A stretch of 64,000 nucleotides of DNA, taken from contig NZ_AWNK01000007.1 of NCBI RefSeq assembly GCF_000469585.1, positions 1 to 64,000 on the forward strand, in the 5' to 3' direction. The notes below the pieces were generated by a model that did no database searches, was not told the origin of the DNA, and saw only the letters and a list, made by a program, of their open reading frames with translations. A program made the translations under genes and the position numbers. Shown piece by piece: positions 1 to 64,000 of this stretch (within the stretch, counting starts at the first letter, position 1; every line of letters begins with the position of its first letter). This stretch comes from Chrysiogenes arsenatis DSM 11915. Lineage in GTDB: Bacteria; Chrysiogenota; Chrysiogenetes; Chrysiogenales; Chrysiogenaceae.

Positions 1-203
1 CCCATTCTTTCCATAGAGCGGTGCAGAAAGCCAATAACCGGCTCTGCTTCCACCACAATTTCACCATCAAGCTTCAGCATAATTTGCAGAACGCCGTGGG
101 TCGAAGGGTGGTGTGGCCCCATGGCCAAGGTCATTATGTCACTTTCGTAGTCGTGTTTGATGACCTGCGGGGGCAAAGGTGTTGCACAGGGTGTTGTGGT
201 CAT
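1..203 (-). CDS. nuoD: NADH-quinone oxidoreductase subunit D, 3' part beyond the window
   Basis: This is the N-terminal 67 residues of the 49-kDa subunit of respiratory complex I, which helps form the quinone-binding site. The diagnostic stretch [13 protein letters not shown] is visible, followed by [19 protein letters not shown], both hallmarks of NuoD. The start codon overlaps the nuoC stop (ATGA), so the two genes are translationally coupled. NuoC and NuoD are therefore separate polypeptides here, not fused as in Escherichia coli. The rest of the gene lies off the left edge. Identification is secure from the motif and the A-B-C-D gene order. Confidence 0.95.
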
Positions 204-829
204 ACTTTCAAACTCCCGTCGGTATTCGGAACAAAGTCTTTGCGGAGCGTGTGCCCTACGGTATCGTCCGGCAAGAGGATGCGGCGCAGGTCAGGGTGAC
301 CAGCGTAGCGGATTCCCATAAGGTCGAACGATTCGCGCTCGTGCCAATCAGCCGTTGGCCAGATGGCGCTGACGGAAGGCAATGTCACTGGCTCATTCTT
401 GTTTGCCGTGCGGTATTGCACACAGAGCTGCCACTTATTGGCAATACGGTGGATATGGAGCACGGTGCCAAAGCACTCTTTGTACTCAACACCGGAAAGG
501 CAGTCGAGGAAGTCGAAGCCACCGGCTTTTAGATTGGTGCAGAAAGCAACCACTTGGTCGGGCGTGATGGTGACGATATGCCACTGATTGGCATCCGTTC
601 CTTGATATTCTGTCCCGTCAAATCCTTGCATAAAGCCAGCCAGCCATGCTGGAGCTTCCGGCTTTGGCGCGGGAGTCGCTGCTTCGGCAGGCGCTTCAGA
701 AGCACTTGCAGAAGCAGGAGCAGCTTCGCCACTGGCGGCAGCGGCCGCTTTCTTGGCAGCAGCAGCTTTTTTCAGCTCTTCAAGCTGTTCGGGGGTGAAT
801 TTCGGTTTTGGTTTCTGTTCTTCAGACAT
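200..829 (-). CDS. nuoC: NADH-quinone oxidoreductase subunit C with Ala/Pro-rich N-terminal extension
   Basis: Subunit C (30-kDa) of complex I, part of the peripheral arm next to NuoD. The C-terminal half carries the family signature [20 protein letters not shown] and ends near the usual ILLPDD region. The first 75 or so residues form a Lys/Ala/Pro-rich extension ([20 protein letters not shown] and onward) that ordinary NuoC lacks. The ATG at 829 was chosen because it sits behind a clear GAGGGGA ribosome site and one base after the nuoB stop; a longer reading frame upstream only runs inside nuoB. The extension is probably disordered, and its role is unknown. Confidence 0.93.
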
Positions 830-830
830 C

Positions 831-1460
831 TTATTCCCCTCCCAGAATGATCGGGTAATGCTTGCCCTCGACATAGTTCGGGTTGAGTGAACCGTCTTTA
901 AGTCGTTTTGCCTGTTTGCCAACATAATCTTTGCGCTTCAACATCTTTTGACGACGAATCTGATGTTGTAGCGTGATGATGCCGTGGAACAAGGCCTCTG
1001 GACGTGGCGCGCACCCAGGGATGAAAACATCAATAGGAATGTAGTCAGGGACGTTGTGCACAACCGATGGCGAATACTTGAATATCCCGCCGGTGATCAC
1101 GCAGTTCCCCATCGCAATCGCATATTTAGGTTCTGCGATCTGTTCCCACAGGGTAACAACTTGCGGCATCATCTTTTTGGTGATGGTACCAGCTAAAATC
1201 ATCAAGTCGGCTTGACGGGGAGAAGCGCGGAAAACTTCCGACCCGAAACGGGCAATGTCGTGTTGTGGACACGAAGAAGAGATCATTTCAATACCACAAC
1301 ATGCCGTCGCATACGATAGTGGCCAGAGTGAGTTTGAGCGTCCCCAGTTGTAAATAAACTCCAAAGAGGTAACGATGACACTTTGTGAAACATCAGTTTG
1401 AGAGTTGTCGCAGACGTCGACCTGATACGATTTGGTAATAACGCCGTCTTTTACGTCCAC
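831..1460 (-). CDS. nuoB: NADH-quinone oxidoreductase subunit B (N2 cluster)
   Basis: Complex I subunit that binds the terminal iron-sulphur cluster N2, which passes electrons to quinone. The tandem cysteines in ATACCGIEM, the cysteine in SSSCPQHD, and the later GNCVITGG and [12 protein letters not shown] segments give the complete ligand set. The start is a GTG at 1460, inside the end of nuoA, behind an ideal GGGAGG site; an in-frame GTG seven codons upstream at 1481 has no good ribosome site. The gene overlaps nuoA by ten bases. After the conserved core there is a basic tail ([19 protein letters not shown]) that is longer than in many homologues. Confidence 0.95.
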
Positions 1461-1810
1461 TGCAATCCTCCCTTTCTCCACGCGTACGCCAGTGCAATCA
1501 CGAGGATAGCGACGAAAGCAAACATCTCAATCAACGCTAAAATCCCGAGATCGTGAAACGCTACCGCCCAAGGGAAGATGTAGATCGTTTCAATTTCGAA
1601 CACAAAAAAGAGCAACGCATAGAGATAGTATCCAATGTGATACCGACTCTGTGAGTCGCTCGTCGGCTCCATGCCGCATTCATAGGTTGTGTACTTCAGC
1701 CTCGTCCCGAATTTTGGTCCCAGTAACCAGGCCAAGGTTACCAGGGCAGTTGGCATCAACACCCCAATAACGATGATTCCGAGCAGTGGGCCGTACCCGT
1801 CAAGTACCAT
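1451..1810 (-). CDS. nuoA: NADH-quinone oxidoreductase subunit A
   Basis: Small membrane subunit of complex I with three predicted transmembrane helices (about residues 6-30, 60-83 and 88-112). The family marker YECGMEPTSDSQSRYHIGYY is followed by LLFFVFEIETIYIFPWA. The ATG at 1810 follows an AGAGGAG ribosome site. An open frame continues 54 codons upstream, but it lacks that site and family similarity. It is the first gene of the nuo operon and probably reads from the promoter at about 1950-1978. Confidence 0.93.
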   Translation of the reverse strand: MVLDGYGPLLGIIVIGVLMPTALVTLAWLLGPKFGTRLKYTTYECGMEPTSDSQSRYHIGYYLYALLFFVFEIETIYIFPWAVAFHDLGILALIEMFAFVAILVIALAYAWRKGGLQWT

Positions 1811-1949
1811 AGCAGCTCCTCTAAAACGTAAAATAGATCGAACTAAATGCCATATATCAAAGGCGCTCAGCGCCATGTGCGACAACTCGTTCTGTCCCTG
1901 TCTGAAGGCAAACTCTAGGCGCGCCAAAGGCACAGAAACGATCGGCGGA

Positions 1950-1978
1950 AACATAGCATGGATTGTATACAATATCCA
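1950..1978 (-). promoter_or_regulatory. Candidate nuo operon promoter with a palindromic operator-like spacer
   Basis: On the minus strand, TGGATA (1978-1973) and TATGTT (1955-1950) are separated by 17 bases. The -10 element is preceded by TGC, an extended -10. The spacer contains the perfect 12-base palindrome ATTGTATACAAT at 1962-1973. A regulator bound there would block or control nuo transcription. The promoter call is by eye only. The remainder of 1811-2112 holds no gene that I can support. Confidence 0.45.
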
Positions 1979-2044
1979 CTGCCTCGCTGATCTTTTTCGC
2001 CAGAAATTTTCAATTCATGATTCAATTGCATATTTCCCTTTTGA

Positions 2045-2075
2045 ATGACAAAATTGCGCAAATGTACGGTATACT
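2045..2075 (+). promoter_or_regulatory. Candidate smpB promoter
   Basis: TATACT at 2070-2075 is a good -10 hexamer. ATGACA at 2045-2050 is a possible -35 with a 19-base spacer, which is long. It lies just upstream of the GTG start of smpB and diverges from the nuo promoter. Confidence 0.3.
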
Positions 2076-2112
2076 CGCCGTGAAAAAAAAGAAGATAGAA
2101 CAAAGGTGTGAC

Positions 2113-2562
2113 GTGTCCATAAAAATAGCTGCCGAAAATCGTTCTGCACGACACAATTACGAATTTGTTGAAACATGGGAAGCGGGAATAGTTCTGAAAG
2201 GCTCAGAGGTGAAAAGTATTCGCCAAGGGAAAGCGAGCCTGAAGGAAGCCTTTTGCCGCGTTGATGGTGGTGAAATATCGCTCCTGCAGTGCCATATTGC
2301 GCCCTACGAAGAAGCGGGGAATTTTGCCCCCGATCCCATGCGTCCGCGTAAGCTCCTGATGCACAAAGCCGAAATTCTGAAAATAGGCGCGCATGCACAG
2401 CAGATGGGGCTTGCTATCGTCCCCGTGAAAATGTACTTTAAACAGGGTAAGGTCAAATTGGAAATTGCTCTTGCCAAAGGGAAAAAGCTGCACGATAAGC
2501 GGGAATCGCTGAAGAAAAAAAGCGCCGAGCGTGAAGTGCAACAAGCCCTAAAAGGTCGTTGA
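2113..2562 (+). CDS. smpB: SsrA-binding protein SmpB
   Basis: SmpB binds tmRNA and brings it to stalled ribosomes for trans-translation. The 149-residue product has the family landmarks ARHNYEF, WEAGIVLKGSEVKSIRQGK near the N terminus and a basic tail (KGKKLHDKRESLKKK) that inserts into the mRNA channel. The start is taken as GTG at 2113 behind AAAGGTG. The frame stays open for 50 codons upstream, but those codons look like promoter DNA and would make the protein too long. It is immediately followed by its partner RNA gene, ssrA. Confidence 0.95.
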   Translation: MSIKIAAENRSARHNYEFVETWEAGIVLKGSEVKSIRQGKASLKEAFCRVDGGEISLLQCHIAPYEEAGNFAPDPMRPRKLLMHKAEILKIGAHAQQMGLAIVPVKMYFKQGKVKLEIALAKGKKLHDKRESLKKKSAEREVQQALKGR

Positions 2563-2602
2563 TTGTCTGTAGACAGTCCGTTGAGCATCCATCCTCAAGC
2601 TT

Positions 2603-2958
2603 GGGGGCGCAATGGTTTCGACGGGAGTGACAGAAGTAACTGCCGCATGCCAGGGGGCTGGTGGCCCTGTAAAAACCAGCAAAATAATAACTGCTAACGA
2701 AGAAAACGTTGTAGCAGCCGCAGCGTAAGCTGCGGAGCACCAGAGAGTCTCAGCCTGCGGAGACAATCTGGCACTCAACCTAGCAGGATGTTCTGAGGGG
2801 AATGCTTCCCGACCTTCAGCGAGGATACCTGGGAAAATCGGCGAAAAACACCCTGTCGTTCGGGGACCAATCGCTTAAAATCAAATCGATCGACTAAGCA
2901 TGTAGACGCGTTATGAAAGGACTTTCGGACAGGGGTTCGACTCCCCTCGCCTCCACCA
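2603..2958 (+). ncRNA. ssrA: Transfer-messenger RNA (tmRNA)
   Basis: The 5' end GGGGGCGCAATGG and 3' end CGCCTCCACCA pair to form an alanine-tRNA-like acceptor stem with an encoded CCA. The T-arm GGTTCGACTCC is present. The tag frame begins at GCT 2693 and reads ANEENVVAAAA before TAA at 2726-2728. The stop lies in the usual GC-rich hairpin (GCCGCAGC/GCTGCGG). The length, about 356 nucleotides, is typical of one-piece tmRNA. The exact resume codon is inferred from the usual GCN-AAC pattern. The gene sits next to smpB and is followed by a strong terminator. Confidence 0.96.
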
Positions 2959-2980
2959 GTTTCATTCTGGTGAGCAACTC

Positions 2981-3022
2981 AAGAACGGAATTATCGTTAC
3001 GATGATTCCGTTCTTTTTTTTT
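2981..3022 (+). terminator. Rho-independent terminator of ssrA
   Basis: AAGAACGGAAT pairs with ATTCCGTTCTT around a small extended stem (TATCG/CGATG), followed by a run of nine Ts. Confidence 0.92.
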
Positions 3023-3066
3023 CGTATTCTGTGATGGGAGTGGTTCTACTGACAACCGAAGAGCGT

Positions 3067-5583
3067 TTACACTTGTGGGCGCATTGTCTGTAGCCACTTG
3101 TTTAGCGTGTCGAAGAGCACATGCCGCTTGACCGGTTTTTCAAGATACCCATTCATCCCGACGGTTGCCCCGCGTTCGCGGACTTCGGCGCTTGTAGCGG
3201 CGCTGAGCGCCAGAATGGGAATATCGGGATGCACGCGGCGGATTTGGCGTGTTGCTTCGTACCCGTCTAATACGGGCATTTGCAAATCCATCAGGATCAG
3301 GTGAAATTGCTGGGTTGTAGCGAGGGAGACCGCTATTTCACCATTGGTGGCAACGCCAATGGTTGCTCCGGCGCTACTGAGTAAATGGCAAATAACTTCG
3401 GTGTTGATCGGATGATCTTCGACAACGAGAATTCGGAAACCTTGTAGTGACGGGAGTTCATGCTCAGTAGTAAACGTTATATCATGGGAATCTTGGGGCG
3501 TACTGATTGAAAAAGGTATCTGGATCTGCACGGTTGTTCCCTGTGCAAGAGCACTCGAGACATTGACGCTTCCATCCATTAGAGTCACGAGCCGTTGTAC
3601 GATTGTCAGACCGAGTCCGGTTCCGCCATAGCGCCGCGTGATGGAAGTATCGGCCTGCGCATATGGTGTAAAAAGGCGATCGATGCTCTCTTCTGTCATG
3701 CCGATCCCCGTGTCTTGGACGGTAAAAGAAAGCGTAGCACGTTGGTTGACCATGTCTTGCTCGTGTACCTTAACTTCCAGCACGATCTGGCCGTGCTCAG
3801 TGAACTTGATGGCATTGCTCGCAAGGTTGGTGAGTATTTGTGTGAGCCGGATGGAGTCGCCTACAACCGTGGGCAAATCGGTGGGGCAAAGGATAGTAAG
3901 CGTCAACCCTTTTTCTATGCACGTGTCGGCAAATAGGTCGTGAATCGACGAGGTTACTTCCGATACCGAAAACGGGCGGTGTTCCAGTTCTACTTTTCCC
4001 GCCTCTATTTTTGAAAAATCAAGAATATCATTAAGAATACCCATCAGCAGTTGGGAAGAACGGTAGATTTTCTGCATGTAGCTTGCATGCTCTCCATGGC
4101 TAAATCTATCGAGTACGATTTCCGTGAGAACGAGAATTGCATTGAGCGGGGTGCGAATTTCGTGACTCATGTTGGCCAGAAATTCCGATTTGGCTTTATT
4201 GGCCGCTTCTGCCTGAAATGCGAGGGCGTTGGCGCGCGCAACGGCTTCTGTGAGTTTTTGGTTTACTTCTCGGAGCTCATCCTGCGCGAGTTTGCGATTG
4301 ACGGTTTCCCACGCAAGGTCGGCATATTTTTGTAATACCGAAACGTCTTCTTCGGTGTAATCCGTTTTTTTATTCCCCACGCCGAGGATGGCGACAATTT
4401 TCCCGTCGCGCAGTATCGGGATAACGAGTTCACGAACGATAGGAGCGTGACCTGCGGGGAGTCCTTTTTTGTGGGTAAGGTTCATGTAGTCGTTGTGAAT
4501 GACCGGTTTGCGTTGGCGCACGCAATCAACCCAGACACCGGCACGGGAAATAGGATAATGGGTGCCAGCACCTTCAGCGGTACACATTTTCTGGAGCGTG
4601 TTACTGGACCAGGTTTGCAATGAAAGGGTTTCTTGATCGGGATCGACAAAGTGGTAAAAACCGATTTCACTATCGCTCAGCGTTTCCGCTTCATCAAGAA
4701 AAAGCTGGAGGACTTCTTTGACGGTGTGGTTTTCGGCATATTCCACCAGTCGCAATTGTGCCGACTGGAGATCTTCCAACTTTTTGCGGTGGGTGATGTC
4801 GCCGTAAATTCCCAATAACGCAAAAGGGGTTCCTCCCTGATCGCAGAGCGGTGCTTTTGAGGTATCAATCCAGAGGCGTCTGCCATCTGCTCGTTGAAGC
4901 GGCTCAATGATATGGACTCTGGGTTTGCCGGTACGCATAACGGCAAGGTCGTCTGCGCGATAAGCATCCGCTTCTTCGCGTGGCCACGGGAGATCGTAGT
5001 CAGTTTTGCCGACAATATCATCACTCTTTGCAATTCCGACTTCACGAGCAAAAACTTCGTTACAGCCAAGGTACTTTCCTTGGGTATCTTTCCAGAAAAC
5101 GGCTTGCGGAATGGTATCGAGGATTTGTTTTAAAAGGGCGCGGTTTTCGAAAATAGTCTCTTCGTCATTTTTTCGATCGGTAATGTCGCGGATATAGCCG
5201 TGCCACAAGACACTTCCGTCGGCAAGCATTTCTGGTCGAGCCACGCCGCTTACCCAGCGTATCCCGTGTTCGGGAAGAGTAACGCGATAGTCACACTCCC
5301 ATACCTCAAGCGTTTGGAACGAGTGTTGGATTGCGTCGGAAACTCTCCCCCTATCGTCAGGATGTATGCGGGAAAAAACCGGCGATGCGTCGTCGCGAAC
5401 CTGTTCTGGAGTAACCGCGTAAATAGAGCGAATGTGCTCTGTAGCAAACGGAAAACAGCTTTTCCCATCAGGGAATACGCGATATTGATAGAGAAATCCC
5501 GGCACTTGACCAGCAAGATTTTTTAATAAGGATTCATCGTCTGGGCTCTTTATTGGCTCCTGAGGCGTATTACTTGCGTCCAT
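3067..5583 (-). CDS. Cytosolic hybrid sensor histidine kinase (PAS-PAS-GAF-HK-REC)
   Basis: An 838-residue multidomain sensor with no transmembrane segment, so it should sense a cytoplasmic signal. Domain order: PAS with PAC (about 20-138), second PAS with PAC (about 148-268), GAF domain (about 285-430), short coiled coil, HisKA with phospho-acceptor His474 in NMSHEIRTPL, HATPase (N box NLASNAIKF; G boxes DTGIGM and GGTGLGL), then a C-terminal receiver with Asp766 in LILMDLQMP. Signalling would go from His474 to Asp766 and on to an unidentified partner, since no cognate output gene is adjacent. The ATG at 5583 follows AAGAGG; an upstream frame extension overlaps the promoter. Confidence 0.93.
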   Translation of the reverse strand: MDASNTPQEPIKSPDDESLLKNLAGQVPGFLYQYRVFPDGKSCFPFATEHIRSIYAVTPEQVRDDASPVFSRIHPDDRGRVSDAIQHSFQTLEVWECDYRVTLPEHGIRWVSGVARPEMLADGSVLWHGYIRDITDRKNDEETIFENRALLKQILDTIPQAVFWKDTQGKYLGCNEVFAREVGIAKSDDIVGKTDYDLPWPREEADAYRADDLAVMRTGKPRVHIIEPLQRADGRRLWIDTSKAPLCDQGGTPFALLGIYGDITHRKKLEDLQSAQLRLVEYAENHTVKEVLQLFLDEAETLSDSEIGFYHFVDPDQETLSLQTWSSNTLQKMCTAEGAGTHYPISRAGVWVDCVRQRKPVIHNDYMNLTHKKGLPAGHAPIVRELVIPILRDGKIVAILGVGNKKTDYTEEDVSVLQKYADLAWETVNRKLAQDELREVNQKLTEAVARANALAFQAEAANKAKSEFLANMSHEIRTPLNAILVLTEIVLDRFSHGEHASYMQKIYRSSQLLMGILNDILDFSKIEAGKVELEHRPFSVSEVTSSIHDLFADTCIEKGLTLTILCPTDLPTVVGDSIRLTQILTNLASNAIKFTEHGQIVLEVKVHEQDMVNQRATLSFTVQDTGIGMTEESIDRLFTPYAQADTSITRRYGGTGLGLTIVQRLVTLMDGSVNVSSALAQGTTVQIQIPFSISTPQDSHDITFTTEHELPSLQGFRILVVEDHPINTEVICHLLSSAGATIGVATNGEIAVSLATTQQFHLILMDLQMPVLDGYEATRQIRRVHPDIPILALSAATSAEVRERGATVGMNGYLEKPVKRHVLFDTLNKWLQTMRPQV

Positions 5584-5628
5584 TCGCGACCTCTTGGTGA
5601 TGAAGCTCCTTGGCAAACACACGCCTTT

Positions 5629-5657
5629 GGTATAGTTTCTCCTCCTATTACTGTCAA
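5629..5657 (-). promoter_or_regulatory. Sigma70-type promoter of the hybrid kinase
   Basis: On the minus strand, a perfect TTGACA (5657-5652) is separated by 17 bases from TATACC (5634-5629), leaving a leader of about 40 bases before the ATG at 5583. Confidence 0.7.
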
Positions 5658-5749
5658 GCTGATTGCACGATATGGTTTGTGGAATAGGGTTTCACAATAG
5701 CGTAAAACGGCTCCTGTGATTGTTTTTGTGCTAAAAACGGAGGAAACAT

Positions 5750-6883
5750 ATGGCCATCTTGAAAAGAAATATACTGCTTGTGTCGCTCTTGGTTCTTGCT
5801 ACTGGAGCTGCCAGCGCGACGACGCTTCGCGAGATGGCTGGTCAGATGATGCTGGTTGGGTTTCGTGGGCTGACGATACCCGCAACAAGCCCACTGGTGC
5901 AGGATATTGCTGCGGGGTATGTTGGGGGAGTTATTTTGTTTGATCGTGATGTGTTGACGGGAAGTCGTCAACGCAATATTGAGAGTGTGCCGCAAGTGCG
6001 CGACCTTATCGCTTCGCTTCAATACAGAGCGCCTTTGCCGCTGTTTATCGCGGTTGATCAGGAAGGGGGGCGCGTGAGTCGGCTGAAGTCGGAGCATGGA
6101 TTTCGCGCTCTGGCATCGCATGCTCAGCTTGGTGCGGGTGACGTGGCGAGAACATTTCGCGAAGTTCGTGACACGGCTCGTGAGCTGGCAGCGGTCGGCA
6201 TAAATCTCAATTTTGCACCGGTGCTTGATCTCAATACCAATCCTGAAAACCCGGTGATCGGAAAACTTGGGAGAAGTTTTTCCGCCGATCCCGAGCAGGT
6301 GGCGCGTCACGGTGCACAGTATGCTGCTGCATTGCGTTCCGAAAAAATTATTCCGGTACTGAAGCATTTTCCCGGACATGGCAGTTCACAGCACGATTCC
6401 CATCTTGGTTTTACCGACATTACACACACGTGGACGCCCCAAGAGCTTGAACCGTATCGGATGCTGATTGCGGACGGCTTTCATGGAATGGTGATGACGG
6501 GGCATATTTTCAATCAAAACATTGATCGCCATTTTCCTGCAACCCTCTCTGCTCCTGTTTTGCAGGGAATGTTGCGTCGCGAGCTTGGTTTTCAGGGCGT
6601 AATCGTCTCTGACGATATGCAGATGAAGGCCATTACAGAGCACTACGGATTTGAGGAAGCTATCCGACAGGCAATTCTGGCGGGGGTCGATATCCTTTTG
6701 TTCGGCAACAATCTTGAGTACGATCCGCACATTGCGCGTAAAGGGGTAGAAATTATTGTGCAACTCGTGGAGCAGGGGGTGCTGAGTCAGGAGCGCATTT
6801 GGGAATCGTATCAGCGGATTTGCGAACTAAAACAGCAGGTTGGTATTGCGAGCTGTAAATATGATGATAAAGTAACAAAATAA
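5750..6883 (+). CDS. Secreted beta-N-acetylhexosaminidase, glycoside hydrolase family 3 (NagZ-type)
   Basis: GH3 enzyme that removes N-acetylglucosamine from muropeptides or other glycans. The product is 377 residues with an N-terminal signal peptide (about 1-22, LLVLATGAASA), so it acts in the periplasm or outside the cell rather than in the cytosol like E. coli NagZ. The NagZ His/Asp catalytic loop KHFPGHGSSQHDSH is at 205-218, and the nucleophile region GVIVSDDMQMKAI is near 288. DQEGGRVSRL is at 103-112. The ATG follows GGAGGAAACAT. It may start the transcription unit that continues 83 bases later into the pilus genes. Confidence 0.92.
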   Translation: MAILKRNILLVSLLVLATGAASATTLREMAGQMMLVGFRGLTIPATSPLVQDIAAGYVGGVILFDRDVLTGSRQRNIESVPQVRDLIASLQYRAPLPLFIAVDQEGGRVSRLKSEHGFRALASHAQLGAGDVARTFREVRDTARELAAVGINLNFAPVLDLNTNPENPVIGKLGRSFSADPEQVARHGAQYAAALRSEKIIPVLKHFPGHGSSQHDSHLGFTDITHTWTPQELEPYRMLIADGFHGMVMTGHIFNQNIDRHFPATLSAPVLQGMLRRELGFQGVIVSDDMQMKAITEHYGFEEAIRQAILAGVDILLFGNNLEYDPHIARKGVEIIVQLVEQGVLSQERIWESYQRICELKQQVGIASCKYDDKVTK

Positions 6884-6966
6884 ATTATTCGATAAATTAG
6901 TTTCCATATTTGCCAAAACAGTGTTATGAATCTCAGAAAGCCATTGTTTTGTGGCGAGGAGGATTG

Positions 6967-8595
6967 ATGGCAGGTATGAGATGTGTTCTGATACTTATCG
7001 TGTCTTTTCTATTGCTGAGCGGATGCCGGACGCTGCATACTGGTGCATCACTTCCTGGCGAGCGGCACATAGCGCCGCCTGAAATGCCGACATTGGCACA
7101 TGCTCCGCCGATTATTCAGCATATTCCCATCATTCCACCGCTGGACTATCACCACGAACTTGAACGCTACACCGTATCGGTTTTTGATGTTCCCATCCGC
7201 GAGCTGCTTTTTGCTTTATCCCGTGATACCGCTATCAATGTCGATATTCACCCAGATATTATGGGGTTGGTTACGATCAATGCGGTGAACCAGACGCTCC
7301 CGCAAATCCTCACGCGACTTTCCCGTCAACATCCTATTCGGTGGCACTATCAGCCTCCACACCTTTCAGTTTTTCCCGATACCCCGTTCCTGAAAACCTA
7401 CGAAATAGATTACGTTAATGTCAGCCGTCGCTCGACAGGAACCGTGAGTGTGTCGAATTCAGTGGCGGCGACCGGAACGCTTGGTATTGGTGGCGATAGT
7501 GGGGGCATCGCCAGTGGCAATGATTCCACGACCCACATGCAGCAGCAATCGAGCAATCTTTTCTGGGAAACTATGATAGCCAACCTCCGTGTTATTCTTG
7601 AAGAGGATATCAACAGTAGTGCGTTGTCGCGCAATATCCTTGTCAACCCTGAAAATGGGCTTGTGAGTGTCCGTGCCACCGCCGCGCAGCACGATGAAAT
7701 TCGGCTATTTTTGAACACCGTTGTGGCGCGTGCGCTGAAACAAGTTTTGATCGAAGCAACCGTGGTGGAAGTAACGTTGAACGATACGTTCCAGATGGGG
7801 ATTGACTGGTCAGCCTTTCGCCTTGGAAATGCTTCGGTCGCGGGCATCGAGCAGAGTGTCATTGGCGCAAATTTCGCGGCTTCGCCACTCACCACAATGG
7901 TGATGAGCCGCACCACCAGTCAGAGTGATCTTGGGTTAACCGTAAAAATGCTGGAACAATTTGGCAACATCAAAGTCCTTTCTACGCCACGTGTCATGAC
8001 GCTGAATAACCAAACTGCCGTGCTGAAAGTGGTAGACAATATCGTTTACTTCTCGGTTAAAATTTTTGCCGAAGTCCATAACGTCGGCGACAATCAAGTT
8101 ATTGTCCACCGCTACGAAACCGGCATTAAAACCGCTCCGGTTGGTTTTGTGATGACCGTTACCCCGCAAATTAGCGCCAATAATCTGGTTACGCTCAATA
8201 TTCGTCCAACGATTTCCCGCATCATAGGCTATTCAACGGATCCCAACCCCGACCTTGCCAGCGCCAGCGTCACGAACCTTGTTCCCGATATTCAGGTACG
8301 CGAGATTGAGTCGATTTTGCGTATTCAAAGCGGTGCCGTCGCGGTATTAGGTGGGCTGATGCAGGACACAATCAATAACGACGTGGCCGGTGTTCCCATT
8401 TTATCGCGCCTTCCCTTTCTCGGTTCGGTGTTTTCGTATCAAAGTGATCAGAAATCAAAGACCGAGCTGGTAATTTTTATTCGACCCATCGTGGTTCAGC
8501 ATGCTGGAAATGGCGAAACGCTGCCATATTTCGCTGAATACCTCAAAGAAGCGACCACCGCCACCGCTGGCAGAGAGTTGAGGAGTGAGCCATGA
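6967..8595 (+). CDS. System 1: secretin lipoprotein of an MSHA-like pilus (MshL/PilQ family)
   Basis: Outer-membrane secretin subunit, 542 residues, forming the channel for pilus or pseudopilus passage. The signal peptide ends in a lipobox (LLLSGC, Cys20). After it come an STN/N0-type domain (VFDVPIRELLFALSRDTAIN, about 70-120), a Gly/Ser-rich loop (about 165-195), an N-domain, and the secretin beta-barrel, ending in the classical PILSRLPFLGSVFS signature near residue 480 and LVIFIRPIVV. The ATG at 6967 is preceded by GAGGAGGATTG; the 19 upstream codons are not needed. It heads a long overlapping operon. Sequence style is closer to MshL than to PilQ because AMIN domains are absent. Confidence 0.88.
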   Translation: MAGMRCVLILIVSFLLLSGCRTLHTGASLPGERHIAPPEMPTLAHAPPIIQHIPIIPPLDYHHELERYTVSVFDVPIRELLFALSRDTAINVDIHPDIMGLVTINAVNQTLPQILTRLSRQHPIRWHYQPPHLSVFPDTPFLKTYEIDYVNVSRRSTGTVSVSNSVAATGTLGIGGDSGGIASGNDSTTHMQQQSSNLFWETMIANLRVILEEDINSSALSRNILVNPENGLVSVRATAAQHDEIRLFLNTVVARALKQVLIEATVVEVTLNDTFQMGIDWSAFRLGNASVAGIEQSVIGANFAASPLTTMVMSRTTSQSDLGLTVKMLEQFGNIKVLSTPRVMTLNNQTAVLKVVDNIVYFSVKIFAEVHNVGDNQVIVHRYETGIKTAPVGFVMTVTPQISANNLVTLNIRPTISRIIGYSTDPNPDLASASVTNLVPDIQVREIESILRIQSGAVAVLGGLMQDTINNDVAGVPILSRLPFLGSVFSYQSDQKSKTELVIFIRPIVVQHAGNGETLPYFAEYLKEATTATAGRELRSEP

Positions 8596-9272
8596 CACGA
8601 AATGTTGTATTGGCTGGTTTGGTGCTCTGGCTTTTCGTTGGAGTGGTCGCAGCTCAGGCGTTACATCAACCCATTTTTGAAAATGTAACGCCACCGACCT
8701 TGCACCACGAAATAACAGTAGCGAACGACCATCTGATTCATGGTCGCTTTCAAGAGGCGGATCTCCACTATCAATCAATTCTTGATCGGTACCCCGCACA
8801 TCGTGGTGCTCAACTTGGTGTCGCCTCGGCGGCTACGATGCAGGGAAAGCTCCAGCGCGCCGCAACTCAGCTACGCCAGATACTCGAACTCCATCCCACC
8901 GATCCCTTTGCTTTGGCCGGGCTGGCAATGTTTGTACCCGTCACAAACCGTGAGCGGCACGAGAGCGGATTGAAGCAGGCACTGGAGGCGACACCTGAAG
9001 TTGCGGAACTCCATTTCGCGCTTGGGAATTTTTACGCCAACCAAGAGCGTTGGCCAGAAGCCGAACTGAGCTATCGACACGCTGTAGCGCTTGCGCCACT
9101 CCAGATAACAACATATTTTTTCAACCATGCTATCGCGCTCGAATATGTCGGTGACTATTCCGCAGCGGTAGCAAGCTATCAGCGGGCGCTGGATGATGCG
9201 AAACCACACGAACATGCCCTGCGTGACACCATTGCGCAGCGCCTTGAGGCGCTGAAAGCGGTACGCCCATGA
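8592..9272 (+). CDS. System 1: exported TPR protein (MshN-like)
   Basis: A 226-residue protein with an N-terminal hydrophobic signal or anchor (about 5-22) followed by about five tetratricopeptide repeats (for example RFQEADLHYQSILDRYP, KLQRAATQLRQILELHP, RWPEAELSYRHAVALAP, DYSAAVASYQRALDDA). Such proteins act as pilotins or scaffolds for secretin and inner-membrane pilus complexes. Its place between the secretin and the ATPase is where MshN sits in MSHA operons. It overlaps both neighbours by ATGA junctions, so stoichiometric co-translation is likely. The exact role is inferred from position. Confidence 0.8.
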   Translation: MTRNVVLAGLVLWLFVGVVAAQALHQPIFENVTPPTLHHEITVANDHLIHGRFQEADLHYQSILDRYPAHRGAQLGVASAATMQGKLQRAATQLRQILELHPTDPFALAGLAMFVPVTNRERHESGLKQALEATPEVAELHFALGNFYANQERWPEAELSYRHAVALAPLQITTYFFNHAIALEYVGDYSAAVASYQRALDDAKPHEHALRDTIAQRLEALKAVRP

Positions 9273-10957
9273 TCGACACCACGCTTGTCGCTCTCTTGCT
9301 CGATAAAAAAATGATTAGTGGCGATCAACTTCGCATTGCAACAACGGAACAGGCGGAGCGTCGTGAATCCATCGGCAAAATTCTCGTGCGACTTGGCTTT
9401 ATTAGCGAAGCTACCCTGCGCGACGCGGTCGGTGAAGTGTTGCAGCAAGCAAGCATCGATCTTGCTATCACGATTCCTGATCCAACGGCACTCGCACTAC
9501 TTCCGATTGAAATTGCACGGCGCTATTCCATCCTCCCTGTCTCGTATCAGGCGGACGAAAATATCCTCATCCTTGCTATGGCTGACACACAAAATCTGCT
9601 CGCGCTGGATCAAGTGCACGCCAGCATCAAACGTTCTATTGCCCTTGAACCACTGCTCGCTGGAGAAGCCGAAATCGCCCATGCGATTGATCAGTTCTAT
9701 GGTTTTGATCTTTCGATTGATGGCATTCTGCACGAAATTGAAACTGGAGAGACTGATACCTCCGCGCCCTTACTCCAAGGACATGAATATGCGCACCCTA
9801 TTGTACGTCTTGTCGATGCCCTGATGAGCGATGCGGTGAAAAAAGGGGCGTCTGATATTCACTTCGAACCGGAACAAGGATTCTTGCGCGTGCGCTACCG
9901 TATCGACGGCGTCTTGCGCCAGATTCGCAGCTTGCACGCTAAATACTGGTCAGCCATCGCCGTACGGATCAAAGTCCTTTCCCAACTGAACATTGCCGAA
10001 ACGCGCAGCCCACAAGATGGGCAGATGCAGCTGGCACTCTATGGTCGCCATGTCGATTTTCGCGTCTCTGTTCTGCCAACCTTGCATGGCGAAAATATTG
10101 TCCTGCGGATTCTTGACCGTCATCACGGGATGGTGCCGCTAGACAAGCTTGGCCTGAGTGAAGCGGCACTGCGCACGTTGCGCGATATGGTGGCGCAACC
10201 GGAAGGGATCATTCTTGTGTCTGGTCCGACCGGCAGTGGCAAAACCACCACACTCTATTCGATTCTCCACACTCTCAATAACGAACAAGTGAATATTGTC
10301 ACGCTCGAAGATCCCGTGGAATTGCCGCTCGCAGGATTGCGTCAATCCGCGATCAATGAGGCGGCCAAACTGACCTTTGCCAGTGGTATCCGCGCGTTGC
10401 TCCGGCAAGATCCCGATATTATTTTAATTGGTGAAATTCGCGACGCCGATACGGCGACGATGGCACTACGCGCCGCCATGACGGGTCATCAGGTGTATGC
10501 CACTCTGCATGCAAATTCTGCATTGGGAGCGATTCCGCGTTTGTTAGACATTGGTTTGTGTCCCGATATTCTTGCTGGATCTATTATTGGTGTTCTTGCG
10601 CAACGGCTGGTACGGCGCTTATGCCTCCACTGCCGTCAGCCGTACACACCCGACTCCGAACAACTGCAACACTATGGTATTCACGCGCCACCAGATTCGC
10701 TTACGCTTTACAACGCCGGCAGTTGTTCGGCGTGTGACTTTCAGGGGTATGACGGACGGTTGGCTTTGACGGAAATCATCCCTATGAATGACGATTTCGA
10801 CGAATGTATTGCCAGACGCGGTACTTTGCGCGAGTTGCGCCAGATTGCCAAAGATCAGGGTCATTGCACCTTGGCCGATGATGCCAGACGGCGGATTTGT
10901 GAAGGGGTTACGTCACTCGCAGAAGCGTCGCGTGTCGTTCACCTCCAGCGAGGGTAG
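9269..10957 (+). CDS. System 1: pilus assembly ATPase (GspE/PilB/MshE family)
   Basis: Hexameric AAA-type motor that powers pilin polymerisation from the cytosolic face. The 562-residue product has an N-terminal GspE_N/MshEN-like domain (about 1-150) and the catalytic core: Walker A GPTGSGKTTT at 319-328, Asp-box LEDPVE, Walker B DPDIILIGEIRD, His-box TGHQVYATLHAN, and a zinc tetracysteine motif (Cys452, Cys455, Cys486, Cys489). The second N-terminal half-motif RRESIGKILVRLGFIS resembles the c-di-GMP-binding MshEN repeat, but the first half lacks the RLG-type residues. It starts at an ATGA overlap with the TPR gene. Confidence 0.92.
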   Translation: MIDTTLVALLLDKKMISGDQLRIATTEQAERRESIGKILVRLGFISEATLRDAVGEVLQQASIDLAITIPDPTALALLPIEIARRYSILPVSYQADENILILAMADTQNLLALDQVHASIKRSIALEPLLAGEAEIAHAIDQFYGFDLSIDGILHEIETGETDTSAPLLQGHEYAHPIVRLVDALMSDAVKKGASDIHFEPEQGFLRVRYRIDGVLRQIRSLHAKYWSAIAVRIKVLSQLNIAETRSPQDGQMQLALYGRHVDFRVSVLPTLHGENIVLRILDRHHGMVPLDKLGLSEAALRTLRDMVAQPEGIILVSGPTGSGKTTTLYSILHTLNNEQVNIVTLEDPVELPLAGLRQSAINEAAKLTFASGIRALLRQDPDIILIGEIRDADTATMALRAAMTGHQVYATLHANSALGAIPRLLDIGLCPDILAGSIIGVLAQRLVRRLCLHCRQPYTPDSEQLQHYGIHAPPDSLTLYNAGSCSACDFQGYDGRLALTEIIPMNDDFDECIARRGTLRELRQIAKDQGHCTLADDARRRICEGVTSLAEASRVVHLQRG

Positions 10958-10961
10958 TCAG

Positions 10962-12170
10962 ATGCAGCCCTACACGTACACCGCAATGGATCGGTATGGC
11001 CGCACACGGCGTGGCGTTATGAATGCCACCAGTATGGATGACCTCCACGCACGGCTTCGCCAAGCAGAACTTGACCTCATTCGAGCCCGCCTTCCACGAA
11101 AAAAACGGCTGGTGCGTTTGCGTAGCACCGTTTCACGTCGTGAGTTGATGACGTTTTGTTCGCAGATATCGCAGCTCACTCGTGCAGGTATTCCGCTCGT
11201 TCAAGGGCTACACGATCTGCAGGAAGCCATGGGCAACAGTGCCTTGCAGCCTGTACTTGTTGCGTTGACAAGCAAAATTCAGGATGGCGCGACTTTTTCC
11301 GAAGCACTTCACTGTCACCCCGCCGTGTTTAATCAGGTATTTGTTCATCTGACGCGCGCAGGCGAGCAAAGCGGTCAACTACCACAGGTTTTTGGCAGTA
11401 TTGCCGACAATCTGGCGTGGGAGGACCAAACCATCGCACGTGCCAAGAAAGCGATTGCCTACCCGACGGTTGTCGCTACGGTGGTTCTGACGGTCGTCGT
11501 TATTCTGATGGTGTTCCTTGTGCCACAACTGATGCAGTTTATTACCGGTATGCGCGGCGAAATTCCAACGCATACACGTGCCTTGATTGCTACGTCGCAG
11601 TTTTTTACCCGTTATTGGTTGTTGATGTTTGGAGCAGTGATGGGCGGGGGAATACTTTTGAAAATACTCGTCACACGTTTTTCCGTTGTTCGACTCTGGG
11701 TGGATGCCGTCTTGTTGCGCCTCCCGCTCGTAGGCGCTATTCAGCGTAACATTATGCTCGCCCGCTTTTGTCAGATATTCGCCCGCATGTATCAGGCAGG
11801 TGTCCCTGTGTTGCAAACACTGCACATTGCTGAATGCACTATTGGCAATAGCGTGATTGCTCGCGCTCTGCGTGATGCCACGACGCGCATTGCGGAAGGG
11901 AGTTCGATCAACCAAAGTTTTAGTAACACGTTTTTATTTACGCCAATACCCTTACGGATGATCGCGATTGGCGAAAAAACGGGCGAGCTTGATGCGGCTC
12001 TTTTGAATGCGACCAGCTTTTATGATCGCGAAGTAACCGAGCAGATCGCACGACTTGAAACGTTGCTAGAGCCAATGTTGACGGTCATCCTTGGTGCAGT
12101 TTTGGGATGGATTATCCTTTCAGTCCTCGGGCCGGTGTACGACCTGATGGGTTCCGTCGATTCGTGGTAG
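10962..12170 (+). CDS. System 1: inner-membrane platform protein (GspF/PilC/MshG family)
   Basis: A 402-residue polytopic platform that couples the ATPase to pilin insertion. Two GspF domains are visible: MTFCSQISQLTRAGIPLVQGL (about 63-83) and ARFCQIFARMYQAGVPVLQTL (about 266-286). There are transmembrane segments near 165-190, 210-235 and 375-395, and the conserved IGEKTGELDAAL element. The ATG at 10962 comes four bases after the ATPase stop, behind AGGG. A longer frame beginning inside the ATPase gene is rejected because the family N-terminal MQPYTYTAMDRYGRTRRG starts here. Confidence 0.9.
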   Translation: MQPYTYTAMDRYGRTRRGVMNATSMDDLHARLRQAELDLIRARLPRKKRLVRLRSTVSRRELMTFCSQISQLTRAGIPLVQGLHDLQEAMGNSALQPVLVALTSKIQDGATFSEALHCHPAVFNQVFVHLTRAGEQSGQLPQVFGSIADNLAWEDQTIARAKKAIAYPTVVATVVLTVVVILMVFLVPQLMQFITGMRGEIPTHTRALIATSQFFTRYWLLMFGAVMGGGILLKILVTRFSVVRLWVDAVLLRLPLVGAIQRNIMLARFCQIFARMYQAGVPVLQTLHIAECTIGNSVIARALRDATTRIAEGSSINQSFSNTFLFTPIPLRMIAIGEKTGELDAALLNATSFYDREVTEQIARLETLLEPMLTVILGAVLGWIILSVLGPVYDLMGSVDSW

Positions 12171-12174
12171 TGCT

Positions 12175-13677
12175 ATGAAAAAAACGCATATTCTCTGTAT
12201 CTCGACGAGAGGAGTAAAGGTCTACCAGCAGCAGGGTGGCGCATGGCGTTGCGTTGCTATTTTTTTGAATCAGCCTGCTGATCAGGCCGCTTTTGGCACT
12301 TTCCTTGCGGCTATCCCAGATGCTCGGGCTTTTCTGATTGTTGATATTCCCGATGAGGAGATTAAGCTTGAGCTGGTTCCGTGGGTGCGATGGAATCGTG
12401 GTGCCCTGTTAGTCCAGACTGCTGAGCGTGTGTTTCGTCATCCATTTCGGCGCTCTATCGCTATTACAGGGCGCGAAAAACATGGGCGACGCGATGCTCA
12501 GGCCCTCTGTGCCGCTCTCCAAAGTGGCGACTCATGTGAACTATGGCTTGATATGCTGCACCGCGCCAAAACCCCCATCATGGCTCTCCGCTCCGTTGCG
12601 TTGCTTACGCCACTGCTGCTAAAATCGTTGGCGATACGTGCCCCGCATGCCGTCATTGTCACTATCCATTCGCACAGCGGGGTGCGTCAAAGTTACGTTC
12701 GCGATGGTCAGTTGGCGTTTACCCGCCTCAGTCCAATCGCAGCCGTTGATTCGCTGCACGAGTATGCCGAGATGATTTTACAGGAAGTTGCCAAAACAAC
12801 CCGCTACCTGTTGCGCCTTGCTGCGGGCGAGGTAGTGCCAGAAGCGGCCTCTATTTGGATTGTTGGCGAGCCCGAACTTATCAGTGCGATCACCACTCTC
12901 CATTCTCGTCAACACATGCCGTTTCTGTTGAGCGGTATTCCGCATACGAATGTCGATGAGGCGAATACAAAGAGCGTTGAGCGCTCATGTGCCGATCCTC
13001 TTTTTGCCAGGCTTATTCAACAGGCACGCGGCAGCGATTATCGCACTGCGTATGATTGTCGCTATGCTATCAACCGCTCGTTCAAACGTACTCTGGTGGG
13101 AGTTGCGTTGCTGGTAACTCTGCTTTGCGGCGCTACGACCCTCTCGCTTTTGCAACGGACACACGCGCTGAATGAAACGGTGCAAGATTCCCAAAAGAGA
13201 TTGGTAGAGATGCGGACGGCACTCATTGAGGACGCAGCAGAAGTCCCTTCGGCTCCGGTGTACGTGCTCCGTGATACGGTACAGACGTTCGCATGGCTTG
13301 CCGGACAGTATACGTTGCCGCAACAACTTCTGATCGCAGTGAGTCATGTTCTCGCGGACTATCCGCTATTTCGCATTCAAACGGTCATGTGGCAACAGAA
13401 TGTGAATCATGCGCAACTGGTTACCGAACTTGCGGGGGTCGTTGAGGGGCAACACCTCAGCTTGCATGCAATGTATACCCGTTTTCACACGCTTGTGTCG
13501 GCGCTACGCGCGGCACTTCCCAACGGAATTTCTGTCGAAAGCCTCACGTCGCCAGCCGATGCGTACACGACGATGGCCTCCACCATTCGCTCGGAAACCG
13601 AACCCCTGCGTGCCCCATTTGCTATTCGTATCACCTTTCAGGCAGCAGATATGCCGCATGGAGTAGGTGCACCATGA
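12175..13677 (+). CDS. System 1: single-chain PilM/PilN-like (GspL-like) assembly protein
   Basis: A 500-residue protein. Residues 1-300 look like a divergent actin-fold (PilM/MshI/GspL cytoplasmic) domain, for example the alternating VIVTIHSHSGVRQSYVRDGQL stretch near 160-180. One transmembrane helix follows (about 306-326), then a coiled coil (about 328-350) and a periplasmic PilN-like ferredoxin domain. In system 2 these functions are split over two genes (28862 and 29845), so this one chain appears to do both jobs, as GspL does in type II secretion. It starts two codons after the platform gene and overlaps the next by ATGA. No single strong motif is present; the call rests on architecture and context. 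Confidence 0.65.
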   Translation: MKKTHILCISTRGVKVYQQQGGAWRCVAIFLNQPADQAAFGTFLAAIPDARAFLIVDIPDEEIKLELVPWVRWNRGALLVQTAERVFRHPFRRSIAITGREKHGRRDAQALCAALQSGDSCELWLDMLHRAKTPIMALRSVALLTPLLLKSLAIRAPHAVIVTIHSHSGVRQSYVRDGQLAFTRLSPIAAVDSLHEYAEMILQEVAKTTRYLLRLAAGEVVPEAASIWIVGEPELISAITTLHSRQHMPFLLSGIPHTNVDEANTKSVERSCADPLFARLIQQARGSDYRTAYDCRYAINRSFKRTLVGVALLVTLLCGATTLSLLQRTHALNETVQDSQKRLVEMRTALIEDAAEVPSAPVYVLRDTVQTFAWLAGQYTLPQQLLIAVSHVLADYPLFRIQTVMWQQNVNHAQLVTELAGVVEGQHLSLHAMYTRFHTLVSALRAALPNGISVESLTSPADAYTTMASTIRSETEPLRAPFAIRITFQAADMPHGVGAP

Positions 13678-14276
13678 GGTTACTCTGGCAAGCCTTTGAT
13701 TGGTCAGTATTGAAAACAACGGTGCTGACGACGGTGATAGTGAGTGTGAGTGCTATAATGGTTTTTGGGAGTATTTTGACTCGCTATCAGAGTGCACAAA
13801 AACACTTACAAGACGTTCAGCGCGAACGGCATCAGGTAGAGCGGGCGCTCGCGCAGCAAGCGCAGCAGCATCGTGAGCAGGAGCAGTACGGTGCCATTTT
13901 TACGGCATTACCGCATGTCATGGACAACGGTGTTCCACGACATCTCGATCTGCTGGACCAACTTGAAGATATCGCAGAAACAGTCACTATCCCGTATCTT
14001 ACTGTGCGCATGGCGTCACTCCAGCCCTTTTATGATCCTCGTTGGAACGAGGCAACCGTTGCCGTTGAAACGGTTCACCTTGATATGCAGCTACGGCACG
14101 AAGTCGATCTCTTCCGACTCATTGAAGCGTTGCACGTGCACCATATTCAAGGGGATCTCCATTGGCCGCATTGCTTGCTTCAACGAACTTCCGTGACAGA
14201 TGCACTGGTTCTGGCGACTTGCGAACTCTCCCTGTACTCCGTTTCTCCCGTTACGCCAGCGAAGGGGGAGCGATGA
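13674..14276 (+). CDS. System 1: PilO/MshJ-like inner-membrane alignment protein
   Basis: A 200-residue bitopic protein with a transmembrane helix at about 15-36, a Gln/Glu-rich coiled coil at about 42-75 (QKHLQDVQRERHQVERALAQ), and a small alpha/beta periplasmic domain. This is the layout of PilO/GspM/MshJ, which dimerises with PilN in the periplasm to align the secretin and platform. It is joined by ATGA overlaps to both neighbours. Primary sequence is divergent, so the family call is positional and architectural. Confidence 0.65.
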   Translation: MRLLWQAFDWSVLKTTVLTTVIVSVSAIMVFGSILTRYQSAQKHLQDVQRERHQVERALAQQAQQHREQEQYGAIFTALPHVMDNGVPRHLDLLDQLEDIAETVTIPYLTVRMASLQPFYDPRWNEATVAVETVHLDMQLRHEVDLFRLIEALHVHHIQGDLHWPHCLLQRTSVTDALVLATCELSLYSVSPVTPAKGER

Positions 14277-14677
14277 ACCAAAGACAAAAGGCAATACTCA
14301 CGTGCGCACTCCTGCTTCCTACTACGGCCATGGCATCCGTGCTTGAAACTTTCGGTACGCTGCTGACAACAGCCGATGAACGTCGTGCGCTTGAACACGT
14401 CCAAGACGCACTTCCGGTGCACATAGTGCCCGTTGCGCCCACCGCTGTAATGCCGCAGATAACGCTCCATGGCTTTGTACTGCGGCAAAATTCCCAAGGA
14501 ACGGTCTGGTACAATCGCACATCAATCATGTTACGCGATACGCCTACCGATGGAATGATCGTCGCACCCGCCATGTGTAAAACCGCTTGTATCCGTATAC
14601 AAACAGCAGATGGGCATGTACACACTCTTCGTGCTGGCGAAAGCACAAGAAAGCCGATCGAGCCACCCTATGAATAA
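14273..14677 (+). CDS. System 1: small exported MshK/PilP-like protein
   Basis: A 134-residue protein with an N-terminal signal or anchor (CALLLPTTAMA, about 9-20) and a short beta-rich domain containing ITLHGFVLRQNSQGTVWYNR. The pattern of a glycine turn followed by TVWYN resembles the beta-domain of PilP/GspC/MshK connectors, which link the inner-membrane complex to the secretin. Two cysteines (MCKTAC) are in the domain. The start was taken at the ATGA overlap with the preceding gene; the ORF opens 37 codons upstream, but without a ribosome site. Confidence in the export and operon role is fair, and in the exact family low. Confidence 0.6.
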   Translation: MNQRQKAILTCALLLPTTAMASVLETFGTLLTTADERRALEHVQDALPVHIVPVAPTAVMPQITLHGFVLRQNSQGTVWYNRTSIMLRDTPTDGMIVAPAMCKTACIRIQTADGHVHTLRAGESTRKPIEPPYE

Positions 14678-15554
14678 CCACACGAAACACCAAAAGGGAG
14701 CTGTCCTCTTAATCGTATTGCTGCTCATAGTGGTGGGTGGAGCTGCCATCGCTGTGCGCGGCTATGGTGGCAGTGAACAGGGGCAGCAGCGTCGCGACGC
14801 CTATACGCGGTATGCACTTTTGCAAGCCAAAGAGGCACTTATTGCGCGTGCCGTTGCCGATGCCAATCGCCCCGGCAGTCTTCCCTGTCCCGATCTGGAT
14901 AACGACGGCAGCGCGGAGATGTTTGTGGGAAATCACTGTACATTTTACCTTGGGCGCTTCCCCGGTAAAACTATGCGCTTGCCGAACTATCGCGACGGTT
15001 CGGGCGAAACCATCTGGTACGCCTTTGACCCGCAGTTTCGCGATCATCCAAGTGCCATGCCACTCACCAGTGCCTTGAGCGGAAGTCTGACCATTACCGG
15101 CGATACCCCTTACGAACAGGTGATTGCTGTCGTGATTGCTCCCAATTTTGCTTTTGCCGACCAGCCACGTTCGGCAGCCACCAGCGAACACGTATCGTTG
15201 TATTTAGAAGGAGAAAACAACTCCGATGATCATACCCGCTTTCGCGCGGCACCACTGAGTGAACAGACGAATGATAGAGTGCTCGCTATCACCCACGGCG
15301 AATTGATGGGGGCGGTCACGGCGCGGGTTGCGGCGGACGTGGCTGCGGTACTGAGTGCACAGGCAAACTTCCCCCTTACACTTGATTCTATCGATTCTAG
15401 CGATATTGCCTATTGGGAAGCAAACTGGTCGACCGCTGTAGACAGCTACACGCGCACCACGTCCACTTCAGCCACCATTGCGTTTGTCGGATGCTCCATT
15501 CTGTATACGTTGGTGCAGGGACAAAAACCCTTGCGGAGCCAAACACGATGTTAA
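14670..15554 (+). CDS. System 1: large prepilin-like protein without Glu5 (GspK/PilX/MshP-like)
   Basis: A 294-residue protein with a type III-like leader: a basic stretch ends in QKG, then the hydrophobic helix AVLLIVLLLIVVGGAAIAV follows. The usual Glu at mature position 5 is absent, as in GspK-type tip pseudopilins. The globular part contains NRPGSLPCPDLDNDGSAEMF, a pattern also seen in the next gene (GRLPCPATPT). That suggests a paired Cys-containing pilin fold. It overlaps the MshK-like gene by eight bases and the next gene by seven. Likely role: a tip or initiation pseudopilin of system 1. Confidence 0.7.
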   Translation: MNNHTKHQKGAVLLIVLLLIVVGGAAIAVRGYGGSEQGQQRRDAYTRYALLQAKEALIARAVADANRPGSLPCPDLDNDGSAEMFVGNHCTFYLGRFPGKTMRLPNYRDGSGETIWYAFDPQFRDHPSAMPLTSALSGSLTITGDTPYEQVIAVVIAPNFAFADQPRSAATSEHVSLYLEGENNSDDHTRFRAAPLSEQTNDRVLAITHGELMGAVTARVAADVAAVLSAQANFPLTLDSIDSSDIAYWEANWSTAVDSYTRTTSTSATIAFVGCSILYTLVQGQKPLRSQTRC

Positions 15555-16216
15555 CTATCTCTCGCTGGCAGAACGGTTTCACCCTTATCGAACTCGCGGT
15601 TGTGCTGGCGATCATCGGCATTCTGCTCGGTGGCGCTTTTTACCCGCTTTCGTCGAGTCTTGAAAGTATGCGCCGCAGCGATGCCCGCAAGCAACTCGAC
15701 CGCATCCTTGAATCGCTCTACGGTTTCGCGCAAATACACGGGCGGCTCCCTTGCCCCGCTACGCCAACACTTGCGACTGGTTCGAATGGCGCCGGAAACG
15801 AAAACTGCGCTCTCGATCGTGGTGTTGTGCCGTGGGCAACCCTTGGTCTGGTGGAAACCGACCCGTGGGGCAACCGCATTTCGTACCGCATTCGCGACAC
15901 CTTCGGTACCACAGTTCCAAAAATCACTCTGGCTTCGGAAGGGAATATGACGGTGCGTGATCAAGAAAGCGGTGGCACAATTATCGCAAGTCTACTTCCT
16001 GCTGTACTCGTATCACACGGTAAAAATGGATTTTATGCCTACCTTCCCAGTGGTTTACGCCGTGGTGCGTCGGGTAGCGCTGACGAAAATACCAACAACA
16101 TGAGCACGGTCACTTTTGTCATGCAGGATCAAACTGAATATTTTGATGACATCGTCAGCTGGGTATCGCCGTACCTCTTCGCGCAGCGAATGGTTGCTGC
16201 GGGACAGTTACCATAA
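15548..16216 (+). CDS. System 1: prepilin with N-terminal methylation motif
   Basis: A 222-residue prepilin: leader of ten residues, then QNG^FTLIELAVVLAIIGILLGG with Glu5 in place. The globular domain has RLPCPATP and a region GNENCALDRGVVPWATLGL typical of large minor pilins that may bind calcium. The ATG at 15548 lies inside the end of the preceding gene; the frame opens farther upstream without support. It is a minor pilin or pseudopilin of system 1, and processing would need a prepilin peptidase encoded elsewhere. Confidence 0.85.
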   Translation: MLTISRWQNGFTLIELAVVLAIIGILLGGAFYPLSSSLESMRRSDARKQLDRILESLYGFAQIHGRLPCPATPTLATGSNGAGNENCALDRGVVPWATLGLVETDPWGNRISYRIRDTFGTTVPKITLASEGNMTVRDQESGGTIIASLLPAVLVSHGKNGFYAYLPSGLRRGASGSADENTNNMSTVTFVMQDQTEYFDDIVSWVSPYLFAQRMVAAGQLP

Positions 16217-16255
16217 CCGTAGCTCCGGCTACACAACACTATTTTGGAGGGTTAC

Positions 16256-16915
16256 ATGCACCATCGAACACATGCCGGTTTTACGCTTATTGAAGCCGCT
16301 ATTGTCCTGGTTATTGTCGGACTATTGATTGGAGGGATTTTAAAAGGTCAAGAACTGATTGCTTCGGCCAAGGTCAAGCAGACGATCAGCGATATGAATG
16401 GCATATCTACCGCCTACAATGCATACGTTGACGAATATCGCCGCCAACCCGGCGACGATGGTCCTGCGGCAACGCTCACCGCTCGCGGAGGAAGCTGGTC
16501 GGAACTTTCCGGGAGTGCGGTCGGTAACCGCAATGGCATTGTTGACGCCGCACTTGCTAGCACGTTTACTGGAAGTGAAGAAGGGGGGTATTTCTGGAAT
16601 CATTTGCGTGCGGCGGGATTTATGAGTGGCGATGTTCAAGCGACAGGAGTAGACACGCTGCCACTGAATCCGTTTGGTGGACGATTCGGCTTCACGAGTG
16701 CCACTGCCTTTGGGCTGACGGGCAATAAAATTTGTGCTTCCGAAGTTTCCGGTAGGGCGGCTGCGGCTATTGATACCCAAATCGACGATGGAAAGCCAAA
16801 TTCAGGGCAAGTGCGCGCGGCACAAGCCACCGCTGGCGCACATACCGCACCAAGTGCTACCGCGGCTACGTCATATAGCGAAGATCAAGTGTACACGCTC
16901 TGTCGACGACTGTAA
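16256..16915 (+). CDS. System 1: prepilin, possible main subunit
   Basis: A 219-residue prepilin with leader MHHRTHAG, cleavage before FTLIEAAIVLVIVGLLIGG, and Glu5 present. A C-terminal cysteine (YTLCRRL) could bond with KICASEV. The ATG at 16256 follows an excellent GGAGGG site and is separated from the preceding gene by 39 bases, so it may be translated independently and more strongly. A TTG at 16244 was rejected as start. It is the last prepilin of the operon and a reasonable candidate for the most abundant subunit, but that is inference. Confidence 0.82.
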   Translation: MHHRTHAGFTLIEAAIVLVIVGLLIGGILKGQELIASAKVKQTISDMNGISTAYNAYVDEYRRQPGDDGPAATLTARGGSWSELSGSAVGNRNGIVDAALASTFTGSEEGGYFWNHLRAAGFMSGDVQATGVDTLPLNPFGGRFGFTSATAFGLTGNKICASEVSGRAAAAIDTQIDDGKPNSGQVRAAQATAGAHTAPSATAATSYSEDQVYTLCRRL

Positions 16916-16948
16916 GGGGAGTTGCGCGGAAGGTTTTTTGTCGTTCAA

Positions 16949-16977
16949 TAGACAGTGGCGCTATTTTCTGTTTTAAT
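16949..16977 (+). promoter_or_regulatory. Candidate promoter of the Ig-repeat lipoprotein gene
   Basis: TAGACA (16949-16954) and TTTAAT (16972-16977) are separated by 17 bases, about 60 bases before the ATG at 17037. Confidence 0.5.
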
Positions 16978-17036
16978 GTGACTCTACATGCAGAGATATT
17001 CGCCGTTGAGATTTTCCCCGAGGAGGAATTTAGAGT

Positions 17037-19556
17037 ATGATCCGCCGTTATTTTATCAGTATTTTAGCCATTGCCCTGTTGATGTTGAGTTTTGGTTGCG
17101 GAGGTGGGGGCGGTGGAACCAGTAGCCGCGTCGAATCGGTTGCGCCGCTTGCCGCGACATCCACGACGTTGGTCGCCGACGGAAATAGTTACACTACCAT
17201 CACGGCCCTTGCTACCGACGCCAGTGGTAAACCGCTGCCCAATGCGGATGTGGAGTTTTCGACCACGCTAGGAACGCTCGAGGTGTACAACGTTCCGCCA
17301 ACCATTGGCGCCGTTGCAACGATAATGGCGGTAGGCTCAGCCCAAAAGGTCACGGCAAGAACCAATATGAACGGGAAAGCGGCGGTACGACTCTATCCTG
17401 GCCGCTCGACGGGCGTAGCAACGGTTACATCGTTTGTTAATGGGATTCAGCAACAGGTGAACGTTACTTTTCAAGCCGATCCCACTTACGTGCCACCTAG
17501 TACGGAAGAGCCCGTCGAAATAATCGACCTTGCGGCGCTCACGCTTACGGCACTGAATAACTCCATTGCGGCGAACGGTACCGATGTCGTTGCGATTGAT
17601 CTGAGTGCCAGTAACCGCCAGCAACAACCTATGAGTGGCGTGCCGATTACGGTCACTACGACCGCAGGTTCTCTGAGTAGAACAAGTGGTGGGGATACGG
17701 CAGAAACACTTCTCTTAGCTACTGGTACAAGTGGAATTGTGCGGTTCTATCTGCGTTCTGGCACACAGGCGACCACTGCTGCTGTTCATGCCACGGCAGG
17801 CGGAGTGAGCACCAGTACCACGGTGGCACTCGCTCCCGGTGCTCCCTTTGCGGCGACATCCTCCCTCATTGCGTCTCCTTCTGCATTACCTGCCAATGGG
17901 ACAGCAGAAACCGAGGTAACGGTTACTCTTCGCGACCAGTACAGTAATATTATTATGGATGGACGGGAAGTAACGCTTCAGGCGACAGCGGGAGTGATAA
18001 CGTCGCAAAACCCGATTGCAACGAGCTCCGGTCGTGCGACGTTTACCCTGCGTGCCCCATCGACCCCGAGCGAAGCGACGCTCTCGCTTATGCAATACCC
18101 GAGCATTAGTAGGACGATTACGTTTGGCTCTGTAAGCAGCAACGCTCCTGCCAATATAGAGATGTCTCTAGGAACGCCTAATTTGTATGTTGCCGGAGTT
18201 GGAAAATCGGACGCCACCAGTATTTCGCTCACCGTTCGCGATGCCGCTGGCAGTCCCATTGCTGATCCGGATGCTGGGGTGAATAACCTGCGTGTCGCTT
18301 TTCGCACGCACCCCGGGGCGCCGGAAACCCTCAGTGGAACCAGTGCTACTGGACTTACGGTGAGTAATGATTCTATCGAGGTGCGAACCAATGGAGGGGT
18401 GGCAACCATTACGCTGCAAGCCGGTACACTACCGGGTGTTGTTGAACTCGAAATAGAGGCTTTTGATGAATTTGGCAACCCTTTAAGTCCGCGTGTTCTG
18501 AATATCCTGCCACAAATTACTATTGCTTCTGGGCCGCCACATAGTATTGCGCTGAGCTATCCAGTCACCGGCTCTATTACAAACCTCGGCACGGGATTTT
18601 ACCGCCGTGCCGGTTCTGCTTCTGTTACCGATCGCTACGGCAACGCTGTGCCTGATGGTACGGCGATTAACCTTGGACTCCTTGATAGCGTGATCGCGTC
18701 CGGTAGTGATGGGGCAACCAGCGCAGCAAGCAATATACTCTCAGTTGGAACTACGGTACTCACTACCGCATCTGTGACCCGTAACGGGGTTTTGCGGTAT
18801 GTGCAAAGTAACGACCGTGTCTTGCTCTTTAATACTGTGGCATCGGACAAGAGCCGCTTTGTTGGTACAACGATAAGTGCTTCTCAAGTGTCGGTTAATA
18901 AAGCCTACCAGTCATCTGTGTCTGGAGTTGAGTATTTGATGGGAGCCTCATTGCTTGGAGGTCAAGTGCATGGTGTGAATGCTCAAACAGAAGCCATGGT
19001 AGCTGGTCATGCTACCGTTAAAGATGGATTAGCGCAGTTTTTTGTAACATATCCGGCTAATCAGCAGGCGATTAATGCTGGTTGCTACTATGGTAACCAC
19101 ACGGTCGATACACGACACCTCCCTGCGGGCTCTGCTCAGGTGTGGATTGTCGCCGAAGCGACCGATTCAGGAGCAACCACGATAGATAATCGCTTTTGCT
19201 TTGCGCCAGTCCTTGGTTATACACTTACTAACGAGAGTGGAATAACAACGATATCGACGAATAATGATACGACTGCTATTAATTTTTCTCTTGTCGATGG
19301 GAATGCAATTCCGCTTCCTTTCTTGACTATTTCACCGTTGGTTACGATTGTAACAAACACAGGGGCGTTTCAAGTGCAGGCCGTTCCCTGTACGACCGAC
19401 ACCAATGGACAATGTGCAATTTCGATTACTGTCACAGGTGGAACGTTGGGTGGTGCCATTGATGTTGGAGGCAATTTAGTGAAAGATAGTGCCGTAGTAA
19501 CGATAAGCGCGCCCGGTAATGCCACTCCTGTAGAGGTGCAGGTTGCCATCCCGTAA
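17037..19556 (+). CDS. Large Ig-like (Big_1/invasin-type) repeat lipoprotein
   Basis: An 839-residue predicted outer-surface lipoprotein. The signal peptide ends in a lipobox (LMLSFGC, Cys21) followed by a flexible Gly-rich linker. The body is a string of Ig-like bacterial domains: about 37-147, 164-266, 272-366 and 373-500, then two or three less regular domains to the end. Typical sub-motifs are TTITALATDASGKPLPNADVEFST, ANGTAETEVTVTLRDQYSNII and DRYGNAVPDGT. Cysteines occur only near the C terminus (GCYYGN, NRFCFAP, VPCTTDTNGQC). It follows system 1 with a separate promoter and an ideal GAGGAGG site. A role as adhesin or pilus-associated surface scaffold is inferred from fold and position. 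Confidence 0.82.
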   Translation: MIRRYFISILAIALLMLSFGCGGGGGGTSSRVESVAPLAATSTTLVADGNSYTTITALATDASGKPLPNADVEFSTTLGTLEVYNVPPTIGAVATIMAVGSAQKVTARTNMNGKAAVRLYPGRSTGVATVTSFVNGIQQQVNVTFQADPTYVPPSTEEPVEIIDLAALTLTALNNSIAANGTDVVAIDLSASNRQQQPMSGVPITVTTTAGSLSRTSGGDTAETLLLATGTSGIVRFYLRSGTQATTAAVHATAGGVSTSTTVALAPGAPFAATSSLIASPSALPANGTAETEVTVTLRDQYSNIIMDGREVTLQATAGVITSQNPIATSSGRATFTLRAPSTPSEATLSLMQYPSISRTITFGSVSSNAPANIEMSLGTPNLYVAGVGKSDATSISLTVRDAAGSPIADPDAGVNNLRVAFRTHPGAPETLSGTSATGLTVSNDSIEVRTNGGVATITLQAGTLPGVVELEIEAFDEFGNPLSPRVLNILPQITIASGPPHSIALSYPVTGSITNLGTGFYRRAGSASVTDRYGNAVPDGTAINLGLLDSVIASGSDGATSAASNILSVGTTVLTTASVTRNGVLRYVQSNDRVLLFNTVASDKSRFVGTTISASQVSVNKAYQSSVSGVEYLMGASLLGGQVHGVNAQTEAMVAGHATVKDGLAQFFVTYPANQQAINAGCYYGNHTVDTRHLPAGSAQVWIVAEATDSGATTIDNRFCFAPVLGYTLTNESGITTISTNNDTTAINFSLVDGNAIPLPFLTISPLVTIVTNTGAFQVQAVPCTTDTNGQCAISITVTGGTLGGAIDVGGNLVKDSAVVTISAPGNATPVEVQVAIP

Positions 19557-19569
19557 ATACTAAAAATGT

Positions 19570-19615
19570 TATAGGCCGTTTTTGAAAGCCATAATCCTTT
19601 TCAGAAGCGGCCTAT
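19570..19615 (+). terminator. Hairpin after the Ig-repeat gene, possible terminator
   Basis: ATAGGCCG pairs with CGGCCTAT, and the inner arms (TTTTTGAAAG / CTTTTCAGAAG) extend the stem. There is no clear T-run behind it, so termination is uncertain. Confidence 0.45.
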
Positions 19616-19652
19616 TGTCTGTTGCGTGCCAGCGCAAGGTGTACAAAACCAT

Positions 19653-19681
19653 TTGCGCCCTATAGTGAATCCGCGTATAAG
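19653..19681 (+). promoter_or_regulatory. Candidate promoter of the waa/def/fmt operon
   Basis: TTGCGC (19653-19658) is followed after 17 bases by TATAAG (19676-19681), about 80 bases ahead of the waaF ATG. Confidence 0.55.
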
Positions 19682-19761
19682 TCCCCCTTATTTTCGTGCA
19701 ATGTATCGGTCATAAACTTTGCCGGACAGTGCCAATATTCTGATTTAGGTGAAAGACGTGC

Positions 19762-20760
19762 ATGAATAAAATCCTTGTCCGTGGAGTGAATTGGGTTGGC
19801 GATGCGGTGATGACAACGCCAGCACTCAAGGCTTTGCGGCTGGCGCATCCACTCGCGCATATTACTCTTTTGCAAAATAGTACCACGGCGCCACTTTTCA
19901 TGGACTACCCGTATATTGATCGTCTGATTCCGTTTCGAAAGACGAGTAAGAAGGATATTTTTGCGCTTGCCCGCCGTTTGCGCCGCGAAAAATTCGACAC
20001 AGCTATCCTTCTGCAAAATGCCATCGAAGCGGCGATTATTGCGCGACTCGCCGGTATTCCCAATGTTTACGGTTACCATACAGATGGCCGTCGGCTCCTT
20101 CTGTCAAAGAGTGTTCCGGCCACGGCAGAAACACGCGTTGGTCATCATAGCAACTATTATCTCCGTATGTTGCATGGGTTGGATTTAATTTCCGCACCGG
20201 TAACGCCTACGCAGCTTGCTTTGCCACTTCCACCGCGAGCCGTCAAAGCGGCGGCGCAATGGGTGCCGGATCGCTACGCTGTTATCAATCCTGGGGCGAC
20301 ATATGGTTCGGCCAAGCGCTGGGCTCCCGAGCGGTTTGCCAATGTGGCACGGGGGCTTGCGATCAACCATAAACTCCATATTGTCGTTACAGGTGTTGAC
20401 GCGGAGGCCGATATGGCACGTGATATTGTCAAAATGGTTGATGTTCCCGCCACAAATCTTGCGGGAAAAACTGACCTGCTAACCCTCATGGGTGTCATTG
20501 GCGGTGCGCAAATTATGGTGACGAATGATTCTGGACCGATGCACCTTGCCGCGGCTTTCGATACTCCTGTGGTGGCGGTATTCGGTTCAACAGATCACAC
20601 GAATACGTACCCGCTGGCATCTCGCGCCCAAGTAATACGTTCGACCGCTATTTCCTGTGCCCCGTGCATGAAACGGGAATGTAGCAAACCTGGACACTAC
20701 TGCATGGATGCCGTCGATCCTGACGATGTCTACTGGGCGTGCGAGAAGGTGATGCTATGA
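19762..20760 (+). CDS. waaF: ADP-heptose:LPS heptosyltransferase II
   Basis: GT9 enzyme that adds the second heptose to the LPS inner core at the cytosolic face. The 332-residue product opens with KILVRGVNWVGDAVMTTPAL, the WaaF hallmark, and carries the nucleotide-heptose site VTNDSGPMHLAAAF with the following VVAVFGSTDHTNTYP. The typical Cys cluster CAPCMKRECSKPGHYCM lies at the C terminus. It is the first gene of an overlapping LPS operon, with its stop overlapping the waaC start as ATGA. Confidence 0.93.
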   Translation: MNKILVRGVNWVGDAVMTTPALKALRLAHPLAHITLLQNSTTAPLFMDYPYIDRLIPFRKTSKKDIFALARRLRREKFDTAILLQNAIEAAIIARLAGIPNVYGYHTDGRRLLLSKSVPATAETRVGHHSNYYLRMLHGLDLISAPVTPTQLALPLPPRAVKAAAQWVPDRYAVINPGATYGSAKRWAPERFANVARGLAINHKLHIVVTGVDAEADMARDIVKMVDVPATNLAGKTDLLTLMGVIGGAQIMVTNDSGPMHLAAAFDTPVVAVFGSTDHTNTYPLASRAQVIRSTAISCAPCMKRECSKPGHYCMDAVDPDDVYWACEKVML

Positions 20761-21752
20761 ATATCTTAATTGTCAAGTTGAGCTCTTTGGGAGACATTGC
20801 GGTAGCGGCCTGTGTACTTGCTGGGCTTAAACGAGAGCCGGCATGGAGTGGCACGCTCACCTGGGCAGTGGCACCACACTATGCCGAATTTGTCGCCACG
20901 CTTGGCATTGCCGATACTGTTGTGACGATTGATCCGACGCGCAAGTTGGCCTCCGCGTGGCAACTCTGGAAGCAGAAGTTTGATCTCGTCATCGACCTTC
21001 AGGGGCTTATGAAAAGCGCCATTGTCTGCCGTCTTGCACGTCGCAAACAGGTATGGGGACATGCGGAAGCACGTGAAGGGTCGCGCCGTTTTTATCACAA
21101 CCATGTCGTAGCACCATGGGAACTTGGTGCCGAAGTACGCATGCACCAGCTTGTTCAGGCCGCAGTCGGGATAGAATTTGACATTGCTTCCGACATTATT
21201 CCGACCGGCGAAGGCTTTCAACAGGGAATCGAGCTGGCGCAGCAGATTCAACGACCAGTTGTTTTTGGAATTCAGAGCCGCTGGCCGTCAAAGCAGTGGC
21301 TTGCTGAGCATTTTGTCGCACTTGGAAAATGGCTCGTGAGTCAGGGGTTGACTCCGGTGATTATTGGAGCGCAAGGTGAAACCGAGCAAGGATCAGCTAT
21401 TGTCCGTGAAATTGGTCAAGGGATTTCCCTCTGTGGCAGCACATCACTGCCGCAAACAGCGGGAATTTTATATCAAGCAGGGATATTTGTTGGTGTTGAT
21501 AGTGGCCCGATGCACATAGCTGATATGGTAGGGGCGAAAGTTATCGGACTTTTTGGCCCAACGTCACTGCAACGCACCGGTCCGATTCATAATCGCCATT
21601 TCTCATTTGAGGCGCAGCTCCGTTGTTCGCCCTGTTTCTTACGCGAGTGTCCGACAGATCGCAGCTGTATGCGCCATCTCTTTGTGAATGATGTCATCCA
21701 TCGGCTTGAATATCTGGGCTATGGGGCAACCAACGACGCTCTTGCGCGTTAG
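20757..21752 (+). CDS. waaC: LPS heptosyltransferase I
   Basis: GT9 enzyme that attaches the first heptose to Kdo. The 331-residue product begins MNILIVKLSSLGDIAVAACVL, matching WaaC; the acceptor region DLQGLMKSAIVCRLARRK and the donor site FVGVDSGPMHIADMVGAKVIGLFGPT are present. The start is the ATG in the ATGA overlap with waaF; an upstream in-frame start (20739) lies inside waaF. The order waaF-waaC is typical. Confidence 0.92.
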   Translation: MNILIVKLSSLGDIAVAACVLAGLKREPAWSGTLTWAVAPHYAEFVATLGIADTVVTIDPTRKLASAWQLWKQKFDLVIDLQGLMKSAIVCRLARRKQVWGHAEAREGSRRFYHNHVVAPWELGAEVRMHQLVQAAVGIEFDIASDIIPTGEGFQQGIELAQQIQRPVVFGIQSRWPSKQWLAEHFVALGKWLVSQGLTPVIIGAQGETEQGSAIVREIGQGISLCGSTSLPQTAGILYQAGIFVGVDSGPMHIADMVGAKVIGLFGPTSLQRTGPIHNRHFSFEAQLRCSPCFLRECPTDRSCMRHLFVNDVIHRLEYLGYGATNDALAR

Positions 21753-21762
21753 GAGCGTTATG

Positions 21763-22533
21763 ATGTCGTTATCTCAGCTTCCCATCAGCGCCACTGTCAT
21801 TACCCTGAACGAGGCGCACAACATCGTTGCCTGTCTGGAAAGCCTCTCGTTTTTGCCGGAGGTTATTGTTGTTGATTCCGGTAGTAGTGACGCAACGGTG
21901 TCCCTCTGTCAACAATTCGCGAACGTCCGTTTTTTTCACAACCCGTGGCCGGGCTATGGCGCTCAGAAAAACTATGCTGCCTCGCTCGCTACGCAACCAT
22001 GGATATTGAATGTTGACGCTGATGAACGGGTAAGCACACCACTGCGCGAGCAGCTTGCTATACTGGATTATTCTGGAACGAATATTGATGTGTATAGCGT
22101 GCGACGCGAGAATTATTTTTGCTGCAAGCGCGTTCGTTACAGTGGTTGGTATCCCGATGCGCAGAAACGGCTCTACTTCCGTGCAAGTGCGGCATTTAAT
22201 GCACGAGAAGTGCATGAGTCGGTTGAAGGAGTATTTCCCGCGTATCCACTAAAGAGCGGACTGATTCATTTTACCTATCGTTCTCTGAGCGACTACTTGC
22301 AGCGGATGGATCGCTACTCAACCCTTGCCGCGCGCCAGATGCGCCTTGAGGGTCGTACTGTGCGCTGGAGTGACGTGTATCTACGACCTTTCTTCACCTT
22401 TCTGAAAATGTTTTTTTTCAAAAAAGGTTTCCTTGATGGCCGCATGGGATTGACGTTAGCTACCCTCTACGCTATGTACACGTATGCCAAATACCTGAAA
22501 GGGAGCAGCCACTTTCCCGATGAACTTTCATAA
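21763..22533 (+). CDS. waaE: Family-2 glycosyltransferase, WaaE/KdtX-type LPS core glucosyltransferase
   Basis: Cytosolic GT2 of 256 residues. The N-terminal GT-A signatures are SATVITLNEAHNIVACLESL and VIVVDSGSSDATV, with the metal-binding region LNVDADERVS and YSGWYPDAQKRLYF after it. This set matches WaaE/KdtX, which adds beta-1,4-glucose to the first heptose. Two adjacent ATGs occur at 21760 and 21763; the second gives the better seven-base spacing from AGGAG. Neighbours are heptosyltransferases on both sides, which supports the core-synthesis role. Confidence 0.85.
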   Translation: MSLSQLPISATVITLNEAHNIVACLESLSFLPEVIVVDSGSSDATVSLCQQFANVRFFHNPWPGYGAQKNYAASLATQPWILNVDADERVSTPLREQLAILDYSGTNIDVYSVRRENYFCCKRVRYSGWYPDAQKRLYFRASAAFNAREVHESVEGVFPAYPLKSGLIHFTYRSLSDYLQRMDRYSTLAARQMRLEGRTVRWSDVYLRPFFTFLKMFFFKKGFLDGRMGLTLATLYAMYTYAKYLKGSSHFPDELS

Positions 22534-23686
22534 TATCCTGATTATTAAACAGCGCAATATTGGCGATGTCCTCTTGGTAACTCCGGTTATACGTGAACTC
22601 CACCGCGTATGGCCGGATGCGCGCATCTCTGTGCTGGTCAACGAGGGAACCGAAGAGATGGTCAAACATCATCCAGCGGTGGAAGAGGTCATTGTCTACC
22701 CGCGAAGCCGCTTTGCACGCCTTCCGTTGCTCTCGCGTTTGCTGGCCGAAGCACGCTTTCTTTGGAGCTTACGCCAGCAACGCTATGATTTGGTGGTCGT
22801 TACCACCGCCTCTGATCGCGGTATTTTCACCGCTCGCATCAGCGGTGCGCCGCGCCGCATCGGGTATCAAACGGGAAAATGGCTGATGGACGCACTCTTG
22901 ACTGACCGTGTTGCTGTCGAGCAACACGCGACGCATACCGTCTATTACAACCTCCGTTTACTGGAACCGCTTGGTGTTGTGCCGTACCACACTCGGGTTG
23001 ATCTCACGATCCCAACGGCCGCAGCGGATATGGCCAAAGAAATTATCCTGCTGAAAGGTTTGAGTAATTTTATCCATGTTCATCCTACGTCGCGTTGGAT
23101 GTTTAAAACATTGAAACCGGAACTTTGGGGCGAAATTATCCACTATCTGCTTGATAAGCATGAGCTTGCGGTCGTGCTGACCGCCGCCGATGATGAACGC
23201 GAACTGGACTATATCAAACGGGTGCTCCGCTGCTTGCCAGAGGAGAACGCGCAAATCGTGAACCTTGCCGGAAAACTCACGTTACTGGAAACCGCTGCTA
23301 TTTCACGTCTGGCACTAGGATTTGTTGGTGTCGATACCGCGCCGATGCACATGGCCGCCGCAGTGAACACCCCTGTATTTGCTTTCTTTGGGCCGAGCGG
23401 TGCTTTTCATTGGGGGCCGTTTGCTAGTGGCGATAAGGCGCCACCCTACTCGAAACGCAATGGGTTACAGCAAAGTGGCCCACACATGATATACCAGCAA
23501 GCGCGCCCCTGCATTCCCTGTGGCAAAGACGGCTGTGATGGCAGTAAAGTTTCGCAGTGTCTTCACGAAATCACGCTTGCCGACATTGCGGCGCCGCTTG
23601 ATCAGTGGCTGTATGTTCAAAAACATCCCGATGGTGCCTTTTGCGCCCTTTGCACACCTGAAACTTCGGAGGAAGAAACTCCATGA
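22520..23686 (+). CDS. waaQ: LPS heptosyltransferase III-like enzyme (WaaQ family)
   Basis: Third GT9 heptosyltransferase of the operon, 388 residues. It starts with ILIIKQRNIGDVLLVTPVIREL and has the donor-site stretch GFVGVDTAPMHMAAAVNTPVFAFFGPSG, followed by the Trp/Pro loop HWGPF and a Cys-rich region ARPCIPCGKDGCDGSKVSQC, all found in WaaQ. Residues after 360 form an extra Cys-containing tail (FCALCTPETSEEETP). It overlaps the glycosyltransferase by 14 bases and def by ATGA. Confidence 0.88.
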   Translation: MNFHNILIIKQRNIGDVLLVTPVIRELHRVWPDARISVLVNEGTEEMVKHHPAVEEVIVYPRSRFARLPLLSRLLAEARFLWSLRQQRYDLVVVTTASDRGIFTARISGAPRRIGYQTGKWLMDALLTDRVAVEQHATHTVYYNLRLLEPLGVVPYHTRVDLTIPTAAADMAKEIILLKGLSNFIHVHPTSRWMFKTLKPELWGEIIHYLLDKHELAVVLTAADDERELDYIKRVLRCLPEENAQIVNLAGKLTLLETAAISRLALGFVGVDTAPMHMAAAVNTPVFAFFGPSGAFHWGPFASGDKAPPYSKRNGLQQSGPHMIYQQARPCIPCGKDGCDGSKVSQCLHEITLADIAAPLDQWLYVQKHPDGAFCALCTPETSEEETP

Positions 23687-24201
23687 TGTATGAAATTCGC
23701 AAATACCCTGATCCGATTCTCAAACAAATGGCACAACCGGTTACTGAATTTGGTGCACCGCTTCAGGTGCTTATCGCCGATATGTTTGAAACCATGTATG
23801 CCCGCAACGGTGTTGGCCTCGCCGCACCGCAGATCGGAATTTCGCGCCAACTCTGCGTGATTGACCCGAATGCTGGTAAAGAGGATGAACCAGCACGCCA
23901 GATTGTTTTAATCAATCCGCGCATTATCGAGCGCTCTGGCGAAATTCGTTGCGAAGAGGGGTGTCTCTCTGTGCCAGGTTACTATGCTGAAGTGCAACGC
24001 TCGGCGCATATAATCGTCCATTCCGACACTCCTGATGGGGGCGAAATGGATTTGGTTGCCACGGATTTTTTAGCCGTGATCTGTCAGCACGAAATGGATC
24101 ACCTGACCGGCAACTTGTTTCTTGATAGAATTGGCAGTGTCGAACGCGATCTGATCAAACGAAAGATCAAAAAAGCGGTGCGCGAAGGGAATTACGCATG
24201 A
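23683..24201 (+). CDS. def: Peptide deformylase
   Basis: Metal enzyme that removes the formyl group from new N-terminal methionines. All three family motifs are present in the 172-residue protein: GVGLAAPQIG (near 45), EGCLSVP (near 92, metal Cys) and QHEMDHLTG (near 133, metal His pair and catalytic Glu). The ATG overlaps the waaQ stop and follows GGAGGAAG; a second ATG comes right after it. It is paired with fmt as in most bacteria, so formylation and deformylation enzymes are co-made. Confidence 0.96.
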   Translation: MMYEIRKYPDPILKQMAQPVTEFGAPLQVLIADMFETMYARNGVGLAAPQIGISRQLCVIDPNAGKEDEPARQIVLINPRIIERSGEIRCEEGCLSVPGYYAEVQRSAHIIVHSDTPDGGEMDLVATDFLAVICQHEMDHLTGNLFLDRIGSVERDLIKRKIKKAVREGNYA

Positions 24202-25139
24202 CACACCCTTTTCGCACTATGCGCGTCGGTTTTATGGGAACCCCAGAGTTCAGTGTTGCGTCACTCCACGCTGTCGCTGATCATTTTACGGTTCCCATTG
24301 TCATTACGCAGCCCGACAAACCTGCGGGGCGAAAGCTGCAGCTTACCCCTTCTGCGGTAAAAGTAGCGGCACAATCGCTGAACCTTCCCGTAGTCACTCC
24401 CGATAAAATCCGTCGTGATAGCGAGTTGATCGATGAGCTGCGTACGATGAATCTGGACGCGATAGTTGTTGTGGCGTATGGGCAGATTTTGCCGCAAGCC
24501 CTGCTCGATATCCCCCGTTTTGGGTGTTATAATATCCACGCTTCGCTTTTGCCAAAGCTGCGCGGAGCGGCTCCTATTCACCGTGCGATTACTGATGGTG
24601 AAACGGAAACCGGCATTACTATTATTCGGATGGATGCTGGGCTTGATACGGGTGACATGGTGCTTCGGCGGGGTATACCAATTGGCAACGCCACGACGCC
24701 CGAGCTGCACAATCAGTTGAAAACCCTTGGTGCCGAAGCTATCATCAGTGCCTTGTACGCCGTATTTGACGGCAGTGCCGTTTTTACGGCGCAGGATCAT
24801 GCTGCTCACACATACGCCCGTAAATTAACCAAAGAAGAAGCGCATATCGATTGGACGCAGGACGCTACCGTTCTGGCGAATAAAGTGCGAGGGCTCACCC
24901 CTTGGCCAGGGACGGAAACGACGTGGCAAGGAAAACGTCTTAAAGTACTCCGCGCGACCCCTTGTCGCCAATCGGGAGTTCCCGGTACAATAGTGTCGCT
25001 GGGCGACTCGGGGCTAGAAGTGGCGTGTGGGAATGGTTCACTGTTACTTGGCGAAGTGCAGCTTGACGGCAAAAAGCCGGTATCTGCTGCCGATTTTATC
25101 CGTGGTCACCACATAACCGCAGGAGAGATACTTGGATAA
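24198..25139 (+). CDS. fmt: Methionyl-tRNA formyltransferase
   Basis: Formylates initiator Met-tRNA using 10-formyl-tetrahydrofolate. The 313-residue product shows the N-terminal MGTPEFSV, the active-site region YNIHASLLPKLRGAAPIHRAI (catalytic Asn/His) with a following Asp in RMDAGLDTGDM, and the C-terminal OB-like tRNA-binding domain (LTPWPGTETTWQGKRLK). It begins in an ATGA overlap with def. Confidence 0.96.
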   Translation: MTHPFRTMRVGFMGTPEFSVASLHAVADHFTVPIVITQPDKPAGRKLQLTPSAVKVAAQSLNLPVVTPDKIRRDSELIDELRTMNLDAIVVVAYGQILPQALLDIPRFGCYNIHASLLPKLRGAAPIHRAITDGETETGITIIRMDAGLDTGDMVLRRGIPIGNATTPELHNQLKTLGAEAIISALYAVFDGSAVFTAQDHAAHTYARKLTKEEAHIDWTQDATVLANKVRGLTPWPGTETTWQGKRLKVLRATPCRQSGVPGTIVSLGDSGLEVACGNGSLLLGEVQLDGKKPVSAADFIRGHHITAGEILG

Positions 25140-25929
25140 TACCAGCGCGGTTGCGCCATTTAGTGGAAAACCGCATTTCAAAATTCTCTTTTCACTCGTT
25201 AACGGTGCGTTCTGGGTGGTATCACTTGGGATGGGCTATGTTGCGCTGCGCCTCGGCCATATCAGCTATAAAATGGCGCTCGTCTGGGGCGTCCCTTCAT
25301 TGCTTTTTGGCATTATGGGGCTTTTGCCGGTTATCTTTTACTTGTTCCTCAAGCTGAATCTTCGCTCGCCACTTTTTACGCTGGCGAATCGGTACTGCAT
25401 CGGGCTCTATTTTCCTTTTATCCTCTATCTTGGCGAAACCTTCGGCTTCGATAAAATCAGTCTGATTCGTGAGTTGGTGAGCTACAATAATAAATACGTA
25501 TTCAAAAAATATCGTGGCAAACTTCGCGCTGATCAAATTATCGTGCTCGTTCCCCATTGTTTGCAGGTGCGCGACTGTGACCATCGCGTGACGGTTGATA
25601 TTGAAAAATGTGCGATGTGCGGACGCTGTCCGATCACGCATTTGGTTGGTATTAGTCATCGCTTTGGTGTGAAGATATTTACCGCCACCGGCGGCACGTT
25701 GGCGCGTCGTATTGTGAAAGAAACGAAACCGCGTGCTATCATTGCCGTTGCGTGCGAACGCGACTTATATAGTGGCCTGCGCGATACGTTTCCTTTGCCG
25801 GTTATTGGTGTATTTAATGAAACACCAAGCGGTCCTTGCATCGATACGACGGTCAATACGGCGCAAATCAGTATCGCGTTGGAAAGCCTGTTGCAAAGCA
25901 CCCCGCAATCCAACTCAAAAAACGTTTGA
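25132..25929 (+). CDS. DUF116 membrane protein with cysteine clusters
   Basis: A 265-residue protein of the DUF116 family, often found beside fmt. It has two or three N-terminal transmembrane helices (about 18-40, 50-75 and 85-105). A cytosolic domain follows with VPHCLQVRDC and KCAMCGRCPI, cysteines that could hold an iron-sulphur or metal centre, and a Rossmann-like segment (AIIAVACERDLYSGL). The start is a TTG at 25132, chosen because it sits exactly behind AGGAGAGATAC and overlaps the fmt stop by eight bases. The function of the family is not established. Confidence 0.8.
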   Translation: MDNTSAVAPFSGKPHFKILFSLVNGAFWVVSLGMGYVALRLGHISYKMALVWGVPSLLFGIMGLLPVIFYLFLKLNLRSPLFTLANRYCIGLYFPFILYLGETFGFDKISLIRELVSYNNKYVFKKYRGKLRADQIIVLVPHCLQVRDCDHRVTVDIEKCAMCGRCPITHLVGISHRFGVKIFTATGGTLARRIVKETKPRAIIAVACERDLYSGLRDTFPLPVIGVFNETPSGPCIDTTVNTAQISIALESLLQSTPQSNSKNV

Positions 25930-25953
25930 CTTCCCCCGCTCAACTCATATATA
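25926..25953 (+). promoter_or_regulatory. Promoter of the tRNA-Gly-Cys-Leu cluster
   Basis: TTGACT (25926-25931), a 16-base spacer, then TATATA (25948-25953); the first tRNA begins 12 bases later. It overlaps the stop codon of the DUF116 gene. Confidence 0.65.
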
Positions 25954-25965
25954 AAGCTCTCCGTC

Positions 25966-26041
25966 GCGGGAATAGCTCAGCTGGTAGAGCACAACCTTGC
26001 CAAGGTTGGGGTCGCGGGTTCGAGTCCCGTTTCCCGCTCCA
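25966..26041 (+). tRNA. tRNA-Gly (GCC)
   Basis: A 76-base cloverleaf: acceptor GCGGGAA pairing with TTCCCGC, D-arm AGCTCAGCTGGTAGAGC, anticodon loop TTGCCAA, T-arm GCGGGTTCGAGTCCCGT, encoded CCA. Confidence 0.97.
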
Positions 26042-26052
26042 TCTATTTGTCA

Positions 26053-26126
26053 GGCGGCATGGCCAAGTGGTAAGGCAGAGGACTGCAAATCCTTTATCCC
26101 CAGTTCAAATCTGGGTGCCGCCTCCA
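26053..26126 (+). tRNA. tRNA-Cys (GCA)
   Basis: A 74-base cloverleaf: acceptor GGCGGCA with TGCCGCC, anticodon loop CTGCAAA, T discriminator base typical of cysteine tRNA, encoded CCA. Confidence 0.97.
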
Positions 26127-26158
26127 AAAACTTTTCTCGTAGATTCATTCTTCATTGA

Positions 26159-26246
26159 GCCCGGGTGGCGAAATAGGTAGACGCACAGGACTTAAAATCC
26201 TGAGAGCTTTACGCTCGTACCGGTTCGATTCCGGTCCCGGGTACCA
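26159..26246 (+). tRNA. tRNA-Leu (TAA)
   Basis: An 88-base class II tRNA with a long variable arm (GAGAGCTTTACGCTC). The anticodon loop ACTTAAAAT gives TAA. The acceptor is GCCCGGG with CCCGGGT, so the first pair is G-T. CCA is encoded. Confidence 0.95.
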
Positions 26247-26266
26247 CTTTTAGCCAGTCCGCGTGA

Positions 26267-26295
26267 TTGCATTCTCCTTTTACTTGCCGTATACT
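26267..26295 (+). promoter_or_regulatory. Candidate promoter of rpoZ-coaBC
   Basis: TTGCAT (26267-26272), 17-base spacer, TATACT (26290-26295), about 80 bases before the rpoZ ATG. Confidence 0.6.
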
Positions 26296-26378
26296 TCGAC
26301 GTTCTTTGAAAATACCCTGTGAGTATTGCACCCTGTGCCTATTCACGCCATTTGATGAAAGATAACGAGGAGAGTCCC

Positions 26379-26600
26379 ATGGCCTTCATTGAAATTGAAA
26401 AGTGTCTCGAAAATCCCGATTTTCTGAACAGCCGCTTTATGCTCACGAATCTCGCCGCCAAACGCGCCGCTGATTTGATATTAATGAAAGACCACCCGTT
26501 GATTGAAGATTCACGCTTTCGCAAGCCGACAACGTTAGCTCTTGAAGAAGTTATGACCGGAAAAATCACCCTTATCTACCGTGAGTTACAAAAGGTTTAA
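26379..26600 (+). CDS. rpoZ: RNA polymerase omega subunit
   Basis: Small (73 residues) polymerase assembly factor. The motif NSRFMLTNLAAKRAADLI is the omega signature, and EEVMTGKITLIY matches the family C terminus. The ATG at 26379 follows ACGAGGAG; a longer frame from 26319 runs through the leader and is not supported. It is adjacent to coaBC, a common pairing. Confidence 0.93.
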   Translation: MAFIEIEKCLENPDFLNSRFMLTNLAAKRAADLILMKDHPLIEDSRFRKPTTLALEEVMTGKITLIYRELQKV

Positions 26601-26601
26601 C

Positions 26602-27807
26602 GTGAACGTTCTTCTTGGCATATCGGGTTCCATCGCGGCGTACAAGGCCGCAGATCTGGCACGTCTTTTTATCAAGCGTGGTGATTCTGTCGTCTGCTGT
26701 ACCACCCCGAATGCGCTGAATTTCGTTACGCCATTGACACTCGAATCGCTGACGGGAAATGCCGTGTATCGCGATGAATTTGCACTCGATCACGCCAGAG
26801 GGGTTGAGCACATCGGTTTAGCGAAATGGTGCGATATCTTTATCATCGCACCAGCGACGGCCAGCCTTATCGCAAAACTTGCCCACGGCATTGCCGACAA
26901 CCCTGTCGCGACCCTCTATCTGGCCTGTCGCGCACCTATTCTCCTTGCTCCCGCCATGAATACGGCCATGCTTGAACATCGTGCCACGCAACGCAATCTT
27001 GCCACGCTGCGTGCCGATGGCGTTACCATTATTGAACCTGCCTGTGGACTTTTAGCGTGCAACGATATTGGCAAAGGGAAATTAGCGGAAGTATCTGATA
27101 TTTTTGCGGCAGCCCTGCGGTTGACACACCCTGCGCGTCAGCAATATGCAGGGAAAAAAGTGCTCATAACTGCCGGTCCAACCCGTGAGCGGATTGATCC
27201 GGTGCGTTACCTCTCGAATTTCTCATCCGGAAAAATGGGTTTTGCCCTCGCACGTGCTTTTGCCAATCGTGGCGCTGATGTTACGCTGATTGCAGGGCCT
27301 GTTGCTTTGGCGACGCCGTTTGGTGTGAAGCGCATTGATGTTGAAAGTGCGAGCGAAATGGCGAATGCAGTTTTTGCGCATGCACTTCGATCTGATATTA
27401 TCATCAAAGCCGCTGCGGTAGCCGACTATCGCCCTGCTTTGGCGGCGCAGCAAAAGTGCAAAAAAGGGACGACTCAGGCGCTGCATACCATTGAACTCAC
27501 CGAAAATATCGATATCCTCCATACGCTGTGCCAGCAAAAACAGGCGGGGCAGTATATCGTCGGCTTTGCGGCAGAAACGGAAAACCTTCTCGAACATGCC
27601 CAGCAAAAATTGCAGCGCAAAGGAGCAGATATGATTGTTGCGAATCAGGTTGGTGGAAGCGCTGCCGTCTTTGGGAGCGACCAGAACGCTATTTCTCTCG
27701 TCACTTCCACTGGTGTTATCGCAACGGCGGCGGGCAGTAAAGACGACGTTGCTGAAACGATCGCAGAACAGATACACATATGCCTCACTTTACACCCCAA
27801 CAAATAG
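26602..27807 (+). CDS. coaBC: Bifunctional phosphopantothenoylcysteine decarboxylase / phosphopantothenate-cysteine ligase
   Basis: Makes 4'-phosphopantetheine for coenzyme A in two steps. The N-terminal CoaC flavoprotein half has GISGSIAAYKAADLARL and the PAMNTAM substrate segment (around 115). The C-terminal CoaB half has TAGPTRERIDPVRYLSNFSSGKMG (around 190) and the KAAAVADYRP loop. The start is a GTG at 26602 behind AAAGG, one base after the rpoZ stop; another GTG at 26581 lies inside rpoZ. The 401-residue length fits the family. Confidence 0.95.
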   Translation: MNVLLGISGSIAAYKAADLARLFIKRGDSVVCCTTPNALNFVTPLTLESLTGNAVYRDEFALDHARGVEHIGLAKWCDIFIIAPATASLIAKLAHGIADNPVATLYLACRAPILLAPAMNTAMLEHRATQRNLATLRADGVTIIEPACGLLACNDIGKGKLAEVSDIFAAALRLTHPARQQYAGKKVLITAGPTRERIDPVRYLSNFSSGKMGFALARAFANRGADVTLIAGPVALATPFGVKRIDVESASEMANAVFAHALRSDIIIKAAAVADYRPALAAQQKCKKGTTQALHTIELTENIDILHTLCQQKQAGQYIVGFAAETENLLEHAQQKLQRKGADMIVANQVGGSAAVFGSDQNAISLVTSTGVIATAAGSKDDVAETIAEQIHICLTLHPNK

Positions 27808-28655
27808 CGTTCACGCTTCTCAGTCGCTACCAGCTCCAAGGAGGAGCTTTTCTGGCGTATTCACATCACCCGAATACATTACGCTTGCCGCTTGCCCCGA
27901 TGCGTGTAGCGCACACGCCCCCTGCCCCGTCACAGGCTCCAACCCGTTCATATGACCGCGTGCCGCCTATGACTACCAAGCCAGCCGCGCAGACTCCGCC
28001 GAAGGAAGCGCATGTGCTCGCAATTCCCGAAAACGACAGTTGGGAGCAACTCGAACGTGATCTTGCTGATTGCCAAGGGTGCAAACTCGCAACACTTGGC
28101 CGCAGTTCGATTGTCATAGGTGCGGGGAATCGCCACGCTTCGATTTGCCTCGTCGGGGAGGGGCCGGGATTTGAGGAAGATCGTCAAGGAAAGCCTTTTG
28201 TCGGAGCAAGCGGGCAGAAGCTAGATCAAATCATGCGCGCCATCGGATGGCAGCGTGATGAACTGTATATTTGCAATGTGATTAAATGTCGTCCGCCGCA
28301 AAACCGTGACCCGCAGTTAGACGAAATGACCGTCTGTGCTCATTTTCTGAAGCGGCAGTTGGCATTGCTGAAGCCCACCATTATTCTTGCGTTAGGGCGG
28401 TTTGCGGGAAATTTTTTTTGGGGAACCATGGCTACGCCAAAAACCATGAACCAGATGCGACAAAAAATTCTTTCATACCACAGCGCGAAAGTTATCTGCA
28501 CCTATCATCCCTCGGCATTACTGCGTAACGAAACGCTCCGTCGTCCGGTTTGGGAAGACGTGCGCGCGCTACATAATCTGCATTCGCAACTCAAGGGCGA
28601 AGCACTCAAGTATAACAAAATGTCACTGATCTATCCGGAAGTAAGCGACGCGTAG
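27780..28655 (+). CDS. Family-4 uracil-DNA glycosylase with N-terminal extension
   Basis: Removes uracil from DNA; family 4 enzymes carry a 4Fe-4S cluster. The core shows DCQGCKLA (first two cluster cysteines, near 98-101), GEGPGFEEDRQGKPFVG (active-site motif), CNVIKCRPPQNRDP and the downstream VCAHF cysteine, and CTYHPSALLR (second catalytic motif). The first 80 residues are a Pro-rich extension of unknown role, longer than in typical family members. The ATG at 27780 overlaps the end of coaBC by 28 bases; an internal start near the core cannot be excluded. Confidence 0.88.
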   Translation: MPHFTPQQIAFTLLSRYQLQGGAFLAYSHHPNTLRLPLAPMRVAHTPPAPSQAPTRSYDRVPPMTTKPAAQTPPKEAHVLAIPENDSWEQLERDLADCQGCKLATLGRSSIVIGAGNRHASICLVGEGPGFEEDRQGKPFVGASGQKLDQIMRAIGWQRDELYICNVIKCRPPQNRDPQLDEMTVCAHFLKRQLALLKPTIILALGRFAGNFFWGTMATPKTMNQMRQKILSYHSAKVICTYHPSALLRNETLRRPVWEDVRALHNLHSQLKGEALKYNKMSLIYPEVSDA

Positions 28656-28680
28656 TACTTGCTTTTTGCGCCCTCTTAGC

Positions 28681-28704
28681 GTCTCAGCTAATGAGACTTT
28701 CTCT
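28681..28704 (+). terminator. Weak hairpin after the glycosylase gene
   Basis: GTCTCA-GCTAA-TGAGAC followed by TTTCTCTT; a short but plausible rho-independent terminator. Confidence 0.45.
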
Positions 28705-28758
28705 TAGAAATCAATTGCTTCTCACGGCTCTTCTGTGCCATTATTCGCTGCTATACAC

Positions 28759-28790
28759 TTTTCAAGAAGTCGTGCTGTGTTTATTATAAA
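28759..28790 (+). promoter_or_regulatory. Candidate promoter/operator upstream of the MSHA system 2 operon
   Basis: TTCAAG (28759-28764) and TTATAA (28782-28787) are 17 bases apart. The perfect inverted repeat TGTTTA-TTA-TAAACA covers 28776-28790 and so overlaps the -10 region. A DNA-binding regulator at this palindrome could control the pilus operon; the regulator is unknown. Confidence 0.35.
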
Positions 28791-28861
28791 CATATTTTGC
28801 ATTCTGTTTTCTATTTGCGGCTGCGGTCGTGAATGCTAGAAGTTTCATCTGGGGAATGAAC

Positions 28862-29848
28862 ATGCTCTCTTCTCTCTTCAAAAAAACTTCCTCACAAAGC
28901 CCGACATTGCTGGGAATAGAGATTTCTCCGCAAGGGGTTGCTCTCGCCGAAATTGACCACAGCACAACACCTCATCGTCTGAGTCATTGCCAGTTTCACC
29001 CACTTGCCAAAGGGGAAAAAGCAGTTGATGTGCTCGCTAAACATGTCCAACAGCAGGCTCTTCAGCGCCATGCTTGTTCCGTTGTGCTTCACCCATCGCA
29101 ATACCAGTTGATTTTTGTTGACCGTCCAGAGGAAATCCCGAATGACGAACTGGCTGAAGCGCTTCGCTGGCGGATTAAGGATCTGATTCAAATGCCCGTG
29201 AACGAGGCCGTCATTGATTTTGTCTCGCTGCCTGATGATGCGTTTCGCGGCCGCATGCAGATGGTATACGTTGCTATTGCGCAACAGAAATTCATCCACG
29301 AAACGATAGAGATGATAAAGAATGTCGGGCTGGAGCTTCGTTATATTGACATAGCGGAAATGGCATTGCGAAACCTTGCTCTTCTCTTACCCGAACAAGA
29401 GCGCGGTTTCGGCATTATCCATATGGAAAGTGAAGGGGGCATGATTAACCTGATGGAGCGCGACGCCCTTTACTTGAGTCGCCGTGGCGAAAGCGGACTG
29501 CTTTCGCTGAAAAAAAAAGAGGAACCCGCTGCGCCAGAACCCGACTCTGCTTTTCCAGTTTTTGCTACGATGGCCACTGCCAACCCTGCCGACGCCCTAC
29601 TCCTTGAGCTGCAACGCTCACTTGACTATTACGAAAGTCAGCTTGGCAAGGGGGGAGTCGGTTCCTTGTACTTTACCCCTACCGACAGCGAGATCCCGAC
29701 ACAACACTTGAGCGAGCGGCTTGGACTGCCGGTCAGTGAGCTGAATCTCGGGGACTACCTTCAGATTTCGGATGACTGCCCGAAAGCGCTCCAGCAACAA
29801 TGTATCCGTGCTATCGGGGCGGCATTGCGCCGGAAGGAACCTTTATGA
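28862..29848 (+). CDS. mshI: System 2: MshI/PilM-like cytoplasmic actin-fold protein
   Basis: A 328-residue soluble protein of the PilM/MshI group that sits under the pilus inner-membrane complex. GIEISPQGVALAEI at the N terminus is the phosphate-1-like loop of the actin fold. The region ELAEALRWRIKDLIQMPVNEAVIDF is typical of MshI, and ELQRSLDYYESQ is near 255. The start at 28862 was chosen because GGGGA lies six bases ahead; an ATG six bases upstream is too close. It overlaps the next gene by ATGA and opens the operon. Confidence 0.82.
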   Translation: MLSSLFKKTSSQSPTLLGIEISPQGVALAEIDHSTTPHRLSHCQFHPLAKGEKAVDVLAKHVQQQALQRHACSVVLHPSQYQLIFVDRPEEIPNDELAEALRWRIKDLIQMPVNEAVIDFVSLPDDAFRGRMQMVYVAIAQQKFIHETIEMIKNVGLELRYIDIAEMALRNLALLLPEQERGFGIIHMESEGGMINLMERDALYLSRRGESGLLSLKKKEEPAAPEPDSAFPVFATMATANPADALLLELQRSLDYYESQLGKGGVGSLYFTPTDSEIPTQHLSERLGLPVSELNLGDYLQISDDCPKALQQQCIRAIGAALRRKEPL

Positions 29849-30501
29849 AGCAGGAAATTAATCTTTACCTTGAACAATTTCGCCCCAAGCCAATCCCATT
29901 TCCCGCCAAGCGCGTCTTTGGTATTGCCGCGCTCTGTCTTGTGGTTATCCTCGCCGCTACCGCAGCGCAGTGGTACCACACACAAACACTGGCAACGCAG
30001 CAGCAACACTGGCAGGAGCAACGGGCGGCAGCGGAGCAAAAAGTGGCCGAATATACCAAGCTCTATCCAGCGCCCATCACCGATAAAGGTCTGGCTGGCC
30101 GCATCAACATGATGGGCAACACGACGATCTATCAGGAACGCCTTCTGGCGGAACTCGAAATAGCACGAGATCATCAATCGCGATTTTCTCAAAAACTCGC
30201 CGCGATAGCGCGCCAAACAGTGCCGAACGTCTGGCTCACGAATATCTACTTCTACGACGCCGGCGTGCAATTGGCATTGCAAGGGAAAACGTCGCAAACC
30301 AGCCAGCCGCCCGTACTGTTGAGCGCGTTATCACGCGAAGCGGTGTTACAGGGATATCGTTTTGACAACTTTCGCATGCAGCAAGATGAAACGAATCCCA
30401 AAGTCACTCTCTTTCGCGTTGGCACACCGCGTACCTCTTCGCTGACGACCGTCGCCGCGCCCGAAATTCCAGCCATACCACAGTTGGGAGTTCGACCATG
30501 A
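29845..30501 (+). CDS. System 2: PilN/MshI2-like bitopic protein
   Basis: A 218-residue inner-membrane protein beginning MKQEINLYLEQFRPK, the PilN-type N-terminal motif (INLY) that binds PilM. One transmembrane helix (about 25-46) is followed by a Gln-rich coiled coil (about 50-70) and a ferredoxin-like periplasmic domain (VWLTNIYFYDAGVQLALQGKT). It connects the cytosolic MshI with MshJ. ATGA overlaps on both sides. Confidence 0.8.
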   Translation: MKQEINLYLEQFRPKPIPFPAKRVFGIAALCLVVILAATAAQWYHTQTLATQQQHWQEQRAAAEQKVAEYTKLYPAPITDKGLAGRINMMGNTTIYQERLLAELEIARDHQSRFSQKLAAIARQTVPNVWLTNIYFYDAGVQLALQGKTSQTSQPPVLLSALSREAVLQGYRFDNFRMQQDETNPKVTLFRVGTPRTSSLTTVAAPEIPAIPQLGVRP

Positions 30502-31181
30502 AGCGACCAGCGTTCCTTACCACGATTGCCGAAAAAGTTAACACGAAGCTTGACGCGCTGAACCAAAGAACCTCGCGTGAACGGGCAATGGTGTTGATTC
30601 TTCTCTTACTCATCATATTGCTCGGGTGGACATTCCTTGCATCGAAACCGATGACACAAAAAATGGTGAAATATCGTCAGGATATTTCACGACTTCAGAG
30701 CGATGCCCAACGGCTTGAACAGCAGGCAGAGCTGATTTTTCTGACCGCTCAGAGCGATCCCGATGCCCCCATGCGTGCCGACCTTTCGCAGTTACAGCAA
30801 AAGTCGCTCGAACTCAACCAAAAGATTCGTGAAGCCATGAGCTTTATGGTGGAACCAACGACCATGGCGAACCTTTTGCATGATCTCTTGCGACAGCAGC
30901 AAGGACTGAAGCTGATACGACTGGAAAGCATACCCGCCACGCCATTCCATCCGGCAGAACAGGAAGTTGCTGCCGATGCGCTGCGCGCCTACCGCCATGG
31001 TATTCGTATTGAAGTGGAAGGAGCCTACTTTGATCTCCTTACGTACCTGCAAACAGTGGAAGCGCTTCCGTGGTATTTTTTCTGGGAAATATTGGAGTAC
31101 CAAGTGATCACTCACCCGAACGCTCGTATTTATCTTGAAGTGTATACCATCGGTACCGAACAGAAATGGATTGGTGTCTAA
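30498..31181 (+). CDS. mshJ: System 2: MshJ/PilO-like protein
   Basis: A 227-residue bitopic protein: transmembrane helix about 30-50 (AMVLILLLLIILLGWTFLA), coiled coil about 58-85 and 95-115, then an alpha/beta domain ending LEYQVITHPNARIYLEVYTI. That layout, and the Leu-Pro-Trp-Tyr (EALPWYFFWEI) segment, are typical of MshJ/PilO. It lies between the PilN-like and MshK-like genes. Confidence 0.82.
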   Translation: MKRPAFLTTIAEKVNTKLDALNQRTSRERAMVLILLLLIILLGWTFLASKPMTQKMVKYRQDISRLQSDAQRLEQQAELIFLTAQSDPDAPMRADLSQLQQKSLELNQKIREAMSFMVEPTTMANLLHDLLRQQQGLKLIRLESIPATPFHPAEQEVAADALRAYRHGIRIEVEGAYFDLLTYLQTVEALPWYFFWEILEYQVITHPNARIYLEVYTIGTEQKWIGV

Positions 31182-31529
31182 ATGAGGCAACATCCAGTAC
31201 TCTATCTCCTCATTTTTGTGCTGTTCGTAACCGTAAGTTATGGTTCAGTGCTGCTCGACCCAACGGAGCCACCCAAGGAATTCAAAGAGAGGCATTTTCC
31301 AGTGCTCAGTAGTGGTGACACGATCGAAGGCGATAATGCCGAACCTGTTGCTCCAGCTCAACGCGTCGGATTTGTTTTTTTCGGACATACTACCGTGGCA
31401 CTTATTGACGGAGTACGCTACCGCGTTGGCGATGTATATAACGAAAGCCGCATTCAAGACATTACCAAATCACAGATTATTTTGTTTGACCAAGGGGGAC
31501 AACGATGGGTCTTAGACGTTCAAAAATGA
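31182..31529 (+). CDS. mshK: System 2: MshK-like periplasmic connector
   Basis: A 115-residue exported protein: signal or anchor helix about 5-20, then LLDPTEPP, the MshK/GspB-like hallmark, and a short C-terminal beta domain (GVRYRVGDVYNESRIQDITKSQIIL) resembling PilP/GspC HR domains. It should link the inner-membrane subcomplex to the secretin encoded next. The start abuts the mshJ stop; the 3' end overlaps the secretin by 25 bases. Confidence 0.8.
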   Translation: MRQHPVLYLLIFVLFVTVSYGSVLLDPTEPPKEFKERHFPVLSSGDTIEGDNAEPVAPAQRVGFVFFGHTTVALIDGVRYRVGDVYNESRIQDITKSQIILFDQGGQRWVLDVQK

Positions 31530-33052
31530 AAATTGCTTGTGTCTGTATAGTGCTTGCTATCGTCACGGCCGGATGCGGTGCCTACCGTCCGGGCGGCGCT
31601 CCAGCGCAATTGCCAGCGGAACAACGCGGCACCATGCCGACATTGCTCAACTCCTTTGCCCAAACAGAACCAGCAGTACCACCAGCAGTTACGGAACTTC
31701 CGCCGTTAGTCATCCCGTCGCCGTACCAAGTCGTATCGCCGTTTGAAGGGGCGCCACCCGTTTCGATGAAAGTTTTTGACGCTCCCTTGCAGATGATTCT
31801 GACCACAATCACCGAAGATGCTGGATTTAATGTCGTCTATCATCGTGGTGTGCCGCAGGAGGCACCGATTTCCGTCTCGCTCGAAGAGGTTGATCTCGAA
31901 GAAGCCCTTGATATTATTATGGAACTCAGCGGTTGTTACTACAAATTGAACGGCCACACCATTCATGTCCATCACTATGAAACGCGCAGCTTTACCATTC
32001 CCTACCTGAAAACCCGTACCGGTTCGACCTCGCAACTTGGGGGCGATGTGCTTGGCGGAAGCGGTGCGGAAGCCGGTTCCCAAGGTACCCAGTATAAGGG
32101 AGAATTTTCCTTGACCTACAATAACCCTGAAGAAATGAACGATTTTTACCTGCACATTCAGAACAATATCCAGAGTTTACTATCGGATACCGAGGAAGGA
32201 CGTTTTGTGATGAACCGCTTTAGTGGCGTGGTCACTGTTACGGATAAGCGCGAAAACGTCAACCGAATTGCCAAAATGATCGAACAGGTTCTCGAACACT
32301 CCATGAAGCAAGTGCTGATCGAGGCACAAATTTTTGAGGTTATACTCAATGACAGCCATGCGCTCGGTATCGATTGGGAGCATATCTTTACTATAGGTGG
32401 TGGAACTACTTCGATAAAACAGTTAACTAGCACGGATATTTTTGGTGCGCTAGGTGGAAGTGTCGCTACGGGGGTAGTTCAGTATACACGGAATAATTTT
32501 GTGGGAATGCTTCAGCTTATGCGCAACGCGGGAGATATTGAGACTCTTTCAAATCCGCGCATCCGAGTTATGAATAGTCAAACGGCTCTGATTTCTTCTG
32601 GAAAAATTACTCCCTTCTGGTCAAAAGAAATCAGTTATGATGGGGAGGGCGATGCGAGAGTGACTCTCGAAACATTTACTCGTCGTGATGTCCTTGCTGG
32701 TCTTTCTATGGGTGTTACACCCGTTATTTCACAAGATGGTACGATCTTACTTAACATTATACCTGTGGCCACGAATTTCGAAAGGGTTGATGAACAGTAT
32801 GATGCGCAAAACAATTTGATTGTTTCCGCCCCTGTCATCAACATGAAAGAGGCGGGTACCATTATCCGCGTACGCGATAACGATATGGTCGTCATTGGTG
32901 GACTTATCTCGACAAATACCCGAAAAGAAGCACAAGAGGTCAGTGGACTCGCATCGCTGCCGCTGCTCGGTCATCTGTTCCGTGGCACTCGCGACGTGCA
33001 AGAGCGGCGTGAGCTGGTTATTTTCCTCAGAATTCGCTCCGTGGAGTTGTAA
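31505..33052 (+). CDS. mshL: System 2: MshL secretin lipoprotein
   Basis: Outer-membrane secretin of the MSHA-type pilus, 515 residues. The lipobox VTAGC (Cys24) ends the signal peptide. STN/N0 domain about 88-165 (VFDAPLQMILTTITEDAGFNVVYHR), Gly-rich linker near 180-195, N-domain to about 265, secretin core from about 265 (KQVLIEAQIFEVILNDSHALGIDWEH) to the end, with the signature SGLASLPLLGHLFRGTRD and LVIFLRIRSVEL. The ATG at 31505 follows AAGGGGGACAACG. Homologous to the system 1 secretin but clearly diverged. Confidence 0.92.
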   Translation: MGLRRSKMKIACVCIVLAIVTAGCGAYRPGGAPAQLPAEQRGTMPTLLNSFAQTEPAVPPAVTELPPLVIPSPYQVVSPFEGAPPVSMKVFDAPLQMILTTITEDAGFNVVYHRGVPQEAPISVSLEEVDLEEALDIIMELSGCYYKLNGHTIHVHHYETRSFTIPYLKTRTGSTSQLGGDVLGGSGAEAGSQGTQYKGEFSLTYNNPEEMNDFYLHIQNNIQSLLSDTEEGRFVMNRFSGVVTVTDKRENVNRIAKMIEQVLEHSMKQVLIEAQIFEVILNDSHALGIDWEHIFTIGGGTTSIKQLTSTDIFGALGGSVATGVVQYTRNNFVGMLQLMRNAGDIETLSNPRIRVMNSQTALISSGKITPFWSKEISYDGEGDARVTLETFTRRDVLAGLSMGVTPVISQDGTILLNIIPVATNFERVDEQYDAQNNLIVSAPVINMKEAGTIIRVRDNDMVVIGGLISTNTRKEAQEVSGLASLPLLGHLFRGTRDVQERRELVIFLRIRSVEL

Positions 33053-33055
33053 ACG

Positions 33056-33997
33056 ATGAACAAAAAAACTCTTCTCCCTATGTTAGCCATGTTGGCCGCC
33101 GCTACTGTAAGTTACGCAGGTAATACCACTTCCATACGTGGTATGAGCACCGCCGAATATCTGAACATGCGTACAGGGCCAGGTCCATCGTATCCCATCA
33201 GTGCCGTACTGACGAAAGCGCAAGAGGTCACTGTACACGAAAGCGTTCAAAGCCAGACAGGCTATCAGTGGTATCGCGTTACGGTGAACGAGCGCGAAGG
33301 GTATGTGTATGGTGCCCACCTGAAAGTGGAAAACATGATACCGTCTACCGCCCGAAAAGCCGAAACGGTAGCACCCGTGGCCGTGGCTCCCACGCCGCTA
33401 CCAACTGCTGTGCCACAACGTACTCTCACACCACGCCAGCGGATGCAGTTGATCGCCCAAGCCGATCGACTCTTTCAGGCAGGGCGCTATCACGAAAGCT
33501 TAGCGGTGCACGAAGACATTGCCGCGCACATGCAACCGACTCGGCAATTGCTGATTAACCGCGCTTACTTATACGGTAAGCTCTCTATGGAAGCACAGGC
33601 ACACACCTTTATTGCCGAAAATAAAACGAAAGCCATTTCCCTTGCCTATGCTTATGGTGTCGGGCATCTGGAAGAAAACCGCCCGGCCGACCAATTGCGC
33701 GACTTTCTGCTCGCCTATCTCACGCACGATCATCAAAGTTCCTTGACGTTCCTTCTCGGTGTACTCCACGAACGGCAAGGCGACCACGCCGCCGCGCTCA
33801 ACTGGTACGCACAAGCCAACCAGCGCCACCCCAATAATGCACACTATAGCTATGCCCTTGCGCGGATGCAGGAACTGGCTGGTAAAGCTGAAGAAGCACG
33901 CCAACACTACCGCGTCGTTACCCGCTCCAGCGATCAACAACTCGTGCGCTACGCGCAACAGCGGTTAGAGCACATTACCTTTCAGGGAGCATGGTAA
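33056..33997 (+). CDS. System 2: SH3b + TPR exported protein (MshN position)
   Basis: A 313-residue protein with a signal peptide (about 1-21, ending SYAG), a bacterial SH3 domain (about 28-95; AEYLNMRTGPGPSYPISAVL, WYRVTVNEREGYVYG), a Pro-rich linker (about 103-122) and C-terminal TPR repeats (about 130-305). The SH3b domain suggests peptidoglycan contact, and the TPR part a scaffold for secretin assembly. MshN in classical loci has TPRs but not usually this SH3b, so the fusion is a local feature. Confidence 0.8.
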   Translation: MNKKTLLPMLAMLAAATVSYAGNTTSIRGMSTAEYLNMRTGPGPSYPISAVLTKAQEVTVHESVQSQTGYQWYRVTVNEREGYVYGAHLKVENMIPSTARKAETVAPVAVAPTPLPTAVPQRTLTPRQRMQLIAQADRLFQAGRYHESLAVHEDIAAHMQPTRQLLINRAYLYGKLSMEAQAHTFIAENKTKAISLAYAYGVGHLEENRPADQLRDFLLAYLTHDHQSSLTFLLGVLHERQGDHAAALNWYAQANQRHPNNAHYSYALARMQELAGKAEEARQHYRVVTRSSDQQLVRYAQQRLEHITFQGAW

Positions 33998-35814
33998 TGT
34001 CAGGCCCCAGTCGTAAAATTCGTATTGGGGATATGCTGATCGAAGCTGGCTTGCTCTCGCAAGAACAGCTTATGCAAGCGCTTGACGAACAAAAAAAATC
34101 GGGAAAAAAACTTGGCCGCGTCCTGATTGATAGCGGCATGGTGCAAGAAGAAGCCTTTCTGCGCCTTCTCGCCGAAAAAGCCCATCTCCCGTTTGTAGAG
34201 CTGAAACACTACAAATTCAAAGAAGAGCAGTCGCAGAAAATGCCTGAAACACTGGCACGGCGCTATCGCAGCATTATTCTGACCGAGCGCCCCGATGGGA
34301 TCCTTGTCGGGATGGCTGACCCGATGGATATCTTTGCGATTGACGAAATGCAACGTGTGCTGCGCCGCCCCGTTTTTCCCGCCGTCGTACGCGAATCGGA
34401 ACTAAACACCGCTCTCAATACCATTTACCGTAACCAAGAAGACATTGTTTCGATAGCCGAAGAGCTGGAAAGCGAACTCAAAGGTACCACCGACTTTGAC
34501 CTCAGCGGCATTATGAGCAGTGGCAAAAATAAATCGTCAGAACTTCTGGTGGCGCGACTGCTGCAATCCATTCTGGAAGACGCCATTCAAGCCAAAGCCT
34601 CGGATATCCACATTGAACCGGACGAAAACATCCTGCGCATCCGCCACCGTATCGACGGTCATCTGCGCGAAAAAACTATGAAAAAGCAACGGATAGACGC
34701 CGCCCTTGTCATGCGTCTCAAAATTCTTTCCAACCTTGATATCTCGGAAAAGCGGATACCGCAAGATGGCCGCTTTAACATCAAAATAAAAGATCACGTG
34801 GTTGATGTGCGGGTTTCCACCCTTCCCAGCCAATACGGTGAAACCGTGGTGTTGCGACTGCTCGACCAATCGCAAGGGATATTACGGCTCGAAAAAATTG
34901 GTATGCAAGATGCTATGTTGGAACGCTTCCGTAACCTTATCCGCCGTCCCCACGGCATGATCCTTGTGACCGGCCCGACCGGCAGTGGGAAAACCACCAC
35001 CCTTTATGGTGCCATCAATGAGCTGAACACTCCGGAAGTCAAGATTATCACAGCTGAAGACCCGGTAGAATATCGCCTTCCGCGTATTACTCAATGTCAG
35101 ATCAATACGAAGGTTGGCCTTACCTTTGCCAAAGTCTTGCGTTCCTCACTCCGACAAGATCCCGATATTATTTTTGTCGGGGAAATGCGCGACCAAGAAA
35201 CCGCCGAAATCGGCTTGCGCGCCGCCTTGACCGGTCACTTGGTGCTTTCTACGCTGCATACAAACGATGCCGTGAGTACGGCGATGCGCCTGATCGACAT
35301 GGGTGCAGAACCCTTTTTAGTTGCGACTGCGCTGCGTGGTATTTTGGCACAACGGCTTATCCGCCGTATTTGTGAGAACTGCAAACAACCCCATCAACTG
35401 GAAAAACGTGAAAAATTATGGGTGGAATATCTGACAGGGAAACCGTTCGACGAAAATGCTCGGTTTTTCCGGGGGCGTGGCTGCGAATACTGCAATAACA
35501 CGGGCTACAGTGGCCGTATGGGTGTGTACGAGTTGCTTGAAATCAACGAAGTGCTTATGGATGCGCTGCGCAGTGAAGATGCTACTGCTTTTGGCAAAGC
35601 CGCAAAAAGCGACCCGCACTATCGGCCATTGGCACTGAGCGCCCTTGATGCCGCCAGCGAAGGGAAAACATCGCTGGACGAAGTATTTAAAATTTCTGCG
35701 TCACTTGACGATCGACCAGAAAAACTGGAGTTAGCCGTTGAAACGGAACCGACTCCGCCACCACTGGTGCTGGCACCAAATATTTCTGCCATGAGTCTCG
35801 ATAAAGGGATATAA
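33997..35814 (+). CDS. mshE: System 2: MshE-type pilus assembly ATPase with MshEN repeats
   Basis: Motor ATPase of 605 residues. The N terminus has two MshEN-like motifs, RIGDMLIEAGLLSQEQLMQA and KLGRVLIDSGMVQEEAFLRL, the type that binds c-di-GMP in Vibrio MshE. The core has Walker A GPTGSGKTTT (326-335), AEDPVE, Walker B DPDIIFVGEMRD, TLHTND, and a CENC...CEYC zinc site. The ATG at 33997 was chosen because GGGAG is seven bases ahead; the ATG at 33991 is too close. It starts one base before the end of the preceding gene. Confidence 0.93.
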   Translation: MSGPSRKIRIGDMLIEAGLLSQEQLMQALDEQKKSGKKLGRVLIDSGMVQEEAFLRLLAEKAHLPFVELKHYKFKEEQSQKMPETLARRYRSIILTERPDGILVGMADPMDIFAIDEMQRVLRRPVFPAVVRESELNTALNTIYRNQEDIVSIAEELESELKGTTDFDLSGIMSSGKNKSSELLVARLLQSILEDAIQAKASDIHIEPDENILRIRHRIDGHLREKTMKKQRIDAALVMRLKILSNLDISEKRIPQDGRFNIKIKDHVVDVRVSTLPSQYGETVVLRLLDQSQGILRLEKIGMQDAMLERFRNLIRRPHGMILVTGPTGSGKTTTLYGAINELNTPEVKIITAEDPVEYRLPRITQCQINTKVGLTFAKVLRSSLRQDPDIIFVGEMRDQETAEIGLRAALTGHLVLSTLHTNDAVSTAMRLIDMGAEPFLVATALRGILAQRLIRRICENCKQPHQLEKREKLWVEYLTGKPFDENARFFRGRGCEYCNNTGYSGRMGVYELLEINEVLMDALRSEDATAFGKAAKSDPHYRPLALSALDAASEGKTSLDEVFKISASLDDRPEKLELAVETEPTPPPLVLAPNISAMSLDKGI

Positions 35815-35817
35815 GCC

Positions 35818-37071
35818 ATGCCAAGCTTTCAGTATAAAGGGCGCGATGCCAGCGGTAAACCAGTAAGCGGTGTGATGGATGCCAATAATGCCGACGATAT
35901 CGCTAGCGACCTCTTTGCGCAGGGGATCACTCCGATTACCATTACTCCCGCCAAAGGAGGCGGTAGCGGAGCGCAACGCGCCATGAAAGATGACGCCGAC
36001 TCCAAAGAGTCATTCTGGCAGAAACTGAATCAGCAACCTATCAGCTCTGACGATATCTTAATGTTTTGCCGTCAAATGTATGCGCTGATCAAAGCTGGTG
36101 TACCGCTGATGCGCACCCTGCATGGATTGGCTGACGCCTCCCCGAATAAAAGCATGCAGAAAGTTCTGGCAGACATTGCCAATCAGCTTGAATCAGGTAT
36201 GTCGCTTTCGGCTTGCCTGCAAAGTCATCCAAAGATTTTCCCGCCAATCACTGTCAATATGGTGTACATCGGCGAAAATACCGGGCAACTCGACCGTGCT
36301 TTTTTGCAAATCGCCGCCTTTTTAGAAATGGATAAAACCAATAAAAAACGGATTAAACAGGCAACCCGCTACCCGACTATTATTTGTACCGCCATGTTTT
36401 TAGCACTGACCGTTATTAACGTCTTTGTTATCCCCGCGTTTACGTCAGTATTTGCCAAACTTGGAAGCGACCTCCCCCTTGCCACCCGCTTTTTGATCGG
36501 CATGTCAGGGTTGTTTACCAATTACTGGTGGGCGATGATTATTACCGTGGTTGTATCCGTCATCGCCTATCGATCCTACAAGCGAACACCAAGCGGCGCA
36601 TTTAATGTTGACCGCTACAGCCTGAAGATGCCGCTGATCGGCAAAATTACGGAACTCATTATCCTTTCGCGTTTCTGCCGTACGCTGGCCATGATGCTCA
36701 GTTCCGGCGTCCCTGCCTTGCAGGCTCTTTCCGCCGTCGCCCGCTCGTTGGGGAACCTCTATATTGCGCAGTCCGTCGACGACATGCGGATGAGTATTGA
36801 AGGGGGCGAATCGCTCTCACGGAGCGCCGCCGCTACCGGACGCTTTTCGCCAATGGTATTGCAAATGCTGGCGGTAGGCGAAGAAACCGGTGCAACTGAT
36901 ACCATGCTGATCGAAACCGCCGATTTTTATGACCAACAAATTGAGTACGACCTCAAACGGCTCTCCGACGCGTTAGAACCGATTCTGCTTGTGTTTATGG
37001 GAGTGCTCGTGCTTATACTGGCGCTTGGCATATTTATGCCAATGTGGAGTATGGGCAGCGCGATGAAGTAA
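35818..37071 (+). CDS. mshG: System 2: MshG-type platform protein
   Basis: A 417-residue GspF-family inner-membrane platform. N-terminal PSFQYKGRDASGKPVSGVMDA is canonical. The two GspF repeats are MFCRQMYALIKAGVPLMRTL (about 82-101) and SRFCRTLAMMLSSGVPALQAL (about 283-303). Transmembrane segments lie near 185-210, 230-252 and 388-410, and VGEETGATDTML is present. It follows mshE by three bases. Confidence 0.93.
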   Translation: MPSFQYKGRDASGKPVSGVMDANNADDIASDLFAQGITPITITPAKGGGSGAQRAMKDDADSKESFWQKLNQQPISSDDILMFCRQMYALIKAGVPLMRTLHGLADASPNKSMQKVLADIANQLESGMSLSACLQSHPKIFPPITVNMVYIGENTGQLDRAFLQIAAFLEMDKTNKKRIKQATRYPTIICTAMFLALTVINVFVIPAFTSVFAKLGSDLPLATRFLIGMSGLFTNYWWAMIITVVVSVIAYRSYKRTPSGAFNVDRYSLKMPLIGKITELIILSRFCRTLAMMLSSGVPALQALSAVARSLGNLYIAQSVDDMRMSIEGGESLSRSAAATGRFSPMVLQMLAVGEETGATDTMLIETADFYDQQIEYDLKRLSDALEPILLVFMGVLVLILALGIFMPMWSMGSAMK

Positions 37072-37090
37072 CTCCAATAATGAGGGTGAA

Positions 37091-37339
37091 ATGCAATTGA
37101 ATGTAGAAATTCCCAGTCATTTTCCAGATGCCGTGCAATGTACCCCTGAACAATTTATGCAAGAAGCCAAGTTCGCTATGGCAGCCAAGTTATACGAAAT
37201 AGGGCGACTTTCTTCAGGTATGGCTGCTGTTTTGGCAGGGGTGAGCCGGGTGCAGTTTCTGCTTGAGCTCAGTCGTTATGGCGTGCCTGTTATCGACCTT
37301 ACAGAAAACGAGCTCTCTGATGATGTCAATAATGCCTGA
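37091..37339 (+). CDS. UPF0175 small protein (antitoxin-like), orphan
   Basis: An 82-residue protein of the UPF0175 group: KFAMAAKLYEIGRLSSGMAAVLAGVSRVQFLLELSRYGVPVIDL. The helix-turn-helix-like core (SSGMAAVLAGVSRVQF) is intact. Relatives are often antitoxins paired with a PIN-type toxin, but no partner lies beside it here. It sits between the platform gene and the prepilins of the pilus operon, 19 bases after mshG. The gene may be a chance insertion or a co-opted regulator. Confidence 0.75.
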   Translation: MQLNVEIPSHFPDAVQCTPEQFMQEAKFAMAAKLYEIGRLSSGMAAVLAGVSRVQFLLELSRYGVPVIDLTENELSDDVNNA

Positions 37340-37469
37340 GAATCGGGAAATTGTTATCGGAATCACTTGCTCTATCTTCTGAAACTTTACCGAAAAACTG
37401 ACTCGCACGTTGTGTGCGAAATGTCTTACGCTAATTTAAAAGGTGCTATGAGCGTTGCGACTCACACCC

Positions 37470-37521
37470 GTCATCTCGAACGGAGTGAGAGATCTAGATT
37501 TCTCGCTTCGTTCGAAATGAC
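37470..37521. repeat. 52-bp near-perfect palindromic repeat
   Basis: Arms of the type GTCATCTCGAACGGAGTGAG and GTCATTTCGAACGAAGCGAG meet over a central TCTAGA. It is an imperfect inverted repeat of the small dispersed palindromic kind seen in many bacterial genomes. It splits the pilus operon between the UPF0175 gene and the prepilins (37340-37596 otherwise holds nothing recognisable). Confidence 0.75.
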
Positions 37522-37596
37522 AAGAGTTCGTATCCATTTATACACCAAAGGCGGTTTACCGCTCAAAAGCATACAATGCATAAAAAGGAATCCACA

Positions 37597-38031
37597 GTGC
37601 GCTCCAGAAAAGCCTTTACCATGCTGGAACTGGTTGTTGTGATTGTCATTCTTGGCATCCTTGCCGGTAGTGCAACTATGCTCTGGCCGGGGCGTGATCT
37701 AGAAGTTGGCGCCTATTCCGAGCGGCTCGTCAGCGATATCCGGTATGTGCAATTGCGTACCATGACCTGTGAAACCTGCAGCGAAGGGGCATTTGTTATC
37801 AGTGGTAATAGTTACGCGTTTACGCTTGATGGCGTTGCCGAATCCTTTGCCGATGGCGACACCACACGTAATCTAGGCAGCAAAGGTTTTGTTTTGTCTG
37901 GTAGTAATATCATTTTTGATAATGAATTTGGTGTTCCCAACATTGTAACTCACGCCACCATGATCCTTTCCGGAACCACCATTTGTATTTACGCACAAAC
38001 TGGCCATGCTGAGGTGGGTGCATGCGAGTAA
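37597..38031 (+). CDS. System 2: minor prepilin (MshC-position), Ala at the cleavage site
   Basis: A 144-residue prepilin: RSRKA^FTMLELVVVIVILGILAGSATML. Glu5 is present, but the residue before the cleavage site is Ala rather than the near-universal Gly. The GTG start at 37597 is favoured by AAGGA seven bases ahead; an ATG at 37576 has no such site. Two close cysteines (CETC) and a pair in the C-terminal part (TICIY, GACE) could form disulphides. It is the first of five prepilin-like genes. Confidence 0.8.
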   Translation: MRSRKAFTMLELVVVIVILGILAGSATMLWPGRDLEVGAYSERLVSDIRYVQLRTMTCETCSEGAFVISGNSYAFTLDGVAESFADGDTTRNLGSKGFVLSGSNIIFDNEFGVPNIVTHATMILSGTTICIYAQTGHAEVGACE

Positions 38032-38399
38032 CCAAAGGTTTTTCGCTGATTGAAATGATAGTATTTATTGTGGTAATCGGCATCGCCGCCACGGGATTGC
38101 TTGGTGTGTTCGCACCAGTGTTGCTGGGCGCCCCTACCAGTGGTGATATTTTGCGCCGCACCTACCTTGCTATGGAACGTGTCGAGCTGATGTATGCCTA
38201 TGCCAGACAGGATAGTTTCGATGAATGGTGTGCGACTGGCGGTGCACCGTGTTCTAGCACTGCGTACACAGTTACCCACCTGATTGATTCTGGCGACTAT
38301 CTCGGGAGCAACCCCGTGTACCACATCACGGTGAATGTTTCAGACGGGGTCGATGCTATGAACTTTGTATTTGAAAACGTCTACCTTGTCAGCGAGTAA
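38022..38399 (+). CDS. System 2: minor prepilin (MshD-like)
   Basis: A 125-residue prepilin with a six-residue leader: RVTKG^FSLIEMIVFIVVIGIAATGLLGVF, Glu5 in place. AMERVELMYAYAR in the extended helix resembles MshD. It overlaps the previous prepilin by ten bases; the ribosome site is GAGGTGGG. Likely a component of the tip or initiation complex. Confidence 0.85.
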   Translation: MRVTKGFSLIEMIVFIVVIGIAATGLLGVFAPVLLGAPTSGDILRRTYLAMERVELMYAYARQDSFDEWCATGGAPCSSTAYTVTHLIDSGDYLGSNPVYHITVNVSDGVDAMNFVFENVYLVSE

Positions 38400-38403
38400 C
38401 AGT

Positions 38404-38931
38404 ATGAAAAATGCTCGTGGCTTTACTTTTCTCGAACTGATCTTGACTCTTACCATCATGGGGATACTTTTTGCAGCGTCAGCACCACTGGTAAGCAGCA
38501 GTCTTGACGCCTACCTAACCGCACGGGACATGAGTGCTGATTTAATCGAAGTAAACCTTGCGATGGAGCGGATGAGCCGTGAAATTCGTGACGCACAGGC
38601 TATCCACAGCGGGAGTACTGCAACACAAATTGGCTTTACCCGTAGCGATGGCATCAGTGCCTGTTTTGCTGCCGACAATAACCGCATTGTCCGTTATACT
38701 GACGATGAATGTACCGCCAACGCAACGCCGCTGACGGGTGCAATGTTAGTCAATGGAGCGACTCCGTTTCAGTATTTTTCAGTTTCAGGGTCGTGTACGG
38801 CGCTTGTGAGCGCAGCTAGTATCAGTAATGATACGCATATTGTAACGATAACGCTTGATGGAACAAATACCGGCGCACCATTTCGTACCTCCGTGTACGT
38901 TCGTAAAGACGATAATTCATGTATGAACTAA
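38404..38931 (+). CDS. System 2: minor prepilin (MshO-like)
   Basis: A 175-residue prepilin: NARG^FTFLELILTLTIMGILFAAS with Glu5. The helix continues AMERMSREIRDAQAI, the MshO/PilW-type pattern. Four cysteines lie in the globular region (ISACFAA, DDECTA, SGSCTAL, DNSCMN). The ATG at 38404 is four bases after the previous stop; an upstream in-frame start lies in the neighbour. Confidence 0.85.
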   Translation: MKNARGFTFLELILTLTIMGILFAASAPLVSSSLDAYLTARDMSADLIEVNLAMERMSREIRDAQAIHSGSTATQIGFTRSDGISACFAADNNRIVRYTDDECTANATPLTGAMLVNGATPFQYFSVSGSCTALVSAASISNDTHIVTITLDGTNTGAPFRTSVYVRKDDNSCMN

Positions 38932-38954
38932 CCGATACAGGCGAGGGGAACTCT

Positions 38955-41174
38955 ATGCGTGCCCTGAAAAGTAAGAACCAACGTGGATCACTGTTAATTA
39001 TCGCGATCTTTTTGATAACCGTTGTTGCTGCAATGGGGATAGCCGTGACGTCGCTATTTTCCAATACCAGCCGTGGTGGCTTTGATACAGACCGTTCAAC
39101 GCAAGGTATGAGCTATAACCGCTATGGCGCGCTCGATAATCCCGGTGTTATTAGTCCCGAAGAATCGAACTATGCCTACGATGCGACGGCTCCCGTAGCA
39201 CCGGGCGACGCGCCAATTTCCCCGAGTGATCCGAGTGTAGTTGCGTTTACAGATCAGCTCTGGAATTTCAAAGGTGGTGGCGACAACCATGCCGCCCTGA
39301 GTGATGATGGGACAACTGTTGCCTTTGGTGCAGCCGGTACTTCTTCAAACCATACGACGAAAGAAGCCTTGACACTTTGTAATGTTGATGGGCAACAAGT
39401 GTTCCTAGGCTTTGCTTGGGAAGTGAAAATTAAAGAAAAAGGCAATGGCAAGAAAATACCAAAACTTAGTTTAACGATTGAAGTCACGGGGACTGATGCT
39501 AACCTGCCTAAGTCATTTACTATTGCTGATCAAGAAGATGGAGCGAGTGGCACTTTTTCTGAAAGCCTTGGGGTATTTAACCCTGCGAATGCTGGGGTGA
39601 ATGTCTCTATCTCTGTAACAGGCGAGGATGCGGGTGGCGTCAAAGATAACGATTTCATAGTGAAAAACCTCTTCATCGGCCCTACGGGTGGATGCAGCGA
39701 AGGTGCCACCATGATTCAAACCATTACCGACATTGAAGGCAATGTCTCGCTGATTGTCGGTGATACCGAAGAGAGCAACCAAACCTACAGCGCCGTTGCC
39801 GCTTGCGCATGGATTGACCGCCCCTTTCTTGTCGGACGTAGTGCATACGACCAGTTCCGTGCCTTTTTCCGTTTTCAAATCTACCGAGGCGATGTCACCG
39901 AGGGGGGCTTCACTCTCACCTTGCTCCCGCAAAATCAATCAATTCAGAATAATGATGGTTCCCACATTTGCGGCAGTGCCGGAACCAACGGCCAAAACCT
40001 TGGCTATCTTGGCCTTGCCGATAGTACCGAAGGGAAAATCGCCATCGAATTTGATTTGCACTCTTTGGGTAACAACGACCCTGCGGGGAATCACGTAGCA
40101 CTTTTGGTTGGCAACAGTGTAACGCACGGGAGCGGCGCGACGCCAGCTTGCGCGAGTAGCAATGGCACGGACTGTCTGATCGGTAATACGGCTTGGCTAG
40201 AAACAGAAACTACTAACATTCCGGATGAATATAGCGCCCGTGTGGAGCTGCTTCGCGAAACTGGGTGCAGTCATAACGGCACTACAGGCGATGCGCGCAT
40301 TACGGTAGCGGTGTGTAGCCCAGGGGGAACGTGTCAGGCCAGTGACTCGGTGTTCTCTAATCTGCGCATCCCCTATAGCGGTGGCAATACCGGTGTCACA
40401 CAGTTTAGCCGCTGCTTGACATTGCCCAGCGGTGCCGATTTTTCTGCCGTAAGGCCGGGCTTTACCGTTGGGTTTGGTCAGGAGTCTTTTGCGCTCGTGA
40501 TCAGTGAAATGAAGCTTACTCCACCCGCCCACACGGTCAGCCATTGGCCGTTCAATCCAAATAATCGTGGCAGCGGTACGGCGGTCAGTGCGACTTTCAG
40601 CGACGATGTTCCAACTATCGAAACTGGGGAATCACTGGCGGGAGGCTATTTTCAGCTTGATAATTCTGGGTTGCTCACTATTGATACCGACGACTTTACC
40701 CTGATGGCGTGGGTGAAGCTTCCTGCGAGTAATTCCACACAACGGGTATTACTGGGCAAAGGGGGAATTGATGATCCCGGTTATTCGCTGTATCTGGACA
40801 CACAAGATTATGTTGTGTTTCAGGTTCGTGCGAGTGACGGCATTGTCCGCTCTATTCGGTCGCAACGTCCGCTTACTACGGGGCAATGGGAGCACGTGGC
40901 GGCTGTGCTGGAGCGGGATGCAAGTACGACGTGGCAGATGCGGCTTTACCATAACGCTGAACGACAAGCGTTGGGAGTGCGGGTAAACCAAAATGTTGAT
41001 TTGCTCAGCAAAAGCCTTGCTGGCGCATCAATTTTTGCAATTGGCGGGTATCATAATGGAGTCACAACGGCGTACGCGGCCTTCCCAGGTCTTTTGATTG
41101 ATGAGGTTTGGTTTTATCCGGACATAGTTCTGACCGACGGAAATATTATTAACCGCTACAATACCCAGCAATAA
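38955..41174 (+). CDS. System 2: giant MshP/MshQ-like prepilin-headed protein with L-type-lectin-like and LamG-like domains
   Basis: A 739-residue protein. It begins with an MshP/PilX-type membrane helix (QRG^SLLIIAIFLITVVAAMGIAV, no Glu5). After a linker and a beta-rich domain (about 95-245), residues of about 270-520 show features of an L-type lectin beta-sandwich (GYLGLADSTEGKIAIEFDL, NNDPAGNHVALLVG, FTVGFGQESFALVISEM). Residues of about 530-735 look like a LamG/concanavalin-type domain (FTLMAWVKLP, GYSLYLDTQDYVVFQV, TGQWEHVAAVL, LLIDEVWFYPD). The design suggests a carbohydrate-binding tip adhesin. Start ATG at 38955 behind GAGGGG. Domain calls are by eye. Confidence 0.78.
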   Translation: MRALKSKNQRGSLLIIAIFLITVVAAMGIAVTSLFSNTSRGGFDTDRSTQGMSYNRYGALDNPGVISPEESNYAYDATAPVAPGDAPISPSDPSVVAFTDQLWNFKGGGDNHAALSDDGTTVAFGAAGTSSNHTTKEALTLCNVDGQQVFLGFAWEVKIKEKGNGKKIPKLSLTIEVTGTDANLPKSFTIADQEDGASGTFSESLGVFNPANAGVNVSISVTGEDAGGVKDNDFIVKNLFIGPTGGCSEGATMIQTITDIEGNVSLIVGDTEESNQTYSAVAACAWIDRPFLVGRSAYDQFRAFFRFQIYRGDVTEGGFTLTLLPQNQSIQNNDGSHICGSAGTNGQNLGYLGLADSTEGKIAIEFDLHSLGNNDPAGNHVALLVGNSVTHGSGATPACASSNGTDCLIGNTAWLETETTNIPDEYSARVELLRETGCSHNGTTGDARITVAVCSPGGTCQASDSVFSNLRIPYSGGNTGVTQFSRCLTLPSGADFSAVRPGFTVGFGQESFALVISEMKLTPPAHTVSHWPFNPNNRGSGTAVSATFSDDVPTIETGESLAGGYFQLDNSGLLTIDTDDFTLMAWVKLPASNSTQRVLLGKGGIDDPGYSLYLDTQDYVVFQVRASDGIVRSIRSQRPLTTGQWEHVAAVLERDASTTWQMRLYHNAERQALGVRVNQNVDLLSKSLAGASIFAIGGYHNGVTTAYAAFPGLLIDEVWFYPDIVLTDGNIINRYNTQQ

Positions 41175-41192
41175 CGGATCGGGAGCGAGGAA

Positions 41193-43319
41193 ATGAAGTT
41201 CAAACATCAAAGCGGTTCACTCTTGGTGGTGGCGATTTTTTTGATTGTGGTGGTTGCTGCGCTGGGAATTGCTATCACTTCTGTTTTTACAAATACCAGT
41301 AAAGGCGGAGTCGATACACTGAGTGCAACGCTGGATCAGGTGAAGAAGCGCTATCCCGCATTTCCGGATAGTGAAATTCCGAATGTGCCAGGTGAGGAAG
41401 AGCCACCGCCATCACCAATTGGTGGGCCGACGCTGCAACTGACGCAGGGGAAGTCTTCGGGAACTTTCACTATTACAAGTAGTAATAAAATAAATGGCAA
41501 TGCCGCAGGGCACGATATTGTAACGAATGGATCGGGTGTAGAGATAACAGGGGGCATAACGGCAACAGGGAAAGTAACTCTCGGGAGTGCAACCAAGATT
41601 GGTAAAAACATATGTGCTATCGGCTTGGTAGATATGAATAATGGCGCGGTAGTTGGGGGCGACATTCATTCACATGGTTCGTCAGTTACGGTTGGATCAA
41701 GTTCTGCAACGGTCAAGGGTAATATATATTCTGCTGGCAATGTGACTTTAGGGTCTAATGTGCAACTCGAAGAAGGCACTGACATTCATGCCGCTGGGAA
41801 TGTGACGCTCGCGAGTGGAGTAATTCTGGTTGGCTCTATTTACGCGGGTGGTAGTGTTGAGTTTAAATCATCAAATGTTCGTGTTACTGGTGATGTGCAT
41901 GCAAACGGTGGTGGGGTAACTTTTGGCTGGAATACAGCCATTATTGGCGACGTGGTAGCTAACGGGGTTATCTCAAATACTTCATCAAGCATTACGGGTG
42001 ATGCCTTTGCCGCACAGAGTATAGGATCTAATGTGAATGTCAGCGGCACTAAGCACCCCAATACACCACCATCATCACTACCCCTTATTGCTCCAACTCC
42101 ACCAGAAGCATGCCCTGAAATGTGCATACCCGAACACGCAACTTTCACTGCAGGAGGAAGCAATTATCCCGCACAATGGCAAACAGATAGAACGCTTACA
42201 GAGGGTAGCTATGGAGATGTAGGGGTCGGTGGAGAAAGCAAGCTTTATCTTAGCGCTGGTAACTATTGGTTTAATAGAATAAATGCTAATAATAACTTAG
42301 CATCAATGTACCTCGACATTTCTAGCGGTGACATCAATATTTTCGTTGTTAATGATGCAGTATTTGGTAGCTCGTTTAATGTATTTGTTAAGGTGGACAA
42401 TGATTCAGAGTATGAAAAGATAGTGGATGCAGGTCGCCATATTAAGGCATCCCTAGCACCTTATGCTGAACGGGTATATATGGAGACTCATGGAAATGTC
42501 ACATTTAATAATGAAAATAGTTGGTTTGGGACAATTTTTAGTAAGGGAAATATTAGGTTTGGTAATGAAAATAGACTTGTCGGGGCGTACATTTCATCGG
42601 AGGGGACAGTAACAACTTGGAACGGTATGCAGGTTCATTTCGTTCCATCAAATTACGGTTCTGAAAACTGGACATTCACCTGTAGTTCGCAAGGAGAAGG
42701 TGGAAATGGTGGTGAGTCGGGTGGTTCTGTCGCAGCACTTCAGCTTTTGCTGGATACCCAAGAGTTTACCGGCACAAATCAGATTGTCTTTGAGCCTGCA
42801 GCAAAGGGTGATCTTGATACACTTGACGATATGACGCTGGCGCTGTGGCTATCCCCTACGAGTTTTGGTCAGGTGCAGGCAGTTGTTTCTAAAGGAGGCA
42901 TGGACGGAGAAGTTGGGTATACGCTCTTGATTGACAGTGAAGGGTATCTTGTTTTCCAAGTGCAGACGCCAGCGTTCGTACGCTCGATTCGGTCTGATAT
43001 TCCACTGTCCGCTGGACAGTGGCACCACGTGGCAGCAGTGCTTGATCGAAATACTGTTGACACAGTAATTCCCTTTCAAATGCGCCTTTACGTCAATAAA
43101 GTCATTCAAAATGGCCTGAAAGTGCACTCGGATAGTACCGTGACGAGTGCAAGCCTTTCCAATAGTTTGCTTTTGACTGTGGGAGCACATAATGCCAGCC
43201 CGAGCGTGTACGCCCACTACTTTATTGGTCAATTAGGCAATGGTGCACTGTATCCGCAAGTGTTGACCAACAGCAACATCGCGTATTTGTATGAGTCGCA
43301 GAAAATTGGCTACGAATAA
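41193..43319 (+). CDS. System 2: second giant prepilin-headed protein with beta-solenoid and LamG-like domains
   Basis: A 708-residue paralogue of the preceding gene: the N-terminal helix (QSG^SLLVVAIFLIVVVAALGIAI) and LamG-like C terminus (about 515-705; GYTLLIDSEGYLVFQV, AGQWHHVAAVLDRN) match, but the middle is different. Residues of about 80-285 are short Gly/Val/Asn repeats (VGGDIHSHGSSVTVG, VKGNIYSAGNVTLG, GDVHANGGGVTFG) of a right-handed beta-solenoid. Residues of about 310-490 resemble a DUF7305/PilX-associated domain (LSAGNYWFNRI, WFGTIFSKGNIRFGNENRLVGAYIS). The 3' half is visibly more AT-rich than neighbours. Likely a surface-exposed tip or shaft subunit. Confidence 0.75.
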   Translation: MKFKHQSGSLLVVAIFLIVVVAALGIAITSVFTNTSKGGVDTLSATLDQVKKRYPAFPDSEIPNVPGEEEPPPSPIGGPTLQLTQGKSSGTFTITSSNKINGNAAGHDIVTNGSGVEITGGITATGKVTLGSATKIGKNICAIGLVDMNNGAVVGGDIHSHGSSVTVGSSSATVKGNIYSAGNVTLGSNVQLEEGTDIHAAGNVTLASGVILVGSIYAGGSVEFKSSNVRVTGDVHANGGGVTFGWNTAIIGDVVANGVISNTSSSITGDAFAAQSIGSNVNVSGTKHPNTPPSSLPLIAPTPPEACPEMCIPEHATFTAGGSNYPAQWQTDRTLTEGSYGDVGVGGESKLYLSAGNYWFNRINANNNLASMYLDISSGDINIFVVNDAVFGSSFNVFVKVDNDSEYEKIVDAGRHIKASLAPYAERVYMETHGNVTFNNENSWFGTIFSKGNIRFGNENRLVGAYISSEGTVTTWNGMQVHFVPSNYGSENWTFTCSSQGEGGNGGESGGSVAALQLLLDTQEFTGTNQIVFEPAAKGDLDTLDDMTLALWLSPTSFGQVQAVVSKGGMDGEVGYTLLIDSEGYLVFQVQTPAFVRSIRSDIPLSAGQWHHVAAVLDRNTVDTVIPFQMRLYVNKVIQNGLKVHSDSTVTSASLSNSLLLTVGAHNASPSVYAHYFIGQLGNGALYPQVLTNSNIAYLYESQKIGYE

Positions 43320-43360
43320 TTCTTTGCGCAGAAAAAGGGGCATTGCACGCCTTAAACGCC

Positions 43361-43482
43361 TATGATAACATCTCAAGCTAATAACAAACGCGAGGCACTC
43401 GCGGTTTGGTTCGTGAAGCGCCAGAGACCGGAAGGCGTGGTGAAGGCTTCGCGGAGAAAATAGAATGAGGAGGAGATTCTCA
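43361..43482 (+). promoter_or_regulatory. mshA leader: -10 element and strongly folded 5' untranslated region
   Basis: TATGAT at 43361-43366 is a good -10, but no matching -35 is present. The leader folds into two stems. The first is AAACGCGAG / CTCGCGGTTT with loop GCA (43386-43407, one bulge). The second has outer pairing CGTGAAGC (43412-43419) with GCTTCGCG (43446-43453), enclosing GCC/GGC around AGAGACCGGAA. The ribosome site GAGGAGGAG follows directly. It matches no riboswitch class that I can name. Confidence 0.5.
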
Positions 43483-43938
43483 ATGAAACAGCAAATGGAA
43501 GAGTTGAAGAACAAGAAACGTCAAAAGGGTTTTACGCTGATTGAATTGATCATGGTTATTGTGATCTTGGGTATTTTGGCGGCTGTGGCTGTACCACAGT
43601 TTGTGGACTTAGGAAGTGATGCAAAAACATCAGTTCTCGAAGGTACAGCGGCTGCAATGAAATCAACTAACAGTATGATTCATGCTAAAGCTCGTGTTCA
43701 AAGTAAAATGGCTGCAACAGGCGATACGGTAGAGGTTAATAGTTCTACAATTAGTCTAGCATACGGCTATGCAAGTAATGCTGGAGAACTCGCAAAAGCT
43801 ATGGATCTTTCAGGTTTAGACACTAACGAAGCTTGGATTGGCTACGCAACTCCAGCCGATTGCAGAGTCAATTATACTGCTGCGGCATCAGCGGGCGCAG
43901 TGCCGACCGTAACGGTAGTATCAACGGGTTGCAACTAA
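43483..43938 (+). CDS. mshA: System 2: major pilin MshA
   Basis: A 151-residue type IV prepilin with 16-residue leader, cut at KRQKG^FTLIELIMVIVILGILAAVAVPQFVDLGSDAK; the PQFVDLGSDAK continuation is the MshA hallmark. Mature length is about 135. Two cysteines near the end (DCRVNY, TGCN) would form the D-region disulphide. ATG at 43483 behind GGAGGAG. The gene has its own leader and is followed by a strong terminator, as expected for an abundant subunit. Composition is more AT-rich than the assembly genes. Confidence 0.93.
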   Translation: MKQQMEELKNKKRQKGFTLIELIMVIVILGILAAVAVPQFVDLGSDAKTSVLEGTAAAMKSTNSMIHAKARVQSKMAATGDTVEVNSSTISLAYGYASNAGELAKAMDLSGLDTNEAWIGYATPADCRVNYTAAASAGAVPTVTVVSTGCN

Positions 43939-43964
43939 AGTCTTGTAACATTTTTGGATTTTTT

Positions 43965-43991
43965 AAGGCAGACCAATTGGTCTGCCTTTTT
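43965..43991 (+). terminator. Rho-independent terminator of mshA, made of a dispersed palindrome
   Basis: AAGGCAGACC pairs perfectly with GGTCTGCCTT over AATT, followed by TTTTT. The stem belongs to the GGCAGAC/GTCTGCC repeat family found six more times, directly or as a partner motif, up to 46316. Confidence 0.9.
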
Positions 43992-44290
43992 ACATGGCCA
44001 TTCGCAGATTTCGCCAAGAAATGCCACCACACAAGTAGCAGTAACAGGACACCCATTTTAAACAAAAGGGCGATTACCCAGGATCGCCCCGACAAAAGAG
44101 CAAACAAAATGGCATCACGTTTCAGTTAGGTATCGTAAAATCCTTTGAATTTCCCGTAGGGGCAGACCAATGTGTCTGCCCCTTTTTTCATATGGCCATC
44201 CACCGGTTTCTCTGAGGGGTGCTGGCTGAAAAGGGCGATCACATTGGATTGCCTCTACGAAATATCAAACAAAATGGCACCACTGAAAAC
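43965..44290. repeat. Tandem pair of composite palindromic repeats
   Basis: Two units share the order: GGCAGAC/GTCTGCC hairpin, a line with ATGGCCAT, a GGCGAT/ATCGCC hairpin, then CAAACAAAATGGCA(T/C)CAC. Unit 1 covers about 43965-44120 and unit 2 about 44158-44290. The hairpins are at 43965-43991, 44068-44090, 44158-44188 and 44233-44258. No gene is seen between mshA and the ATPase (43939-44297). Confidence 0.7.
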
Positions 44291-44297
44291 CATTTCC

Positions 44298-45401
44298 TTA
44301 CATTCTCTTCAGGAAAAGCTCAAACAATGGATCTTGCAAATAGTAGCAATGCTGTTTCATGTCAATTACATCTTTTGCCACTAACCCTTCTACCGCTTTT
44401 TTGAGTGATGAGCTTGTGAAGTTGAACGTCTCCATTTTCTCTTTTTGGTAAATATTTTCTCCGCCAAAATGGATCAAAAATTTCAACGCTTTTTTTTGCT
44501 GTTGACTGAGGCGATTCCATTCGTTCAGGAATAGATCTTCCTCTTTCTCTAAAAGAGCTGTTACTGCTTCAGCGACACTGTCATCCGCGACATGTTTCTC
44601 CACGCCATTAAAAAGCTCGCTTGCGATTTGTTGTGTGTAGTATGGAAATCCTTTTGATACGGCTAGAATGGCATCGATATGCGCTGGCGCTATTGTTTTT
44701 TTATGAGTTGCAAAACCTTCCTGAATATAGCTCTGCCAGTGTTGAGCTTCTATGGCATTGATTGGTAGGTGTTTGACTGATTTATGAAAGGGTTTTGTAC
44801 TATTGAAAAAAAGATTCGTCATGATAGACTTTTTACTCCCTAAAAACAGGTACGAAACGAGGTCTTCATGATGTTGGAGCACTGATCTGAGTTTGTCTTC
44901 AATGCCCAGATTGACCACTTCTTGAAACTCGTCAAATATCACCACTACTCTTTTCTTGTGGTGTTTTGCGTACAGATAGGGGAGTTCGAGCACTTCTTTG
45001 AGAACAATTTTGTTCTCGCTGTGTAAAAAGTTGAGCTTGAAAGATGGTGCGCCGTTGATGTCAAAATTGACAGAAATGTTTGGCGTTATTTTTAGGATTT
45101 TCTTAAAAAAATCGACGACTTTATCTGCGGTGGTGTTAAGGCTTTTTGCTATGGCATTGAAGTATTCATTGATGAACTCATGCTCATCTACAATGCTCAT
45201 AAAGTCTAAAAATATATACTGATAATCGGTCTGCTTCAGTGTATGCAGTACAAGAGATGTTTTGCCAAATCTTCTTGGAGCATAGAGGAGTAGGTTTAAT
45301 CCTGAGTCGAGATCGGCTTTCAGCTCATTTATTTCGATGGTTCTATTGCAGAAATGTAGTTTGCCAACGGTGCCGCCGTAGTGAAAGGGTTTTCGTATCA
45401 C
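44298..45401 (-). CDS. Orphan AAA-type ATPase (archaeal ATPase_2/AAA_14-like)
   Basis: A 367-residue ATPase with Walker A APRRFGKTSL (about 40-49), Walker B VVVIFDEFQEV (about 150-160) and a C-terminal winged-helix-like region (SQQQKKALKFLIHFGG). This is the PF01637-type ATPase, common as lone accessory genes. It is flanked on both sides by dispersed palindromic repeats and is AT-rich compared with neighbours, suggesting acquisition. It is not an MshM: it lacks the ExeA/MshM layout. No function is assigned. Confidence 0.75.
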   Translation of the reverse strand: MIRKPFHYGGTVGKLHFCNRTIEINELKADLDSGLNLLLYAPRRFGKTSLVLHTLKQTDYQYIFLDFMSIVDEHEFINEYFNAIAKSLNTTADKVVDFFKKILKITPNISVNFDINGAPSFKLNFLHSENKIVLKEVLELPYLYAKHHKKRVVVIFDEFQEVVNLGIEDKLRSVLQHHEDLVSYLFLGSKKSIMTNLFFNSTKPFHKSVKHLPINAIEAQHWQSYIQEGFATHKKTIAPAHIDAILAVSKGFPYYTQQIASELFNGVEKHVADDSVAEAVTALLEKEEDLFLNEWNRLSQQQKKALKFLIHFGGENIYQKEKMETFNFTSSSLKKAVEGLVAKDVIDMKQHCYYLQDPLFELFLKRM

Positions 45402-45502
45402 GCTAGCCTCGATTTTTTATACTCATAGGTATTATACTTGGAGGTATATATGTGAGGCGTGTTTTTTAATCAAGAGAAATTTGATGTTTTCCGATATTCG
45501 TA

Positions 45503-45529
45503 GGGGCAGACCTATGTGTCTGCCCTTTC
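45503..45529. repeat. Dispersed palindromic repeat (GGGCAGAC type)
   Basis: GGGGCAGACC-TATG-TGTCTGCCC between the orphan ATPase and the decayed nuclease gene. Confidence 0.7.
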
Positions 45530-45533
45530 GTTC

Positions 45534-46152
45534 CTAGTGCGGCTTGAGTTCAACAACTTCCTCTGGACTGGCCGCATCAATCACATTCCCAAGATACCGT
45601 TGCAATGCGTCGAAGTCTGACTGTTCAATACGTGCATCCACTTTACGCGGAACCTTACCGAATTTACGACCAATGAGCGTACGCAAGGTATTGCGGCTTC
45701 CTTCCAGCAGCCCGACTAATCGCCCTTGCTGTATTCCTTGCTGCATCCCCTGTTGCATCCCCTGTTGCATCCCCTGTTGTACTCCGCGTTGTACCCATTG
45801 TTCTGCTATTGTCGGCATATCAGTACCCCCAATTCTTTTGATAGTTTCTATGAACGCTTCCGGTTCGACTTCTTTACTGGTTACCACGTATTCAAAAATA
45901 AACAGGCGGCTTTGTTCGTCAAGTTGCATCACGCCCCGCGAGTTGGCATTCCACCACTAGGTCGAGGTGAAAACGGCGGTATTTTTTGGTTAGATGTTCC
46001 CGATCTTTCAGGATAATAGTGTTGATATCTATGTGCGCTACAATTTCGTGTGGCAAAAAGCCACGAATAAAATCACGCAGATTTTTTGGGTCGCTCATCA
46101 GCCTTTTAAAAAAGTGATCATGTGGATTGTGTGTGGGGTTGTGCTGGTTCAT
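45534..46152 (-). pseudogene. Decayed Rpn-family (PD-(D/E)XK) nuclease/transposase-like gene
   Basis: Two reading frames of one family survive. The N-terminal fragment (46152 to 45919; HDHFFKRLMSDPKNLRDFIRGFLP, KKYRRFHLDLVVE) stops early. The C-terminal fragment (45932 to 45534; EQSRLFIFEYVV, PEAFIETIKRIGGTDMPTIAEQ, then QQG repeats and LRTLIGRKFG) continues in another frame. By comparison with the family, over 100 residues of the middle, including part of the nuclease core, are missing, so this is an internal deletion with frame change. The fragment order and strand are consistent. It lies among palindromic repeats. Confidence 0.75.
45726..45800. repeat. 12-bp tandem repeat coding for QGMQ units
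   Basis: About four to five copies of a 12-base unit (CTGTTGCATCCC on the plus strand), encoding GVQQGMQQGMQQGMQQGIQQG on the minus strand inside the decayed Rpn gene. Such QQG tracts are usual in this family. Confidence 0.8.
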
Positions 46153-46238
46153 GACAAAGGAGTATAGAGGGGGAACGCTCTCTCTGACAACCGGAAAAGA
46201 AATATGCACTGCTTTTGCCAAGGGGTGCAGATTGCAAG

Positions 46239-46316
46239 AGGGCGATCACACAGGATCGCCCCTACAAAAAAATCCTTCGGCTTTCCTGTAAGGGCAGACT
46301 TCTGCGTCTGCCCTTT
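46239..46316. repeat. Paired dispersed palindromes upstream of pilT
   Basis: GGGCGATC-ACACAG-GATCGCCC (46239-46264) is followed by GGGCAGAC-TTCTGC-GTCTGCCC (about 46291-46314), in the opposite order to the units near 44000. The stretch 46153-46452 has no gene. Confidence 0.7.
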
Positions 46317-46452
46317 GTCGCGCCAACCAGTGATGAGAGGTTGCTTTTCCGCTGAAGTCTGCTAAATTTTGCTGGTGTAAAGCGTACGTTTCAATGTGTG
46401 TCAGCGGCACAATTATAGGGTAGAGTGATTTGATCTTACACAGGAGGCTCAC

Positions 46453-47487
46453 ATGGATATCACCGAATTGCTGGCGTTTAGTGTGAAAAGTGGTGCATCA
46501 GATTTACACCTTTCGGCAGGGCTTCCACCCATGATTCGCGTTGATGGTGATGTGCGGCGTATCAATGTTCCTGCGCTTGACCATAAAGAGACGCACACGT
46601 TGTTGTTCGATATTATGAACGACAAGCAGCGCCGCGATTACGAAGAGAAGCTGGAAGCTGATTTTTCTTTTGAAATTCAGGGGCTTGCTCGTTTTCGCGT
46701 GAATGCCTTCCATCACAACCGTGGTGCTGGTGCTGTTTTCCGCACTATTCCTTCGACGGTTCTTACCCTTGAACAACTCAATTGCCCACAGATTTTCCGT
46801 GAAATAGCTGATAACCCCCGCGGGATTGTTTTAGTAACGGGTCCGACCGGATCTGGGAAATCGACTACGCTTGCTGCGATGATCGATTATAAAAACAACA
46901 GTGAATATGGGCATATCTTGACGATTGAAGACCCCATTGAATTTGTTCATGAAAGTAAAAAATGCCTTGTCAACCAACGCGAAGTGCACCGCGATACGCA
47001 CAGTTTTGCTGACGCTCTCCGTTCTGCTTTGCGGGAAGACCCTGATGTCATCCTTGTCGGTGAAATGCGCGATCTGGAAACCATCCGTCTTGCTTTAACC
47101 GCTGCTGAAACCGGACATCTTGTTTTCGGCACGCTTCACACAAGCTCGGCAGCGAAAACTATTGACCGTATTGTCGATGTATTCCCGGCGGCGGAAAAGA
47201 GTATGGTTCGTTCGATGCTTTCTGAATCGCTGCGTGCGGTCATTTCGCAAGCGCTGTTGAAGAAAACTGGCGGAGGACGGGTTGCTGCACACGAAATCAT
47301 GTTGGGAACTCCGGCTATTCGCAACCTGATTCGCGAAGATAAAGTGCCGCAAATGTATTCCACGATCCAAACCGGCCAGGCGGTAGGGATGCAGACGTTG
47401 GATCAGTGCTTGACGGGGCTTGTTCAAAAAGGGATCGTGACAAAAGCCGAAGCACGCCTGAAAGCGGCGCATAAAGATAGCTTTTAA
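46453..47487 (+). CDS. pilT: Twitching motility / pilus retraction ATPase
   Basis: Hexameric retraction motor, 344 residues. N-terminal SGASDLHLSAGLPPMIRVDG; Walker A GPTGSGKST (about 129-137); IEDPIE; Walker B DPDVILVGEMRD; LHTSSAAKTIDRI; and the PilT-specific AIRNLIRE motif (about 280) needed for retraction. Ribosome site AGGAGGCTCAC. It is separate from both pilus operons, so it could serve either. Confidence 0.95.
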   Translation: MDITELLAFSVKSGASDLHLSAGLPPMIRVDGDVRRINVPALDHKETHTLLFDIMNDKQRRDYEEKLEADFSFEIQGLARFRVNAFHHNRGAGAVFRTIPSTVLTLEQLNCPQIFREIADNPRGIVLVTGPTGSGKSTTLAAMIDYKNNSEYGHILTIEDPIEFVHESKKCLVNQREVHRDTHSFADALRSALREDPDVILVGEMRDLETIRLALTAAETGHLVFGTLHTSSAAKTIDRIVDVFPAAEKSMVRSMLSESLRAVISQALLKKTGGGRVAAHEIMLGTPAIRNLIREDKVPQMYSTIQTGQAVGMQTLDQCLTGLVQKGIVTKAEARLKAAHKDSF

Positions 47488-47499
47488 GGAGATACTTCA

Positions 47500-48621
47500 A
47501 TGGAATTCAACGAACTCCTGCGATACATGGTTGAACACAACGGTTCCGACATGTTCATCACCAGCGAAGCGCCGCCAAGCGTTAAAGTCAGTGGGCAACT
47601 GAAACAAGTATCAGCAACGCCCCTGACGGCGGAGCAGTCGCAGGCGCTGGCCTATGCCATCATGTCGCCCGCCCAGATTACCGAGTTTGAAAGTACACAC
47701 GAATGTAACTTTGCGATTGCCAGGGACGGCATCGGGCGTTTTCGCATCAACGTCTTTAAGCAGCGCAATAGCGTTGGATTGGTGGTTCGGAAAATCGAAA
47801 CGCAAATCCCTTCATTTGATACGCTTAATCTGCCGCCTATATTGAAAGAAGTGGCGATGACGAAACGGGGGATTGTGCTGTTTGTTGGTGGTACTGGCTC
47901 GGGGAAATCAACGTCGTTAGCGGCTATGATCGACTATCGTAATACCAATAGTAGCGGCCATATCGTTACGATTGAAGACCCGATAGAGTTTGTCCATCAG
48001 CACAAGGGGTGCATTATCACGCAGCGCGAAGTGGGCATTGATACCGATACGTTCGAAAGCGCGCTTGTCAATACGTTACGTCAGGCGCCGGATGTCATCC
48101 TGATTGGGGAAATCCGTCATCGCGAAACGATGGAACATGCGGTAGCTTTTGCCGAAACCGGTCACCTGTGTCTTGCTACCCTTCACGCGAACAATGCGAA
48201 TCAGGCACTTGACCGGATTATCAACTTTTTCCCCGAAGAGCGCCGGAGTCAATTGTTGATGGACTTATCGCTGAACCTCAAAAGTGTTATTGCGCAACGT
48301 CTGGTTCCCCATGTTTCGGGTAAAGGGCGCCGTGCGGCAATTGAAATTTTACTCAACACGCCGCTGATGGCGGATCTGATCCATAAAGGGGAAGTGCATC
48401 AAATTAAAGAGTTGATGAAGAAATCGGCAGAGCATGGAATGCAAACCTTTGATCAGGCTGTTTTTAACCTTCACAGAGATGGAGAGATTTCTCTTGAAGA
48501 AGCGCTGCGTAATGCCGATTCGCCCAATGAAGTGCGCTTGATGGTCAAACTTCATGAAAGCTCACAAAAGCAAGGTGGATCGTCGAGCGGTGGAATGAGC
48601 TTTTCGCTGGAAAGCACGTAG
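47500..48621 (+). CDS. pilU: PilT-dependent retraction ATPase PilU
   Basis: A 373-residue PilT paralogue. N-terminal NGSDMFITSEAPPSVKVSGQ; Walker A GGTGSGKST (variant with GG in place of GP, about 129-137); IEDPIEF; APDVILIGEIRHRETME; ATLHANNANQALDRI; a PilU-type C-terminal tail (QKQGGSSSGGMSFSLEST). NTPLMADLIHKGEV replaces the PilT AIRNLIRE motif. It lies 12 bases after pilT with its own AAGGAGA site. Confidence 0.93.
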   Translation: MEFNELLRYMVEHNGSDMFITSEAPPSVKVSGQLKQVSATPLTAEQSQALAYAIMSPAQITEFESTHECNFAIARDGIGRFRINVFKQRNSVGLVVRKIETQIPSFDTLNLPPILKEVAMTKRGIVLFVGGTGSGKSTSLAAMIDYRNTNSSGHIVTIEDPIEFVHQHKGCIITQREVGIDTDTFESALVNTLRQAPDVILIGEIRHRETMEHAVAFAETGHLCLATLHANNANQALDRIINFFPEERRSQLLMDLSLNLKSVIAQRLVPHVSGKGRRAAIEILLNTPLMADLIHKGEVHQIKELMKKSAEHGMQTFDQAVFNLHRDGEISLEEALRNADSPNEVRLMVKLHESSQKQGGSSSGGMSFSLEST

Positions 48622-48663
48622 CGGTTTCGTCCACTTGCAATGAGGTATGCGGCCAAAACAGTA

Positions 48664-48700
48664 ACAGCCGGGCGGGGGTAAAATCCGCTCGGCTGTTTTG
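48664..48700 (+). terminator. Terminator between pilU and the converging stress-protein gene
   Basis: ACAGCCGGGCGG and CCGCTCGGCTGT form a long GC-rich stem (one mismatch) over GGGTAAAAT, followed by TTTTG. It could serve both strands. Confidence 0.75.
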
Positions 48701-48718
48701 CTTGAAAGGAAAGGGGAT

Positions 48719-49165
48719 TTAGCCCTTCATGCGTACCGTAAGGACTGGGCATTTGGCTTTGCGTACAACTCGTTCGGCAACACTGCCAAGGAGAAAACGA
48801 TCAATGCCAGTATACCCATGTGAGCCGATGATGATGAGGTCAACGTCATTTTTTTCTGCGTAATCCACAATTTCTGCGTACGGGTTGCCTTCCAGAATCA
48901 GGCTTCTAACTGGAATTTTCTTCCCTTTAAGCGATTCTGTCAGCTTATCAAGTTCTTTGCTGAAGTGGCGCTGAATAGTGGAATTCATTTGATCAAAGTC
49001 GATAGCGTTGATGTAGCTTTGTGAGTAATTCACCACATTCACGACGCTTAGAATGATGATTTCCTGGGCACCAACTTTTTCGGCAAAGTTGACAGCTTCT
49101 TCCGCGACTTGCAGGGAAAAATCGCTCATGTCAACGGGGAGCAGTATTTTTTTGAAATCTAACAT
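48719..49165 (-). CDS. Universal stress protein, UspA family
   Basis: A 148-residue single-domain Usp. The nucleotide-binding motif G-2x-G-9x-G-S is intact in GSHGYTGIDRFLLGSVAERV near the C terminus, predicting the ATP-binding subgroup. N-terminal KKILLPVDMSDFSLQVAEEA is canonical. The gene stands alone, converging on pilU and about 115 bases downstream of rluD. The ribosome site is AAGGAGT before 49165. Confidence 0.92.
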   Translation of the reverse strand: MLDFKKILLPVDMSDFSLQVAEEAVNFAEKVGAQEIIILSVVNVVNYSQSYINAIDFDQMNSTIQRHFSKELDKLTESLKGKKIPVRSLILEGNPYAEIVDYAEKNDVDLIIIGSHGYTGIDRFLLGSVAERVVRKAKCPVLTVRMKG

Positions 49166-49281
49166 GGGGTACTCCTTTTATTCCTTGAACTCATCATGCT
49201 CACACCGAAAAAGTACGACCAATTGTGAAAAAAGTCGAGAAAAAGCGTTCAATTGAAGAAAAGCCCCTTTCATCTGATGAT

Positions 49282-50229
49282 TTAGCGGCCAAATGGCGAT
49301 GCCTGCCGCAACCAGTTGAGCTGCTTTTCCATGTCCTCAGGGAGTGGTTCGTGACATTCGAGCCATTCGCCATGAATAGGATGGTGAAAACGGACGGTAG
49401 CAGAATGCAATGCTTGACGGCGCAACGTGACCCACCGCTTTTCAGTACCATATCCATAGAGTTCATCGGCGATCAGTGGGGCATGGATGCTGCGCAAGTG
49501 CACTCGGATTTGGTGCGTGCGCCCAGTATCAAGTTGACAGCGGATGTAGGTTGCGGGGTGCTGGTCGATTAAAAATCGCTCTAGGGTGGTGTAATGGGTA
49601 ATCGCATGTTTTCCGAGTGGAGCCTCGACAATCGCCATTTTCTTACGGTCACGCGGGTCGCGCCCGATGTTGCCGCTGATTGTACCGCTATCCTGCGGTT
49701 TCCCGTGAACGAGCGCGAGATAGTGCCGCTCGATTTCTTTATTGCTGAACATTTCGACCAGCCGGAGGTGCGCGGCTTCGCTTTTGGCAACTATCATCAA
49801 CCCAGATGTATCCTTATCGAGTCGATGCACGATCCCAGGACGGAGCACGCCGCCGATGGGAGAGATATCATTGTGCAGATAATAGAGTAAACCGTTGACA
49901 AGTGTGCCGCTCCAGTTGCCTGCCGCGGGATGAACGACTAATCCTGCTGGTTTATTGATCACCAACAGGTGTTCATCTTCATAGCGGATATCAAGGGGGA
50001 TGTTTTCAGGGGTGAGATTGAGGTGCTCCGGCTCAGGAATGGTAACCGTAATGTCGTAGCCTGCGTGGAGCTTGGCTGAAGGCTTTGTGACGGTAACTCC
50101 GTTGACGGTTATATGGCCGTTTTCTATCAGCCGTGCGCAGCCCGAACGGGTGATAGGGGTATTGTCCGCAAGGTATTTATCGAGCCGTTCGCTGGTCGTC
50201 AATTCATACTGAAGGTGGAGTTGATCCAT
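49282..50229 (-). CDS. rluD: 23S rRNA pseudouridine synthase, RluD family
   Basis: A 315-residue RluA-family enzyme. N-terminal S4 RNA-binding domain (SERLDKYLADNT, RSGCARLIENGHITVNG) and catalytic domain with HRLDKDTSGLMIVAK (catalytic Asp) and LDTGRTHQIRVHL. This matches RluD, which modifies helix 69 of 23S rRNA. The ATG at 50229 was taken; a GTG at 50235 overlapping the lolD stop is equally in frame and would add two residues. It is the last gene of the yebC-to-rluD operon. Confidence 0.9.
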   Translation of the reverse strand: MDQLHLQYELTTSERLDKYLADNTPITRSGCARLIENGHITVNGVTVTKPSAKLHAGYDITVTIPEPEHLNLTPENIPLDIRYEDEHLLVINKPAGLVVHPAAGNWSGTLVNGLLYYLHNDISPIGGVLRPGIVHRLDKDTSGLMIVAKSEAAHLRLVEMFSNKEIERHYLALVHGKPQDSGTISGNIGRDPRDRKKMAIVEAPLGKHAITHYTTLERFLIDQHPATYIRCQLDTGRTHQIRVHLRSIHAPLIADELYGYGTEKRWVTLRRQALHSATVRFHHPIHGEWLECHEPLPEDMEKQLNWLRQASPFGR

Positions 50230-50231
50230 AC

Positions 50232-50894
50232 TCACACCGCACTAATGGTAATCTGACGGTCACAACGTGCCGCCAGTTCTAGGCTGTGCGTTACCACAAT
50301 AGCGGTAGCACCATAACTTTGGCAGAGTTCGCGCAGCATATCAAAAATCCGATGAGAATTTTCGGCATCAAGATTTCCAGTTGGTTCATCCATCAGCAGT
50401 ACATCAGGGCGGTTGACCATAGCGCGTGCGATGGCGACTCGCTGTTGCTCGCCCCCAGAAAGTTGGGTCGGGATATGGTTGGCACGTGCGGAAAGTCCAA
50501 TACGGTCAAGGAGTTCACGCGCAAAATCCCACTGTGGTTTCCCCGCGATAATGGATGGCATGGCAATGTTTTCCAGCGCACTAAAGTCGCCGAGCAGGTG
50601 ATGAAATTGAAAGACAAAGCCGATGTGTTGACTGCGAAAACGGGCGAGTTCAATTTCATTCATCATGTACAATGAGGCGCCACGGAACTTCACATCCCCT
50701 TCGTCTGGTCGGTCGAGTCCGCCAAGAAGATGCAAAAGTGTCGATTTTCCCGAACCGCTTTTGCCAGTAATGGCCACAAACTCGCTGGCGTTCACCGTCA
50801 GATTGAGGCCTCCCAGAATGCGGAGTGATTCGTTGCCGCTCGCAAAAATTCGGCTGAGGTTGATCCCTTCAAGGATCGGTGTATTGGGCTGCAT
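50232..50894 (-). CDS. lolD: Lipoprotein-releasing ABC transporter, ATP-binding subunit
   Basis: A 220-residue ABC ATPase: Walker [10 protein letters not shown] (about 44-52), Q loop [17 protein letters not shown] (a LolD hallmark), signature [14 protein letters not shown], Walker [13 protein letters not shown] and H-loop VVTHSLE. With the membrane subunit encoded just before, it extracts lipoproteins from the inner membrane toward LolA. This is relevant here since both secretins and the Ig-repeat protein are lipoproteins. TAATG overlap with lolC/E. Confidence 0.93.
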
Positions 50895-52099
50895 TATTCG
50901 TTCCTGAGTGCGTCAACAGGGTGGAGTTTCCCTGCCCGCAACGATGGGTAATAGGTGGCGAGCATCGAAATAGCGAGTGAAACGGCAATGACCGTTATGA
51001 CGGTGAGCCATTCAAGCTGTACGGGCAAGGTGTTGAGCATGTAGACGTCTTCTGGGAGTTTCACAAATTGATACCGCTTGAGGAGTAAACTGAGGATTAC
51101 GCCAAAGAGTGTTCCCGCCAGCGTTCCAACGCTGCCGATGATAATCCCCTGCAAGAAAAATATTTTCTGAATACTACGACGGGTTGCCCCCATCGACATC
51201 AAAATGCCGATTTCTCGCGTTTTTTCCATCACCATCATCACGAGAGTACTGATGATGTTAAACGACGCGACAATCACGATAATACAGAGAATCAGGAACA
51301 TACTGACCCGTTCAAGTTTCAGGGCGCTGAAAAGGGTTGAATTCAGCTCGCTCCAGTCGCGGATGGAATAATATGGGCCGATCGCTTCGCGTACTTGGGG
51401 AATAAAAAGCTGTGTATTGAAAATATCCTGCACCCGTATTTCCAGCGAGTTCACGTAGCGTTCGCTATAGCCGCCAAATTCCGTCATGGTGTCGATGGAA
51501 GAAAAGGCTAATGAGTTATCGTATTCATACATACCGGTGCGGAGCACGCCGACGAGGATCAATTGTCCCCGTTTCGGAATGCTGCCGAAAGGGCCGATCC
51601 GTCCAGATGGAGCCAGCACGCTGACGGGATCGCCTACCACAAGGGCATATTTTTCGACTAACTTTTCGCCAAGAATAATGGAGTTCGGTGTGCGTAGATC
51701 GGCCAGCGAGCCGCGCACGATATAGCGGTTGAGGTAGTCATACCCTTCAGGCTCAACCCCTTTCACGAGCATGCCGCTGATGTTTTTTTGCCCCATAATC
51801 ATCATGGAGCTGTACAAAACACCGTTGACGGAATCGATCCCCGGAATGCGCGCAATAGCCTGTTCGAGTTGAGCAAATTCCGTGATCACACCATCGTAGC
51901 TGGTGACCATCAGGTGCGACGAGGCACCGAGGATTTTTTCGCGCAGCTCTATTTCAAAACCCTTCATCACACTGATAACGATGATCAATGCCGCAACGCC
52001 AATGGCAATACCAATCACGCTCATAAGGCTGATAAAGGAAATAAACTTTTCTTTTTTGCGACCACGAAGGTTACGCCACGCGATGGTGAGTTCGTACAT
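50894..52099 (-). CDS. lolC: Lipoprotein-releasing ABC transporter, membrane subunit (LolC/LolE family)
   Basis: A 401-residue MacB/FtsX-like permease with four transmembrane helices (about 23-48, 268-295, 315-345 and 365-390) and a large periplasmic domain between the first two. The N terminus YELTIAWRNLRGRKKEKFISFISLMSVIGIAIGVAALI is typical LolC/E. Only one membrane gene is present, so the transporter is probably a homodimer (LolF-type arrangement is possible). One base separates it from the regulator gene upstream. Confidence 0.9.
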   Translation of the reverse strand: MYELTIAWRNLRGRKKEKFISFISLMSVIGIAIGVAALIIVISVMKGFEIELREKILGASSHLMVTSYDGVITEFAQLEQAIARIPGIDSVNGVLYSSMMIMGQKNISGMLVKGVEPEGYDYLNRYIVRGSLADLRTPNSIILGEKLVEKYALVVGDPVSVLAPSGRIGPFGSIPKRGQLILVGVLRTGMYEYDNSLAFSSIDTMTEFGGYSERYVNSLEIRVQDIFNTQLFIPQVREAIGPYYSIRDWSELNSTLFSALKLERVSMFLILCIIVIVASFNIISTLVMMVMEKTREIGILMSMGATRRSIQKIFFLQGIIIGSVGTLAGTLFGVILSLLLKRYQFVKLPEDVYMLNTLPVQLEWLTVITVIAVSLAISMLATYYPSLRAGKLHPVDALRNE

Positions 52100-52100
52100 G

Positions 52101-53444
52101 TTACTTCCTTATTCCATAAAGCTTTAATTTTTTATGTAGGTGGACGCGGTCAATACCCATCAGCTCTGCGGCGCGGGTAATGTTTTGATCGCATTGCACC
52201 AGTTTTTCTTCGATAAAACGTTTTTCAAATTGTTCGCGCGCGCGGCGCAAGTCAACTTCATCCGTATTGGATAGCGTGCTCCCTGACTCGGCTTGCAATA
52301 AATCGGTGGGAATATCGGCCACGCCAATCACCACGTTGGGCGACATGATGGTCATCCGTTCGATGACGTTTTTCAGTTGCCGCACATTGCCCGGCCACGC
52401 GGCGCTCATCAATAACGCCATCGCATCGGCGCTCATTGTGCGCGGGGCAATACCCTCTTCAGCGCATACTTGTGCCAGAAAATGTTCCGCCAAGAGGGGG
52501 ATATCTGACGTGCGTTGCCGCAGGGGTGGAACGTCTATCGGAATAACACTCAGGCGGTAAAAAAGGTCTTGGCGAAAGTCGCCTTGCTCAACCAAATCCA
52601 TGAGTCTTTTATTTGACGCAGCGATGATGCGCACATCGACCGGAATCACCGCCAGCGCACCAACACGGGTAATGGCTCGCTCTTCCAGCACACGCAAGAG
52701 TTTGGCTTGCATATTAAGCGACATATCGCCTACTTCATCCAGAAAAAGCGTCCCACCATGCGCGTGTTCGAATTTCCCGGTTTTGAGTTGGTGTGCGCCG
52801 GTAAAGGCTCCTTTTTCATGGCCGAACAGTTCGCTTTCAATGAGTTCTTCGGGAATGGCGGCGCAGTTAATCGCGATAAAGGGGTGTTCCGCACGTTTGC
52901 TGCGCAGGTGGATTTGTCGCGCAATCAATTCTTTGCCAGTGCCATTTTCACCCTGAATCAGCACACGCCCGTTGGATGGCGCGACGCGGGCTATGGTATC
53001 GTCGAGTTGGCGGATGGCGGCAGAGGAGCCAATAATTGGTGGGCACACGATGGCTGGTTTGACCAGCGAGCGCGAAACCTGCGCAATATCGAGAAAGTTG
53101 CGGATAACGAGGAGGATTTTCTCCATCGTAAAGGGCTTTTCGATAAAGTCATAGGCACCGTCGCGCGTCGCTTTGACGGCAGTGTTAATGGTGCCGTGAC
53201 CGCTCATCATGATCACGCCAACGGCGGGATTCAGCTGTTTGAGTTTTTTGAGGGTAGTGATGCCGTCAATACCGCCAAGCCAGACGTCAAGCAGGATCAC
53301 ATCGGGGCGAAATTGGTGGAAAATCTCGAGCGCCGCTTCGCCACTTTGCACCGCTTGGGCGGTATACCCTTCGTCCTGCACGATATCGGTGAGGATTTCG
53401 CAGATCGATGGTTCGTCGTCAACAATCAGAATGCGGGCACTCAT
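52101..53444 (-). CDS. Sigma54-dependent response regulator, NtrC/NtrX type
   Basis: A 447-residue activator: receiver with phospho-acceptor Asp53 (VILLDVWLGG), AAA+ domain with Walker A GENGTGKE (165-172), the sigma54 contact loop GAFTGA at 212-217, Walker B GGTLFLDEVGD, and a Fis-type helix-turn-helix at the C terminus (NITRAAELMGIDRVHLHKKLKLYG). The overall style resembles NtrX. No kinase lies in the operon, which is ruvA-regulator-lolC. Target genes are unknown. It shares an ATGA overlap with ruvA. Confidence 0.92.
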   Translation of the reverse strand: MSARILIVDDEPSICEILTDIVQDEGYTAQAVQSGEAALEIFHQFRPDVILLDVWLGGIDGITTLKKLKQLNPAVGVIMMSGHGTINTAVKATRDGAYDFIEKPFTMEKILLVIRNFLDIAQVSRSLVKPAIVCPPIIGSSAAIRQLDDTIARVAPSNGRVLIQGENGTGKELIARQIHLRSKRAEHPFIAINCAAIPEELIESELFGHEKGAFTGAHQLKTGKFEHAHGGTLFLDEVGDMSLNMQAKLLRVLEERAITRVGALAVIPVDVRIIAASNKRLMDLVEQGDFRQDLFYRLSVIPIDVPPLRQRTSDIPLLAEHFLAQVCAEEGIAPRTMSADAMALLMSAAWPGNVRQLKNVIERMTIMSPNVVIGVADIPTDLLQAESGSTLSNTDEVDLRRAREQFEKRFIEEKLVQCDQNITRAAELMGIDRVHLHKKLKLYGIRK

Positions 53445-54061
53445 GGCGTTCCACCCAACCCTTGGAGTGCCAAGCGGATGATGGCGGCGCTTTCGGTGGC
53501 TCCCTGCGCGAGGGCGTTCTGGGCACGATTTTCGGCGTCATTGGGTTTTAGTCCCAGCGCGACCAGTGCCGCAATGGCGTCGGTCAATTCGCTGGTGTAG
53601 ACGGGGCGAGGTGAACGGGGTTGGCCATCGCTGTTTCCTATCGTGGCAGCGGGTGACAGGGGCGGCAACGAGCCTTTGAGTTCGACAATGATTTTTTCTG
53701 CCATTTTACGCCCGACGCCCGGCACGCGCTGGACGGTGGCGATGTCGCCGTGAATGATGGCGTGATGCAAGGCCGCAGGAGATAAGGTTGAAAGCGCCGC
53801 TAGCGCGGTGCGCGCGCCGACGCCCGATACTTTAATGAGGTGCAGGAACATCTCTTTTTGTGTGGCGTTCTGAAAGGCGTACAGGGTAATAGCATCTTCT
53901 TTGACGGCGGTGTAGATGTAAAACGCCACTTCGTCGCCAGCACGGGTTGTCAGCGCAGTATCGGTGGTAACGAAGACTTCATAGCCAACACCGCCAGAGG
54001 TCATGACGACGCCACGTTCACCATACGGATGGCTCCATATCCCCTGTAAAAAAGCGATCAT
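53441..54061 (-). CDS. ruvA: Holliday junction helicase subunit RuvA
   Basis: A 206-residue RuvA: N-terminal OB fold (MIAFLQGIWSHPYGERGVVMTSGGVGYEV), two helix-hairpin-helix motifs (KVSGVGARTALAAL and RVPGVGRKMAEKIIVELK) and a C-terminal domain III for RuvB contact (ELTDAIAALVALGLKPNDAENR). It grips four-way junctions for RuvB-driven branch migration. ruvB is not in the window. ATGA overlaps with ruvC and the regulator. Confidence 0.95.
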   Translation of the reverse strand: MIAFLQGIWSHPYGERGVVMTSGGVGYEVFVTTDTALTTRAGDEVAFYIYTAVKEDAITLYAFQNATQKEMFLHLIKVSGVGARTALAALSTLSPAALHHAIIHGDIATVQRVPGVGRKMAEKIIVELKGSLPPLSPAATIGNSDGQPRSPRPVYTSELTDAIAALVALGLKPNDAENRAQNALAQGATESAAIIRLALQGLGGTP

Positions 54062-54549
54062 CTGGCAATCCGTTGTTGTGTCTGGAGGATTTGCGAAAGG
54101 GCGATGGCTCCAGCTAGCGCATCCGCGGCGTCTGCCGAGGTTGGAGGATTGGAGAGGCCAAGCAGCATAGTCACCATCTTTCCCACCTGTTCTTTGGGAG
54201 CTTTCCCATATCCGGTCACGCTTTGTTTGATTTGTAAAGCGGAAAGTTCCACGACTTCAACTCCCTCTTGCAGGCAGGTGAGGATCAGTACGCCACGGGC
54301 GTGCCCAAGCTTGAGTGCCGACTGTGGATTTTGCGAGAGAAACAGGTTTTCGATGCAAGCACTCTGCGGTTGGTATTCCCTGATCACAGCTTGCAGGCCT
54401 TTATTCAACACGTGAAGTCTTTGCGGAAAAGTGTCCTTGTCGTTGGTGCGAATGGCACCATGGGCGATGTGGCGCAGGTGATTCCCCTGCAGGCGAATCA
54501 CCCCGTAGCCAGTTGCGCGCGAGCCTGGATCAATGCCGAGCAGTATCAC
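54058..54549 (-). CDS. ruvC: Holliday junction resolvase RuvC
   Basis: A 163-residue endonuclease. The acidic catalytic residues are visible: Asp in LLGIDPGSRATGYG, Glu in CIENLFL, and the C-terminal Asp pair in SADAADALAGAIA. It cuts junctions positioned by RuvA. It overlaps yebC and ruvA by four bases, the usual yebC-ruvC-ruvA order. Confidence 0.95.
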   Translation of the reverse strand: MILLGIDPGSRATGYGVIRLQGNHLRHIAHGAIRTNDKDTFPQRLHVLNKGLQAVIREYQPQSACIENLFLSQNPQSALKLGHARGVLILTCLQEGVEVVELSALQIKQSVTGYGKAPKEQVGKMVTMLLGLSNPPTSADAADALAGAIALSQILQTQQRIAR

Positions 54550-55298
54550 CCGCTGATTTTTTCCATGATATCCGAGGAGATATCAAAATTCATGTAGACA
54601 TCTTGCACGTCGTCGTTGTCTTCCAGTGCTTCATTCAGGGCGAGTACTTGCTGTGCGACTTTTTCGTCGTCAATAGTTACGGTTGTATCCGGCACATAGG
54701 CGAGTTCTGCACTTTCAAGCGCGATCCCTGCGGCTTCCAGCCCTTCTTTGACCGCCATAAAGTTTTCCAGCGTTGTGGTGACTTCGTACATTTCGTCTTC
54801 ATGTACTACGTCGTCGGCGCCGAGTTCGAGGGCTTGCAGCATGAATTCTTCTTCGTCAATCCCCTCTTCCGGGATGGTGATAACCCCTTTGCGCTTGAAC
54901 ATCCATCCCACGCAACCGCTTTCGCCGAGTGATCCGCCACGTTTGGTAAAGATAAACCGGACGTCACCAACGGTACGGTTGCGATTGTCAGTCAAACACT
55001 GCACTAGTACAGCAATCCCGCCAGGGGCATATCCTTCATAGGTGATCTCTTCGTAATGAGCACCATCTTCGCCACCAATACCACGCTTAATGGCACGTGA
55101 AACGTTATCGTTCGGCATGTTGACCGACTTGGCTTTGGCCAGGGCAAGGCGCAAACGAGGGTTAAAGTTTGGGTCAGCGCCACCATCACGGGCAGCGATA
55201 GAGATTTCTTTTGCAACTTTTGTAAAGGCTTTGCCGCGCCGTGCATCCTGCGCCCCTTTGCGGTGCTTGATGTTGGCCCATTTCGAATGACCTGCCAT
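54546..55298 (-). CDS. yebC: YebC/PmpR-family protein
   Basis: A 250-residue conserved protein beginning MAGHSKWANIKHRKGAQDARRGK, the universal YebC start. GIGGEDGAHYEEITYEGYAPGGIAVLVQCLTDNRNRT is also conserved. Family members have been described as transcription regulators and as ribosome-associated factors easing proline-rich stalls. It starts the operon that includes ruvC and ruvA; ribosome site CGGAGGAAC. Confidence 0.93.
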   Translation of the reverse strand: MAGHSKWANIKHRKGAQDARRGKAFTKVAKEISIAARDGGADPNFNPRLRLALAKAKSVNMPNDNVSRAIKRGIGGEDGAHYEEITYEGYAPGGIAVLVQCLTDNRNRTVGDVRFIFTKRGGSLGESGCVGWMFKRKGVITIPEEGIDEEEFMLQALELGADDVVHEDEMYEVTTTLENFMAVKEGLEAAGIALESAELAYVPDTTVTIDDEKVAQQVLALNEALEDNDDVQDVYMNFDISSDIMEKISG

Positions 55299-55362
55299 AA
55301 CTCAGTGTTCCTCCGGAGAAAATATCATCGTCGTTATCATACTGTTGAAGTTCGTGCCGTGT

Positions 55363-55731
55363 TTAGCGTGAAGTTTTTACCTTGATTTCCTTCACTTGGC
55401 TGGCAGGAATAGTGTAACTGCCAAAACCGGTTTTGCCACTAAAGTTCCCTTTTGCAAGCCCCATTTCAATTGTTGTACCATACGTGTTTACCACGAGATG
55501 CCCATCATGCACGATAAGCGTATCGACTTTGTTCAGCTCGACTCTAACATCACCTGAACCGAGTTTTCCGGTTACAAATGGTGCATAGTCGTACGTCAAC
55601 CCTTCGACGGTTACGGTGGTGCCGTTGATATCGGTGATCGTGGCATTTGGTCCCGCGATGTCTGGCCCCATACCTGTCAGAAGCAGTACGGCAGTAGTAA
55701 GGCTAAGTAGTGCAATCCAGAATCTTTTCAT
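55363..55731 (-). CDS. Small exported protein of unknown function
   Basis: A 122-residue protein with a signal peptide (about 1-25, LTTAVLLLTGMGPDIAG) and a single beta-rich domain (NATITDINGTTVTVEGLTYDY, VRVELNKVDTLIVHDG, VKEIKVKTSR). No cysteines. It overlaps the hemD stop (ATGA), so it is co-translated. I recognise no family; the fold may be a small beta barrel. It is the last gene of the unit. Confidence 0.7.
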   Translation of the reverse strand: MKRFWIALLSLTTAVLLLTGMGPDIAGPNATITDINGTTVTVEGLTYDYAPFVTGKLGSGDVRVELNKVDTLIVHDGHLVVNTYGTTIEMGLAKGNFSGKTGFGSYTIPASQVKEIKVKTSR

Positions 55732-56675
55732 GGTCTACCTCCACAAGATGGAATAACTGAGAGTAATCCGTCGACATTATAAGGACTGGCCTGCGCCGTA
55801 ACGGTGTATCCACAGACGGCAACACTGTGCGAAGTTGGCGGCCCGATGGTGACAAGTGGCGGCAAGTGGTCGGTGGGGAAATGTCGCAACTGACCGAGCA
55901 GTGACGTCGCTGCATAGCTTGAAGTAAATACCATACAACACGGGTGGCTGTCCAGAATCGCTCTGAGGAACTTTATTGGATGAATGATGGTGTGACTGTC
56001 GTGTGTGGTGATAGTGTCTACGACAAAGCCTGCCTCGGTGAGCAGTGTTTGCAGGACGGGTCGCCCTTTGGCAGCTTGGGCGAGGAGCAGTCGGCCACGT
56101 GCTGGGAAGTCACGGATAATGTCGCTGGCAAAGGCTTCCGCTTCAGCCGTTTGGCCGGTGTACGCAACGGGAAAACCGGCATTGCGACACGCCGCCGCGG
56201 TTGATTCGCCAATAGCAAAGGCCGAAGGTTTGGGCGTGTTGGCGGGAAAGGCCTGCGCCAGATAGCGTACCCCTTCGCGCGAGGTAAAGAGTACGCCTTG
56301 GTAGCTCTCCCACGCAAGTGCGCTCAGTGTGGTAGGTGATATGCAACCGAGGGTTTCCGTTGCCGGTAGCACCGCGACGCGGTAGTGATGCTGGAGGAGC
56401 CGCTGCGTAAAGCTCCACGATTGGCTGACTGGTCGCGTATTTACCACCAATGGCCATGCTTGATCGCCAAGGTATGACTCCGCATTGGCGAGGGTCAGGG
56501 TAATGGCTCCATCGGCACGCCACTCCACGTCATTAAATGTGGCATGGAGCGTTTTGAAAACAAGATAGCTCCCCCAGTCGTGAAAGGCGATATTATGTGG
56601 AAAATGGTGGGCGACAGCGGCAGGAAGCACTCCATCGCACCAGCCAAGATCGATGGCAAGTGTCATTGGTGACAT
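55728..56675 (-). CDS. hemD: Uroporphyrinogen-III synthase (HemD) with N-terminal extension
   Basis: A 315-residue protein. Residues of about 75-310 have the two-lobed HemD pattern: VLFTSREGVRYLAQAF, FAIGESTAAACRNAGF, ARGRLLLAQAAKGRPVL, CCMVFTSSYAATSLLGQL and TIGPPTSHSVAVCGYTVTAQA. HemD closes the tetrapyrrole ring for heme and siroheme. The first 75 residues do not belong to the usual domain and are unrecognised. Heme supply fits the neighbouring c-type cytochrome nrfA and heme kinase. The start ATG (56675) has only a weak ribosome site; an ATG at 56666 is an alternative. Confidence 0.8.
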   Translation of the reverse strand: MSPMTLAIDLGWCDGVLPAAVAHHFPHNIAFHDWGSYLVFKTLHATFNDVEWRADGAITLTLANAESYLGDQAWPLVVNTRPVSQSWSFTQRLLQHHYRVAVLPATETLGCISPTTLSALAWESYQGVLFTSREGVRYLAQAFPANTPKPSAFAIGESTAAACRNAGFPVAYTGQTAEAEAFASDIIRDFPARGRLLLAQAAKGRPVLQTLLTEAGFVVDTITTHDSHTIIHPIKFLRAILDSHPCCMVFTSSYAATSLLGQLRHFPTDHLPPLVTIGPPTSHSVAVCGYTVTAQASPYNVDGLLSVIPSCGGRP

Positions 56676-56681
56676 GCGCTA

Positions 56682-57905
56682 TCAAGTCCGGTAGTCGGCG
56701 TTGACTTTAACATATTCGTATCCCAGATCGGAGCACCAGTAATTGCCGATACCGTCGCCAAGGTTGAGGTCAAAGCGGATAGTAAATTCCTCTTTTTGAA
56801 GCACTTCCGCTGCACGCTGTTCGGTGTCACCACTCAGTGCAACGCCTTGGCGGACGATTTGCACCTGATCAAAAAAGAGATCAAAGGAGTTTTGATCGAT
56901 TTGCGCGCCGGAATAGCCCACAGCGGCAGCAATTCTTCCCCAATTCGGGTCACAACCAAAAAAAGCAGTTTTGCAAAGGTTTGAGTTGGCAATAGATTTT
57001 GCGGCGATTTGTGCATCGTCGTCATTCACAGCGCCTTGCACGATAATATTGACCACTTTGGTAGAGCCTTCACCATCGCGCACAATGTCTTTGCCGAGCT
57101 TGACGAGCAAGGCGGTGAGCGCTTCGGTGAATATTGTATACTCCGGAGTGCCAATGTCGATGGTTGGTGCTCCGGAAAGCCCATTTGCCATCAGGGTTAC
57201 GGTATCGTTGGTGGACATGTCGCCATCAACCAGAATGCGGTTAAAGGAGCGGTGAACTGCTGTTTGTAGCGCGCTTTGGGCAGCGGCTTTGGTCAGCGCC
57301 GCATCGCTTTGCACAAAGCAAAGCATTGTCGCCATATTGGGGCAAATCATCCCCGCTCCCTTGCAAACGGCATTGATGATCACTTCTTTGTTGCCGACTT
57401 GGAGAGAGGTCGCGCCGTGTTTTTCAAAGAGGTCGGTGGTGCGTATGGCCTGTGCAACGACTAGGGGGTCGTATGGCGCGATTTTACTCGCTCCCATAGT
57501 GTGAATCGCGGGCACCATGCGATCCATCGGCAGTGGCAGGCCAATGACACCGGTGCTGGCAACAAGGACATCCAGTTCATTGATTTGAAGCGCTTCCGAT
57601 GCGATGCGCCGCATCATCCGCGCATCCTGCAACCCTTGTGATCCCGTTGCGGCATTCGCGTTGCCGCTATTCACAACAATGGCTTGCGCGCGCCCATCGC
57701 TCAGGGATTCGCGGCATACGGTGATTGGTGCGGCAAATACTTTATTGGTGGTGTAGACCGCCGCTCCGGTAGCGGGAACTTTTGAAAAAATCAGTGCCAT
57801 ATCGTCGCGCGTGGTATTGTTCGGTTTGACTGATGCGCATGTGGTGGCTGAGAAAAATCCTTTGGGAAGCAAGGTTCCGGCTGAGACAATGTTACATTGA
57901 TTCAT
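56682..57905 (-). CDS. argJ: Bifunctional ornithine acetyltransferase / N-acetylglutamate synthase
   Basis: A 407-residue arginine-biosynthesis enzyme that recycles the acetyl group. The self-cleavage site KGAGMICPNMATML places the nucleophile Thr193 at the start of the beta chain. Other family segments are VVNSGNANAATG, STGVIGLPLPMD, and the C-terminal YVKVNADYRT. Ribosome site AAGGAGAAG at the ATG. It sits between the J-domain gene (15-base gap) and hemD (six-base gap). Confidence 0.95.
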   Translation of the reverse strand: MNQCNIVSAGTLLPKGFFSATTCASVKPNNTTRDDMALIFSKVPATGAAVYTTNKVFAAPITVCRESLSDGRAQAIVVNSGNANAATGSQGLQDARMMRRIASEALQINELDVLVASTGVIGLPLPMDRMVPAIHTMGASKIAPYDPLVVAQAIRTTDLFEKHGATSLQVGNKEVIINAVCKGAGMICPNMATMLCFVQSDAALTKAAAQSALQTAVHRSFNRILVDGDMSTNDTVTLMANGLSGAPTIDIGTPEYTIFTEALTALLVKLGKDIVRDGEGSTKVVNIIVQGAVNDDDAQIAAKSIANSNLCKTAFFGCDPNWGRIAAAVGYSGAQIDQNSFDLFFDQVQIVRQGVALSGDTEQRAAEVLQKEEFTIRFDLNLGDGIGNYWCSDLGYEYVKVNADYRT

Positions 57906-57920
57906 GTGAGTCTTCTCCTT

Positions 57921-58250
57921 TTACGGTTGCCGTTCGGTGGCATCATCACGATAATTCCACACGCCATCTTGGTGAAATTGATTCATAAAACGATGGTACG
58001 GATTCTGACGCAAAAACTCGTCGCGATCCACCTGAAAATGGTAGTGCTGCATATAGTGTTCCAATAACGCGTGAGCTGCATTTACTTTCACCATCATTTC
58101 GTCAGATCCACCATTGTCGGGGTGATGAAGTTTGCTGAGGCGATGGTAGGCGCGGCGAACGTGGTCGCGGGTAAACCGCGCTGTCAGTCCAAAGATCTCT
58201 AGGGCTTGCTCCAGCGCGGGGTAACTGGTGTCGATATCGGTGGCACTCAC
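57921..58250 (-). CDS. Small J-domain (DnaJ-like) protein
   Basis: A 109-residue protein consisting essentially of a J domain (about 10-75; ALEIFGLTARFTRDHVRRAYHRLSKLHHPDNGGSDEMMVKVNAAHALLEHY) with the HPD motif intact, plus a tail rich in aromatic and charged residues. It should stimulate an Hsp70 partner. The start is a GTG at 58250 that overlaps the kinase stop codon (GTGA) with AAGGA eight bases ahead; a longer ATG/GTG frame inside the kinase is rejected. Tight coupling to the sensor kinase is unusual. Confidence 0.8.
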   Translation of the reverse strand: MSATDIDTSYPALEQALEIFGLTARFTRDHVRRAYHRLSKLHHPDNGGSDEMMVKVNAAHALLEHYMQHYHFQVDRDEFLRQNPYHRFMNQFHQDGVWNYRDDATERQP

Positions 58251-60148
58251 AGTGCATTTCCTTGTATGAGTTCGATGATAAATTCCACTCGGTTGTTGTG
58301 GTTGCGTACCCACAATTTTCCACCCATGTGCTTTTCTATAATGGTACGCGACATGTAAAGGCCAATTCCAGTGCCATTTTCGCTCCCTTTGGTGGAGTAA
58401 AAATTATCAAATATCTTTTCGTGTAAGTGGGGTGGAATCGCCGCACCGTCGTTGCTGATGATGATCTTCCAATGGTTTTCATGCTCTTCGCATGTGATTT
58501 CGATGATGCCGATCAGGTCTGCTTGTTGGTTATGGCGCGCTTCAATAATGGCATCCTTCGCATTTGTTAAAATGTTGATTACTACCTGCTTGAGTTCGTT
58601 GGGGTAGCCGTAGGTTCGTTTGGGTTTGCCGTCTGGGCTGAAGCGGAGCTGGATGCCGTGACTTTGTATGTTCGGACGGATAAATGGGATCACATGCATA
58701 ATGGTCTGGTCAAGATCAAAAAGCATTTTTTCCTTGCTGGGGCGCAAGAACATCCGAAAATCGTTGATCGTTTGCGACAGGAAGTTGATCGCAGCCACCC
58801 CTTGTTCCGTTACGGCTTCAACCTCCTGCGCGTTACAAACCCCTTTGCGAGCATTTTTACGTAAATCCTGAAGCATCAGGCTGAGCCCTGTCAGCGGCTG
58901 TCGCCACTGGTGCGCGATATTATTCAGCATTTCACCCATAGCGGCCATTTTGGATTGCTGAATCAACATTTGTTCTTGATAGCGTCTTTCTTCATCGAGC
59001 CGCAGTCGCTCGCGGATGTCACGTGCGGTTGCCATGATAAAGCGCTGATTTTTATATTCGACGATATGAGCATGGATCTCAACGTCGATGCAGGTTTCAT
59101 CGGTACGTTTCAGGCGAGCATTGAGCAGCACCGGCTCGTCGGGGTGTGCAAGCAGATGGTGGAAGGTGGTGCGGAGGGCTTCGCGTGATTCTTTGCAGAC
59201 GAAGCGGGAGAGGTGGAGTTCCAGTAATTCTTCGCGCGGAAGTTGGAGGAGTTGGCACAGGGAACGGTTGACTTCGCGCAGTCGACATCCTGTGCAATCC
59301 TCATCGGGTTCCACGACAAAGATGGGGTCAGTGGCATTGTCGAACAGACTCAGGTATTTGGTGCGTGACTCTTGAAACAGGGATTCGGTAATGTGATAAC
59401 GGTCGTTGACTCGGCGCAGGAAGGGGAAGCTCGCACTCAGTAAGAGGATGATCATAATGAGAATCACGCCGCTGCCAGAAATGATCAGCAGCAGGTGTGA
59501 GGTGCGCATTTTGTCGATTACGTCGTCGACCGGGATGGTAATGCTGAGTGCACCGCGAATGTCGCCAACTTCATATTCAGTGTGGCAGCGCATACATTCG
59601 GCTTCGACTGGCAGAGGGGCGATGTAGCGATACGAGGTCTGCGCCATTGGCGGTTGACGTAGAGTGGCACGTTTGGTGTCGCGCTCAAAGTGGATAAACT
59701 CCTTCAGCCCTGTGCGGAACGCTTCCAGTGCTTCGCGCTCAATAGAGTCCGGTGTGTTGCCAGGATTGAGCGGACTTAGGCTGGTCATGTGAAATTGGAA
59801 AATTCCTTTTAAGGCCGCAAGCTCAGAGACTTCTGCCGTGACTAATGCTGGATTACGCATAACGTAACGGACACCGTTTCCTGAAGTGAGAGTAGCGTCT
59901 AGGCCATGAATATGTTCCAAAAACGGGTTGCTTTCGACTCCTGGCCGCTCGCGGACAAATACACCACCGTGTTTGGCTACCCATTGGCGAACAAGCACTA
60001 TTTCATTGAAGAACGCCCGTCCGCGTTCGCGGAGCTGCTCTTCTAATACGCCATTGATGTGCAGAGAAAATGCGGTAAAAACACCGAAGAGCACCAGTGT
60101 GACGAGAAAAAAAACAATCAGGAGATAGCGTCGAATAGTCTCTGTCAA
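58247..60148 (-). CDS. Membrane sensor histidine kinase with periplasmic c-type-heme (DUF3365/Tll0287-like) domain
   Basis: A 633-residue kinase. Transmembrane helices at about 8-29 and 219-240 bracket a periplasmic domain with CMRCH at 185-189, a covalent heme c site in the DUF3365/Tll0287-like setting. A PAS domain follows (about 264-379), then a short HisKA with His413 in NNIAHQWRQPL and a HATPase domain (NILTNAKDAI, GTGIGLYMSRTI). The heme suggests sensing of redox state, NO or nitrite. The TTG start at 60148 follows AGGTGA; the frame is open farther back to a TTG at 60226. It lies downstream of nrfA and overlaps the J-domain gene. Confidence 0.88.
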   Translation of the reverse strand: MTETIRRYLLIVFFLVTLVLFGVFTAFSLHINGVLEEQLRERGRAFFNEIVLVRQWVAKHGGVFVRERPGVESNPFLEHIHGLDATLTSGNGVRYVMRNPALVTAEVSELAALKGIFQFHMTSLSPLNPGNTPDSIEREALEAFRTGLKEFIHFERDTKRATLRQPPMAQTSYRYIAPLPVEAECMRCHTEYEVGDIRGALSITIPVDDVIDKMRTSHLLLIISGSGVILIMIILLLSASFPFLRRVNDRYHITESLFQESRTKYLSLFDNATDPIFVVEPDEDCTGCRLREVNRSLCQLLQLPREELLELHLSRFVCKESREALRTTFHHLLAHPDEPVLLNARLKRTDETCIDVEIHAHIVEYKNQRFIMATARDIRERLRLDEERRYQEQMLIQQSKMAAMGEMLNNIAHQWRQPLTGLSLMLQDLRKNARKGVCNAQEVEAVTEQGVAAINFLSQTINDFRMFLRPSKEKMLFDLDQTIMHVIPFIRPNIQSHGIQLRFSPDGKPKRTYGYPNELKQVVINILTNAKDAIIEARHNQQADLIGIIEITCEEHENHWKIIISNDGAAIPPHLHEKIFDNFYSTKGSENGTGIGLYMSRTIIEKHMGGKLWVRNHNNRVEFIIELIQGNAL

Positions 60149-60237
60149 AGCATCACCTATTTGAGCAGTCTGCGGAAAGCACGGGCACCGGAATGAACCG
60201 CTTTTGGGTGCACGCTCTTTTCTCAAAGCCAGTGCGC

Positions 60238-60258
60238 ATTCTACTGTGAATTGTCACA
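60238..60258 (-). promoter_or_regulatory. CRP/FNR-type palindrome and -10 upstream of the heme kinase
   Basis: TGTGA-ATTG-TCACA (60245-60258 on the plus strand) is a perfect 5+5 inverted repeat with a four-base spacer, the spacing of FNR-family boxes. TAGAAT on the minus strand (60243-60238) is a plausible -10 just downstream of it. Confidence 0.4.
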
Positions 60259-60277
60259 ACTACAACAATTTTTTCAT

Positions 60278-60310
60278 AAAAAAAGGGAGTGGCCAGGACT
60301 GGCCACTCCC
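60278..60310 (-). terminator. Rho-independent terminator of nrfA
   Basis: GGGAGTGGCCA-GTCC-TGGCCACTCCC is a perfect stem on the minus strand, followed by seven Ts, 29 bases after the nrfA stop. Confidence 0.93.
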
Positions 60311-60338
60311 AAAGAGAGGTATTGAACGAGACAGAAGC

Positions 60339-61814
60339 TTACTTGAGCTTCTTGTTTTTATCCCATACGAGGTCAGCCTGTGGCAGAACTGGGAGGTACT
60401 TCAACCAGACGTGTGAATCAAGGTGCTTCTGGTCTTGTTGCAGTTTGCGGCTGTGCTCCATGATTGGCGGAACGATCTTTTCGATTGGTCCTTCAAGTTT
60501 TGGAGCGATAGCGTAGCCGGTAGCCTGCATTGCTAATTGAACAGCTTGGTCGCTGTACTGTTGTGAAGAGGCAAGTGTATCAAGAGTTTTGGTTGGGTTG
60601 TGGAAGCCTGCGCTGTTTTCAGCAGAGACGTAATCCCAGAACCACTGACCTTTACGGGTCATTTCGCGAGCTTCAGCAAGGAGCTTTTCGTCTACCCCTT
60701 TGAATTCCATTGCAAGGCGAACGGCTTCATGAGCGCGAACTGATTTTTCCTGAGCGATGTTGAGCTGCTTCCATGCTTTTTCCTGATGGAATTCAACGCG
60801 ACCCTTGAGGTACTCAGGTGTTTTGTCTTTGTGGCAGCTGACGCATGAAGCTTGGATAGACTCGGTACTCTTCAGTGGTGATGTCCAGTGGTGTGAGCTC
60901 ATACCGTTTTTGTCGCGTGGCATATGGCAATCGGAACATGATACGCCAGCTGCACCGTGGACGCCGTCAGAGAACATTTCGTATTCAGGGTGCTGGGCTT
61001 TAATGATTTTAGTTTTTGACGCTGCATGAGTGAAGTCAGTAAAGGCGCCTTTGAAGGCATCGCGCTTCGGATCACCGTTGGAGTAGAACTCATACATGTC
61101 AGCAGGGTTCATGCCTTTATCCCAAGGGAGGTGTGGCTTAGCAGCTACGCCGTGATCTTTCGTTTCGAAGTAGTATTCAACGTGACACTGCGCGCAAACG
61201 AGCGAGCGCATTTCCTGCTTCGAAGCTTTGCGCCAGTCTTTCCCTTGACGCTTCAACGCTTCGTCGAGCGGAAAGCTAGTGATGGCCAATGCAAAGGTTT
61301 TTTCATCGTGACAATTTGCACAGCCGATAGCATGTTTGCTACCCTCATGGGCTTCGCGGTAGTCATGGAAGTTTGAAGACCAGAACTTATCGCCAAACTT
61401 TTCAACTAGTGTTGGGATAGTGGTCGTTTTGCAATTCCAGCAGGTTGCAGGAAGACCGGCTTGCTCACTGTAGCGGTTGATACGGTCGATATGAGTTACG
61501 TCTTCAATGGCTTGGGTGTGACCCTGAGCGCGCTTGTATTCATACGAAAATGGATAGCCGAGCCAGAGGTTTTTCAGATAAGGCTGGGCGTGCTTGTAGC
61601 CTTTCGGAAGTGGATTAACGCCATCGTGCTTGTCATAAGGAACAGATCCGCCGTATTCGGTCATCTGTGTGTTGTCTTTGTTCTTCAGGTACGACTGGTA
61701 CTGGGGCATGTCTTTGTACTTCAGGTTCCCTTCACCAAGATCAATGGTCGACGATGCGGCGACTGACCCTGCTACGAAGAGAGTGGCTAAAAGCGTAGAG
61801 AAAATCTTTTTCAT
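60339..61814 (-). CDS. nrfA: Ammonia-forming cytochrome c nitrite reductase
   Basis: Periplasmic pentaheme enzyme that reduces nitrite to ammonium with six electrons. The 491-residue precursor has a signal peptide (about 1-20, VAGSVAA). The active-site heme is bound by the special CWNCK motif at 125-129; the other four are CANCH (165-169), CAQCH (207-211), CSDCH (293-297) and CVSCH (324-328). The conserved CAQCHVEYYF and AQHPEYE segments carry the catalytic Tyr and His. No nrfH or nrfB electron donor lies beside it. Ribosome site AGAAGGAG. Its own terminator makes it end as a separate unit. Confidence 0.96.
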   Translation of the reverse strand: MKKIFSTLLATLFVAGSVAASSTIDLGEGNLKYKDMPQYQSYLKNKDNTQMTEYGGSVPYDKHDGVNPLPKGYKHAQPYLKNLWLGYPFSYEYKRAQGHTQAIEDVTHIDRINRYSEQAGLPATCWNCKTTTIPTLVEKFGDKFWSSNFHDYREAHEGSKHAIGCANCHDEKTFALAITSFPLDEALKRQGKDWRKASKQEMRSLVCAQCHVEYYFETKDHGVAAKPHLPWDKGMNPADMYEFYSNGDPKRDAFKGAFTDFTHAASKTKIIKAQHPEYEMFSDGVHGAAGVSCSDCHMPRDKNGMSSHHWTSPLKSTESIQASCVSCHKDKTPEYLKGRVEFHQEKAWKQLNIAQEKSVRAHEAVRLAMEFKGVDEKLLAEAREMTRKGQWFWDYVSAENSAGFHNPTKTLDTLASSQQYSDQAVQLAMQATGYAIAPKLEGPIEKIVPPIMEHSRKLQQDQKHLDSHVWLKYLPVLPQADLVWDKNKKLK

Positions 61815-61969
61815 CTTTTGGACTCCTTCTCAATTTTTTTTGTGTGGACATGAATGGAAATTTGCTTACGTGCTCTGTTCTTTGGGGTAGATCACCTCCA
61901 TGTTAGGTTGCGCGGTTGATGAATAATTCCCATGCCGTTTTATCAAGAACCTCTGCTTTGCAAAGGGCT

Positions 61970-63337
61970 CTAGCGTGTGTCGTCACTCATGCCGTATTCT
62001 TCGAGCTTCTTGCGCAGCGTCAGGCGGTTGATGCCAAGCACATGCGCGGTACGTGTTTTGTTCTGTTCCAGAGCGTAGTAGGTTGCAATAATGTGTTCGC
62101 GTTCAATTTCAGCCAGTGAGCGCAGAGTGAACGGTTCATCTTGATTCGGCAGTTGTACGGTGGCGTTAAAAGGAGCGCCAATTCCACTGAGGCGCGGAAA
62201 TGACTCCAGCAGTGCAGAGCGTTCGGCGATGTTGCGTAGTTCACGAATATTGCCTGGCCATCCGTAACGGTTCGCTTCATCAAGGAATGTTGACACGATG
62301 GAAAGTGCTGGTTTCCCCAATCGACGGCAGTAATGCTTCAGGTAATGCTCGAAAAGGAGCGCAATGTCGTCCGGTCTTTCGCGGAGGGGGTCGAGCCGAA
62401 TTTCAAAGACATTCAGGCGATAGTACAGATCCGCGCGAAAGGTTTTTTCTTTGAGCATGGTTTCCATCTCGCGGTTCGTCGCGGCGATCACACGTGTATC
62501 GATTTGGATTTCACGCTCGCCGCCCACTTTGACAAATGACTTGGCTTCGAGGAAACGGAGGAGCTTTGCCTGAATGTCGAGTCCGAGTTCGCCAACTTCA
62601 TCCAAGAATAACGTGCCGCCTGCCGCCATTTCGATGTAGCCACGACGACTCTTCTTGGCGTCAGTATAGGCTCCTTTTTCGTAGCCAAACAGTTCGGCTT
62701 CGATCAGTGATGGAGGGAGCGCCGCGCAGTTGACTCGTACGAGTGGGCGGTGACGGCGAGCAGAAAGAGCGTGGATCGCTTCAGCGACTAACTCTTTGCC
62801 GGTACCGGTTTCGCCGGTAACCAGTACGGTCGTATCAGGCGAAGTGCTTACGGTGGTAATGAGCTTTTTGAGTGCGAGGACGGAAGCTGAAACACCCAGA
62901 ATGGCGTCAAGCGGGTTGGTTGCATTTTCACGCTGTCGCATTTCTATCGCGTCGCGTTGCAGGGTTGCACTCTGTGCTAACGTACGAGCAACCAGCAGGT
63001 CGAGATCGTCAAAATCAAACGGTTTTTCGAGGTAGTCAACCGCCCCCATTTTAATAGTTTTAACCGCCATCTGGTGCTCTGGAAAGGCCGTTAAAATAAT
63101 GGCTTGCGGGTTGCCCGGTGCCTCGCTGAGTACTTGGAGTACCTGTGTTCCTTCGCCATCTGGGAGATGCATGTCGAGCAGTATCAGGTCAAACGAAGAT
63201 GCCAGCACCGTCTCAATTGCGGTCGTGATATTTTGACACCACTGTACGCGGTGATCAGAACCGTAATGGTTGACCAGTGATTGGCCAATGCGTAGATCAT
63301 CTTCGACTATGAGAATGTTCGCTCTTTCATGTGACAC
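61970..63337 (-). CDS. NtrC-family response regulator with altered GAFTGA loop
   Basis: A 455-residue regulator: receiver with Asp55 (LILLDMHLP), AAA+ domain with Walker A GETGTGKE (175-182) and GGTLFLDEVGE, an intact C-terminal Fis-like helix-turn-helix (NKTRTAHVLGINRLTLRKKLEEYG). The sigma54-contact loop reads GAYTDA (222-227) instead of GAFTGA. The GTG start at 63337 is favoured by AGGAG seven bases ahead; ATGs at 63355 and 63352 precede that site. It lies directly upstream of nrfA on the same strand and is the natural partner of the heme kinase on the other side. Confidence 0.9.
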   Translation of the reverse strand: MSHERANILIVEDDLRIGQSLVNHYGSDHRVQWCQNITTAIETVLASSFDLILLDMHLPDGEGTQVLQVLSEAPGNPQAIILTAFPEHQMAVKTIKMGAVDYLEKPFDFDDLDLLVARTLAQSATLQRDAIEMRQRENATNPLDAILGVSASVLALKKLITTVSTSPDTTVLVTGETGTGKELVAEAIHALSARRHRPLVRVNCAALPPSLIEAELFGYEKGAYTDAKKSRRGYIEMAAGGTLFLDEVGELGLDIQAKLLRFLEAKSFVKVGGEREIQIDTRVIAATNREMETMLKEKTFRADLYYRLNVFEIRLDPLRERPDDIALLFEHYLKHYCRRLGKPALSIVSTFLDEANRYGWPGNIRELRNIAERSALLESFPRLSGIGAPFNATVQLPNQDEPFTLRSLAEIEREHIIATYYALEQNKTRTAHVLGINRLTLRKKLEEYGMSDDTR

Positions 63338-63597
63338 GGTTCTACTCCTCATCATTGGTAGTTACTCGCTCACCGCTGACGTGTCAGAGGAGAGTGCAAA
63401 AATTGCGCCATAATGCAGGGTACAGCGCATAAATTTTTAATCACAAGTAAAATAGCAAGATACGCGATGGTGCTTTGTGTGAGTGTGCGGGATGTTCTTG
63501 AATGTTGGTGGTTTTGTAATCGATGAGTGGTGGTGAATAAAATGCCATTTGACGGCGTCGTCTCTTGGGTCATGCCACAGACGGCTTGGCACGTCTG

Positions 63598-64000
63598 TTA
63601 CGGCTTTGTTGGTGATAAATACGTTTGCTTCGCTGTTCGTTCGATAATTTTGCGCACCGCGAGGGTGTGTTTTTTGATTTCTGCGACCCAGCGCGGGTAG
63701 CGGGCAATAGCGTTGATTTTGGCGATAGTGGGATCGGCGTACTGAAAGAAGAGTTTCTTTTCTTCAATCATATCATCAATAACAAAGGACTGTGCTACGT
63801 GCATAACCATATACATGAAGGTCTCTTTTCCACATTGGGCAATGGCTGATTTTGCCTGTTCAACGGAGCTGAAAACGCTTGCAACCCGTGAAGGGTCGAT
63901 GGCGGGGATGGTGCCATTCAGGAGTGAAGCGACATCGTGCTCTAAAAATTGGTGAATGGCATGGAGCGAGCTTTCGGCAGTGCGGATGATTTGATCGCAT
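63598..64000 (-). CDS. Unidentified protein, 5' part beyond the window
   Basis: A continuous frame of at least 133 codons enters from the right edge and ends at TAA 63598-63600. The visible part is mostly helical and charged (LHAIHQFLEHDVASLLNG, VASVFSSVEQAKSAIAQ, DDMIEEKKLFFQYADPTIAKINAI, RKIIERTAKQTYLSPTKP). No motif or membrane segment is recognised. About 260 bases without a gene separate it from the regulator. It could be a four-helix sensory or chemotaxis-type domain, but this is only a guess. Confidence 0.6.
   Translation of the reverse strand, partial: CDQIIRTAESSLHAIHQFLEHDVASLLNGTIPAIDPSRVASVFSSVEQAKSAIAQCGKETFMYMVMHVAQSFVIDDMIEEKKLFFQYADPTIAKINAIARYPRWVAEIKKHTLAVRKIIERTAKQTYLSPTKP

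Follow-up and report, generated by a model that had tools for sequence, protein, structure and literature searches.

In Streptococcus sanguinis, the modular pilin PilC binds sialylated glycans through a ConA-like module (PMC9934059), and Laminin_G_3 (PF13385) is among the 15 commonest extra domains of modular pilins (PMC8179133). In tip complexes, the capping subunit is one that lacks Glu5 (PMC10191384). For MSHA-type pili, the original prediction considered the adhesin poorly defined, which holds only in part, given that MshQ is a putative adhesin of the Vibrio cholerae MSHA pilus (PMC7096442). Here we describe P0001 (38955..41174, plus strand), a modular Glu5-less prepilin of 739 amino acids encoded in a stretch of 64,000 nucleotides from Chrysiogenes arsenatis DSM 11915 (the window). 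P0001 resembles S. sanguinis PilC, a minor pilin that ends in a ConA-like module and is thought to be located at the tip, and both systems have two modular pilins, which in S. sanguinis are PilB and PilC (PMC9934059). PilC differs in that it comes from a monoderm, is a canonical Glu5 pilin and has a single ConA-like module, placed behind an Ig-like module (PMC9934059), whereas P0001 combines a Glu5-less K-type carrier, a diderm MSHA-like system and two different ConA-like modules. We favour, with moderate confidence, the interpretation that P0001 is a tip-capping minor pilin of the GspK/MshP type, the lectin-like and LamG head of which would bind a surface ligand for adhesion.

The P0001 reading frame starts with an ATG at 38955, is preceded by GGCGAGGGGA with a Shine-Dalgarno-like GAGGGGA (a good ribosome-binding site) and stops at 41174; both this frame and the legume-lectin strings quoted in the original prediction were found as described. 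The N-terminus (38955..39050; sequence and hydropathy) shows the hallmark of type IV prepilins, a short leader up to a Gly followed by about 20 hydrophobic residues (MRALKSKNQRG/SLLIIAIFLITVVAAMGIAVT, the slash marking the predicted cut). The leader is basic, of class III type and ends in Gly, and the membrane helix spans residues 12-32, with a 19-residue Kyte-Doolittle mean of up to 3.0. Mature position 5 is Ile instead of Glu, and no match to N_methyl (PF07963) was obtained at E<=1 in a Pfam scan; this is what one would expect of a K-type cap, as such caps lack Glu5 (PMC10191384), but it places P0001 outside surveys built on the N_methyl profile. As anticipated for a GspK/MshP-style helix, P0001 shares with GspK, PilK and MshP the lack of Glu5, the place after the H, I and J subunits and a large head; it is unlike them in that T2SSK and PilX_N gave no Pfam match at E<=1 and in that its head is made of lectin-like modules. 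Behind the helix follow a domain without a Pfam match that is conserved in the orthologue of G002, a genome of the same family as the host (residues about 95-250, 39237..39704), an L-type-lectin-like domain (residues about 281-525, 39795..40529) and a Laminin_G_3 domain (residues 563-723, 40641..41123), all on the plus strand. The last of these, predicted as LamG-like, scored 65.1 bits in the Pfam scan (cut-off 27.6, E=1.1e-17). An AlphaFold2 model of the lectin region from the single sequence had a pLDDT of 30 and was not used.

The L-type-lectin-like domain was delimited with the Pfam model Lectin_legB and with family-profile searches of the PDB. Lectin_legB matched residues 299-389 of P0001 with E=7e-4 and 19.6-21.7 bits (gathering score 26.3), the lectin part of a truncated relative in genome G001, scanned alone, with E=7.5e-6 and 26.1 bits against the same cut-off, and another relative with 28.7 bits, above it. 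A PDB search with P0001 alone gave nothing meaningful, and a match to a sugar kinase, obtained in a single-sequence search with the G001 copy, was rejected as chance. The top PDB match of a profile of three relatives was peanut lectin (E=0.095); with six sequences in the profile, all five matches at E<=1 were legume lectins, as were 30 of 30 for the 11-sequence family profile searched against the whole PDB (best E=7.2e-4). As judged by these sequence comparisons, the resemblance of the P0001 strings to legume lectins is more than chance: every PDB match of the family profile at E<=1 is a legume lectin, although P0001 on its own stays below the Pfam cut-off.

Shared features of the family and the legume lectins (Lectin_legB) are the EFD...DP..NH metal loop, an LG strand and a terminal GFT strand. 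In the 11-sequence alignment, residues E365, D367, D375 and H380 in the metal-site loop EFDLHSLGNNDPAGNH of P0001 (40047..40094, plus strand) align with E121, D123, D132 and H137 of peanut lectin, which we take, ligand identity in plant lectins being textbook knowledge, to be the metal ligands of that protein. This Glu/Asp/Asp/His quartet is kept in all 11 aligned family members. Unlike legume lectins, the family lacks the loop-A Asp and the loop-C Asn of the sugar site, has extra conserved cysteines and is fused to pilins. The loop-A Asp is absent in 11/11: position 317, the residue preceding the Gly of the GFT strand, aligns with the Asp of ADGFTF in pea lectin and is G, G, G, F, L, L, F, M, E, Y and G in the 11 sequences. 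With the metal quartet kept and the loop-A Asp missing, the fold and the metal site are well supported and the sugar site is not. Of the proposed candidacy as a tip adhesin, the anatomy thus proved right and the role plausible, while carbohydrate binding by P0001 was not established. An alternative that we consider unlikely, yet the most serious of those weighed here, is that P0001 is a cap with the same folds and a non-lectin function, binding protein or mineral or providing spacers around a structural metal site. ConA-like folds are often structural, and the loss of both the sugar Asp and the loop-C Asn would fit such a function; however, the metal quartet, invariant here, gives the sugar site of legume lectins its shape, and the G002 orthologue has retained the lectin-like domain despite an insert of about 185 residues within it. 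The lifestyle of the likely host, an arsenate-respiring, free-living bacterium that came from mine mud, also counts towards a non-lectin function (PMC3828317).

The MSHA-like context of P0001 that had been assumed was borne out by a cluster extending from 28.8 to 43.9 kb of the window, the genes listed here with coordinates all lying on the plus strand and being assigned by profile matches. The cluster begins with a gene for an MshI/PilM-like protein (28829..29848), followed by a gene for a 233-aa protein in the PilN position and a T2SSM-like gene. The best specific family for the secretin (31505..33052) was MshL (TIGR02519), though its 214 bits are below the cut-off of 250.2. A TPR/SH3 protein occupies the MshN position between this secretin and an MshE-like extension ATPase with the Pfam domains T2SSE and MshEN (33991..35814), and an MshG/GspF-like platform protein follows (35818..37071). 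Next come three minor prepilins with Glu5, a GspH-like one (37576..38031), one in the I position (38022..38399) and one in the J/MshO position (38404..38931), and directly after them, in the "K" position, P0001 and a second modular prepilin, P0002. A probable major pilin, also with Glu5, is encoded at 43483..43938, two PilT/PilU-family retraction ATPases are encoded downstream (46453..48621), and a prepilin peptidase is encoded elsewhere in the genome. No separate small MshP was seen in the cluster. Only two of its six prepilins lack Glu5, namely P0001 (Ile) and P0002 (Val), and their operon position is consistent with a tip cap. A secretion function, in which P0001 would cap a T2SS-like pseudopilus rather than a retractable adhesion pilus and its head would recognise secreted substrates, appears improbable: a tip location in T2SS pseudopili has been proposed for GspK (PMC8179133) and GspE/GspF/T2SSM-type matches do occur in the cluster, but the best secretin family is MshL, the ATPase carries MshEN, the probable major pilin is separate and the two PilT/PilU genes lie 2.5 kb downstream. 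The window also contains a second MSHA/T2SS-like cluster (6910-19556) with a secretin scoring 242 bits to MshL (cut-off 250.2), an MshEN ATPase and GspF, as well as a Glu5-less prepilin of its own (14610-15554) and a Big_1/Invasin_D3 lipoprotein (17037-19556).

For P0001 as a tip-cap adhesin, which we regard as likely, the following sequence of events can be proposed. The prepilin peptidase would cut off the 11-residue leader, and the helix would pack together with the minor pilins H, I and J, whose genes directly precede that of P0001, into a complex that starts the MSHA-like pilus. As a cap without Glu5 has no subunit above it, the head of 700 residues would be exposed at the tip, where the metal-binding lectin-like beta-sandwich and the LamG beta-sandwich may recognise a ligand on a surface, a glycan or polysaccharide being the most likely one. 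Extension of the pilus and its retraction by PilT/PilU would then turn ligand binding by the head into adhesion. P0002, with the same N-terminus, a LamG domain and another middle module, may serve as an alternative cap.

The original prediction described the anatomy of P0001 correctly and overlooked this adjacent gene. P0002 (41193..43319, plus strand) encodes 708 amino acids, has a good ribosome-binding site and starts 18 bp after the stop of P0001. Its Laminin_G_3 domain covers residues 539-697 (42807-43283, E=3.8e-16), and its middle part is beta-helix/DUF7305-like; the orthologue of P0002 matches DUF7305 and Bactofilin. In G001 and G002 the gene order after the J pilin is the same, and each genome has exactly one Glu5-less cap, which is of the lectin type in G002 (L010:8149-11031) and of the beta-helix type in G001 (L012:13899-15983). 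That each type occurs alone in one species suggests that the caps may be interchangeable. The N-terminus of P0001 is near-identical to those of P0002 and of both relatives. We consider it very improbable that P0001 is an uncleaved, inner-membrane-anchored periplasmic protein unrelated to the filament, as the missing N_methyl, T2SSK and PilX_N matches might suggest, against which stand the leader pattern Q-[RSK]-G/SLL common to the four proteins, the constant position of these proteins behind the J pilin across three genomes and the prepilin peptidase of the genome. As to swapping of the LamG module between the paralogues, the tree does not decide (AU 0.37 vs 0.63). Several further features were observed in the related genomes. 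The insert of about 185 additional residues in the G002 orthologue falls within a lectin-domain loop and had no Pfam match and only chance matches in the PDB. G001 contains a fragment of the lectin/LamG type without the pilin part (L011:11874-14374), which adjoins a Y1-type transposase gene. In both G002 (L010:11998-13158) and G001 (L012:11723-12808), the H prepilin is separated from the I prepilin by a lipoprotein-like gene that is not present in the cluster of P0001; the G001 copy has a weak match to the Ig-like Invasin_D3.

A family-profile search found the lectin-like family in 12 of 51 genomes of the phylum, with one gene in each. When the Pfam model was used to look for relatives, it picked up prepilins from another family within the phylum, and these were confirmed by an independent profile of three relatives (E=1.5e-7; hhalign probability 95.5). 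The nine copies outside the family of the host (L024, L025, L026, L042, L043, L044, L045, L046 and L047) are canonical class III prepilins with Glu5; they are about 640-720 aa long and end in the lectin-like domain. Among the six that were scanned, N_methyl scored above the cut-off in five and below it in one, and LamG had no match. They belong to the same lectin-like family as P0001 and share its metal quartet, and are unlike it in having a canonical GFTLxELAIV carrier and in being encoded outside a pilus-machinery operon: mostly they adjoin another prepilin of about 335 aa, far from the pilus machinery, in a neighbourhood that is conserved in most. One copy (L043:6704-8752 in G034) has a single in-frame TAA within the lectin region. 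Across the 12 copies surveyed, all lectin-like domains detected in this phylum were thus on pilins, except for the truncated G001 fragment, and on two types of pilin carrier; the domain looks like a reusable adhesive part shared between pilus subunit types. A search of 330 genomes of two other phyla, made with the lectin profile and including no positive control there, gave no match, and no relative turned up in two scans of named genomes.

Other candidate adhesins of the phylum were also considered. DUF6701, which we take to be the signature of MshQ, had no match in P0001 in the Pfam scan, which ruled out P0001 as a plain MshP-MshQ fusion. Neither the PilY1 nor the DUF6701 profile matched in the host genome, whereas both matched in other genomes of the phylum, DUF6701 in eight of them. 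The DUF6701 proteins of the phylum are large and have Laminin_G_3 in common with P0001; they are not prepilins, in contrast to P0001, which is of prepilin type and has no DUF6701. Proteins combining DUF6701 and Laminin_G_3 (L053, L054 and L055, one also with H_lectin) were present only in families without lectin pilins, and DUF6701 and a lectin pilin were found together in none of the 51 genomes, a pattern that follows families (Fisher p=0.10); given this p-value and the confounding by ancestry, mutual exclusion is only suggestive. It is possible, and we propose it tentatively, that the tandem genes encode exchangeable caps for alternative tips of one MSHA-like pilus and that their lectin-like family, detected in this phylum on pilins only, replaces MshQ/PilY1. 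A further LamG match (L013; G000:C22:395433-395702) falls within an open frame of 6106 aa, probably a giant surface adhesin.

Modular adhesive pilins were already known, and P0001 adds to them a Glu5-less capping carrier and the combination, within a single chain, of two ConA-like modules from different families; also new are the tandem second cap P0002 and the occurrence of the same lectin-like family on two pilin carriers. Modular pilins are thereby extended to a capping subunit that is invisible to surveys relying on the N_methyl signature, and within one phylum a single lectin-like family has been grafted onto two different pilin carriers. Adhesion by MSHA-type pili is poorly defined, and in the system described here the role of adhesin seems to fall to the capping subunit itself, which makes the question testable with one gene pair.
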